From a virus: a stretch of DNA of 34,445 nucleotides. A program made the translations under genes and the position numbers. The notes below the pieces were generated by a model, which saw nothing but the letters and a program-made list of their open reading frames with translations, did no database searches and had not been told where the DNA came from. Position 1 is the stretch's first letter, and each line of letters starts with the position of its first letter. This document shows, in pieces, positions 1 to 34,445 of the stretch. The stretch spans positions 1-34,445 of the IMG/VR virus record IMGVR_UViG_3300042452_000909; one strand, 5' to 3'.

Positions 1-122
1 AGATGCTGGATGTCCGGCACATGCTCCGGTCCGGTCGCCTCCGGCTCCGGCGGAACCGGCTGCTCCGGCTCGCCCGCGACCTCCACGACCTCGTCCTGCT
101 GCTGCTTCTTCTTCTTCGGCAT
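1..122 (-). CDS. Hypothetical protein, N-terminal part only (runs off the left edge)
   Basis: Forty visible codons start at ATG 122-120. The ATG is preceded by the CTAGGAG-type leader (136-129) found in front of many small genes here, which makes the start convincing. The visible part is highly charged: a Lys/Gln run (MPKKKKQQQDE) followed by a Pro/Glu-rich stretch with many PE and EP pairs, so the N-terminus is probably disordered. There is no recognisable domain, and the rest lies outside the window. It begins 21 bases after the stop of the upstream small gene, in the same leftward unit. Confidence 0.65.
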   Translation of the reverse strand, partial: MPKKKKQQQDEVVEVAGEPEQPVPPEPEATGPEHVPDIQH

Positions 123-143
123 TGCTGCTCTCCTAGTTGATGG

Positions 144-551
144 TCACTCGTAACGCGGACGCTCACGCGTCGTCCGCGATCCCGGCGTCTCCTCGATCAC
201 CACGACATAGCGGTCCGGTCCGTCCGGCTCGCCTGCCGGATGGTCCTCCGGCTCGATGCCACGCTCCTCGCACCAGTCGCACGATCGCCGCATCTCCTCG
301 TCGTGCTCCTTCTTCGCTTCGGCCGTCGCCGCCTGCGCACGCTTGTTGATCTCGTGCGCGACACGCTGGGCGTACTTCCGTTCGTGGTACTCCGCCGTCT
401 TGATCGGGAACCAGTGGTCGTACCACCATCCGCCCTCCTCCGGTCCGCCGTACACCTGCGCGACGCGGTACAGCGTCACGAACCAGTTCTGCTCGCAGGT
501 CTTCGCTCGCGGACAGATCCAGTCGTATGCCTTGAGTAGTGCCTCGTTCAT
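144..551 (-). CDS. Hypothetical early protein, 135 aa, with CxxC motif
   Basis: The start is ATG 551-549 (MNEALLKAYDW), set by the leader CTAGGAGACGACCG directly before it. The frame stays open further upstream but without such a site. The N-terminal half is aromatic-rich (WICPRAKTCEQNWF, GGWWYDHWF), the middle is a charged helix (about residues 50-85), and CDWC near residue 90 could bind a metal with the other cysteines. The C-terminus is polar and Arg/Pro-rich. I do not recognise the family. It is part of the run of small leftward genes downstream of the control region at 1623-1676, so early expression is likely. Confidence 0.7.
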   Translation of the reverse strand: MNEALLKAYDWICPRAKTCEQNWFVTLYRVAQVYGGPEEGGWWYDHWFPIKTAEYHERKYAQRVAHEINKRAQAATAEAKKEHDEEMRRSCDWCEERGIEPEDHPAGEPDGPDRYVVVIEETPGSRTTRERPRYE

Positions 552-576
552 CGGTCGTCTCCTAGGTTCGTGTTCA
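552..576 (-). repeat. Repeated intergenic leader cassette (second copy 1247-1271)
   Basis: The whole gap between the genes starting at 551 and ending at 574 is nearly identical to the gap between the genes starting at 1246 and ending at 1269: a TGA stop, a short GAAC linker, CTAGGAGACGACCG, then the ATG. About 23 of 25 bases match. The gene starting at 894 shares the last 17 bases. The similarity ends at the coding sequences, so the leaders are kept alike while the genes differ. Confidence 0.75.
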
Positions 577-894
577 GGCGGTCGCACGATTCTTGAGCAG
601 GTCAGCCAGCGACTTCTCCGCAGCGAGAGCGTGTTCCGCAGCAGCGTAGAGTTCGTTTCTCATGCGGCCGAACATCGTTTCGTTGACCACATCCTGATGC
701 ACCATCTCTCCGAGGAGGTCAAGGATCACGCGAGCCTCCGCGACCAACTTCTTCCGCTGCTCCGCGACATACTCGGGCGTCGCACCCATCTCCGCGTAGC
801 GATGGAATCCGCGACGCAGCAGCGTCATCTTCGTGGCGAACGCGTGGTTCACGACTTCCATCGCAACTTCGAACTTATCGTCCTGCTCGTTCAT
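574..894 (-). CDS. Hypothetical early protein, 106 aa, helical
   Basis: The start is ATG 894-892 (MNEQDDKFEVAMEV), preceded by the leader CTAGGAGACGACCG, identical to that of the next gene downstream. The protein is predicted almost entirely helical, rich in Ala, Glu, Arg and Leu, with several Met and no Cys. No signal peptide or membrane segment is seen. I do not recognise it. Between its start and the stop of the upstream gene lies the two-hairpin element 921-974, so its translation or mRNA level may be set by that structure. Confidence 0.7.
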   Translation of the reverse strand: MNEQDDKFEVAMEVVNHAFATKMTLLRRGFHRYAEMGATPEYVAEQRKKLVAEARVILDLLGEMVHQDVVNETMFGRMRNELYAAAEHALAAEKSLADLLKNRATA

Positions 895-920
895 CGGTCG
901 TCTCCTAGCAAGAGGCAGAA

Positions 921-974
921 CCGGCGGAACGCTCCGCCGGGAATCGGACCGCACGCGTTTCCGCGAGCGGTCCG
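921..974 (-). repeat. Tandem two-hairpin RNA element, copy 1
   Basis: On the transcribed strand a 13-bp stem with one mismatch and a GAAA tetraloop (945-974) is followed by an 8-bp stem with a GCGT loop (921-940). The element lies between the stop at 983 and the CTAGGAG leader of the gene starting at 894. A second copy is at 34163-34212 and a weaker relative at 32963-33019. Stem positions differ between copies by paired changes (for example A-T against G-C at 948/971), so the structure appears to be what is conserved. There is no U-tract, so it is not a standard terminator. Confidence 0.7.
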
Positions 975-982
975 GGCATCCG

Positions 983-1246
983 TCAGTCGATCAGCACGAT
1001 CGCCCGCTCCCAAGTTTCCCGAGCCTTGCGGATCTCGTGGAGTTGGGCGTACTTCGCGGTGAGGTCCGCCGCGATTCCGGGGAGGGTCCACGCGTTCGGG
1101 CACGGATCGTCGGCGAGCCGCTCCAGCAGCCGGTCGCAGATCTGCTTCATCGCGATCAAGTCGTCCCGCACACGCCGGGTCATGTCCTCGTTCTCGTTCG
1201 CGGTAACACGGGTCATCCGTTCAACAAACTTGGTCAGGTCGCTCAT
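983..1246 (-). CDS. Hypothetical early protein, 87 aa, helical
   Basis: It starts at ATG 1246-1244 (MSDLTKFVERM) after the same CTAGGAGACGACCG leader used by the genes at 894 and 551. The protein is charged and helical throughout, with a heptad-like pattern in both halves (VRDDLIAMKQICDRLL, then LTAKYAQLHEIRKARE). It may form a small helical bundle or dimer. I recognise no family. The stop at 983 is followed by the hairpin element at 921-974. Confidence 0.7.
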   Translation of the reverse strand: MSDLTKFVERMTRVTANENEDMTRRVRDDLIAMKQICDRLLERLADDPCPNAWTLPGIAADLTAKYAQLHEIRKARETWERAIVLID

Positions 1247-1268
1247 CGGTCGTCTCCTAGGTTCGGGT

Positions 1269-1508
1269 TCAGCGGGAACGCTTCACGGTGATTTGGAACT
1301 CCGCTCCGTTCGCGAAGCGGATGCACACTCCGCGATCCGTCGTCATCAGTCCGGCAGCGTCGAAGTTCATCACCTCCGGCTGCGGCACGAGGTCCTCGAT
1401 CTGCAAACCGCCCATCAGCAGATTCGCGAGCAGACACTCGCAGTCCTTCTCCGTGTTGATCGCCTCACCGGCGTCTTCGTCGTAGCCGAGGCAAGAGTCG
1501 TTCTTCAT
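1269..1508 (-). CDS. Hypothetical early protein, 79 aa; first gene after the control region
   Basis: It starts at ATG 1508-1506 (MKNDSCLGYDED) behind CTAGGAGACGCCCG. It is acidic in the first half (EDAGEAINTEKDCE), then shows a probable beta-rich second half (VCIRFANGAEFQITVK). Three Cys lie in the first 40 residues plus one near the end. I recognise no family. It is the first gene downstream of the AT-rich palindromic control region, with a leader of roughly 110 bases, and so is a candidate immediate-early gene. Confidence 0.7.
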   Translation of the reverse strand: MKNDSCLGYDEDAGEAINTEKDCECLLANLLMGGLQIEDLVPQPEVMNFDAAGLMTTDRGVCIRFANGAEFQITVKRSR

Positions 1509-1521
1509 CGGGCGTCTCCTA

Positions 1522-1539
1522 GCGGCCGGACCGGGCCGC
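1522..1539 (-). other. Leader hairpin upstream of the gene starting at 1508
   Basis: A perfect 6-bp GC stem (1522-1527 with 1534-1539) with a 6-base loop ends one base upstream of the CTAGGAG ribosome site. On the transcript it would stack next to the ribosome site. It may be a remnant or short version of the hairpins seen in front of other early genes. Confidence 0.4.
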
Positions 1540-1567
1540 GCGGGTCGAGGCAGGTGGCCCCGACGGA

Positions 1568-1602
1568 GTGAATCATCGCCCGGATTCGCCCGTTTGGAAA
1601 GG
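1568..1602 (-). repeat. 35-base repeat also found at 33396-33430
   Basis: The first 13 and last 9 bases are identical to 33396-33430, with a diverged 13-base middle. At 33396-33430 the sequence codes the C-terminus of a 172-aa protein (LSKPAETGDDSP). Here the same frame would read LSKRANPGDDSL but has no start codon upstream. It is probably a leftover 3' end of a related gene, now part of the leader of the gene starting at 1508. Confidence 0.5.
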
Positions 1603-1622
1603 ACTTCGGTCCGCTTCAGACC

Positions 1623-1676
1623 TAAATAGTGTACTTTATTTACGATGGTCTATCACTCGATCGCAGCCAGTGATAG
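1623..1676 (-). promoter_or_regulatory. Early leftward control region: two palindromes and AT-rich promoter candidate
   Basis: Palindrome 1 is CTATCACT/AGTGATAG at 1650-1657 and 1669-1676 with an 11-base spacer, the layout expected of a dimeric repressor operator. Palindrome 2 is TAAATA/TATTTA at 1623-1628 and 1637-1642 inside a strikingly AT-rich stretch in GC-rich DNA. Read leftward, GTGATA (part of palindrome 1) and TACACT spaced 17 bp apart could be a weak -35/-10 pair, so a protein bound at palindrome 1 would cover the -35. The region lies between the terminator of the tail unit and the first small early gene. Function is inferred from layout. No repressor gene is visible in the window. 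Confidence 0.55.
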
Positions 1677-1798
1677 GTCCCCTGCGAACGCGGCGGAACC
1701 GGCTCGCGGGCGGACCGCCGGTTCGGGTCCGGCCGCACGCCGGCGGGACGGATTGCGTTGCCTCGACGCAAGCGCAATTGATTGCCACCAAACAAACA

Positions 1799-1833
1799 CG
1801 CACGCCGGATCGGGGTCAGTGATCCGGCGTGCG
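1799..1833 (-). terminator. Intrinsic terminator closing the tail/structural unit
   Basis: A perfect 13-bp stem (1799-1811 with 1821-1833) with a 9-base loop is followed on the transcribed strand by the T-rich stretch TGTTTGTTTGG. It begins about 26 bases after the TAA of the last tail gene (1860). It is the clearest rho-independent terminator in the window and separates late genes from the early control region. The rest of 1677-1798 holds only minor GC hairpins and no gene. Confidence 0.8.
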
Positions 1834-1859
1834 CGCACTAGGAGAGCGGATGATGCTGG

Positions 1860-3290
1860 TTACGAGATCAGTGTATCCGAAACCGTCGCAGATGTCGATG
1901 TCACGGAAGGCAATGCGATGCCGCTCTCGTACAAGCCGAACATCCGGTCGAGCTCAAGGTTCATCTCGCCTACCTCGTTCGCGGTTATCGCGACGGTCGC
2001 AAGATCGCCTCGCACGCTGTTCGTGTCGCCTGCAACGATGGCTACGGCCGGTCCGCCGGGAGCCAGACGCTGCATCTCGCTGACCGTCAGGTCGTCGATG
2101 AACACGGACCTGCCGTTCGTGATGGCGGTCGTCTGCTCGATCACGACATACACGGGATCAGGTATCGCGACCGGAGACACGACCGCAGTCTTGACATGTG
2201 TCCACGATGCATAACCGCTGGTGAAGCCGGCGGCCGCTGCCATATTGCTGCCGAGCACGGTTCCGCTGCCATCTTGAATCGACACGCGCACGACTCCGGC
2301 TGCGGGCGTAGTGCCGTCGTTGATCGCCCAGAAGGAGATCAGGTAGAGCGTGTCTCCCTTGAGCCGGCCTGCCGTTCCGGTGAAGTCGCCGAGCTTCTGG
2401 CGAATGCTCGCGAGTGTCGATCCGTTGCCGACGAACTCCAACGACCTGCTGCCGCGATACTTCGTGGCCGTGCTCGCCTTGAAGTTTGTTCCGGCCGTTC
2501 CGGTCACCGTCGCCCACTGGTCGGGAAGGTTTGCCGTGAACACCTCAAAGCTGGAGTTGTTCAGGACATTCTCGCCCGCAGCCGTGTAGCCATAACCGTT
2601 CCCGTCCGCGCAGGTTTGCTTCACCATCGCCATTGCACCGGAGCCGGCTCGCCATCTGCGATCCAGATTCGGGAACGACTGTTCTCCGTTGACCTGCCAA
2701 AGCTCGTACCCTCTCGCCGAGTTGCCCTGCTGCGAGTCGTTCACGCACCGGAATGTCAAGGTCTCCGTCCGCACGCAGGGATAGTCGGTCAACTTCGTCG
2801 TGAACACGACATCGTCCCGGATGGTCTTATTGGCCTCAAGAGACACGACGATCACCGCATCTCCCGTGTTGCCAGACGCATACGATGGAGATCCGACGGT
2901 AAAGCTGGTCCGCGCGACACTGTTGCCGTCCCGGTTCATCTGGAATGCAAGCTCCCGCAGGGCATCGTTGACGCTCTTCACGGGCAACTTCACATCGGCG
3001 TTGACCATCTCGATCACGGTTCGATGTGCCGCTTCCTGTATGGCGGTCAAGCTCGCGAGACTCGAATCAGCGAAGCTGTCCTCGTCAGTGACCGCTCGCA
3101 CCAGATCCGTCGCCATCGGCAGCGTCCCGGTCGTTGAGGCAAACACCGAATAGATCGTGCGGATGCCGCTCGTCGATGTCGCGGCCGTCGGAGCGATAGC
3201 CTGCTGGTGCTGCCGGATGGTCTTGGCCAAACCGAACAACTTCCCGAGCCTCGTGAATAATCCGCCGGTTCCGGTCAGTGTGACTGCCAT
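1860..3290 (-). CDS. Distal tail/baseplate protein with carbohydrate-binding-like domain, 476 aa
   Basis: It starts at ATG 3290-3288 behind GAGGCAGCAGCT. The N-terminus (MAVTLTGTGGLFTRLGKLFG) is followed by a structural-looking region to about residue 245. Residues about 255-395 start with NNSSFEV and continue as a beta-rich segment ending with FIDDLTVSE, the pattern of CBM4/9-type (jelly-roll) modules that open with a 'N-GDFE'-like line and end with 'DDV'. The C-terminus (LDRMFGLYESGIALPS) is probably helical. As the last gene of the tail unit, before a terminator, a receptor- or glycan-contacting tail protein is plausible. The exact role is not shown. Confidence 0.75.
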   Translation of the reverse strand: MAVTLTGTGGLFTRLGKLFGLAKTIRQHQQAIAPTAATSTSGIRTIYSVFASTTGTLPMATDLVRAVTDEDSFADSSLASLTAIQEAAHRTVIEMVNADVKLPVKSVNDALRELAFQMNRDGNSVARTSFTVGSPSYASGNTGDAVIVVSLEANKTIRDDVVFTTKLTDYPCVRTETLTFRCVNDSQQGNSARGYELWQVNGEQSFPNLDRRWRAGSGAMAMVKQTCADGNGYGYTAAGENVLNNSSFEVFTANLPDQWATVTGTAGTNFKASTATKYRGSRSLEFVGNGSTLASIRQKLGDFTGTAGRLKGDTLYLISFWAINDGTTPAAGVVRVSIQDGSGTVLGSNMAAAAGFTSGYASWTHVKTAVVSPVAIPDPVYVVIEQTTAITNGRSVFIDDLTVSEMQRLAPGGPAVAIVAGDTNSVRGDLATVAITANEVGEMNLELDRMFGLYESGIALPSVTSTSATVSDTLIS

Positions 3291-3300
3291 AGCTGCTGCC

Positions 3301-3555
3301 TCATGCCTTCCGGAACGGAAGGATGCGATTCAGGATAGCACGCCGACGACCGCATCCGCAGTTCCCGCCGGTCATGCTCGTGAACAAGCGACTGATCTTC
3401 AGAGATGCCAGCAACGCATGCACGATGTCGCCCGCTCCGCGACGCGGACCGTCGTACTTGTCGCATGATGCGCATGCTTGCGGCAGTTGATCCTGCCTCG
3501 CAGCGTTCGCGAAGCAGAAAGGTGCCGGATGGAAATGCCTGCATCGTCGTGTCAT
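3301..3555 (-). CDS. Small cysteine-rich tail-region protein, 84 aa
   Basis: The start ATG 3555-3553 overlaps the stop of the upstream gene as ATGA. There are six Cys (RRC, PFC, ACASC, CGC) and several His, and the C-terminus is basic (CGRRRAILNRILPF). The spaced CxxC and CxC suggest a metal site, a small zinc ribbon or similar. I do not recognise the family. An alternative overlapping frame (3275-3595) is Arg/Ser-rich and has no coupling to its neighbours, so I reject it. Lying between two tail proteins, it could be a small structural or assembly factor. Confidence 0.65.
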   Translation of the reverse strand: MTRRCRHFHPAPFCFANAARQDQLPQACASCDKYDGPRRGAGDIVHALLASLKISRLFTSMTGGNCGCGRRRAILNRILPFRKA

Positions 3556-4574
3556 GCCGCTGCCACCACTGCCGGTCCTTGTGCCGAACATTCATGCACC
3601 TCGCAATGCAGGTAGTCGTTCCATCCGCCGAGCCGGCAGGTCACCGCAGGCGAAGAATATCGGTTCGTTCCTGTGCCGTTGCAACTATTCAGCAGCCACG
3701 AACTCAACGAAGGATCGAGCAGGTTGACGCTATGCGGCCCGAGGCCGAATGGCCCTCCTGACCACGGTGCCGCGTAAGCTTCTATCGGCTGCGTCGTTCC
3801 CGGGCAACTCACCGATGGCGGTCCTGGCGACACCCATCGCTGCGATATCGCAAGACCGATGTTCACTCCCTCCGTCCGATAGGTCAGGCAGTTTCCCGGA
3901 GTCGTGCTCGGACTGCAGCACGGACACCAATAACCGTCGTTCTGCGCGCCGCCATTGGACAACAATCTATAAGACGAAGCTCCGAACTCAAGCGTGTGCT
4001 GGCATGCGCCTCCGGCGAGACTCACGGTCGTCAGCCTGCCCGTTATCGCTGCCTGCTCGCTCGGCGACATGTTCGCGACCGGTATGTTGCCGACCGCAGT
4101 ATCCACGGTGTCGACCATCTGCATCGGTCCGCCTTGATTCGCGTCGAAGAACAGATAGCCTCTCGTCATCCTGTAGTTGTATTGCAGTTCGCCGGTCTGC
4201 ATCGTCCCGCGTATGAAGCAGTACCTCTGGCATGTGTTGCACTGTCCTTGGCAGCTGCTCTGGCTGTTCGTCGGCATCCGCTTGAACAGCAACGCACTCG
4301 CCGACAGCGTGGCCTCGTAGTCGTACACGACTCGATTGAAAGGCACATGTCCGTATTCCGGCTGCTGACTCGGTCCGTAGTAGCAGCCTGCAGGACCGAC
4401 GATCGTGTACGAGATGTTCTGAGGATTCGCCTGCGGCAACGAAAGCATGCGCGTCCTGACCGTGAACGCAGGCAGATCGACACGCAGGTACTCAGGACAG
4501 TAGTTGAGCACCTGCTGGCATGTGCTCGGTCCTGCTTGGCAGCAGCACCGCAGGAGGCCTGCCGTCGCGCTCAT
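3552..4574 (-). CDS. Cysteine-rich distal tail protein, 340 aa
   Basis: It starts at ATG 4574-4572, with an ATGA overlap with the upstream gene. About 20 Cys are spread through the chain, including RCCCQ at the start, CQGQCNTCQRYC near residues 108-119 and CPCC near 218. Otherwise it is rich in Gly, Ser, Pro, Tyr and Asn, as in tail-tip or fibre proteins. There is no signal peptide, so cysteines would have to be oxidised after lysis or bind metal. It belongs to the block of distal tail genes after the tape measure. I cannot name a family, although cysteine-rich proteins of this kind are, from memory, frequent in planctomycete prophages. Confidence 0.7.
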   Translation of the reverse strand: MSATAGLLRCCCQAGPSTCQQVLNYCPEYLRVDLPAFTVRTRMLSLPQANPQNISYTIVGPAGCYYGPSQQPEYGHVPFNRVVYDYEATLSASALLFKRMPTNSQSSCQGQCNTCQRYCFIRGTMQTGELQYNYRMTRGYLFFDANQGGPMQMVDTVDTAVGNIPVANMSPSEQAAITGRLTTVSLAGGACQHTLEFGASSYRLLSNGGAQNDGYWCPCCSPSTTPGNCLTYRTEGVNIGLAISQRWVSPGPPSVSCPGTTQPIEAYAAPWSGGPFGLGPHSVNLLDPSLSSWLLNSCNGTGTNRYSSPAVTCRLGGWNDYLHCEVHECSAQGPAVVAAA

Positions 4575-4876
4575 GCGTAGTTCAATCCGTACAGCAGGAC
4601 ATTCACGCCTGCCGCATCGGACAGTCCGCGGATCTGATCGCCGGCTCCAAGGGATATCGGCATCTCGATCAACATGCTGGAGTTCGGTGCTAGGGTCGAA
4701 TCGTAGAGGATCGCGTTCCCCGCTTGCGAAGTCTGACCGGGAAGGACATGATGCAGCCGAACCGTTCGCTTCGCCGCAGTCGTGTTCACGATCCAGACCG
4801 GCGCTATCAGGACCGGACTGTCCTTGCCGTTCAGGTAAAGCTGCTGGTCGGTGGTCGTCAGTTGCCTTGCGATCAT
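4571..4876 (-). CDS. Small beta-rich tail protein, 101 aa
   Basis: It starts at ATG 4876-4874 with a clear ribosome site (GGAGCCGGAC) and ends in an ATGA overlap with the cysteine-rich gene. The sequence alternates hydrophobic and polar residues (VLIAPVWIVNTTAAKRTVRL, then SSMLIEMPISLGAGD), which indicates an all-beta fold. It resembles small tail proteins that carry one beta-sandwich. No catalytic residues are visible. Confidence 0.65.
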   Translation of the reverse strand: MIARQLTTTDQQLYLNGKDSPVLIAPVWIVNTTAAKRTVRLHHVLPGQTSQAGNAILYDSTLAPNSSMLIEMPISLGAGDQIRGLSDAAGVNVLLYGLNYA

Positions 4877-4886
4877 GTCCGGCTCC

Positions 4887-5654
4887 TTAGCTGCATTGCG
4901 GAGTCACCGGATTCGCCGCCTCAAAGCAGTAGATGGCAGTCGCGCCAAGAGACAGCAGCGTTCCCGTGACCATACCTTGGCATGCCGCGACCGCCAGAGA
5001 ACTGACCGGCGACGAGAAGTTGAGAGCTTGCCCGTGTCCGAAGCTGGCGGTCTCGTAGGTGTTGAAGGCGATGCCAGACGGGAACTCCATCATCGCGGCC
5101 GTGTTGCCCTGCGCATCGAACATCTGCGGCGCGACCGTGTACTTCCATCTGCGGGTCGCGATCAGCGTTGCGTTTGAGATCAGCAACGGAACGGACGAGA
5201 ACAACTTGTTCGATCCCTTGAACGCCCACCATCGCTCGGAGACCCAAGGGTCATAGGTCATCGCATTCGACACGGGATGCAGAACGACGATGTCACCGGA
5301 CACCGCCTGACCGTCAATGCAGACCGCCACTCCTCGCGTCTGATTGTCGTAGTCACTCGCCGAGATTCCGCCCGCGAACCCGAGGCTGCGACGCAACAAG
5401 GCTCCGGCACTTTCCAGCACGGCCACCTCCGTCCAGTCCCAAGCCATCAAGGTTCGCACCGGAGACTCCGGCTCGAACTGCAATGAGTTGTACGGATTGG
5501 TCAGTCGTGCCACGATCGAAGGACGAGGCGTCCGGATTGGCGATCGCGATGGGTCTTGCTGAGAACCCTCGATTCGATCAGCAGCGTCAAGGATGCGATT
5601 GGCATCTTCGAATGTGAATCGCCCTGCGCCTCCGCTCGTGAATCGCTTGCTCAT
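4887..5654 (-). CDS. Tail-region structural protein, 255 aa
   Basis: The start is ATG 5654-5652 (MSKRFTSGGAGRFTF), chosen because it overlaps the upstream stop as ATGA. A longer open frame to 5720 lacks support. The N-terminus contains a helix (FEDANRILDAADRIE), then a Pro/Arg linker, then a mixed domain with many Trp and Tyr (DYDNQTRGVAVCIDG, YDPWVSERWWAFKG). The final residues carry isolated Cys. It lies among distal tail genes and is probably a baseplate or fibre-attachment component. The family is not recognised. Confidence 0.65.
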   Translation of the reverse strand: MSKRFTSGGAGRFTFEDANRILDAADRIEGSQQDPSRSPIRTPRPSIVARLTNPYNSLQFEPESPVRTLMAWDWTEVAVLESAGALLRRSLGFAGGISASDYDNQTRGVAVCIDGQAVSGDIVVLHPVSNAMTYDPWVSERWWAFKGSNKLFSSVPLLISNATLIATRRWKYTVAPQMFDAQGNTAAMMEFPSGIAFNTYETASFGHGQALNFSSPVSSLAVAACQGMVTGTLLSLGATAIYCFEAANPVTPQCS

Positions 5655-6034
5655 GAGGAGAGGATGTGATACTGCAGAGTTGCCTGCGTCGCGCCTGAAA
5701 CCGTAAACGCCTGTGCCCACACATTCGTCGTCTGCAGCCTGCAGATCACATACTCGCCCGGCAGTAGGCGAAGCAGGGCATCAAAGCTCGCGGTGTTCGT
5801 CGCCTTGGAGACCGTAATGCTCGCAGCGGTCGATAGGTTCCTGAAGAACGCCATACCGCCGCTGGATGTGTCCGTGCCGATCGTGACAGCTTCCGGCGTG
5901 GTTCCGATGATCTGCTGACCGGCCGAACCGGTATCGCTTTCGAGATCCGGCTGTATCGCCGACGGCGAGTATGTGATCTGCAGATTCCCTTTGGAAACCG
6001 TGATCCGGGAGCTGTATGTGATCTCGTTCGCCAT
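5651..6034 (-). CDS. Small beta-rich tail protein, 127 aa
   Basis: The start ATG 6034-6032 overlaps the upstream TAA as TAATG. It is rich in Thr, Ser, Ile and Gly with alternating beta strands (ITVSKGNLQITYS, ASITVSKATNTASF), and the motif LLPGEYVICRL in the third quarter resembles the surface loop of phage beta-sandwich proteins. It has no enzyme motif. It belongs to the distal tail block. Confidence 0.65.
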   Translation of the reverse strand: MANEITYSSRITVSKGNLQITYSPSAIQPDLESDTGSAGQQIIGTTPEAVTIGTDTSSGGMAFFRNLSTAASITVSKATNTASFDALLRLLPGEYVICRLQTTNVWAQAFTVSGATQATLQYHILSS

Positions 6035-6894
6035 TATGCGGTGCCTCTGAAGTTAGGACTCATCTGAAAGAAGTCTCTCGTCGTCGGGAACGGCTGGACG
6101 AACTGCACAGTTTCCGCGCGGCGGACCGATGGTGTCCCGTACGGCACGGTCTTCACCTTGCCCTCGGGATCCGTGATCGCCATCTGCCGCATGTGCCACC
6201 AACGATCCAGCACGAACTTGTGGGAGAACTGAAAGAGGTTCACATCGATCCGGTTGATGTTGGCTCCGACATAGAGCAGTTGTCCGGTCGGCGCGTTCAG
6301 GAATCCGTTGCTGTTCCGGCTCCAAGTGTACGGCAGCAGGAAGAGCAGATTCGGAATGCCGGACCGGACCTCGGTGATCGTGATCTCGACCTGCCGCACG
6401 ATCGCCTGCAGCGGTGCGCCCGCGACATCGATCCTGTCTCCGCCGATGTCCGGCTTCGTCGAACTGTTGCCATTCGGATACAGTCCGCTTGATCCTGTGA
6501 GTTGGGCGAGTTCCGCGTAGCTATGCGCTCGCCACGCTTCCACGCGCTCGGCCGATATGGTCGCGGATATCTCGATGTATCCCGGCTGTCCCGGCTCCTT
6601 CTCCGGCAGGCTCGTTCCGAACGCCACCTCGGCGTATTCCCATCGCACAAGCCACAGGTCATTGTGCCCAGACACCTTCGCGTACTCGTAGTCTCTCGCG
6701 ACGAGGTTCGGCGATTCCGGGAACTCCTCGCCATAGATCGGCAGGCCATTCGTGCCGAACAGCGTCGCCAGCGTTGCCGGTGATGTAAGCGTTCCTGCGT
6801 CGTCCCAGACATGAAACGACCGTGTCGCAGTGAGTTTGCCCTGCTTCTTCGATACTGCTCGCGATTCCAGAAGCTCCTTGACCTGCACGCTCAT
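6034..6894 (-). CDS. Tail protein following the tape measure (distal-tail-like position), 286 aa
   Basis: It starts at ATG 6894-6892, coupled to the tape-measure gene by an ATGA overlap. It is the first gene after the tape measure, the place of the distal tail protein in siphoviruses. The protein is mixed alpha/beta with aromatic clusters (HNDLWLVRWEYAEV, FQFSHKFVLDRWWHMRQ) and a conserved-looking PYTWSRNSNGFLN stretch. I see no hydrolase or lectin motif. Assignment as distal tail protein rests on position only. Confidence 0.65.
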   Translation of the reverse strand: MSVQVKELLESRAVSKKQGKLTATRSFHVWDDAGTLTSPATLATLFGTNGLPIYGEEFPESPNLVARDYEYAKVSGHNDLWLVRWEYAEVAFGTSLPEKEPGQPGYIEISATISAERVEAWRAHSYAELAQLTGSSGLYPNGNSSTKPDIGGDRIDVAGAPLQAIVRQVEITITEVRSGIPNLLFLLPYTWSRNSNGFLNAPTGQLLYVGANINRIDVNLFQFSHKFVLDRWWHMRQMAITDPEGKVKTVPYGTPSVRRAETVQFVQPFPTTRDFFQMSPNFRGTA

Positions 6895-8123
6895 GCGAGA
6901 CCTCCTTGCATACCGGATACCTGCTGGGAGATTCGCTCGACCAGTTCCTTGATCTGCTGCTGCAAGGTGGACTGCCGCTCCGCAATGCTCTTCATCGCGG
7001 ATTGCACGCTGCTGTTCGCCACGGTGAAACTCCCGCCGATGCTCGTCTGGATGGATTGTGTGAGGGACATCGGCTTGTCGAGAGCCTTGAGCATGTCCTG
7101 TCGCTGCCGCAACTCTTCTTTCAGGGCATCGGCCTCTGCCTTCTGAGCCTCCTGCTCTCGCTTCGCGGTGATCTCTTTCGCCCGCTGTTCCGCGTTGACG
7201 ATGGCAAGCTCCTCCCTCGCGAGCATCAGGTTCCTTGCGGCCTCCGCTCCGATCTGTTCAGTGAGTTCCTTGCGGTCCCGCCGGATGTCCCGCAACTTCA
7301 TCTCAAGCTGAAGCTCGTTCTCCCGGAGTTGGTCCTGCTCCTTCGCGATGACAATCAGGGACTGAATGTCCTCGATCTCCTGACTCGCGACCTGCTGCGC
7401 CTTGCGCTTCTCCTCCGCGAGCCTTGCCGCATCCTCCGCCTGCTTGCGCCGATACTCCGATCGTTCTTCATCTTTCTTCGCCTCTTCTTCACTCCTCCGG
7501 GCCATCTCGGCCTTGACCGCATTCTCGGCCTTGACATTGATCAGCCGCTCCTGAGCGGCGACTGCGGCTACAGCTTCTGCGTTGGCTCCCTCCGTTTCCA
7601 TCGTGAGGATGGACTGACGGACCTTTGCTATCTCGTTCCTGCGCTGCAACTCGATTCTGGCGAGAGTGTTTGTCTCCTGCTCGATCGCAACGAGTCGTTC
7701 CGCGTCTCTTGCCTGTGTGCGGAAACCGGTCGCCCTGTCCAGTTCCGCCATCTCCTTCTTGAACTTCTCCAGCTCCTCCGCTGCCGAGCCGAATATCTGC
7801 TCTCCGATTATCTTGCCGAGAGCCATGGCCGATGAGCCGACCATCCCGAACACGCCGGGCAGCATGCGGAATGCACCTTCGATGTCTCCGACCGCAGCAG
7901 CGCTGGCGGCACCGAGTCCGCCCAATGCTAGGCCGAGCCTCTTGGCTCCGGCCGCACCCTGTTTCATGTAGGCGTCGAATCGCTGCCCGAGGGACATGCG
8001 TTCCACGGACTGCGTCATGTTCGCGGCAGCAGACGCGACAGTCTGCTCTGCCTGCGCCATACCGTTCTCAAGCTGGCCGATGGCGGCAGATACGACGACT
8101 TCGATTCTTGGATCAGTTGCCAA
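6891..8123 (-). CDS. Tape measure protein, short (410 aa)
   Basis: It starts at TTG 8123-8121 behind GGAGGCTGC, overlapping the end of the frameshift extension of the chaperone. Residues about 60-115 form a Gly/Ala-rich hydrophobic region. Residues about 115-345 are one long charged coiled coil (EEAKKDEERSEYRRKQAED and similar). The C-terminal part is Gln/Ser-rich helix. This composition, and a position between chaperone and distal tail genes, is typical of tape measure proteins. By the usual rule of about 1.5 angstrom per residue, 410 residues would set a tail near 60 nm, short for a siphovirus. No lysozyme or peptidase domain is embedded. Confidence 0.8.
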   Translation of the reverse strand: MATDPRIEVVVSAAIGQLENGMAQAEQTVASAAANMTQSVERMSLGQRFDAYMKQGAAGAKRLGLALGGLGAASAAAVGDIEGAFRMLPGVFGMVGSSAMALGKIIGEQIFGSAAEELEKFKKEMAELDRATGFRTQARDAERLVAIEQETNTLARIELQRRNEIAKVRQSILTMETEGANAEAVAAVAAQERLINVKAENAVKAEMARRSEEEAKKDEERSEYRRKQAEDAARLAEEKRKAQQVASQEIEDIQSLIVIAKEQDQLRENELQLEMKLRDIRRDRKELTEQIGAEAARNLMLAREELAIVNAEQRAKEITAKREQEAQKAEADALKEELRQRQDMLKALDKPMSLTQSIQTSIGGSFTVANSSVQSAMKSIAERQSTLQQQIKELVERISQQVSGMQGGLA

Positions 8124-8346
8124 GCAGCCTCCGCATCTCGCGATCTACGGCGGAGCGTCCGGTATCGCCTCCGCTTTCGGCCATCATCATATCGGACACC
8201 GTTTGGACCACCTCTGCGAAGAGGTCAACGGGCATGTCCAACGGATTGCCGAATCCGGGAGCGTTGCGTGCGACGAATGCAGCGTTGCCGATCCAGTCGA
8301 TCGGCTTCAGGCCGTCTGCTGAACCGGCTCCTGAGGGCGGACGGCA
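8113..8346 (-). CDS. Tail assembly chaperone, -1 frameshift extension (T-like part)
   Basis: Past the stop of the chaperone (8307) the -1 frame stays open to TGA 8115-8113 and encodes about 65 protein-like residues (LKPIDWIGNAAFVARNAPGF, ending in DREMRRLLGN). The segment has no good start codon of its own and ends overlapping the tape-measure start. This is the arrangement of lambda G/GT and of most siphoviruses, where a fraction of ribosomes slip -1 near the end of G. I do not see a canonical XXXYYYZ heptamer in the overlap, so the slip site is unresolved. The right boundary given is approximate. Confidence 0.6.
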   Translation of the reverse strand, partial: CRPPSGAGSADGLKPIDWIGNAAFVARNAPGFGNPLDMPVDLFAEVVQTVSDMMMAESGGDTGRSAVDREMRRLLGN

Positions 8347-8699
8347 TCCGGCGCAGGCTCGAAACCGATGAGAGCCTTGGCGATTTCCACGATGCGATCC
8401 GGCCGCATGCCGCTCATCATCTGATCCGAGTCCCCGCCGGCTCGATGTATCGCCTGCTGGACCATCTCCGTTGCGATGGTGATTCGGAATGCGGCAAGGA
8501 TCAGCATCGCGGCTGAACCCTTACGCTTCGAATGTTCACGCAACTCCATCAGACGGACTTCGGGATTCACGCCGGAAGCGTCGAGGTCAGCCATCAAGAC
8601 CTTCCGCTCTTCCTCGAACGCGAGGTCCGTGAAGTAGAGCATGTCGCGGACGGTCAGCATCGGCACGCGGAAACCGTCTCGAATCTCGATTGCCTTCAC
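8307..8699 (-). CDS. Tail assembly chaperone (G-like), 130 aa
   Basis: It starts at GTG 8699-8697, coupled by a GTGA overlap to the upstream gene. It is a helical protein with an acidic first half (YFTDLAFEEERKVLMADL) and a helical second half (DRIVEIAKALIGFEP), ending in a Pro/Gln-rich tail. Position directly upstream of the tape measure, size, and the open -1 frame beyond its stop all fit the G-type chaperone that coats the tape measure during tail assembly. Confidence 0.7.
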   Translation of the reverse strand: MKAIEIRDGFRVPMLTVRDMLYFTDLAFEEERKVLMADLDASGVNPEVRLMELREHSKRKGSAAMLILAAFRITIATEMVQQAIHRAGGDSDQMMSGMRPDRIVEIAKALIGFEPAPDAVRPQEPVQQTA

Positions 8700-8950
8700 T
8701 TCGTGAGTCTCCCTCTGTTCACAGGATGCATGTCTTCAACGGAATTGAATGCAGCATACCGGCGTTGAAGTTTGCAATCAACAAGCCTGCGCATGCTGTT
8801 GCGCCACCGGACCAGCGTGGCGATCCTGTCCAGAGCCTGCTGTTCGGTGAGGTGCGGGGACAGGCCGATCCTGCTGCTGGTCCCATCGGTGAACCGGAGG
8901 TCCGCGACCCAGTCGTCCGGAGTCAGGACGGTCGTGGGCCATAGCCTCAT
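8696..8950 (-). CDS. Small tail-module protein, 84 aa
   Basis: It starts at ATG 8950-8948 (MRLWPTTVLTPDDWV) with an ATGA overlap with the tail-tube gene and a GTGA overlap with the chaperone. The first half looks beta-stranded (WVADLRFTDGTSSRIGL), and the second half is a basic helix (TLVRWRNSMRRLVDCKLQRR). It lies between tail tube and chaperone. Function unknown. Confidence 0.65.
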   Translation of the reverse strand: MRLWPTTVLTPDDWVADLRFTDGTSSRIGLSPHLTEQQALDRIATLVRWRNSMRRLVDCKLQRRYAAFNSVEDMHPVNRGRLTK

Positions 8951-9348
8951 GACTCGTCCCAAGTCTCCGTCGGGATAGCGCCATCTGAGTTGGCGAAGTT
9001 GAACGCAAGCATCGAGTCACCGGTCTTGGTGACGCTCGCCGCGACATCGGAAATCACAGCGACGAAGGTGTAGAAACAAGCGGTGCTTGCCTTCAGGGTG
9101 ATTGATGCACCATCAGCGTCGGAACTGGCGATGCCGGGCGATGAGTTCGGCTCGTTCCCGATCATAGATCCGCCAGCCGAACCGGAGATGTCCCATATGC
9201 CCAACTTGCGACGACGACCGGTATCTCCGTATCCGGTCACATCAGAAGCGTTCCGCGAGAAGGTCGCGTTCCAAGTCATGAACTGCGCTGCGTGCGCAGT
9301 CGGGAAAGTGATTCCGCCGTCGTTGCCGGTGAGGTAGGTCGTTGGCAT
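8947..9348 (-). CDS. Major tail (tube) protein paralogue B, 133 aa
   Basis: It starts at ATG 9348-9346, 3 bases after the stop of paralogue A. It shares the whole layout of the upstream gene: GNDGGITF near the start, a WNATFSR line near residue 28, GRRRKLGIWDISGSAGG in the middle and the C-terminal signature PTETWDE. The size and beta-rich pattern fit a siphovirus tail tube subunit, expected to form hexameric rings around the tape measure. Having two copies is unusual. One could be the tube and the other a decorated or alternative tube protein. Confidence 0.75.
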   Translation of the reverse strand: MPTTYLTGNDGGITFPTAHAAQFMTWNATFSRNASDVTGYGDTGRRRKLGIWDISGSAGGSMIGNEPNSSPGIASSDADGASITLKASTACFYTFVAVISDVAASVTKTGDSMLAFNFANSDGAIPTETWDES

Positions 9349-9351
9349 GTT

Positions 9352-9780
9352 TCAGGTCGTTTCGTCCCAAGTCTCCGTCGGAGCCGCACCGCCGGAAAGC
9401 TGGAAGTTGAAGGTGATCGCGGCATCCCCTGTCTTTGCGTTGCTCATCGCGATGTCGCTGACGATCGCGTCGAAGTGCAGCGTGCAGACCGTTCCGCCCG
9501 TCGTAACCGTGCCGGAACCGAGCGCATGCAGGTAGACTTTCGCTCCGCTGGTCGCCCACTTAGTCGTGTTGACACCGGGACCGGCAGCATCGGCGATCAT
9601 GAAGCCACCTGCGGATCCGCTCACATCATGCACTCCGAGCCGGCGTCGCCTAGCGGCATCCGAGAATCCGGAGATTTCCGACACGACACGCGAGAAAGTC
9701 GCGTTCCACACATTGAACTGCGCGTTGTGCTGCGTCCCGAAGGACACTCCGCCGTCGTTTCCGATGAGGTAGTTGGGCAT
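9352..9780 (-). CDS. Major tail (tube) protein paralogue A, 142 aa
   Basis: It starts at ATG 9780-9778, directly after the stop of the tail completion gene. It has the same features as paralogue B: GNDGGVSF, WNATFSR, ARRRRLGVHDVSGSAGG, and C-terminal PTETWDE followed by two Thr. It is about 9 residues longer, from a loop around residues 70-95 rich in Gly and Thr. Position between tail completion protein and chaperone is canonical for the tail tube gene. Confidence 0.78.
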   Translation of the reverse strand: MPNYLIGNDGGVSFGTQHNAQFNVWNATFSRVVSEISGFSDAARRRRLGVHDVSGSAGGFMIADAAGPGVNTTKWATSGAKVYLHALGSGTVTTGGTVCTLHFDAIVSDIAMSNAKTGDAAITFNFQLSGGAAPTETWDETT

Positions 9781-9781
9781 T

Positions 9782-10198
9782 TCAGGTGCTCGTGCGTGTT
9801 CCTATGGCTCTGAATCGCGAGGTCGTGCGTATCGCGTCGTCCTCGACTTCCGGAACGCCACGCGATTCCGAACGCAGGACGATACGATCATACCCGGTCG
9901 GATTCAGCTCCCTGTTGTCCAGCAAGACCGCAAGACTTTCGGACGCGGACAGGCCTGCCGTCACTCCGCCAGATGTCTGGTGGAACTGGTCGAACTCGAT
10001 GGTGATCCGTTCACGCGAAACCTTGTTCGTGGCGAACACCGGCTCGATGATGTGGTCCACGACACGGTACACGCATAGCGGCAGCGTCGCGTTCTCAGGT
10101 GCCACATTGAGATACACGCGAGTCCCGAGCGTTTGATACCACGATGTCAACTCCGTGGAAACCAACGCAGAGTTCAAGGATCTCAGGAATTCGTTCAT
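9782..10198 (-). CDS. Tail completion/terminator protein, 138 aa
   Basis: It starts at ATG 10198-10196 behind GAGGAA. N-terminal helix (MNEFLRSLNSALVST), then LGTRVYLNVAPENATLPLCVYRVV, which is the 'vy-...aP.....Pyvvy' line of the gp17-like/DUF3168 family of tail terminators, and a later strand region ERITIEFDQFHQTSG. It follows the HK97 gp10-like gene and precedes the tail tube, the expected order. In this family the protein caps the tail tube and joins it to the head. Confidence 0.7.
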   Translation of the reverse strand: MNEFLRSLNSALVSTELTSWYQTLGTRVYLNVAPENATLPLCVYRVVDHIIEPVFATNKVSRERITIEFDQFHQTSGGVTAGLSASESLAVLLDNRELNPTGYDRIVLRSESRGVPEVEDDAIRTTSRFRAIGTRTST

Positions 10199-10201
10199 GC
10201 T

Positions 10202-10660
10202 TCATTTCCTCAAGATCGCGCTCTGAAGTTCACGGCGAATGTAAGACGCGAACACATCCGTCGCCTTGTCCCGGACGACCTCGACAGCAGGCATGATGTA
10301 TGGCCGCTCCTCTATCTTGACGGACCGGTTCCGGCCTGCGTAGCCGCCATACTCAAGGATCGCCGCATAGGGAACCTTGCTGGCAGACAGGATCCAGCCG
10401 ATCTTCCGGTTCTTGCCGAACACCTTCGGCTGTGCCTGCCATCCGTTTCTGAGTCTGCCGGTCTGGGTGGCCGGAGGCTCGCCGGGACCCGATGATCGTG
10501 CGGGATTCCCCCAGTACCAGATGCCGCTTCCGCCTTGACTGAGATTCCTGCGGATTTCCCGCTGGACCTGCAGGATGACATCCTGAGATCCATTCTTGCA
10601 TCCTTCGACGATTGCGTCGACGATGACTCGCTTGTCGAAACTCCAAGTTGTCTTGCTCAT
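10202..10660 (-). CDS. HK97 gp10-like head-tail/tail completion protein, 152 aa
   Basis: It starts at ATG 10660-10658. The sequence shows the family's landmarks: PGEPPATQTGRLRNGW near residues 59-74, VPYAAILEYGG near 97-107 and RPYIMPAVE near 119-127. It comes between the head closure protein and the tail terminator. The family is needed for joining heads and tails. An ATGA overlap couples it to the gene upstream. Confidence 0.8.
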   Translation of the reverse strand: MSKTTWSFDKRVIVDAIVEGCKNGSQDVILQVQREIRRNLSQGGSGIWYWGNPARSSGPGEPPATQTGRLRNGWQAQPKVFGKNRKIGWILSASKVPYAAILEYGGYAGRNRSVKIEERPYIMPAVEVVRDKATDVFASYIRRELQSAILRK

Positions 10661-11031
10661 GTTCTCGGCAAATCCTCTTGGAGATCGACGATCATGTGAT
10701 ACAGCGCATCGCTTGTCGCTCGATCATCGGGAACGCGCACGGATTCCACGCGATATGTGCGCGTCGCGGAGTTGATCGTGACTCGAACGAGATCGGTCTC
10801 GCGGAGATCGGTTCCCGGAAGGCAATACAGGGTCGCGCTGAACTGCGTGTTCTCCCGTCCGTATCTATCGCCTGCGGAACCGGAGCCTTCCTGCAAGTAA
10901 CCGCTGATCGTGGCCGTCGCGGTCGCTGCCGTCGTGCTGGCGACGACGGCTCCAGCAGCGTCCCGTCCAGCCGTCGGACGGATTCGCGTCAGGCTGCGCC
11001 CGTATGCAGTGATGAGAGACGGAATGCTCAC
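10657..11031 (-). CDS. Head closure / head-tail adaptor protein, 124 aa
   Basis: It starts at ATG 11031-11029 (overlapping the end of the connector gene by 4 bases). A small beta-barrel-like protein: SISGYLQEGSG-type strands, TQFSATLYCLPGTDLRETDLV and TYRVESVRVPDD. This 'value - limit - conversion of units' pattern with a G-D-x-V turn is typical of gp16/SPP1-like head closure proteins. Order connector, closure, gp10, terminator supports the call. Confidence 0.7.
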   Translation of the reverse strand: MSIPSLITAYGRSLTRIRPTAGRDAAGAVVASTTAATATATISGYLQEGSGSAGDRYGRENTQFSATLYCLPGTDLRETDLVRVTINSATRTYRVESVRVPDDRATSDALYHMIVDLQEDLPRT

Positions 11032-11885
11032 CGGATCCTCGTCTTGGCGCCTAGCCTCATGCGAATCATCTCCTGATACCTTCCGGTGGGAGCGTTCGTG
11101 TACGAGTAGTCGCCGAGACTCTCGCTCTGCACTCCGGTGTCTCGCTTGCGGTCCCGATACAGGCCGGCTGCGATCTCAAGGCACATCTGCTCGATGTCGT
11201 ACGGGACGGTCTCGTATCCGCCGACATAGTGCAGCAAGACATTGCGATTGCCAGCGCGGAACTCCGTGAACCAGTGGTCGCTCGGCCACGAATCCGATAT
11301 CAGGTGAATCATGCCAGCGGCGTAGTCGACTCTCGTGTCGATCGTCACATCCCACGCAGCGGTCAGGAATGCCGTCGTCCCGTAGACATTGAATCCGCCC
11401 GTCGGATGAAGCAGTTGGACCGGACCGTTCATCAGGCTGGCTGCGATGAACCCTGTCGTGCCGTCGATCGCCGTCGCCATCGCCGCGATCGTCTTGTGCG
11501 AGCCGAACGAGAGCGAGGTCTGATGCTTCTGGCCCGACGCATCGAGACGGCAGAGGTACACCTTGTCCTCTTGCACATGTACGCTCAAGCCGATCGCGTC
11601 CGCTGCGGGATCGCCGGAAACGGTGATAGCGGTGTTCGATCCGACCGCGACACACTCGATCCTCGTGATCGGAGGATTCCGTACGGAGATGCTGCGGGTG
11701 TTTCCGGCCACATCCCGCCATTCCCAGTACTCGCGCGACATGATGTTCCGGCCGAGCGTGTTCTCGATCATCGCGGAAGCTGCGTCGATGGAATCCTCCA
11801 GCAGTCCCTCGTCCGTGCCTGCCGACAGGCCGAGGTAGGTCTGGAGCTTCGCGAGCGTGGTGAGGGCGTATGCGTCGACGGCCAT
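11028..11885 (-). CDS. Head-tail connector (gp6/gp15-like) with an internal insertion, 285 aa
   Basis: It starts at ATG 11885-11883 behind AAGGTGACAG. The N-terminus (LTTLAKLQTYLGL, then LLEDSIDAASAMIENTLGR) and the C-terminus (VPYDIEQMCLEIAAGLYRDR, SESLGDYSYT) match head-tail connector proteins that form the ring under the portal. These two halves are normally close together (about 100-190 aa in total). Here about 100 residues with a beta-rich, self-contained look (about 90-195) are inserted between the PPITRIE strand and the helical end. The insert may protrude from the neck. Confidence 0.75.
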   Translation of the reverse strand: MAVDAYALTTLAKLQTYLGLSAGTDEGLLEDSIDAASAMIENTLGRNIMSREYWEWRDVAGNTRSISVRNPPITRIECVAVGSNTAITVSGDPAADAIGLSVHVQEDKVYLCRLDASGQKHQTSLSFGSHKTIAAMATAIDGTTGFIAASLMNGPVQLLHPTGGFNVYGTTAFLTAAWDVTIDTRVDYAAGMIHLISDSWPSDHWFTEFRAGNRNVLLHYVGGYETVPYDIEQMCLEIAAGLYRDRKRDTGVQSESLGDYSYTNAPTGRYQEMIRMRLGAKTRIR

Positions 11886-11888
11886 CTG

Positions 11889-12998
11889 TCACCTTGCCCA
11901 GTCGGGCTTACCGTGGTTGATGAACTCACTATGGTACTGGTGCCTCGCGGACAGGGTCCGGTCCGGCCAAGACACGACGACCTGCATGTGGCCGATGCGA
12001 ACCCGATTGGCCTGCCACACGCGATAGCCGGAACGCTTCCATTGCTTCCAGAACTGGATGTCGTCGTCCACCCTGCCCTCGCCCCAAGTCCCGTCCGGTG
12101 CCGGCTGCCCGTGAAACCACGGACGAGGGAGGTTCCTGAGCGCATCGGCACGGATCAGAGTCAGGCCGAAGTGTGCGGTCGCCACCTCGATCGCATCGCT
12201 CTCGATCTCTTCCAGCGTGAGGCTCGTTCGCGGATTTCCAGCATCGTCGCTGCAAGTGATCAGCACGGTCTGACGCTCGCGCCCGACCTGCATCGCAGCG
12301 ACCGCATCGAGGTTCCGCTTCTTGGCCAGCCGATAGAGGGACACGATGTCCTCCCGACTGAAGATGCTGTCGTAGTCGATCGTAAGCACCCACTCGATCG
12401 CAGGCTTCGCGATGGCCTCGGTCATCAGGCGAGAAAGACACTGGCCCCAGAACGCTCCCGTGTGCTTCGTGAGATTGATCTTCAGCGGCAGGCACGCTCC
12501 GATCGAGCAGAACATGTTCTCCGTCCACGCAAGTCGTGGCATCGAGATCAGTCCCTCGACATTCTGCAGTTCGGTGATCGGCTCTACCTTGCTGCCGCGC
12601 ATGCCGAGCCACATGTCGTCGGGTCCGCATGCCCACGATCCAATCTCGTCGAGGCCGGATTGCCTCAGCAGTTCCTGAACCTTCCCGCGATTCCAGATGG
12701 ACTTGTGCTCGCCCTGCGTCCCGATCAGGCGGAACTCCACATCGGCGGCAGTTCCGTTGCGATAGGCGTCAACGCAACGGTCGAAGTCAGGCACGGAAAC
12801 AAGCAGCTCACCTCCCACCTTGAGCTTCTTGATCCATTCCTTCATCGCCTCCAGCGCCTGCTGTCCGGTGAACTGCGTGATCTCGTTGCGGACCTCGATC
12901 GAGGCTAGCGTCCCGTCCCGTACATTCGCCAGTTCCGCATGCCCGTTGAGCTTGATCCGACTTTCGGCCTGCTGTTCGTTCGTAATCTCGATTGACAT
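11889..12998 (-). CDS. GT-A glycosyltransferase fused to a truncated methyltransferase-like N-terminus, 369 aa
   Basis: The start is ATG 12998-12996 (MSIEITNEQQAES) behind AGAGGAACAGGG. Residues about 20-130 resemble the second half of a Methyltransf_11-type fold: ALEAMKEWIKKLKVGGELLV, then SVPDFDRCVDAYRNG. The glycine-rich SAM-binding loop is absent, so this part is probably not catalytic. Residues about 150-369 are a family-2-like GT-A domain with the metal-binding DYD at 208-210 (VLTIDYDSIF) and a late VDDDIQFWKQWKRSGYRVW acid motif. Both are typical of nucleotide-sugar transfer. It sits between the putative decoration protein and the connector in the head operon. Substrate could be capsid protein or modified DNA. 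It may also be a moron, that is a transferred gene. Confidence 0.75.
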   Translation of the reverse strand: MSIEITNEQQAESRIKLNGHAELANVRDGTLASIEVRNEITQFTGQQALEAMKEWIKKLKVGGELLVSVPDFDRCVDAYRNGTAADVEFRLIGTQGEHKSIWNRGKVQELLRQSGLDEIGSWACGPDDMWLGMRGSKVEPITELQNVEGLISMPRLAWTENMFCSIGACLPLKINLTKHTGAFWGQCLSRLMTEAIAKPAIEWVLTIDYDSIFSREDIVSLYRLAKKRNLDAVAAMQVGRERQTVLITCSDDAGNPRTSLTLEEIESDAIEVATAHFGLTLIRADALRNLPRPWFHGQPAPDGTWGEGRVDDDIQFWKQWKRSGYRVWQANRVRIGHMQVVVSWPDRTLSARHQYHSEFINHGKPDWAR

Positions 12999-13016
12999 CC
13001 CTGTTCCTCTATGAGA

Positions 13017-13046
13017 GCAGGCGAGCGTCACGAGACGCTCGCCTGC
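13017..13046 (-). terminator. Strong hairpin between decoration gene and glycosyltransferase
   Basis: A perfect 12-bp stem (13017-13028 with 13035-13046) with a 6-base loop lies 25 bases after the decoration gene stop and 18 bases before the glycosyltransferase start. There is no U-tract on the transcribed strand (TCTCATAG follows), so partial termination or mRNA end protection of the highly expressed head genes is more likely than full termination. Confidence 0.5.
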
Positions 13047-13071
13047 GGAGTCGCGTGCGGCAGGGATGGTA

Positions 13072-13518
13072 TCAGACAGCCGTGAAGTAGCGAGAGCCTG
13101 CGTCGGCCGCCGCGATCGGTGCCGCCTCGCCATTGTCCAAGACCGCGATGGCGGTCGTGGTGTTGGCCGAGGTTCCGCCGATGATCGCAAGACGCAGGTA
13201 ACGCTTGCGAGCGCGGGTATCGACGCCGATGACCGCAAACGCATTGGTCACTGCGGTGCTGGTGTTGACTGCAGCAGGCAGGCCGGAGGTGATCGGGAAC
13301 CCGGCAATCGCCGCGAATCCGGTGCCATCCGTGATGTCCGACTGCTGGATGGAGATGGAGGTCGGAATCGAGGTCGCGGTAGCGCAGATAACGCCGATGT
13401 GGAAGGTGGCGTAGTCGAAGCCACGAGTGTCTACGGCATTGCCGACAGCGCCGGTGCCGCCGACGATGCTTTGGGAACCGATCGCAACGATGGACTTGAC
13501 ATTCTGAGAGGGATTCAT
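13072..13518 (-). CDS. Putative capsid decoration/stabilisation protein, 148 aa
   Basis: It starts at ATG 13518-13516, between two strong hairpins and directly after the major capsid gene. The protein is small, beta-rich and low in charge, with many Ala, Thr, Ile and Gly (DTRGFDYATFHIGVI, then ARKRYLRLAIIGGTSANTTT). This pattern is common for proteins encoded next to the capsid that bind the shell from outside. Naming as decoration protein is by position and composition. It has no known motif. Confidence 0.6.
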   Translation of the reverse strand: MNPSQNVKSIVAIGSQSIVGGTGAVGNAVDTRGFDYATFHIGVICATATSIPTSISIQQSDITDGTGFAAIAGFPITSGLPAAVNTSTAVTNAFAVIGVDTRARKRYLRLAIIGGTSANTTTAIAVLDNGEAAPIAAADAGSRYFTAV

Positions 13519-13533
13519 GTGTCGAACCTTTCA

Positions 13534-13565
13534 GGTGGGGCGGAGGATTGCTCCCCCGCCCCACC
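13534..13565 (-). terminator. Hairpin downstream of the major capsid gene
   Basis: A perfect 10-bp GC stem (13534-13543 with 13556-13565) with a 12-base loop lies 21 bases after the capsid stop. It is not followed by a U-run. Such structures often follow capsid genes and limit read-through or stabilise the capsid mRNA. Its role here is inferred. Confidence 0.45.
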
Positions 13566-13586
13566 GAGGAAGAGGGGTCAGTGGGA

Positions 13587-14960
13587 TCAAAGGAACATGC
13601 CGATGATCGGACCGGCATCCGTGGTGTCGCCGACATTGGCGACATTGATGTCGAACCGTTCACTGCCGCGAACCGCGATCTCGTCCTGCTCGAAAGCGTT
13701 GAGGGCGGAATCGCTGAACGCGATGGCAGTCTGCTTGCGGTCGCCGAAGTACGCAGCCATCGAGAGGTCGCCGAACAGCAGCGGAACCGAATCGTTCGCA
13801 TACACCTTCGGCATGACCTGCACGAACTCGACCGGATAGCCGTAGAACACCGGCGTCGCGGTGCCTTCACGGACCTCGCGAGCCGTAACGCCACCGGACT
13901 TGTACGCCTCCTTCTCCATCACCTCGTGATAGAAGGTCTTGTGGCAGTACCACTTGCACGACGGCGAATCGGCATACGCAGGCAGGCGAGCCGGGAGCTT
14001 AAGCAGGTCCGGGATGTCGATGTCACTCCAAGCGGACGAGCTCACATCGACCAATCCCTTGATGTTGCCGACCGTCGCATCGACAGCCTTCAACTTCTCG
14101 ATGACTCCGGTGATGCCGCCGTAGGTCGGATTCGCTCCGTCGCCGAGGAAGCCACACTGGTCCTCCTTCAGCGCGAACGCATACGCGATCTCGCGGCCGA
14201 TCTCGTCGCCGAGGTTCACGAACGCGTCCTCGTTCACTTCGCTGGATGCAGTCGTCAGCACCATGAACTTCTTCGCGACGAGGTTCACCTGATCGAACAC
14301 CTGTTCGCTCTCGGTCCCGGACGATGCCTCGCCGACGGCATAGGCAAGCAGCGTCGACTTGCGACGAGGCATGCGCTTAGTGTCGGAGCTCATAGGGACG
14401 ATTCGAGCGTTGCGGCGGAACACGCCGAACTGCTCGCGGAGCGTAATGAGAGCGGTGTCGAACTCTTCCGGCACGAGGAAGCCACCGGCGGAGTTGACTC
14501 CTTCGGTGTGTCCCTTGAGCTGGATGCCGTTGTTCTTGCACCACTCGATGCTCTTGTGGTTCTTCATCGCGGCAGCGACGAACCGGCCGAAGCGATACGC
14601 GGTCTCGTCGCTCTTGAAGTGTCGGCTCTTGCCGTCAATCTTCAACGGAGACTGGACCACGACGCTCGGACGGGCGATGCTCTTCATCTCGCTGTTGATG
14701 GCCTCGCGGACGGCGAGCCGAAGGCTCTTCTCCGGCTCCTCTTCCGACTCGGCAGGCATCGGCTCGGCCGCATCGGTCATGCCGGCGGAGAGCTTGACTT
14801 CGTATTCGATCTGCGACGGATCGAGAGGCTGGCCGGATTCGTCGGTCACGACGACACCTTCAAGGTAGAGTTCCTTGGCCCGCCCGTATCCCTTCGCACC
14901 CTTCTGGTTGGCGAGATTCTGCAGCGCAGACTGCACCTCGCCGTGCTTCATGAACTTCAT
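13587..14960 (-). CDS. Major capsid protein, HK97 fold, 457 aa
   Basis: The start is ATG 14960-14958 (MKFMKHGEVQSAL), behind AGGGAACGAAAC. The open frame to 15134 has no good start. About the first 165 residues are charged, with an acidic stretch (AEPMPAESEEEPEK), and resemble the delta/scaffold region removed by the protease. From about residue 175 the HK97-family line GGFLVPEEFDTALITLREQ appears, followed by VFRRNARIVPMSSDTKRMP and the P-domain region EDAFVNLGDEIGREIAYAFA. The ending GSERFDINVANVGDTTDAGP fits the E-loop-distant C-terminus of the family. Length matches uncleaved HK97-like capsids. The gene follows protease and portal as usual. Confidence 0.88.
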   Translation of the reverse strand: MKFMKHGEVQSALQNLANQKGAKGYGRAKELYLEGVVVTDESGQPLDPSQIEYEVKLSAGMTDAAEPMPAESEEEPEKSLRLAVREAINSEMKSIARPSVVVQSPLKIDGKSRHFKSDETAYRFGRFVAAAMKNHKSIEWCKNNGIQLKGHTEGVNSAGGFLVPEEFDTALITLREQFGVFRRNARIVPMSSDTKRMPRRKSTLLAYAVGEASSGTESEQVFDQVNLVAKKFMVLTTASSEVNEDAFVNLGDEIGREIAYAFALKEDQCGFLGDGANPTYGGITGVIEKLKAVDATVGNIKGLVDVSSSAWSDIDIPDLLKLPARLPAYADSPSCKWYCHKTFYHEVMEKEAYKSGGVTAREVREGTATPVFYGYPVEFVQVMPKVYANDSVPLLFGDLSMAAYFGDRKQTAIAFSDSALNAFEQDEIAVRGSERFDINVANVGDTTDAGPIIGMFL

Positions 14961-15050
14961 GTTTCGTTCCCTGTGGAGTTGATGGTAGTTGATTACGCTG
15001 CCACCGCATCGCTTCGGCGAGTCGCCACGCGCCCGGGTAAGGCAAGAACG

Positions 15051-15056
15051 ATCATA
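15051..15056 (-). promoter_or_regulatory. Candidate -10 element (TATGAT) upstream of the capsid gene
   Basis: TATGAT on the minus strand spans the stop codon of the protease gene. It would give a leader of about 85 bases before the capsid start. No convincing -35 is visible. The same GTATGATCG sequence is found before the gene starting at 27343. The 14961-15051 gap contains no gene. An extra capsid promoter would suit the demand for this protein. Confidence 0.3.
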
Positions 15057-15708
15057 CCACGAAGCGTCCGCAGGCTTTCGCGATCTCCGCCCGCACCATC
15101 TTCGCAGCCTCTTCAGTGCCGAGCTCCGGCACACGCACGACGATCTTGTGCTTTGGCTTCAGCGAAAGCGAGAGAGCAGCGATGCCATTGAACCGTTTCA
15201 CCGCAGAGCCGGTCACATATCCCTTCTGGACCGCCGTGATCAGCGCATCCTGATTGGCCGGGACGCTGACCACCGACACTTCAAGCAGCTTCCACTTCGA
15301 ATACACCTTGCGGACTTCCGGGCCGTATCTCTCGACATCACCCTTCGTCGCGATGCGCTCTCCTCCCGTGATGGGCATGAACCCGATGGAAACTGCCTTA
15401 AGGATTTCCGCAGCGACAAGTCCTCGCACATAGTCAGGGAACCAGTCTCCCTCGTAATCGTCGGGTCGCTTCGCGAACTCGAACTCCGCCTCGATCGACG
15501 ATTCGCCACGCTTCAGCGAGATGGCACGGCCGATCGGCTGCGAGGAATCATGCTGCCAGAGCAGCACCGGGTTCCGCTCGAAGTCCTTGCTGTTCATGCC
15601 CTGCGGGACCATGACCTCTCCGTCACGGTCGACGCTGTCGGTCGAGATGGTCGCCTTGAAGCTCGATCCGTTGACGGTCGTATTCGCCTTGAAGTCTTTG
15701 CGGTTCAC
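15052..15708 (-). CDS. Prohead maturation protease, S78 family (HK97 gp4-like), 218 aa
   Basis: The start is GTG 15708-15706, which overlaps the portal stop as GTGA and has GGAG upstream; a longer frame starts at GTG 15741 but would overlap by 37 bases. Landmarks of family S78 are visible: STDSVDRDGEVMVPQGM, then NPVLLWQHDSSQPIGRA, with the catalytic His, and LKAVSIGFMP, with the catalytic Ser. It is expected to cleave the capsid N-terminal domain during head maturation. The C-terminal third after KGYVTGSAVKRF is less conserved and may be a self-removed tail. Confidence 0.87.
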   Translation of the reverse strand: MNRKDFKANTTVNGSSFKATISTDSVDRDGEVMVPQGMNSKDFERNPVLLWQHDSSQPIGRAISLKRGESSIEAEFEFAKRPDDYEGDWFPDYVRGLVAAEILKAVSIGFMPITGGERIATKGDVERYGPEVRKVYSKWKLLEVSVVSVPANQDALITAVQKGYVTGSAVKRFNGIAALSLSLKPKHKIVVRVPELGTEEAAKMVRAEIAKACGRFVV

Positions 15709-18503
15709 TTGTCTGACTCCAGAACCGGAACGAGTGAGCACCGGCAGTTCGGATGCAGCGGAGGACCGGTCACGGCATCGTAGTCGACCACGAGCGTCTT
15801 TCCTTCTGCCGTGACGGAGTCTCCGACCTGCAGGAAATCCTGATCCATCGCTTTGGTCTCACCGGATCGTTCAAGCTGTTCGCAGAACGGGCATGCTTCC
15901 GGTGACGCAAGCCATTTCTTGCCGGTCACGACCTCGCTCTGCTTCCACGCATCGATCTGTCCGCGATTCATCGCTCTGGTTGTCTCGGTCCTAGCGATCC
16001 TGCGAGCGCGACCGGGATCGAATCCGCGAGTCTCAAGCTCGTCGGCCATCTCGTCTATGGTGGCGCCTTCATCCACTAGCTCGGAGAGTACGGTCGCGAC
16101 CTTTACCTGTGTCGTCTTGCCTAACTCATCGACAAGCTCCACCGCACGCGTCCTGCTCCAGTCCGTTGCCGGAGTCTCATCGAAGGAGATGGACCTCGGA
16201 AGTTCACCGCCGACGCTTCGCCGGATGGCATCCTCGACTCCATCCTTGCCGTTGGCGAATCCGATGCCGAGAGATTCTTTCAGGTATGGCGCTACCTTCA
16301 CGCTGACCTGCGTCTCGATGTAGTCCAGCAAGTCGTCTTGAAGAGCCTTCTTCGCCTCCGATAGAAGCATGTCCTCAGGCAATCCGCTCTTCGTGATCGC
16401 CTTCAGGACTGCATCCATCTGCCTGCGATTCAGCCTTCCGATTTCCCGCTCAAGACGGCGGACCACCTTCTCCTCGATGCGATCCCTTGCTTTGGACTTC
16501 GTGAGCATGACGGTCTCATCGAGCAGTTCCGACTGCGTGATGATGTGCTTCTTGCTCTTGCTTTCGGAGCAGCATCCACAGCTCTTCGCAGATTTCTCGC
16601 CGCACTTCTCGTATGCGATCGCGATGGCCTGATCCCGGTCGTAGCCTTCCGCGAGCAGCAGCGAGATCTTCTCCGCGACGCATTCTGCGAGCGCGTCCTT
16701 CGCCTCGATTCCCTTGTCCTCGTCGTCCGCCCGATCCATTCGTGCGGTCACGCGCTCGGACCAGTCCTTGCCCGCATCTCCGCCCCACAGCAGGTGTGCG
16801 ACGAAACCGGCTGACGGATCGCTCGGATCGTCCCATCCCGGACGCTTGTCGGATGCGTGCCGCGAGAAGAACGAATGCATCCGGCGCACGGTCTCTGGCG
16901 ACAGCACCTCGCGGTTCTTCAGTTGTGTCGCACGGGCAACGCCGACCTCCGTCCCGCCACGATTGAACTCCGCTCGCAATCGCAGGCCACGCTCCGCTGC
17001 CTCTGCCATACCTTCCGTCGGCGTGAAGTCGATGCCGGAATATCGCTCCGGCGCTCCCTGCGTCGTGGCCTTACTCTTGACCGGCGGTGGAGGCTCAGGA
17101 ACAGCCTCGGCAGCCGGCTCAGCCACCGGCGGCATCGGTGGTTGCTGCGGCTCAGGCTGCGGTTCAAGGTCCGTCAGGTCGAGCGGAGCCAAGGACTGCC
17201 CGTTCACCATCGGATACTGCGCCTCTTCGATGTCCAACGCGTCGAGTCCTCTCGCCTCGCGGACCTCGTTGATGGTCATGACTCCGGCTGCGACGAGTCC
17301 CGTGTGTTCCTGAAGGTCAAGTTGCCTGTTCGCGGGAACCGGATCGTCGTAGGCAAGGACGGCATCGTTCTCGATGCCGAACATCGGGAGCAGCTTCTGG
17401 TTCAGCGTTTCTTCGTCGAGCCGAAGGAGCGGCAGGATCGTGGACTCGCGCCACTGGGCGAATCCGGTCGTAGCGCTCGCGAGGTTCGGATCGTTCGCCT
17501 TGAGCATCGAGACCGGCACGCCGAACACGGCTGCGATCTCCTCGACGATCTCGTCGCGTCCCGCAAGATCCTTCGGTGCGAACTGCATCGGCTTCAGGTC
17601 GACCTGCCCGGTGAGCGCGATGAATCCGCCCTGCTTCTCCGGTCCCTTCAGCTTCTCGTTGACCGCTCTCTCGAACTCCGCGATCGCATCCTCGCTGGCA
17701 TCCGTGTTCTGAATCGTCGCGAGATAGTCCGGTCTGGCACGGTTCCGTGCCATCGCGATGTCCATCTCGTGGTTCGCGTCGTTCAGGTCTGCCACTCCCC
17801 ACGCTGCCTCGACCTTGCCCATCCCGTAGAACAACGACTCAGGGTTCGGTCGCTTGAAGTGCAGCACCTCATCCGGCGCAATCGACACCTTGGTGTTCGA
17901 ATCCTTGCCGTACTTGTATTCGGCGATGAACTCGGTCTCGCTCGGCACGATTTCCACCCACTGCGGTGGCATCGGCCAGAGTTCCGACGGCACGCCGAGT
18001 TGGTTCTTGATCACATGCAGGTATGCATTGCCGGTCAGTTCCTGCCAGAGCGTCCGAGTCGCCGCTAGGTCGAATCCGTTCATCTGCGGATTCACCTTGC
18101 GCAATAGGTCAAGGACCGGATGCGCTTCCGTGACCTCTTCGAACTCCGCACCGAAGTCGTGCATCTTAGACATCACGGTCCGGCTCGGTGTCCGTTGCCC
18201 GTTGCCGAGCAGATATCCCTTCCGGTCCCTGTTGACCTTTCCCGTACGGAACAACTTGCCTGCTTGCCCGGACCGGACATACAGACGCAGCGGCACGGAA
18301 GAAACGCCGAACGCATTGATGCTGGCAGCAGCGTAGATCCAAGACCGGTAACGCTTGATCGCGGTGACGGCTGCATAGTGCGCCCGCTGATCGGCACCGG
18401 ATCCGCTCAGGATCATGCCGAGCGATGCGCGCAGATACCTCTGCTGCGCATTGGTTGCGTCGGTCTTGGGCTGCTTTATCAGGGACAGTAAGCGTCGGAG
18501 CAT
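15705..18503 (-). CDS. Portal protein fused to MuF-type head morphogenesis domain, 932 aa
   Basis: It starts at ATG 18503-18501, overlapping the terminase stop by one base (TGATG). Residues about 30-430 are an HK97-type portal (VLDLLRKVNPQMNGFDL; PSELWPMPPQWVEIVP; VLHFKRPNPESLFYGMG). Residues about 448-475 are a Pro-rich linker. Residues about 495-580 are a phage head module with RGGTEVGVARATQLKNR, FFSRHASDKR and PSAGFVAHLLWGGDAG that I know from other phages but cannot name. Residues about 600-650 hold a QAIAIAYEKC line and a CGCC cluster. Residues about 780-925 are a MuF domain (IARTETTRAMNRGQ, CPFCEQLERSG, PPLHPNCRC). In most phages portal and MuF are separate proteins. Fusion would put MuF in portal stoichiometry, 12 per head. 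Confidence 0.87.
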   Translation of the reverse strand: MLRRLLSLIKQPKTDATNAQQRYLRASLGMILSGSGADQRAHYAAVTAIKRYRSWIYAAASINAFGVSSVPLRLYVRSGQAGKLFRTGKVNRDRKGYLLGNGQRTPSRTVMSKMHDFGAEFEEVTEAHPVLDLLRKVNPQMNGFDLAATRTLWQELTGNAYLHVIKNQLGVPSELWPMPPQWVEIVPSETEFIAEYKYGKDSNTKVSIAPDEVLHFKRPNPESLFYGMGKVEAAWGVADLNDANHEMDIAMARNRARPDYLATIQNTDASEDAIAEFERAVNEKLKGPEKQGGFIALTGQVDLKPMQFAPKDLAGRDEIVEEIAAVFGVPVSMLKANDPNLASATTGFAQWRESTILPLLRLDEETLNQKLLPMFGIENDAVLAYDDPVPANRQLDLQEHTGLVAAGVMTINEVREARGLDALDIEEAQYPMVNGQSLAPLDLTDLEPQPEPQQPPMPPVAEPAAEAVPEPPPPVKSKATTQGAPERYSGIDFTPTEGMAEAAERGLRLRAEFNRGGTEVGVARATQLKNREVLSPETVRRMHSFFSRHASDKRPGWDDPSDPSAGFVAHLLWGGDAGKDWSERVTARMDRADDEDKGIEAKDALAECVAEKISLLLAEGYDRDQAIAIAYEKCGEKSAKSCGCCSESKSKKHIITQSELLDETVMLTKSKARDRIEEKVVRRLEREIGRLNRRQMDAVLKAITKSGLPEDMLLSEAKKALQDDLLDYIETQVSVKVAPYLKESLGIGFANGKDGVEDAIRRSVGGELPRSISFDETPATDWSRTRAVELVDELGKTTQVKVATVLSELVDEGATIDEMADELETRGFDPGRARRIARTETTRAMNRGQIDAWKQSEVVTGKKWLASPEACPFCEQLERSGETKAMDQDFLQVGDSVTAEGKTLVVDYDAVTGPPLHPNCRCSLVPVLESDK

Positions 18504-19711
18504 CAGATGACTCGAAACTTGAAGGTCGGCTGGCGTACGGATGCACGCCGGACAGCCAACGCCAACGCCATCACGGAGTCATCATAAACTCCGCCAGTCA
18601 CAGTGTATCGGACACCCGTCCGGGTCGATTCCCACTCGAACGCTTCCAGTTCCGTCCGAATCACTCCGTCCGGGAAGCCGACTTCCTTCCGCTGGATCGA
18701 CGCAGCCAATCCCTCCAGCAATTGCTGCCGGCTGACGGCCGTGAACTTGAATCCCTCTATGTTAGATCTGCCTCGCTGCAGATCCTCCACGATCGGGTCG
18801 CCGACGCCGGTCGAGTCGATCAGGGCAGGCACCTTCCCGACCGACTCCGCGACCCGCACGCGTGTGGCCTGCCAGTCCATCCTGAAGCGTTCGAATCGGC
18901 ACACGGAACCGTTCGCGTCGAGTCCGACGATGACGGACCAGTCGGTCGACTTGGCGAGGTCAACGCCGAATGCGACCGGCTCAGCCTGCGACATCGGACG
19001 GATGCACGACCGGATCGCGTCGAGACCGAATGGATTTCCGCCATCGTCATTGGCTTCGACTAGGTACAACTCGCGGAACACATGATCCGGCAACTGCCTT
19101 CGCGCAGAATCGACCTCGTCGGAATGCATGACTCCGCCGTCGACCGCATCCGCAGCGGTCAACTTGTGATACGCCATCTCCGGCTCCGCACCGCTCTCTG
19201 CCGCACGAGCGAGCTTGTAGCACCAGTTCTTCCTGCCTTTCAGATTGCCGATGATCCGACACTTGCCTCTGGTCGCGGTCAGGGTGGAGCGCACTGCATA
19301 CCACGATTCTTCCGGGCAACGCGTCGCCTCGTCGATCACGGCTGCGTTCACATCCTCGCCGAACAGACCGTCCGGATTGTCGGCAGACTTGAACGCGATC
19401 TTGGAACCGTTCGCGAGCGAGATGATCAGCCGGGAATCGTTCCGCTTCCAGATCCGTTGCTGCGGATCCGCGTCCCGCATCATCGTCGCGAGCCTTTCGA
19501 AGCCGACCGTCTTGGTCACTTCGTATGTCGGTGCGATCCACCAGCAGACGGATTCCGGCCTGTTCCACGCGAACTCAAGGATCCACAACAAGCATCCGAG
19601 CGTCTTGCCGCTCTTCGTGCTGGCCTCGATGACGACTATGCGTGCCGCATCGCATATCGCATTGTGCTGCTTGGGATACAGCGGTGGCAGTTCGATCTGC
19701 GCTGCGGTCAC
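18503..19711 (-). CDS. Terminase large subunit, 402 aa
   Basis: It starts at ATG 19711-19709, coupled by ATGA to the small-subunit gene. ATPase: Walker A is ASTKSGKT at 30-37, Walker B is AAVIDEA with D127/E128, and IIGNLKGRKNW at about 153-163 fits the coupling motif. Nuclease of RNase H type: first acids in GVDLAKSTDWS (D251, D257), then ALIDSTGVGD (D299, D305), then VYDDSVMAL (D377/D378). The full set of catalytic residues is present. The protein is short for the family, with a brief N-terminus. It packages DNA through the portal encoded directly downstream. Confidence 0.9.
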   Translation of the reverse strand: MTAAQIELPPLYPKQHNAICDAARIVVIEASTKSGKTLGCLLWILEFAWNRPESVCWWIAPTYEVTKTVGFERLATMMRDADPQQRIWKRNDSRLIISLANGSKIAFKSADNPDGLFGEDVNAAVIDEATRCPEESWYAVRSTLTATRGKCRIIGNLKGRKNWCYKLARAAESGAEPEMAYHKLTAADAVDGGVMHSDEVDSARRQLPDHVFRELYLVEANDDGGNPFGLDAIRSCIRPMSQAEPVAFGVDLAKSTDWSVIVGLDANGSVCRFERFRMDWQATRVRVAESVGKVPALIDSTGVGDPIVEDLQRGRSNIEGFKFTAVSRQQLLEGLAASIQRKEVGFPDGVIRTELEAFEWESTRTGVRYTVTGGVYDDSVMALALAVRRASVRQPTFKFRVI

Positions 19712-20055
19712 TGCCGGACCCCGATGCGGATCGGCAACAACTCGATCCGCTCCGTGGCCTCTCCGCCCTCAAGTCTTTCGATCTTGTCGAGTGTCGCCAA
19801 TGCCGCAATGTTGTCGCGGTCCAGAGCCGCCAGCAATTCCACGGCTCGCAAGCGTTCACGGTCTGTCTTGCCTTCGACGGCGATCCGGCCTGCGATGCGC
19901 GGCGCTATGCGTCTCATCTCGTCGGGAATCGGCCACCGGTTCAGGACCGCTCGCCTGAGCAGTTGCATCGTCTCGCGCGCGTGCCTCGGATCTACCTCCG
20001 GCTGCGTCGTGATCGCCAACTGCTGCGGATCGGGTGTGCTCGCGGCATCTGTCAT
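19708..20055 (-). CDS. Putative terminase small subunit, 115 aa
   Basis: It starts at ATG 20055-20053, overlapping the glycosyltransferase gene by ATGA, and ends with ATGA into the large terminase. It is a helical protein: LLRRAVLNRWPIPDEMRRI, then TDRERLRAVELLAALDRDNI. This RWPIP and later 'aLd.dN' pattern is common in the small proteins encoded directly before large terminases in environmental phages. No clear DNA-binding helix-turn-helix is visible. Its role is inferred from position. Confidence 0.65.
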   Translation of the reverse strand: MTDAASTPDPQQLAITTQPEVDPRHARETMQLLRRAVLNRWPIPDEMRRIAPRIAGRIAVEGKTDRERLRAVELLAALDRDNIAALATLDKIERLEGGEATERIELLPIRIGVRQ

Positions 20056-20993
20056 AAGCGCATCGCCTGCTTGTACTGCAGGCCGATTGTACGAGGCTCG
20101 TGCCGGAGCAGGGAGTTGCGTCCTTCCGCGACGACCAACGCCCTCAGGAACTTGTCCTCCCGCAAGAGCTTGACGGCCGCAGCGATCTGCGTCTCGTCGG
20201 CAGCAACGAGGCAGTTCTTCCCGTGCTGCATGTCGCCGTCCGGGTAGCCGGCGGTCCACTTCGCGTTGATGACCAGCGGAGTACCGGCATCCCACGCTTC
20301 AAGGAACGAGTATTGCGTGCCTCCGCCGTCGTTCGCGATCGCGCTCATGTCTACCACGACCTCCGCAGAAGCGCACAATGCCGCACCCGCACCAGCCTCC
20401 ATCGGGAACCTCTCCGGCTTGAAGTCCGGCCACCGCGACGCGATCTTCAGGAAGATGTATCGCGTGTTCGCCGCACCGAATATGCGGATGTTCGCCCCGA
20501 GGTCGTTCGCCGCGAGGATCAGGTGCGTGTACTTGTCGAAGTCGATCCGCGAGTGTGCGACCGCCTCGTACATGCTTCTACGGCCGGGATTGTCCCGCCG
20601 GTACGGATGCCGGATGAATGTCGCTTTCGGAGCATGCCGCAGCATCGACTCGCGGATCACGATCATGCGGTCCTGCGGGAACCCCGCGAGGTGCTTCTCG
20701 GCGGGATCGTGGACGACGATGTAGGCTCCCCGCTCTACGAGTTGCCTTGCCGCGTCTGCGTGGTCCTTGTCGGCTGCGGCGATCAGAACCGGCCCAGTGG
20801 CCCGGCATAGATCGGGAAGCGCCATTCGCCTTGCACGGAGTCCATGGCCGAACTCGTGCGGCAGGCCTGCCGTCCGTGCGCCGACGACCCGGATGGCCGG
20901 TCCCATACCGACCTCGGTCATCGCGACATGTAGATGCCGGAGGAATGTCGGCCATCCTCCGTACTTGGCTTTAGCGAGATAAGCGATGGTCAT
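20052..20993 (-). CDS. GT-B (GT4-like) glycosyltransferase of the hypermodification island, 313 aa
   Basis: The start is ATG 20993-20991 (MTIAYLAKAKYGGW) behind GAAGGGACCGGGC; the longer frame lacks a good site. N-terminal Rossmann-like half: a GGWPTFLRHL glycine turn early, then TGPVLIAAADKD and YIVVHDPAEKHL. C-terminal half from about 175: IRIFGAANTRYIFL, then CASAEVVVDMSA, and GGGTQYSFLEAWDAGTPLVI with the acidic residue that contacts the nucleotide sugar in GT4 enzymes, then GKNCLVA. Located between the TET/JBP oxygenase and the terminase. The simplest role is to add a sugar to an oxidised base. Sugar donor and acceptor are not shown by sequence. Confidence 0.8.
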   Translation of the reverse strand: MTIAYLAKAKYGGWPTFLRHLHVAMTEVGMGPAIRVVGARTAGLPHEFGHGLRARRMALPDLCRATGPVLIAAADKDHADAARQLVERGAYIVVHDPAEKHLAGFPQDRMIVIRESMLRHAPKATFIRHPYRRDNPGRRSMYEAVAHSRIDFDKYTHLILAANDLGANIRIFGAANTRYIFLKIASRWPDFKPERFPMEAGAGAALCASAEVVVDMSAIANDGGGTQYSFLEAWDAGTPLVINAKWTAGYPDGDMQHGKNCLVAADETQIAAAVKLLREDKFLRALVVAEGRNSLLRHEPRTIGLQYKQAMRL

Positions 20994-21021
20994 GCCCGGT
21001 CCCTTCAGGACCGGAGCCGAT

Positions 21022-21855
21022 TCAGGTCTGGACGACATCCTTCTTGGCCCTCTTCGTTTCCACATTCGTTCGCTGCGCACGCAGTCTGGCTATCTCGTCG
21101 GTGATCGCGTCGCAGTTCCACATCTGCTGCAGGCTGTAGTACACGACCGTGAACCGGTGCGAATCCTCGGCGAGCTTCTCGATCGGCGTGACTCCGTGGA
21201 CAAGAGCCTGCCCGTCGAACAACAAGAGCGAGCGGTCGCTGATCTCGAACATCAGGTCAAGCTCCGGCACGCAGAGGAATCCGCCGCGCACCTTGTGCTT
21301 GATCCCGAGCATAGCGGAACAGACGCCACGGAAGTTGCCGGAGTCGAAGTGGTATCGCAGCGGATTGTTGTGGTTCACGATGCCGCTCGTGAACATCGTC
21401 TCCGCGATTCGGTACTCGTCCCGCACATGCTCCTTCGCGAGACTGTCGTGCCGGTCGGACAGTTCCGGGAACTCCCGGCGATAGTGCCTCGCGACGACGA
21501 CTGCACCGCCGGCTACGGTCGCATGCTCATGAGGCTGGTCAGCGGCAAAGGTCGCGGCACGACACGGATGCCCGCGAAGCTCATTCCGAGGCGCATAGCC
21601 GAAGATACGGGAGGTCGTCACGAGTCCGTTCGTCCTCGTGCTCTTCGCGTAGTGGATTCGCGGCAGCACCTCGGCCATCCGCGAAAGCTCGGGATCGTCA
21701 AGTCCGGTGATGTAGACGATCGCGGTCTGCCCGTTCACCACGACACGAACCGTGTCCTTGACGAACACGGAGCAGTCGGATTCCTTCGCCGAACGGTTCT
21801 TGTAGTCGTTCAGGTCGATGTCACGAAGTGACGCGTGCAGAAGTCGCATAGCCAT
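21022..21855 (-). CDS. TET/JBP-family 2-oxoglutarate/Fe(II) DNA dioxygenase, 277 aa
   Basis: It starts at ATG 21855-21853 behind GGAGACCA (a second ATG lies two codons on). It overlaps the ParB-like gene by 35 bases. The double-stranded beta-helix is clear: the iron site HxD is H169-F-D171 in LRYHFDSGNFRGVCSAMLG, the distal His is H220 in VHGVTPI, and R234 in HRFTVVYYS would bind 2-oxoglutarate. Upstream, TSRIFGYAPRNELRG and the GGFLCVPELD and LLLFDGQALVHG lines fit the TET/JBP family (Pfam Tet_JBP). The family oxidises the 5-methyl group of pyrimidines in DNA. Phage members are known to work on 5-methylcytosine, with later glycosylation. The sequence does not decide between 5mC and thymine. 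Confidence 0.87.
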   Translation of the reverse strand: MAMRLLHASLRDIDLNDYKNRSAKESDCSVFVKDTVRVVVNGQTAIVYITGLDDPELSRMAEVLPRIHYAKSTRTNGLVTTSRIFGYAPRNELRGHPCRAATFAADQPHEHATVAGGAVVVARHYRREFPELSDRHDSLAKEHVRDEYRIAETMFTSGIVNHNNPLRYHFDSGNFRGVCSAMLGIKHKVRGGFLCVPELDLMFEISDRSLLLFDGQALVHGVTPIEKLAEDSHRFTVVYYSLQQMWNCDAITDEIARLRAQRTNVETKRAKKDVVQT

Positions 21856-22450
21856 TGGTCTCCAGCAGATGGACCAAGACCTCGGTGTTGTTGCTCAGTC
21901 CGTTGACTTCAGCATAGCGACCCATCGCGTCGACCACCCGCTCGTACTCTTCCACCCCGAACACGAGGACGATCTGCCGGATCACGCTCGCGGCATACTT
22001 GTCCGCGTCGTGCATGCTCTGGTTCTCGTCCTGCTCGATCGTGCCGACAGGATCTTCCGCGAGCATCGCCTCGATTTCCGAGAGGTCATATCCGGTCGCG
22101 GCAGCGAGAGCCTCGTCCTCGATCTTGAGAGCTTCGAGCGTTTCGGCAAGCATCTGATCGTTCCACTCGGCGAGGTCCGCCGTGCGGTTGTCCGCGATGG
22201 CGTATGCCGTCGCCTCGCTTCCCTTCAGCGTGGTGCGAACGATCGCGACCTGCTTCCAGCCGAGTTCGCGTGCCGCATCGAGCGTACCGTTGCCGGCCCG
22301 AACGATGCCGTCCGCGTCAATGACGATCGGCTTCTGCTGGCCGAAACGGGCCAGACTTCCCTTGATCGCGTTCAGGTTCTTGATGCCGTGTCTCCGCAGG
22401 TTCGCGGGATCCGGCAGTATCGAGTCGATGTCAACCAGTTCCGTCTTCAT
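21821..22450 (-). CDS. ParB-like nuclease-fold protein, 209 aa
   Basis: It starts at ATG 22450-22448, overlapping the methyltransferase stop as ATGA. N-terminal ParB/sulfiredoxin fold: VDIDSILPDPANLRRH, SLARFGQQKPIVIDADG, and RAGNGTLDAARELGW, in which the usual His or Glu of the 'aGh/gE' box is Asn. Residues 75-110 hold the conserved-looking TAYAIADNRTADLAEWN. A middle helical stretch and an acidic linker (about 135-150) lead to a C-terminal helical part. ParB-like proteins of this kind are often found beside DNA-modifying enzymes in phages and may guide them to DNA. Nicking activity cannot be judged. Confidence 0.8.
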   Translation of the reverse strand: MKTELVDIDSILPDPANLRRHGIKNLNAIKGSLARFGQQKPIVIDADGIVRAGNGTLDAARELGWKQVAIVRTTLKGSEATAYAIADNRTADLAEWNDQMLAETLEALKIEDEALAAATGYDLSEIEAMLAEDPVGTIEQDENQSMHDADKYAASVIRQIVLVFGVEEYERVVDAMGRYAEVNGLSNNTEVLVHLLETNGYATSARVTS

Positions 22451-22965
22451 TTGTGTGCCTCCAAGTTCAGGGATACCGGGACTCCGAAGAACTGGATTTC
22501 CGAACAGTCTTGGAACATCCCGAACGATGCGACTCTCTTGATCTCGAAGAATCCGGCCTGCTCAAGCAGCTGCTCAAGCGTTTCCTGCACGAACCCGGCT
22601 CTGTGAATGTCGTGCTCGTCGACCTGTCCGCCGTAGATCAACTTGAGCAGGTGATGAACTCCGACGGTCGAGAGGTACGGAGAGTCAAGCATCCTCGCAA
22701 CGGTTCCGATATCCGGCACCGCGACGCATAGCTTTCCGTTCGGCTTGAGGACGCGATGCCATTCCGCAAGAGCCTTTACGACACCTTGCCACGGCAGGTG
22801 TTCAAGCACATGCGATGCGTACACCTCTGCGACGCTGTTATCCGCGACCCACGAAAGGTTCGCGGCATCCGCGACGAAATCGACATGCGGTCCCTGCTGG
22901 ATGTTGACGATCTGCCATCCCTGCCGGACCTGCTTGCCGCCGATGTGAAACCTGACCTCTTCCAT
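22447..22965 (-). CDS. Class I SAM-dependent methyltransferase (Methyltransf_11-like), 172 aa
   Basis: It starts at ATG 22965-22963 and has no ribosome site (see the promoter entry). Residues about 18-110 contain the half of the fold after motif I: VDFVADAANLSWV, SVAEVYASHVLEHLPWQGVV and WHRVLKPNGKLCVAVPD. The SHVLEH line marks the Methyltransf_11 family, which acts on small molecules, sugars or lipids. The DNA-methylase motifs (NPPY-type or PCQ) are absent. The N-terminus is short, with only a WQIVNIQ strand before the acidic D of motif II. Leading the ParB-TET-glycosyltransferase operon, it may methylate the added sugar. It could instead modify a precursor. Confidence 0.75.
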   Translation of the reverse strand: MEEVRFHIGGKQVRQGWQIVNIQQGPHVDFVADAANLSWVADNSVAEVYASHVLEHLPWQGVVKALAEWHRVLKPNGKLCVAVPDIGTVARMLDSPYLSTVGVHHLLKLIYGGQVDEHDIHRAGFVQETLEQLLEQAGFFEIKRVASFGMFQDCSEIQFFGVPVSLNLEAHK

Positions 22966-22972
22966 ACAACGG

Positions 22973-23002
22973 ATGCTACACCGTTTGCCTACCCGTTGCC
23001 AA
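22973..23002 (-). promoter_or_regulatory. Candidate promoter of the hypermodification island
   Basis: On the minus strand TTGGCA (23002-22997) and TAGCAT (22978-22973) are separated by 18 bases, a fair sigma-70-type pair. The -10 ends 7 bases before the methyltransferase ATG, so transcription would begin at or next to the start codon and give a leaderless message. The gene has no visible Shine-Dalgarno sequence, which supports this reading. Confidence 0.5.
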
Positions 23003-23459
23003 GTATGGCCTGAACCCTGCCCAGCGAGAGGATTCCGATGGAGACGAGGTAGTTCATTCCGGCGATTGTCCTCGGATCATCGCTGACGACTTCCTGTGCC
23101 GCAAGAGCGGAGCGATAGAAGGATTGCACGACGGCATCCGCCTCGCGTGCAGTTTCGATCGAGGCGAGTTCCGCATCCGTGAATCTCGACAGGAATTCAA
23201 GCGCGGTCCAATTCTTCCGCAGTTCGTCGGCCGTCAGCGGACGCACGAGCCACGCTCGGGTCACGCGATCGGACGCGACCACGAAGTACGGCTCGACCGC
23301 CTGCGTTTCGATGTCGTGCGGAGGTACCTGATCGGTAACCACCCTGCGATACGCGTCGGCTTTCGGATTGCCGGTCGCCACCCAAGACGCATGCATCGCC
23401 GGATCGATATCGACGATCCTTGCGACAGCACCTGCTTCAACTATCGCGTACTCGGCCAT
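22989..23459 (-). CDS. Tail-fibre-associated small protein, 156 aa
   Basis: It starts at ATG 23459-23457, overlapping the LamG gene stop by one base. N-terminal part: AEYAIVEAGAVARIVDID and a beta-rich region to about residue 75. C-terminal part: ELRKNWTALEFLSRFTDAEL, then IETAREADAVVQSFYRSAL and GMNYLVSIGILS, a helical module frequently encoded after tail fibre genes in many phages. It could be a fibre chaperone or fibre-bound subunit. Confidence 0.65.
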   Translation of the reverse strand: MAEYAIVEAGAVARIVDIDPAMHASWVATGNPKADAYRRVVTDQVPPHDIETQAVEPYFVVASDRVTRAWLVRPLTADELRKNWTALEFLSRFTDAELASIETAREADAVVQSFYRSALAAQEVVSDDPRTIAGMNYLVSIGILSLGRVQAILGNG

Positions 23460-24115
23460 CAGCCGTATCTCCTCGGATGCACAAACACGGTCGGGCCACC
23501 GGCCGAGGTCATGTCTCCGTTGCAGGTGTCTTGTGCCTCACGAACCAACGGCACATATGAGATCAGGGAATCTGGCCTCACACTAGTCGGCTTAGCACCT
23601 TGCGACAAAGACTTGATTTCATCGGCACTTAGCGCGACATCCCACACTCCGACTTCAGCCAGTTTGCCGTTGTAGAAGTTTGAGAGCGAGTAGGTTCCAC
23701 CTGAGCCTGTGGCAAGTATCAGGTTGTCGAAGTTCGAGGCTCCACGGGTGCCACCTGCGTCAGTTCCCGCAACTCCGTCGATGTATGCCAGACGGCTCGT
23801 AGTCGAGAAGAACACCGCACAGGTGTGGTACCAAGTGTTCGCTGCCATAGCACTGCCAGAGGAAGAACTAGAGATTCCGTTGTTCACATTGGCACGGGCG
23901 ACTACGTTACCGGTGCTGTTGTGTCCTAAGTGAACTGAACTGTTGCCGACAGTGCCGGAGGATCCGCCGATCGGCTCTGACGCAAGTTGCACGAATACGC
24001 GGTTGAGATTCACTGCGTCCGATCTCGCCCAGCACGCCAGCGTGAGAGGAACGCTGACCGTATATGGTTGAGCCCGTTCCATCGAGTCGTTGCTGCCATC
24101 GAAGTCGTAAGCCAT
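23459..24115 (-). CDS. LamG/concanavalin-A-like tail lectin, 218 aa
   Basis: The start is ATG 24115-24113 (MAYDFDGSNDSMER), overlapping the fibre stop as TAATG. The sequence follows the LamG/concanavalin plan: 'yDFDGsND' at the start, PLTLACWARSD near residue 22, NTWYHTCAVFFSTTSRLAYI near 90 and the final GKLAEVGVWDVALSADEIKSL line, which is the signature end of laminin-G-like jelly rolls in phages. The end (DTCNGDMTSAGGPTVF) is short. It is likely to bind host-surface glycans together with the fibre. Confidence 0.82.
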   Translation of the reverse strand: MAYDFDGSNDSMERAQPYTVSVPLTLACWARSDAVNLNRVFVQLASEPIGGSSGTVGNSSVHLGHNSTGNVVARANVNNGISSSSSGSAMAANTWYHTCAVFFSTTSRLAYIDGVAGTDAGGTRGASNFDNLILATGSGGTYSLSNFYNGKLAEVGVWDVALSADEIKSLSQGAKPTSVRPDSLISYVPLVREAQDTCNGDMTSAGGPTVFVHPRRYG

Positions 24116-26016
24116 TATGTTGCGTCCCTGATTTCGACCGCGACGAGACAAGCATCATTCGTCAGAGCGTCACTGGCTGCGGTCGCGTCACGCGAGATGC
24201 GGATCCGGTAGAAGTCGCCCGCAACGAGAGAGTCAAGCGCAGCGGTTCCGGTCAGCGTGATCTCCGTGATGACCGGCACGCCGGCGGTCCCGCTGGCTGC
24301 AGCCGTCGCAGTCACGGTGTTCGAGAATGCATCGGCGTCGAGATCGGTCGTCGTGTCGATGCGCTGGAACTGCACACCCCACACGACTGCGTCGGTATTC
24401 GTGACGGTGTCCGCTGTCCAAGCCAGACGAACCTTCAGTCCGCTCGTGGTCACGGCACCTTCCGGGAGCAGGCCACAGAACACGGCCGCCTCGACTGCCG
24501 TCGGATCGAAGTCCAGTACCGGCACACCGCTCGAACGAGTGTCGAATGTCGCGTAGTCGCTGGTCTGCGGCATGTTGTCCAGTGGCGTAAACGACGCGTA
24601 TGTCTTGGTGCCTCCGCCGCTTACTCCGGGCGGAGCAGCCCAAGTCATGTCTCCTCTCAGGAATGTCGAGGTGCTGGCCGAGCCGGATGTGCCGACCTCC
24701 GTCGCGGCAATCGTTCCGATCGACACAGCACCTCCGGCAGATGTCTGCTTGAGAAACTGAGCCGTCCCTCCGGTCGCTGAGATGTCCGCCGCAAGACCGC
24801 CGCGCGCGAGAGCCAGCGTCCCGGAGTTGATGTCCGATGCGGCATGATTGTGAGTCGGGAGGTCGGTGGTGGCGAGCACCGCGACACTGACTGCCGCACC
24901 GGCAGCGGTCTGCTTGAGAACACGACCGGCTCCTCCCGTAGTTGAGATGTCTGCGGCGAGACCGCCACGCGCGAGTGCGAGCGTGCCGCTGACGATGTCG
25001 CTTGCAGGATGCTGGTGCAGCAGGTCTGCCGCTCCGACCTCGCTGGCCGCCAGCGCGTTTACCGTGATGGCAGCGCCTGCCGCTGTCTGCCGAAGCACGC
25101 TGAACGATCCGCCGGTGGTAGACAGGTTCGCCGCAAGACCACCAATCGACAATGCGAGCGTGCCGCTGGTGATGTTGCTGGCCACATGATTGTGGGTGGG
25201 CAGGTCCGTGGCCGCGATGCCTGCGATCGAGACCGCTGCGCCTGCTGATGTCTGCCTGAGGAATCCCGGTCCTGTCGTGCTGATGTCCGCAGCCAGTCCG
25301 CCGCGAGCCAGAGCGAGCGTGCCAGCTTGCACATCACTGGCGTTATGCGTGTGGCTGCCGAGCGCGATGGTGTAGTTCCCGTTCGCTCCGGCATCGGTGG
25401 CGACAAGACCGGTTCCGATCGTGAGAACTCGTTCGCTGTCGAGACTGGCATTCGTGCCGAGGACGAGGTACGACGCGTTTGTCGGCGCTCCGCCACCGCC
25501 TCCGGTCGTCGACCAAGTCAGGTCGCCACGGAGATAGGTGTCGGTTCCGGGCGTACCGCTCGTGCCGAGTTCGGTGGCCGCGATCGCGCTGACCGATACA
25601 GCTCCGCCTGCGGATGTCTGCTTGAGGAACTGTCTCGTGCCGCCTGTCGTCGAGATGTCAGCCGCGAGACCGCCGCGAGCGAGAGCCAAAGTCCCGCTCG
25701 TGATGTTGCTGGCTGCGTGAGTATGCGTCGCGAGCGCGATGGTCAGGTCGCCGCCGGCACCGGCATCCGTGGATGCCAGTCCGGTGCCGATGACGAGAAC
25801 GCGCTCGGACGACAGTCCGGTGTGCGTACCGAGAACGAGGTAGGACGCGTTCGTCGGCGCTCCGCCGCTTCCGCCGCCCGAAACCTCGATGCCTCCGGTC
25901 GATGTGCCATCGCCGATGTAGAGTTTGCTGGTGTCCGTGATCCACAACGGTTCGCCTGCCGCCGGAGTGACGGCGGAGCGTTGCGCATCTGTGCCACGGC
26001 GGAACTGGAGCGGCAT
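24115..26016 (-). CDS. Tail fibre protein with five internal repeats, 633 aa
   Basis: It starts at ATG 26016-26014. Residues 1-42 (MPLQFRRGTDAQRSAV, then EPLWITDTSKLYIGDGTSTGG) match the N-terminal cap of many phage fibres and major tropism determinants. Five units of about 55 residues follow at about 98, 222, 275, 334 and 388, each with H-x-H, SGTLALARGGLAADIS, LKQTSAGGAVS and IAATEL. Two APTNASYLVLGT blocks (53, 177) and two LRGD-TW lines (162, 453) mark larger duplications. From about 470 a non-repetitive C-terminal beta domain begins (TYASFTPLDNMPQTSDYATF, later GDFYRIRISRDATA). It is expected to trimerise and reach the receptor. Confidence 0.85.
   Translation of the reverse strand: MPLQFRRGTDAQRSAVTPAAGEPLWITDTSKLYIGDGTSTGGIEVSGGGSGGAPTNASYLVLGTHTGLSSERVLVIGTGLASTDAGAGGDLTIALATHTHAASNITSGTLALARGGLAADISTTGGTRQFLKQTSAGGAVSVSAIAATELGTSGTPGTDTYLRGDLTWSTTGGGGGAPTNASYLVLGTNASLDSERVLTIGTGLVATDAGANGNYTIALGSHTHNASDVQAGTLALARGGLAADISTTGPGFLRQTSAGAAVSIAGIAATDLPTHNHVASNITSGTLALSIGGLAANLSTTGGSFSVLRQTAAGAAITVNALAASEVGAADLLHQHPASDIVSGTLALARGGLAADISTTGGAGRVLKQTAAGAAVSVAVLATTDLPTHNHAASDINSGTLALARGGLAADISATGGTAQFLKQTSAGGAVSIGTIAATEVGTSGSASTSTFLRGDMTWAAPPGVSGGGTKTYASFTPLDNMPQTSDYATFDTRSSGVPVLDFDPTAVEAAVFCGLLPEGAVTTSGLKVRLAWTADTVTNTDAVVWGVQFQRIDTTTDLDADAFSNTVTATAAASGTAGVPVITEITLTGTAALDSLVAGDFYRIRISRDATAASDALTNDACLVAVEIRDAT
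24694..25725 (-). repeat. Coding repeats of the tail fibre
   Basis: Five diverged units, about 160 bases each on average, encode the SGTLALARGGLAADIS module. Spacing is uneven: the gap between the first two units contains a second copy of the APTNASYLVLGT block. The units are similar enough for recombination to add or drop copies, which would change fibre length. Confidence 0.7.
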
Positions 26017-26022
26017 GACTCG

Positions 26023-26028
26023 ATCCTA
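26023..26028 (-). promoter_or_regulatory. Candidate -10 (TAGGAT) six bases before the tail fibre start
   Basis: TAGGAT ends 6 bases upstream of the fibre ATG, the spacing of leaderless promoters. The same bases (AGGA) could also act as a ribosome site, so this site is ambiguous. It overlaps the end of the upstream gene (stop at 26026). Confidence 0.25.
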
Positions 26029-26235
26029 CCCGAAGTCAAGTGGGAGTCTTGACGGAGCGGTGATCGTGCCTCCGTCGAGCGAGATGATGGTCGTCGGATT
26101 CGTGAGCGTGCCGAAGTCGATCCCGAGACCAGTGATGCCGTACGGCAGGGCACGACCTGCCTCGGACATCAGGAGCAGGTAGTCCGGGGCAAGGATCGTT
26201 TCCGCTTCACCGAATGTCGGCGGGAACCGTTTCAT
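26026..26235 (-). CDS. Hypothetical small protein before the tail fibre, 69 aa
   Basis: It starts at ATG 26235-26233 with GGGGAAGCG upstream. The sequence (MKRFPPTFGEAETILAPDYL, then ALPYGITGLGIDFGT) contains no membrane segment and ends in a Thr/Ile-rich stretch. It overlaps the end of the upstream membrane/lipoprotein frame by 29 bases. Function unknown; a small structural or fibre-related protein is possible. Confidence 0.55.
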   Translation of the reverse strand: MKRFPPTFGEAETILAPDYLLLMSEAGRALPYGITGLGIDFGTLTNPTTIISLDGGTITAPSRLPLDFG

Positions 26236-26554
26236 CGCTTCCCCAATCGTAGTCGGCGATGGTCCATCCCCTCAGTCCGGCAGCTTCGTGCCAGCCGAGG
26301 TCGATGAACTGGCCGGTCCGCTCGTCGAAGACGGCTAGGCGGACCTGTCCCTTGGCCTCAAGGACCATCCTCGGCTCGCCGGGTGGCGCTATCGGCGGCA
26401 GGCTTTCGCAGCCGGTCGATAGCACGGCGGATGCGGTCACGATGACGGCTACCGGCCACCACCCGAACGCTCGGATCCATAGCCCGATCGAGTAAAGCAA
26501 CGACCACAGCGGCAAGGATGCCGCCCAAGAGTACAGCGAGTTCGGCCACCTCAC
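26207..26554 (-). CDS. Putative lipoprotein or membrane protein (o-spanin-like), up to 115 aa
   Basis: The longest frame starts at GTG 26554-26552, overlapping the upstream stop as GTGA. It contains a long hydrophobic region and then a lipobox LSTGC around residue 49, followed by a Pro-rich stretch (ESLPPIAPPGEPR) and a beta-rich domain. A lipobox that late suggests that the real start is internal, perhaps at TTG about 30 codons downstream, so that a second frame (26549-26358) would overlap it. Overlapping membrane protein plus Pro-rich lipoprotein is the Rz/Rz1 arrangement. The start is unresolved. Confidence 0.5.
   Translation of the reverse strand: MRWPNSLYSWAASLPLWSLLYSIGLWIRAFGWWPVAVIVTASAVLSTGCESLPPIAPPGEPRMVLEAKGQVRLAVFDERTGQFIDLGWHEAAGLRGWTIADYDWGSDETVPADIR
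26358..26549 (-). CDS. Putative small membrane protein overlapping the lipoprotein frame, 63 aa
   Basis: It starts at GTG 26549-26547, with GGAGAAGCA upstream. One transmembrane helix at about residues 4-20 (LAVLLGGILAAVVVALL) is followed by an Arg-rich helical tail (RHRDRIRRAIDRLRK). It lies in a different frame inside the first half of the lipoprotein frame. Membrane anchor plus charged periplasmic helix would suit an inner-membrane spanin, although it is short for one. Either this or the overlapping frame may be the only true gene. Confidence 0.4.
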   Translation of the reverse strand: MAELAVLLGGILAAVVVALLDRAMDPSVRVVAGSRHRDRIRRAIDRLRKPAADSATRRAEDGP

Positions 26555-26757
26555 TGCTTCTCCGTCGTTCCGGGCAGGCCAGTTACCTTCGCATCCTTCG
26601 CGAAGAGCAGGCCGGCTCCCGCGACGATCGCAGCGGTCAGGGCAGCGATGTCCGGCTCAGTGGCGGGATCGCCGTCGATGACAGCTCTCACGAAACCTGC
26701 GACCGCAGTCACGATCGCGATGATTCCGAGGGATGTAGTTCGCCAAGATCGATTCAT
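26551..26757 (-). CDS. Holin-like small membrane protein, 68 aa
   Basis: It starts at ATG 26757-26755, overlapping the upstream gene by ATGA. Two hydrophobic helices: about 9-26 (LGIIAIVTAVAGFVRAVI) and about 38-53 (IAALTAAIVAGAGLLFAKD). The ending LLFAKDAKVTG is a frequent end of small phage holin-like proteins. It sits in a run of membrane proteins. Role in lysis is inferred. Confidence 0.65.
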   Translation of the reverse strand: MNRSWRTTSLGIIAIVTAVAGFVRAVIDGDPATEPDIAALTAAIVAGAGLLFAKDAKVTGLPGTTEKQ

Positions 26758-27029
26758 GACATGTCCTCCGTGGTCTTGTGTTCCTGTCGATGCAGTCCGC
26801 CGACCGAGTACGACAGCCGGCTGAGTTCGGCACGGACCTGCGACATGCCGAGTTCGAGTTGCCGGATGCGATGCTCGACAAGCTCGCGATCCTTGCGGAT
26901 CTCAGTCGAGAGCAGGTCGATGCGCGATTCGAGCTTGTTGAGCTTTGAGGTGACGGCCACGACGAACCCCACAAGCGTGAAGAACATCGTCACGATTTGA
27001 ATGAGGGTGGGCAGCCATTCCATGATCAC
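26754..27029 (-). CDS. Membrane-anchored coiled-coil protein (lysis region), 91 aa
   Basis: It starts at GTG 27029-27027, in a GTGA overlap with the fibronectin-like gene; an ATG two codons later is an alternative. One membrane helix is at about residues 8-26 (LIQIVTMFFTLVGFVVAV). The rest, about 30-80, is a charged coiled coil (LNKLESRIDLLSTEIRKDRE). This is the shape of BhlA/UviB-type holin-like and of spanin-like proteins. Confidence 0.65.
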   Translation of the reverse strand: MIMEWLPTLIQIVTMFFTLVGFVVAVTSKLNKLESRIDLLSTEIRKDRELVEHRIRQLELGMSQVRAELSRLSYSVGGLHRQEHKTTEDMS

Positions 27030-27343
27030 GGCACCTGTGCTGTAACTGCTTCCGTCCAGAGGCCGAAACCGACCGGACTCTCTCGCCTCAATCGTACTTC
27101 ATAGGTGGCAGCAGTCAGGCCGGTCACGAATGCGGTCGTGACCGATGCCGTGACGGTGACGACCGTTTCGCCTGCAGGTTTGTTGGTCGAATCCCGATAG
27201 CCGATCTGAACGGTCTCCGGCGCTTGAGCTCCGTCCGGACCGTTCCGCCAATTCAGGGACAGAGTTCCGCCGCCTGCCCACACGGCCGACAGATCGTACG
27301 ACGGGAACGGCAGGGTATGAGCCTTGAAGTAACGCATCGCCAT
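27026..27343 (-). CDS. Fibronectin type III domain protein, 105 aa
   Basis: It starts at ATG 27343-27341; there is a second ATG two codons later. The last 80 residues are an FN3-like sandwich: LSAVWAGGGTLSLNW at the start, PETVQIGYRDSTNK in the middle, VTTAFVTGLTAATYEVRLRR near the end, with the typical 'GL.p.t.Y.vrvr' line. FN3 domains occur in phage tails and may attach to surface sugars. Being upstream of holin-like genes, it may be a virion or a lysis-related protein. No enzyme is fused. Confidence 0.7.
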   Translation of the reverse strand: MAMRYFKAHTLPFPSYDLSAVWAGGGTLSLNWRNGPDGAQAPETVQIGYRDSTNKPAGETVVTVTASVTTAFVTGLTAATYEVRLRRESPVGFGLWTEAVTAQVP

Positions 27344-27349
27344 TCCGCG

Positions 27350-27355
27350 ATCATA
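27350..27355 (-). promoter_or_regulatory. Candidate -10 (TATGAT) six bases before the FN3 gene
   Basis: TATGAT, one base from consensus, ends 6 bases upstream of ATG 27343, and no Shine-Dalgarno is visible. This suggests a leaderless start and a promoter for the lysis and fibre genes. No clear -35. The upstream gap also contains an imperfect GAGGGT/ACCCTC hairpin after the RusA stop. Confidence 0.4.
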
Positions 27356-27388
27356 CCCGAGGGTCGGTGCGCTCCGGCTCCCTTACCC

Positions 27389-27751
27389 TCAGGCCGATGC
27401 CGGAGGTGCGACCGTGATCTCAACTCTCTGCCGCTCACGATCGTAACCGATGGCGACCGGCATGTGAATCATGTCGCAGTCGTCGCGGATCAGGCCGGAA
27501 TCGACGATGCCGTCGAACGCTGCCTTCATAGACGCGAGCAGGTTATCTCGGTCCCGCAGGCGCTTGTCCCGGAAGTAGAATCGGCAGGTCACTACAAGTT
27601 CATGCGGCACGACCCATCCGTGCGGTCTGGCCTGTATCGCCGCGACCTCCGCCCATCTCCTGTAGTTCCGGACGGCTCTGGCTTTGCGAGCCCAGTGGTT
27701 CCGTCCGTTCGGCGATAGTTCTTTGGGCGGTAGCGGGAGGCTGATGTTCAC
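27389..27751 (-). CDS. rusA: RusA-like Holliday junction resolvase, 120 aa
   Basis: The start is GTG 27751-27749, overlapping the upstream stop as GTGA and giving 120 aa, the length of E. coli RusA. The N-terminus (LPLPPKELSPNGRNHW) is the family's P-P-K/S-x-N opening. The catalytic region RDRDNLLASMKAAFDGIVDSG has D67, D69, N70 and K76. A further acidic pair, D90/D91, is in LIRDDCDM. Active-site residues are all present. It resolves branched DNA formed by the ERF-type annealing encoded upstream. It is the last gene of the replication and recombination block. Confidence 0.85.
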   Translation of the reverse strand: MNISLPLPPKELSPNGRNHWARKARAVRNYRRWAEVAAIQARPHGWVVPHELVVTCRFYFRDKRLRDRDNLLASMKAAFDGIVDSGLIRDDCDMIHMPVAIGYDRERQRVEITVAPPASA

Positions 27752-28101
27752 CACGCGAAGCTCCCTTGCGCGTCGTCCTCGTCCTCTGGCTCGTCCGTGA
27801 CCGGTAGCCGGGCACGGGCATCCCGGCACCGGACGAAGTCACAGGCGACCGCCACGACCGCCTCGACGACATTCGGTCCGTCGCCTCCGACCTCGTTATC
27901 GAGCAGTTCGGTTCCTGCGACGACGACGGTCGCAGTTCCGACTCTCACGATCCTGACCTCTCCGGTCTTGTCGACCAGCGCTCCGATGATCTGGAGCGTG
28001 ACGGCCAACTCGCCTCCGGTTACGGGACGGAGGTCAAGCATCCTCGCCGCAGCGGCAGCGCGGGTCGGATCAGCAGGCTCCTCGTGGTTGCGGAGCAGCA
28101 C
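27748..28101 (-). CDS. Hypothetical protein upstream of RusA, 117 aa
   Basis: It starts at GTG 28101-28099; ATG 28041 is an alternative. It has no ribosome site, and a -10-like TAGAAT lies 6 bases upstream. Val-rich strands in the middle (VRIVRVGTATVVVAGTELL) are followed by a helix with Cys (EAVVAVACDFVRCRDARA) and an acidic tail (DEPEDEDDAQ). It is coupled to RusA by a GTGA overlap. The family is not recognised. Confidence 0.6.
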   Translation of the reverse strand: MLLRNHEEPADPTRAAAAARMLDLRPVTGGELAVTLQIIGALVDKTGEVRIVRVGTATVVVAGTELLDNEVGGDGPNVVEAVVAVACDFVRCRDARARLPVTDEPEDEDDAQGSFAW

Positions 28102-28107
28102 GGCAGG

Positions 28108-28113
28108 ATTCTA
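28108..28113 (-). promoter_or_regulatory. Candidate -10 (TAGAAT) six bases before GTG 28101
   Basis: TAGAAT directly follows the TAG stop of the upstream gene and ends 6 bases before the GTG of the 117-aa gene. There is no Shine-Dalgarno there. It fits the leaderless pattern seen at 22973 and 27350. No -35 is evident. Confidence 0.3.
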
Positions 28114-28416
28114 CTACGGCAGCTTACCTTGCCGTACGGCTGCCTTTAACTCCAGCATGATCATCTGCACGAACATCTCGGCGATGGCGATGCAGGGCAG
28201 GTGACTGGCACAGAGAACCGTTTCCGTGGTGCCGTCGCTGTAGTTGACGACGAAGCCATCGGGTATCCGGTGCACGAGGACGACGATTTCATTGGGCACC
28301 CATTTCCATTCCAGTTGTTTGTAGGCGGGGATGCTCTCGTCCCGGTCCGCCGGCACGCGGAACACGATGTAGCCTGATTCGTCCTTCTGCGGTTCCTGTT
28401 CTTGGACTGCGGTCAT
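28114..28416 (-). CDS. Hypothetical early protein, 100 aa
   Basis: It starts at ATG 28416-28414 behind CTAGGAGAACCAC. The N-terminus is polar (QEQEPQKDESGYIVFRVPAD), then strands (EIVVLVHRIPDGFVVNYSDG) and a helical end (AEMFVQMIMLELKAAVRQ) after CASHLPC. It may be a small alpha/beta protein. No family is recognised. Confidence 0.65.
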   Translation of the reverse strand: MTAVQEQEPQKDESGYIVFRVPADRDESIPAYKQLEWKWVPNEIVVLVHRIPDGFVVNYSDGTTETVLCASHLPCIAIAEMFVQMIMLELKAAVRQGKLP

Positions 28417-28433
28417 GTGGTTCTCCTAGGGAG

Positions 28434-28874
28434 TCATTCCGACGGTATGGTGCTGAAGTTGCTGTGATGGATGTTTACGACGGGACCGAGGTCCGAGGGA
28501 TCGTTTCGGTCTTCCCGACCGGTTTGCCGGGTGTACGGGATGGCCCGGTCCGTGGCATCCCAGTATGCGATGCGGTCAGTCCAAGCCACGACAAGCAGAG
28601 CACGGAGCTTGCGCGTTCGGGCGATCCGCCTGAGGTTCGTGTACTTCTCAGCGCAGAGCATGAAGGTCGTGTACCTCGTCGACGAGATGGTCCGACACTT
28701 GATCTCGACGATCGCGGCAGTTCCGGCGTTATCGGCCAGTTCCCCGTCATAGCCGCAGAGTGGCGGCATCTCGGTAGCCGTCATGCCGAAGTGTCTTGCG
28801 ACGAGCTTGAGGATCGCGGACTGCCGATTCCGGTCGGCTGCGGTCTCGTAGATCCGGCGTGTATTTGCGTTCAC
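28434..28874 (-). CDS. PD-(D/E)xK nuclease-like protein, 146 aa
   Basis: The start is GTG 28874-28872, a GTGA overlap with the upstream gene. The core looks like a restriction-endonuclease fold: a helix with a Glu/Arg line near residue 10-25, then CGYDGEL with D43, and AIVEIKCRT with E57 and K59 as the E-x-K strand. The spacing between D43 and E57 is normal for the superfamily. The following helix (FMLCAEKYTNLRRIARTRK) and strand (LRALLVVAWTDRIAYWD) complete the core. It is probably an early DNA-processing nuclease acting with RusA and ERF. Exact family unknown. Confidence 0.65.
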   Translation of the reverse strand: MNANTRRIYETAADRNRQSAILKLVARHFGMTATEMPPLCGYDGELADNAGTAAIVEIKCRTISSTRYTTFMLCAEKYTNLRRIARTRKLRALLVVAWTDRIAYWDATDRAIPYTRQTGREDRNDPSDLGPVVNIHHSNFSTIPSE

Positions 28875-29113
28875 CCGTTCGCCTCCGCATAGCAGTCCCA
28901 TCCCTCGATGCGAGCGATCCCTTTCGGGCCGATGCGTCGCGGTTCCTCTTCATCGCCCACTCCGATCCAGACCGTGCGGCAATACATCCGCCTAGCCTCG
29001 TCGCGTTCCCGGACCAAACGCTCGATCGTGTCGGCTGCTTCAGTCACGAGGTTCGGCGTTAAGGGTCCGGACATCGCACGCAATCCCCTGACCAGTTCCA
29101 GTTGGTCCTTCAC
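28871..29113 (-). CDS. Small helical early protein, 80 aa
   Basis: It starts at GTG 29113-29111, with GGAGGCAAACC upstream and a GTGA overlap with the previous gene. The N-terminal half is helical (EAADTIERLVRERDEARRMY), and the second half has a WIGVGDEEE turn and IARIEGWDCYAEANG. This plan of a short coiled coil plus small domain is frequent in phage early regions. Function unknown. Confidence 0.65.
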   Translation of the reverse strand: MKDQLELVRGLRAMSGPLTPNLVTEAADTIERLVRERDEARRMYCRTVWIGVGDEEEPRRIGPKGIARIEGWDCYAEANG

Positions 29114-29331
29114 GGTTTGCCTCCTGCCTCAAGTCTGGCGATGTTGTTTCGCATGATGTTGATGGCGATCCACGCTTGTTCACATTCCGCGTGCATCCGT
29201 TCAAGTTCACATGCCGCGAGTCGCAAGATACGGACTTCGTCCGGACATGTCTTGTCCCTGCTCGCGATCTGCTCGGCGACATATCGCACCTCGATTGCGC
29301 GCTTCCTTGCATTCTTGTTCGCTTCTGTCAT
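29110..29331 (-). CDS. Small helical early protein, 73 aa
   Basis: The start is ATG 29331-29329 (MTEANKNARKRAIE), an ATGA overlap with the gene upstream; the longer open frame is out of context. All helical, with Cys spread along it (TCPDEVRILRLAACELERMHAEC). It may be a small regulator or accessory subunit. No family is recognised. Confidence 0.65.
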   Translation of the reverse strand: MTEANKNARKRAIEVRYVAEQIASRDKTCPDEVRILRLAACELERMHAECEQAWIAINIMRNNIARLEAGGKP

Positions 29332-29894
29332 CGCTTGTTCTCCGGCACGACTGCGCTGACGACGAGTCGCGTTTCCGCCGTCCAGCCCATCTTCTCGTAC
29401 AGCAGTTTCCTCGCATTCGGCTTCTGGAGTTCGATCGCAGCCCAAACCATCCCGAGGGAGAACCGGCTCCACATCCGCGGATTCGGTCCGAGTCCACGAA
29501 CGACATGTGCCATCGCTCCCTGCTTCATGTGGTCGATGGCTTCCCATAGGACGAACGGTTCGCAGGCAAGAACCTCGGAGAGCATCATGCGGTAGTCCGC
29601 ATCGCATTCGGCCTGCTCCTCCTCCCGTGTTCGCGTGCGTGCCTGCGACTGCGGCGAATCCCGTTCGGCCGTGCGCTGCTCGCGCTCGATCTCCCGGAAC
29701 GCATCGACGAACCAGCGGAGTTCCGGCTGCGCGGAGGAGTACCGGAGCCGGACACGCTGCATCGCCTCCGCGAGCCAGTCCTGATTCTTGTGGGTGAAGG
29801 TTTGTCGCCACAAGTCGAGCCAGTCCGAAGGCAACATCGCCGACGGCCACAATCCCTTCAGTCGTTCCGTGTTCCTGCCGAATGTGATCGTCAT
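29328..29894 (-). CDS. Hypothetical early protein next to replication initiator, 188 aa
   Basis: It starts at ATG 29894-29892, behind CTAGGAGGTGACGC, overlapping the initiator stop by ATGA. Helical, with a Trp-rich N-terminus (LKGLWPSAMLPSDWLDLWRQ), a charged, Gln-rich centre (about 75-100) and a C-terminal helical domain (LGPNPRMWSRFSLGMVWAAI). The place directly after a replication initiator is where phages often encode a helicase loader. It has no Walker A, so that role is only a possibility. Confidence 0.6.
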   Translation of the reverse strand: MTITFGRNTERLKGLWPSAMLPSDWLDLWRQTFTHKNQDWLAEAMQRVRLRYSSAQPELRWFVDAFREIEREQRTAERDSPQSQARTRTREEEQAECDADYRMMLSEVLACEPFVLWEAIDHMKQGAMAHVVRGLGPNPRMWSRFSLGMVWAAIELQKPNARKLLYEKMGWTAETRLVVSAVVPENKR

Positions 29895-30706
29895 GCGTCA
29901 CCTCCTAGCCGCGCGCCGCTCGGCGTGCGGATCGTCCCGTCTGCATCCATCGTGCACCCGAACGGCACAGTCCGGCGGACCGGACCGTCCGGACCTCCTC
30001 GGCTGGCCATCCGTTCCTGTGTCCGCAGGAACCAGTTCGTCAGGAACCGGCGGTAGTCGCGTTTCCGCTTCGCCGCCGGCTGCCCGGACAGCCACGCGTG
30101 TGCCTTGGCCAGTTCACCGGCCACATCGGCCAGCGGAGCGGCAGCGGACCACGCTGACCGGAGCGCATCGTCGATTCCCGTGAACCCTGACTGCTGATCC
30201 CACCCGATCCGGGCAGCTTTGCGGGATCCGGGTCCGGGCGATTCGCCCGCGAGCCGGAAAGAAGAATCACCGTTAGGTGATTCTTCTGAATGAGTCTTCA
30301 TCTCAGTCTTAGTCTTAGTCTTAGTCTTTATCTGGCATGCATCTGCCATCGTCGTGCCATCCGCCTGCCATCGCTGTGCCGCACCCTTGCGACCGGCCTG
30401 CGACTTCATCTCCTTGATCTCCGGGTCCGTCGTGCCGACGAACATGAACTTCGTCCACGCTTTGTCGTTGGGCTGAACCGCCCACTGCACCTTGCACAAC
30501 GCATCAATGAATCCCGCCGGCACGCCGGTCGCCTGCTCGACGAGATGCCCGGGCAGTTCCGTATGCGTGCCGTAGTACTGCACCCAACTCCATATGGCGA
30601 CAAGACTTCCGGCAGTTTCCAGCCGGGACATGCCGGAAAGTTGCGTGAGGTGCAGGAACTTCGGCTTCCGGAAGAGATCCGCATCGACCTTGATCCACTT
30701 GTTCAT
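29891..30706 (-). CDS. Replication initiator / replisome organiser-like protein, 271 aa
   Basis: The start is ATG 30706-30704 (MNKWIKVDADLFRKPKF) behind CTAGGAGAACCA. Residues 1-95 resemble the winged-helix N-terminus of phage replication proteins (WIKVDADLFRKPKFLHLTQL, LVAIWSWVQYYGTH, then the LVEQATGVP helix). Residues about 130-150 are a KTKTKTKTEMKT linker coded by a DNA hexamer repeat. Residues about 195-250 are a helical C-terminal domain (IDDALRSAWSAAAPLADVAG, RRFLTNWFLRTQERM), comparable to the helicase-loading tails of such proteins. The assignment is to a type, not to a particular family. Confidence 0.65.
   Translation of the reverse strand: MNKWIKVDADLFRKPKFLHLTQLSGMSRLETAGSLVAIWSWVQYYGTHTELPGHLVEQATGVPAGFIDALCKVQWAVQPNDKAWTKFMFVGTTDPEIKEMKSQAGRKGAAQRWQADGTTMADACQIKTKTKTKTEMKTHSEESPNGDSSFRLAGESPGPGSRKAARIGWDQQSGFTGIDDALRSAWSAAAPLADVAGELAKAHAWLSGQPAAKRKRDYRRFLTNWFLRTQERMASRGGPDGPVRRTVPFGCTMDADGTIRTPSGARLGGDA
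30305..30328 (-). repeat. Four tandem AGTCTT hexamers in the initiator linker
   Basis: Four exact copies of agtctt (plus strand) encode alternating Lys-Thr in the linker of the replication initiator. The repeats may expand or contract by slippage. Repeats inside initiator genes serve as origins in some phages, but no further origin features are evident here. Confidence 0.6.
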
Positions 30707-30725
30707 TGGTTCTCCTAGCGAAGAG

Positions 30726-30762
30726 CAGGCCGGACACCCACCTGAAGCGAGTGTCCGGCCTG
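30726..30762 (-). other. Long perfect hairpin between Gp157 and initiator genes
   Basis: A perfect 12-bp stem (30726-30737 with 30751-30762) with a 13-base loop starts 10 bases after the Gp157 stop and ends near the CTAGGAG leader of the initiator. No U-tract follows. Position is like that of the two-hairpin elements: stop, hairpin, CTAGGAG, start. Confidence 0.6.
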
Positions 30763-30771
30763 TGAGCGGAA

Positions 30772-31284
30772 TCAACGGATTGAGAGACGCTTGCCGCGCT
30801 CCCCGAGCGACGCGAAGGGTAGCGACTCGCCTGCCTCAAGGCAAGAGCGGATGCGCTCCTTGTCCGGCTCCACGACCATCTTGGTCTTGGTCCACTCCCC
30901 GGGGATCTCGGCATCAAGCAGCAATGGCTGCTTGCCTCCGTTCCCGACGACCGAGACCGTGTACCGATCGGTGTCTACCTTCTTGATGCCGCGCTGCTCC
31001 AGAGCCTCACGCAGCCGGAACGACAGCCAGTCCGCCGCATTCTCGTCAGACTTGGCCCGCCTCGCGAGTCGTTCCGACTCTGCCTTGCGGGTCTCCGCAC
31101 GATGCCTGATCTCCGTGATCAGGGCCGAGTAGTTGTCCACCTTGCCGTTGAAGTCAGAATCGAGCCGTGCGAACCACGAGTCAACCGTCGCGGCGATGGC
31201 CGTGTCGGTGATGTCTCCGCCGCATTCCGCCAGCAGTTCGTCAAGAGCTTTCAGGTCGTCCGTGATCTCAAGAAGCGTTGCCAT
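30772..31284 (-). CDS. Gp157-like protein, 170 aa
   Basis: It starts at ATG 31284-31282 behind a strong AGGAGG. It matches the siphovirus Gp157 family: N-terminal helix LLEITDDLKALDELLAE, the long coiled coil VDNYSALITEIRHRAETRKA, AADWLSFRLREALEQRGIKK and the beta end (RYTVSVVGNGGKQPLLLD, then IPGEWTKTKM). In the family it is linked with phage recombination genes, and a phage-resistance role was reported for one member in Streptococcus thermophilus. It lies next to the ERF and HTH genes as expected. Confidence 0.82.
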   Translation of the reverse strand: MATLLEITDDLKALDELLAECGGDITDTAIAATVDSWFARLDSDFNGKVDNYSALITEIRHRAETRKAESERLARRAKSDENAADWLSFRLREALEQRGIKKVDTDRYTVSVVGNGGKQPLLLDAEIPGEWTKTKMVVEPDKERIRSCLEAGESLPFASLGERGKRLSIR

Positions 31285-31495
31285 TGTTGGCCTCCTCAGT
31301 GTTGGTTCCCGTCTCCGAATGCCGCATCAGGAAGTTGTGCAGGTCATCGCGGCGGAACCGGACCGTCCGGTGGCCGAGCCTGATCTGCTGCAGCATGCCG
31401 TCCCGCACGAACGAGCGGATCGTCCGCTCGTGCACCCGCAGGTACTTCGCCGCCTCCGCCGTCGTCAGCAGTTCGTCAGAATGGGATGTCGTCAT
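31268..31495 (-). CDS. HTH_17/excisionase-type DNA-binding protein, 75 aa
   Basis: The start is ATG 31495-31493 (MTTSHSDELLTTAEAAKYL) with GAGGAGG upstream, inside the last codons of the ERF gene. A MerR-like winged helix: LLTTAEAAKYLRVHERTIRS, then VRDGMLQQIRLGHRTVRFRR and the end DDLHNFL. This family includes Xis and small phage regulators. As there is no integrase in view, a regulator role is as likely as excision. It is the only obvious DNA-binding regulator in the window and a candidate for binding the palindromes at 1623-1676. Confidence 0.82.
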   Translation of the reverse strand: MTTSHSDELLTTAEAAKYLRVHERTIRSFVRDGMLQQIRLGHRTVRFRRDDLHNFLMRHSETGTNTEEANNGNAS

Positions 31496-32390
31496 CGGAC
31501 ACCTCCTCGCCGTCGTCGTCCTGATCCTCGACCGTGACCGACTTCGCGTCACGCATGCCGAGCAGGTCCATTCCGACCTTGCCCTCCTTCGCCTCGATCT
31601 CGACCTCGCGGCCGACCATCGTCTTGGCCAGCTTTCCGAGATCCTCCGTGAAGGTGGAGAGCCAGACATTCTCGCCCTCGTGCTCGACGAGGATCGCGAA
31701 CCGCGTCCACGGTTTGCCTCGCGTGTTGCCTTCCTTCTCCGTCACCTTCACCACCTTGCACCTTCGCCAGTCACCGCCTCCGTTAGCCGGAGCGGACCGG
31801 ACGGCCGGAGCGACCGCCTGCTTCATGACCTCGCCGATCGGCTTCGGGTCGCTGTCCCGGATGTCCGAGCGGATGCGGTCAGAGACCTGCTTCGCGATCG
31901 CCTGCGCGACCGTCACCTTCGGCGTAGCCGGCCTGTCGTCCTTCGGACGGAGATCGGAACTGACCATCTCCGCATCGTCGTCGTCGTCGCCGACGATCCC
32001 GAGCGCCGCAGCCAGCGACGCGCGGCGGAAGTAGGTCAGGCTGCCGATCGTCTTCTGCGGATCGGTCGGGTGCGGCATGAACCCGAACTCGCCGAGTTGC
32101 AGAGACTCGCCGGTCGATCCGTGGAACACGGTCGTGCGGATCACGAGCCTTCCGTCCGCCTGCATCCAGACCGGCTGCACCAGCACGAGGTCGTGGTCGG
32201 CAAGGACACCTTTCGCCGCAGCGACATGCGATGCCAGCGACGCGTACCGGTAATCCCGGAAGTGTCCGTTGGTCTTGTCCAGAGCCGGATTCTTCATCTG
32301 GGTCAGGGCAGCGACGAACGCCGACATGATTCCGGTGGGCGGGTCCGGCTCCCGTGCGGCGACCTTCGCCGCAGTCGTCTCAGTCTTCAT
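31476..32390 (-). CDS. erf: ERF-family single-strand annealing protein with SSB-like C-terminus, 304 aa
   Basis: It starts at ATG 32390-32388 and overlaps the small membrane protein gene. Residues about 20-145 are an ERF domain: KTNGHFRDYRYASLASH, then RTTVFHGSTGESLQLGEFGF, GSLTYFRRASLAAALGIV and DDDDDAE. Residues about 146-205 are a linker. Residues about 207-285 look like an OB fold (CKVVKVTEKEGNTRGKPW, TRFAILVEHEGENVWL, KLAKTMVGREVEIEAKEG). The last residues are acidic and finish with SDDDIPF, the same tip as bacterial SSB, which recruits many repair proteins. So this appears to be annealase and SSB in one chain. Length is greater than typical P22 Erf (about 200). Confidence 0.85.
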   Translation of the reverse strand: MKTETTAAKVAAREPDPPTGIMSAFVAALTQMKNPALDKTNGHFRDYRYASLASHVAAAKGVLADHDLVLVQPVWMQADGRLVIRTTVFHGSTGESLQLGEFGFMPHPTDPQKTIGSLTYFRRASLAAALGIVGDDDDDAEMVSSDLRPKDDRPATPKVTVAQAIAKQVSDRIRSDIRDSDPKPIGEVMKQAVAPAVRSAPANGGGDWRRCKVVKVTEKEGNTRGKPWTRFAILVEHEGENVWLSTFTEDLGKLAKTMVGREVEIEAKEGKVGMDLLGMRDAKSVTVEDQDDDGEEVSDDDIPF

Positions 32391-32520
32391 GCTTCACCTC
32401 TTCGCTGCCGGTCTTGACGAGTCCGTTCCGTCGACCGGCGGCGACGAAGAACGGTGCGATGAATGCCGCACACGCGAGCGGCATCACGATGATCAGGAAG
32501 AGCAGGTCAGGCGCGCTCAT
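32380..32520 (-). CDS. Small membrane protein, 46 aa
   Basis: It starts at ATG 32520-32518 with GGGAGG about 8 bases upstream and overlaps both neighbours (14 bases with the upstream gene, 11 with ERF). One membrane helix spans about residues 5-27 (LLFLIIVMPLACAAFIAPFF), followed by a short polar tail with VAAGRRNG. By the positive-inside rule the C-terminus stays in the cytoplasm. Early small membrane proteins in phages often act in superinfection exclusion. That is only a suggestion. Confidence 0.65.
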   Translation of the reverse strand: MSAPDLLFLIIVMPLACAAFIAPFFVAAGRRNGLVKTGSEEVKHED

Positions 32521-32941
32521 CGACGAGACCTCCCGTCACCTTGGCGCGGGCCATCTCCGCATCGTTCAGCACGAGGTCCAGCAGCGCGACCAGACCGGGA
32601 TCGACACCGATGCCGTCATCCGTCAGTTGACGAGCGGCAAGCTCCGACAGTTCGATGAGCTTGGTCCGGTGCGCGACCTGTGCCTTCTTGATTGCCTTCA
32701 TCTGCCCGACGAGGTCGTGGAGCGAGCAGGACAGGACGATGCCGAGGTGTTCCCCTCCGGCGGTCTTGTGTTCCGAGACGCTGATCTCGATCCGGTCCTC
32801 GCAGCGGATCGGGTCGAAGTACAGCCGGGACGAAACGACACCGCCGTACGACATGACCTCCGACGCGATGCCCGACTCCTTGCTGCCGAGTCGCGACTCC
32901 TCGCCGCGATTCCCCAAGATGGTCCCATAGAAGTGTGCCAT
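32507..32941 (-). CDS. Conserved phage early protein (MAHFYGT type), 144 aa
   Basis: The start is ATG 32941-32939 (MAHFYGTILGNRGEESRLGS) behind CTAGGAGATCAT. From memory, an N-terminus of the form MAHFYGT-GNRGE-R-GSK-SG is widespread in phages of high-GC hosts, of unknown function. A beta-rich segment follows (RIEISVSEHKT), and then a helical C-terminal part (SLHDLVGQMKAIKKAQVAHR, ALLDLVLNDAEMARAK), which is longer than in the short members. No catalytic residues are known to me. Confidence 0.7.
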   Translation of the reverse strand: MAHFYGTILGNRGEESRLGSKESGIASEVMSYGGVVSSRLYFDPIRCEDRIEISVSEHKTAGGEHLGIVLSCSLHDLVGQMKAIKKAQVAHRTKLIELSELAARQLTDDGIGVDPGLVALLDLVLNDAEMARAKVTGGLVDERA

Positions 32942-32962
32942 ATGATCTCCTAGTGCGTAGTA

Positions 32963-33140
32963 CCGGGCGGAACGCTCCGTCCGGGAAACGAGCGGCAGGC
33001 CTGTCGGCCGGACGCTCGTGCTCAGGCCAGCCAGAGCCGTTCTGGCGCGTCCCGAGTTGGCCGGTCCCGTTGGGGGTCCGGCCGACCCGGACGCTCCCAG
33101 AGCCTGCTGCGGCCGTCCGGCAGGATGGGAGCGATCCGGG
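32963..33140 (-). ncRNA. Highly structured untranslated region with four consecutive hairpins
   Basis: The 209-base gap between the genes ending at 33151 and starting at 32941 carries, in transcription order: a 14-bp stem with one bulge plus inner stem (33086-33140), a 9-bp stem with one G-T pair (33056-33086), a 7-bp outer and 4-bp inner stem (32988-33019), and a 9-bp stem with one mismatch (32963-32984). The last two correspond to the two-hairpin element at 921-974 and 34163-34212. I see no ORF in it. It may be a leader RNA, processing site or a small RNA. The U-runs needed for intrinsic terminators are absent. Confidence 0.5.
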
Positions 33141-33150
33141 CAAGGAGAGT

Positions 33151-33357
33151 TCAAATCAGGCCGAGCAGGGAGAGCCACGAGCACGGATGATCCGGCTCCA
33201 CCTCGTCTCCGTCCGGCGTCTCGCAGACGCTGTCCCAGATCCACATCTCGATCTCGTCGGTGCTGGGCACCTCGTACACCTTGCCCCTCCACTTGATCCG
33301 GTAGGGCAGTCCGTCCTCGCGGTACATCGGCTTTCCGTCTTGCTTAACCTCGTTCAT
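33151..33357 (-). CDS. Hypothetical early protein, 68 aa
   Basis: It starts at ATG 33357-33355 behind CTAGGAGAACTGCG. The first part is polar (NEVKQDGKPMYREDGLPYRI), then a WRGKVYEVPS strand, then an acidic Trp-rich segment (DEIEMWIWDSVCETPDGDEVE) and a hydrophobic end. It could be a small inhibitor-like protein given its size and acidity. There is no direct evidence for function. Confidence 0.65.
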   Translation of the reverse strand: MNEVKQDGKPMYREDGLPYRIKWRGKVYEVPSTDEIEMWIWDSVCETPDGDEVEPDHPCSWLSLLGLI

Positions 33358-33378
33358 CGCAGTTCTCCTAGGTCGGGA

Positions 33379-33897
33379 TCACGCGTCCCGTTGGGGTGAA
33401 TCATCGCCGGTTTCGGCTGGCTTGGAAAGGGTCATCGGACCTCTTTCGTGCAACTTTCGCGAAATAGTTTCCGCATCCGCCCGGTGCGACAGTCCGGCGC
33501 AGTACGGTCCGTCGTACGGTTCTCCGGGTCGCCAGCATCCGTCCAGAATCGTGGTCGAGCAGATCGTCTGGAAGTTCAGGGTCCGCTCGTCCCGGATCGC
33601 CAACTTGCCGGATGGCAGGCAGAGCAGTTCGACGACCTCGTCCCGGTACGAGCCGTACGCTTCGGTGCGTACCTGCACGACGACCTCCGGTCCGCATCGG
33701 TAGCGGTAGGACTGGATCACCCCGATCGCGTAGCAGATCGCCTCGTCGCGAGTCAAACGGTACGGAGGGAAGGAGAACTCCGAGACCCTACAGCCGACGC
33801 GATAGCAGATGCGGTAGGCGACCTCAGAACTGGAGAGCGTGTCGTCCCAGTCAGTTGGGTCGTACTCCGCCCAAGGCAGTTGATGGCGACCCAACAT
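33379..33897 (-). CDS. Hypothetical early protein, 172 aa
   Basis: The start is ATG 33897-33895 (MLGRHQLPWAEYDPTDWDD), overlapping the upstream stop as TGATG; the open frame extends to 34362 but is not coding there. The central part has several Cys and Tyr (VAYRICYRVGCRVSEF, YRYRCGPEVVVQVRTEAYGS) and could be a compact alpha/beta domain. The end (LSKPAETGDDSP) is echoed in a remnant at 1568-1602. Family unknown. Confidence 0.65.
   Translation of the reverse strand: MLGRHQLPWAEYDPTDWDDTLSSSEVAYRICYRVGCRVSEFSFPPYRLTRDEAICYAIGVIQSYRYRCGPEVVVQVRTEAYGSYRDEVVELLCLPSGKLAIRDERTLNFQTICSTTILDGCWRPGEPYDGPYCAGLSHRADAETISRKLHERGPMTLSKPAETGDDSPQRDA
33396..33430 (-). repeat. 35-base repeat, coding copy (partner at 1568-1602)
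   Basis: The final codons of the 172-aa gene (33379-33897) match 1568-1602 at 13 bases on one side and 9 on the other. In both places a CTAGGAG leader and a small gene follow. It points to an old duplication of early-gene segments at the two ends of the window. Confidence 0.5.
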
Positions 33898-34139
33898 CAG
33901 ATCACCTCCGCAGTGCGGACCTGACGGATCAGGTCTTCGATGATGTCGTGGGCCTGAACGAAGCGTTCCGCATCGACGCAGGACGCTCCGGGATCCATCG
34001 ACATGAAGTAGCACGCGTCGCCTGCCGTCTGCAACTTCGCCGCGAGCGTGGCGAGTTGGTCCTTCGGCACGATGATCGCCGCAGTCCGGTCGTTGAGCCG
34101 GATGTTTCCGAGCCTGATTCCACTGGTGTTGCCGCTCAT
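33897..34139 (-). CDS. Hypothetical early protein, 80 aa
   Basis: It starts at ATG 34139-34137 behind CTAGGAGACACCA. Short strands (SGIRLGNIRLNDRTAAIIVP) are followed by helices (QLATLAAKLQTAGD, RFVQAHDIIEDLIRQVRTA). Small alpha/beta protein without recognisable motif. It is the first complete gene downstream of the two-hairpin element 34163-34212. Confidence 0.65.
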   Translation of the reverse strand: MSGNTSGIRLGNIRLNDRTAAIIVPKDQLATLAAKLQTAGDACYFMSMDPGASCVDAERFVQAHDIIEDLIRQVRTAEVI

Positions 34140-34162
34140 TGGTGTCTCCTAGCAAGTTGCGT

Positions 34163-34212
34163 GGGCGGAACGCTCCGCCCGAATCATGCCGCACGCGTTT
34201 CCGCGAGCGGCA
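34163..34212 (-). repeat. Tandem two-hairpin RNA element, copy 2
   Basis: Transcribed order: a 10-bp stem with one A-A opposition and a GAAA tetraloop (34187-34212), then a 7-bp stem with a GCGT loop (34163-34180). It lies between the stop of the partial gene (34218) and CTAGGAG of the gene starting at 34139, the same context as copy 1 (921-974). Loops are identical to copy 1, and outer stem pairs differ in a compensating way. Confidence 0.7.
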
Positions 34213-34217
34213 CGGGA

Positions 34218-34445
34218 TCACTTGTCCGTCCAGCCACCCATGAACAATGCGCTCTGCGACCCGGAGGTGCGGACGATCCGCTCTCGCGGGATCATGCGGT
34301 CGTTCCGCCACCTGATCTCCTCGACGACGACCGCGACGATGCCGTCCCGGTCCGCCGGGCAATGCTCGTCCGGGTGCTTGAGCATGTTCGTCGCGAGGAT
34401 CCTCGCGTCCTTCGCCTCATCCCTGTGGTCAACGACGACGCAGTC
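34218..34445 (-). CDS. Hypothetical early protein, C-terminal part (runs off the right edge)
   Basis: The last 75 codons are visible and open to the window edge, ending at TGA 34220-34218. The sequence reads as a real protein: DEAKDARILATNMLKHPDEH, then RDGIVAVVVEEIRWRNDRM and RIVRTSGSQSALFMGGW. Mixed helix and strand. The N-terminus is outside the window. The two-hairpin element follows 6 bases after the stop. Confidence 0.65.
   Translation of the reverse strand, partial: DCVVVDHRDEAKDARILATNMLKHPDEHCPADRDGIVAVVVEEIRWRNDRMIPRERIVRTSGSQSALFMGGWTDK

Follow-up and report, generated by a model that had tools for sequence, protein, structure and literature searches.

The locus considered here raises the question of which base of a viral genome is modified, and by what, when a TET/JBP-type oxygenase is encoded between a ParB-like gene and a glycosyltransferase gene directly ahead of the terminase genes. 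The window, that is, the whole stretch of DNA that was analysed, is the IMG/VR record IMGVR_UViG_3300042452_000909, a linear contig of 34,445 nt that may be incomplete. The original prediction described a DNA-hypermodification cassette of four genes linked by short overlaps up to the terminase, and both the four open reading frames, all on the minus strand (Table 1), and their linkage were confirmed when the junctions were read from the sequence. The methyltransferase and ParB genes share the letters ATGA (4 bp) and the ParB and TET genes overlap by 35 bp, while the TET and glycosyltransferase genes have an overlap of 0 if the latter starts at the ATG at 20993, where its alignment to relatives begins, or of 17 bp if it starts at the alternative ATG at 21038, the reading frame being open to 21080. 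The glycosyltransferase and small terminase subunit genes again share ATGA (4 bp), with the start codon of the latter overlapping the stop codon of the former, and the two terminase genes share GTGA (4 bp). The putative small subunit resembles, by eye, open reading frames in two related loci (L002:1828-2232 and L004:11450-11848) and gave no match in Pfam and PHROG searches; a nucleotide search of positions 18000-24000 of the window against isolate phages likewise gave no match.

Table 1. Genes of the cassette and of the adjoining terminase in the window
Feature	Position	Strand	Evidence
Small SAM-dependent methyltransferase, glycan/small-molecule type	22447..22965	-	Methyltransf_11 E 6.3e-9 (Pfam)
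ParB/Srx-like protein	21821..22450	-	PHROG 620 E 2e-34
TET/JBP 2OG-Fe(II) oxygenase, predicted thymine hydroxylase	21022..21855	-	Tet_JBP E 2.8e-12 (Pfam)
GT-B (GT4-like) glycosyltransferase, predicted acceptor 5-hydroxymethyluracil in DNA	20052..20993	-	Glyco_trans_1_2 E 2.1e-5
Putative terminase small subunit	19708..20055	-	Position and by-eye resemblance to L002/L004 ORFs
Terminase large subunit	18503..19711	-	Terminase_6N E 6.9e-8 (Pfam); PHROG 2 E 2.1e-30

The oxygenase is a member of the TET/JBP family, as was proposed from its sequence. It matches the Tet_JBP profile with 46.6 bits (cut-off 34.9), and the residues predicted to bind iron (H169, D171 and H220) and 2-oxoglutarate (R234) lie at exactly those positions and show no variation across an alignment of 40 relatives. 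The AF2 model is confident (pLDDT 92.9), and its best matches in the PDB are TET2 (Z 20.5), NgTet1 (19.8), CMD1 (19.4) and CcTet (17.5), with the best non-TET fold family at about 15.5; a sequence search of the PDB with the oxygenase profile gave only marginal matches. Assignment to another 2-oxoglutarate-dependent family was rejected, AlkB and FTO being clearly lower than TET in the comparison with the PDB. The family is labelled queuine tRNA-ribosyltransferase in PHROG 6059, which is a naming error. Three residues past the aspartate of the HxD motif the oxygenase has Asn174, where the protein of Nonlabens phage P12024L has Asp; since TET2 also carries Asn at the equivalent position, an argument about the substrate from the base pocket is suggestive and not decisive, and it was set aside.

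The substrate had originally been taken to be 5-methylcytosine, a proposal that sits poorly with the gene content of the phages concerned. A C5-cytosine methyltransferase (PF00145) was found neither in the window nor in 31 of 33 viral records nor in any of ten TET-bearing isolate genomes, in a search that was positive in 10 of 14 control genomes and that covered contigs which may be incomplete. Within the window's own TET clade (SH-aLRT 99, 27 rows, in trees that are quick searches with SH-aLRT support alone and long branches on some basal rows), locus L163 has the order ParB–TET–ADDT-type protein–kinase. Its TET is 49% identical to that of the window and 75-77% identical to the TETs of the GT-B-linked locus L143 and the TAGT-linked locus L133; its kinase matches Ploopntkinase3 above the cut-off, and its ADDT-type protein, for which no Pfam match was found, belongs to PHROG 3271, as does the actinophage ADDT. 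In this clade, then, a TET occurs together with a 5-hmdU-DNA kinase and an ADDT-type protein, both of which work on 5-hydroxymethyluracil derived from thymine. This gene association, together with the absence of a C5-methyltransferase, suggests that the substrate of the oxygenase is probably thymine and not 5-methylcytosine. A 5-hmdU-DNA kinase gene (PF18751) was not found in the window itself; the in-clade locus L163 has one. A thymidylate-synthase homologue (PF00303) was absent from 30 records, 29 of them with a TET close by; the hydroxymethyl group therefore apparently comes from TET, and synthesis at the nucleotide-pool level by such a homologue was rejected for these records.

The TET might nevertheless oxidize 5-methylcytosine, with the glycosyltransferase acting on 5-hydroxymethylcytosine as in the TET/glycosyltransferase phage systems of the literature. 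Phage TET systems with paired 5-methylcytosine methyltransferases are known, the substrate of TET proteins may shift within one family, the TET-family PDB matches all either have structures determined with 5mC- or 6mA-type DNA or take their names from it, two related records, those of L045 and L046, do have a PF00145 match, and the host may supply the 5-methylcytosine. We regard this as unlikely in view of the lack of C5-methyltransferase genes in the window and in most genomes searched and of in-clade tailoring that points to 5-hydroxymethyluracil; moreover, L045 itself has ADDT and kinase genes beside its TET.

The predicted GT-B, GT4-like nature of the glycosyltransferase was borne out by the Pfam search, in which Glyco_trans_1_2 (at the cut-off) and Glyco_trans_1_4 were the only matches, and by its AF2 model (pLDDT 93.5), which matches GT4 enzymes with Z of about 24 and T4 α-glucosyltransferase (AGT) with Z 22.5. 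A sequence search of the PDB with its profile gave no match, it does not match the TAGT profile (PF20691), and its family has neither a PHROG nor an isolate match. A C-terminal donor-site stretch, DGGG.QY.FLEA.DA, is near-invariant; the acceptor and the sugar donor are not readable from the fold, and we infer both. When loci were retrieved by a glycosyltransferase search alone, TET was adjacent in 18 of 20; the two exceptions are L114, which is truncated close to the contig edge, and L104, in which the glycosyltransferase adjoins a gene of the thymidylate-synthase family, which includes hydroxymethylases. No TET was found in the L104 record by phmmer or by a PF12851 search, the latter being silent in control genomes too.

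The position after TET is a freely exchanged module, which is occupied in relatives by the GT-B enzyme, TAGT, an FkbM methyltransferase or the kinase/ADDT pair, with at least 36 changes of the tailoring gene on the TET tree. Between L002/L003 (GT-B) and L004 (TAGT) the flanking DNA is 87-89% identical on both sides and the glycosyltransferase gene is wholly different, a clean single-gene swap between closely related phages. The kinase family is misnamed in databases as terminase small subunit (PHROG 800) or adenylate kinase.

The association of ParB with TET and the adjacency of the terminase, both part of the original prediction, hold in the window, where ParB lies directly upstream of TET and the terminase downstream, and in relatives. 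Among IMG/VR loci that extend far enough for the comparison, ParB lies upstream of TET in 60 of 61 and the large terminase is downstream in 52 of 56, with several terminase families involved. The ParB-like protein, in which the motifs PxNxR, G(N/H)G and DN(R/K) are conserved, is the proposed DNA-binding partner of the oxygenase. Because layout and gene order recur in distant phages, the arrangement is not due to chance; the order ParB–TET–tailoring gene–terminase is a conserved and partly published layout, and the coupling to the terminase, which had been thought distinctive, was described earlier in an actinophage with 4-bp overlaps (PMC9302106). The same linkage would fit a sparse, site-specific mark for regulation or packaging that ParB directs to the neighbourhood of the packaging site, in place of genome-wide protection. 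This appears improbable, since the frequent changes of decoration fit nuclease evasion better than a fixed signal and since Arthrobacter phage Klevey has no terminase annotated within 6 kb of its TET.

A methyl cap had been proposed to come from the methyltransferase that opens the operon. The viral scan gave no relatives of this enzyme, and its best phage relative (in MW202573) adjoins a GT2-type gene close to the coat protein gene. Because the other TET loci examined are all without a homologue, it was rejected as a member of the pathway and is probably a passenger outside the DNA-modification core. That the glycosyltransferase too modifies a capsid protein, a host glycan or another target beside a coincidental TET is very improbable, given its association with TET in a search that did not use TET and its one-for-one exchange with the TET-associated TAGT, even though GT4-type folds serve mostly small molecules, lipids and glycans and a second methyltransferase-like ORF lies near the capsid gene of the window; for the methyltransferase the argument does stand.

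Comparable systems are known. The genome of Rhodococcus phage Tonitrus begins with genes for ParB, a TET-like protein, aGPT-Pplase2 and a 5-hmU kinase, a set that the authors of its description interpret as thymidine hypermodification (PMC11955845), and in Gordonia phage CaiB a similar set precedes the terminase (PMC9302106). In these and the operons of Mycobacterium phages Serendipitous and Prince, the order from ParB-like through TET/JBP and tailoring genes to terminase, with short overlaps, is as in the window, whereas tailoring is mainly by ADDT/pyrophosphorylase and 5-hmdU-DNA kinase (some with TAGT or PIG-L) in place of a single GT-B enzyme, and the TETs are about 35% identical to that of the window. 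The small phage P12024L (L092) also has a glycosyltransferase gene directly after TET/JBP, but this is a TAGT followed by an N6/N4-type DNA methylase, no ParB was recognised alongside, the terminase is further away and the TETs are about 24% identical. The trypanosome base J pathway (JBP1/2 and JGT) couples a TET/JBP hydroxylase to glycosylation, and the window, in which both enzyme classes are present and linked, is predicted from gene association to give a glycosyl-hydroxymethyluracil too; the window system is viral and has a ParB partner. T4 AGT, solved with HMU-containing DNA, has the GT-B fold in common with the window enzyme at about 9% identity, other GT4 enzymes matching slightly better; T4 makes its own hydroxymethyl base at the nucleotide level.

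In conclusion, the combination of TET/JBP, GT-B and linked ParB supports DNA hypermodification, and we consider it reasonably probable that the cassette carries out post-replicative hypermodification of thymine, with an exchangeable GT-B slot and the methyltransferase as a passenger. The ParB-like protein would bring the oxygenase to phage DNA, where it would convert thymine to 5-hydroxymethyluracil with Fe(II) and 2-oxoglutarate; the GT-B enzyme would then place a sugar, perhaps glucose from UDP-glucose, on the hydroxymethyl group, and the base-J-like product may protect the DNA from host nucleases ahead of packaging. The downstream enzyme would be swappable for the unrelated TAGT, the FkbM methyltransferase or the 5-hmdU kinase with an amino-acid:DNA transferase. 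Evenly balanced is the broader proposal that small phages combine in-situ thymine oxidation with a TET-dedicated GT-B family to make glycosylated 5-hydroxymethyluracil as a viral counterpart to base J, and that swaps of the tailoring gene in a fixed slot evade modification-dependent host nucleases. Any claim to priority for this cassette is made with caution, and the work also exposes database naming errors (PHROG 6059 and PHROG 800). The exchangeable slot represents a natural panel of tailoring enzymes, all expected to act on one common intermediate, which would help in the discovery of DNA glycosyltransferases and in tests of the ways in which phages escape modification-dependent restriction.

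The linear IMG/VR record of 34,445 bases carries four ORFs that run into the terminase genes, as the original prediction had claimed, and the large terminase subunit is followed by portal, protease and capsid genes. Four bases are shared at the methyltransferase/ParB (ATGA), glycosyltransferase/small terminase (ATGA) and small/large terminase (GTGA) junctions, and the ParB-like and oxygenase ORFs overlap by 35 bp. The oxygenase and glycosyltransferase genes do not overlap if the latter starts at ATG 20993, and overlap by 17 bp if it starts at ATG 21038.

Features of the window discussed in the text
Feature	Position	Strand	Remark
Methyltransferase	22965-22447	minus	First of four ORFs
ParB-like protein	22450-21821	minus	Second ORF
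TET/JBP oxygenase (TET)	21855-21022	minus	Third ORF
Glycosyltransferase (GT-B)	20993-20052	minus	Fourth ORF; frame open to 21080
Putative terminase small subunit	20055-19708	minus	Directly after GT-B
Terminase large subunit	19711-18503	minus	Clear assignment
ORF downstream of capsid gene	11889-12998	minus	Degenerate methyltransferase-like N-terminal part
Long repetitive ORF	24115-26016	minus	Probably tail fibre, with an N-terminal domain of the Major tropism determinant (PF18454)

The oxygenase matches Pfam Tet_JBP above the cut-off (E 2.8e-12), its residues H169, D171, H220 and R234 are invariant across 40 relatives, and the best solved-structure matches of its AlphaFold2 model (pLDDT 92.9) are TET2, NgTet1, CMD1 and CcTet (Z 17-20.5), ahead of FTO/AlkB (Z 15.5 and below); these results place it in the TET/JBP family, as proposed, rather than in another 2OG family. 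PHROG 6059, to which this gene corresponds, comprises TET/JBP oxygenases misleadingly named queuine tRNA-ribosyltransferase. The glycosyltransferase model (pLDDT 93.5) has a GT-B fold resembling GT4 enzymes (Z about 24), with T4 alpha-glucosyltransferase, the structure of which was solved with HMU-containing DNA, behind them at Z 22.5. The ParB-like protein keeps the PxNxR, G(N/H)G and DN(R/K) motifs.

The gene order is conserved. IMG/VR scans gave 80 loci with the TET family, labelled from phmmer seeds and counted with near-duplicates and possibly incomplete contigs. ParB lies upstream of TET in 60 of the 61 loci with at least 700 upstream bases (34/35 once near-identical TETs are removed), and a large terminase, from one of several families, lies within about 4.5 kb downstream in 52 of the 56 with enough sequence (24/28 after the same removal). 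A second scan of deeper branches gave ParB in 54/64 and a recognised terminase in 32/63, with a limited set of terminase seeds. Isolated actinophages share the order, and in one locus (L130) a single stretch holds a kinase gene alongside three ParB-like and two TET genes. The predicted coupling to the terminase is thus real and recurs in relatives, but is not new, as the same 4-bp overlaps ahead of the terminase have been published for CaiB (PMC9302106).

The position between TET and terminase, the tailoring slot, is occupied by GT-B, by the unrelated glycosyltransferase TAGT (PF20691), by an FkbM methyltransferase (PF05050), by an unnamed 291-aa protein, or by an amino-acid:DNA transferase (ADDT; PF18724) with a 5-hmdU-DNA kinase (PF18751), sometimes accompanied by an FAD oxidoreductase. 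On TET trees from quick searches with SH-aLRT support only, the tailoring type switches at least 13 times (57 rows) and at least 36 times (106 rows). In the cleanest exchange, the GT-B gene of L002/L003 is replaced by TAGT in L004 (L002:1-5000 and L004:9900-14600): the DNA on both sides (1.9 kb upstream, 3.1 kb downstream) is 87-89% identical, and the glycosyltransferase genes do not align. A second swap separates L067 (TAGT) from L076 (GT-B), with TETs 77% identical. The 291-aa family, which has no Pfam match (L019:8810-9685; relatives in L021, L027, in duplicate, L030 and L035), is a candidate new tailoring enzyme. In L014, a window relative (TerL 51% identical), ParB-TET is followed directly by terminase genes without a recognised tailoring gene (8001-10352), and this phage may carry a bare hydroxymethyl base.

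The original prediction had 5-methylcytosine as the oxygenase substrate. No C5-methyltransferase (PF00145) was found in the window, a contig that may be incomplete, in 31 of the 33 viral records searched or in ten isolate genomes with TET; the search was validated by matches in 10 of 14 control genomes. The commonest isolate cassette, with kinase and ADDT/pyrophosphorylase, has been interpreted as thymidine hypermodification (PMC11955845), and 5hmdU in DNA is phosphorylated by 5hmdU DNA kinase and then modified further (PMC6449724). The window's own TET clade (SH-aLRT 99) includes L163, a ParB-ParB-TET-ADDT-type-kinase locus, the TET of which is 49% identical to that of the window and 75-77% identical to those of L143 (GT-B-linked) and L133 (TAGT-linked). 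Its kinase matches PF18751 above the cut-off, and its ADDT-type protein is linked to the family via PHROG 3271 only. Elsewhere, PHROG 800 (L005:3088-3654), a Ploopntkinase3 5-hmdU kinase, is misleadingly named terminase small subunit or adenylate kinase. The missing C5-methyltransferase, the thymidine-type isolate cassettes and the kinase/ADDT-type tailoring within the clade argue for thymine rather than 5-methylcytosine; since this tailoring falls inside the clade, parsimony suggests hmU as the single intermediate common to all tailoring types.

A methyl cap, also envisaged originally, is not supported in the window, although relatives do have FkbM methyltransferases in the slot. The operon-head methyltransferase (METHYLTRANSFERASE) was not found near TET at any other locus examined; a phage relative (35% identical) in MW202573 is a separate gene that adjoins one of GT2 type, not far from the gene for the coat protein, and the window protein resembles the N-terminal part of the ORF near the window capsid gene (31%, E 6e-10). 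On visual inspection, the remainder of that ORF resembles a GT-A glycosyltransferase, with no Pfam match, and virion protein glycosylation is possible.

GT-B is associated with TET: a viral scan with the glycosyltransferase alone gave 20 loci, with TET adjoining in 18. L114 starts near a contig edge, with the order TAGT-GT-TerL. No TET was recognised in L104, where, in the stretch 4980-6952, the GT-B relative overlaps a gene of the thymidylate synthase family (PF00303, E 4.8e-24). This PF00303 gene has an unusual motif and adjoins a radical SAM gene and a PolA gene. PF00303 was not found in 30 TET-bearing records. As the thymidylate-synthase family includes makers of hydroxymethyl-dUMP or -dCMP, the hydroxymethyl base in L104 may be made at the nucleotide level, and the glycosyltransferase may track the hydroxymethyl group, whichever enzyme is its source.

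In conclusion, phage cassettes that combine TET/JBP genes with those for ParB, tailoring enzymes and terminase are already known in kind; much of this theme is reportedly covered by Iyer and colleagues in their computational papers and by a 2021 study of phage TET/GT systems. As far as the literature examined shows, the new elements are the GT-B version, without a match among 50,697 isolate phage records or in PHROG, the one-for-one glycosyltransferase swaps, the evidence suggesting hmU production by the window TET clade, and the predicted base-J-like product, unreported in phages as of 2019 (PMC6449724). In the proposed mechanism, ParB would bring the oxygenase to DNA, where thymine would be converted to hmU and a sugar added onto it; the modification would occur late, ahead of packaging, and would shield the DNA from nucleases.
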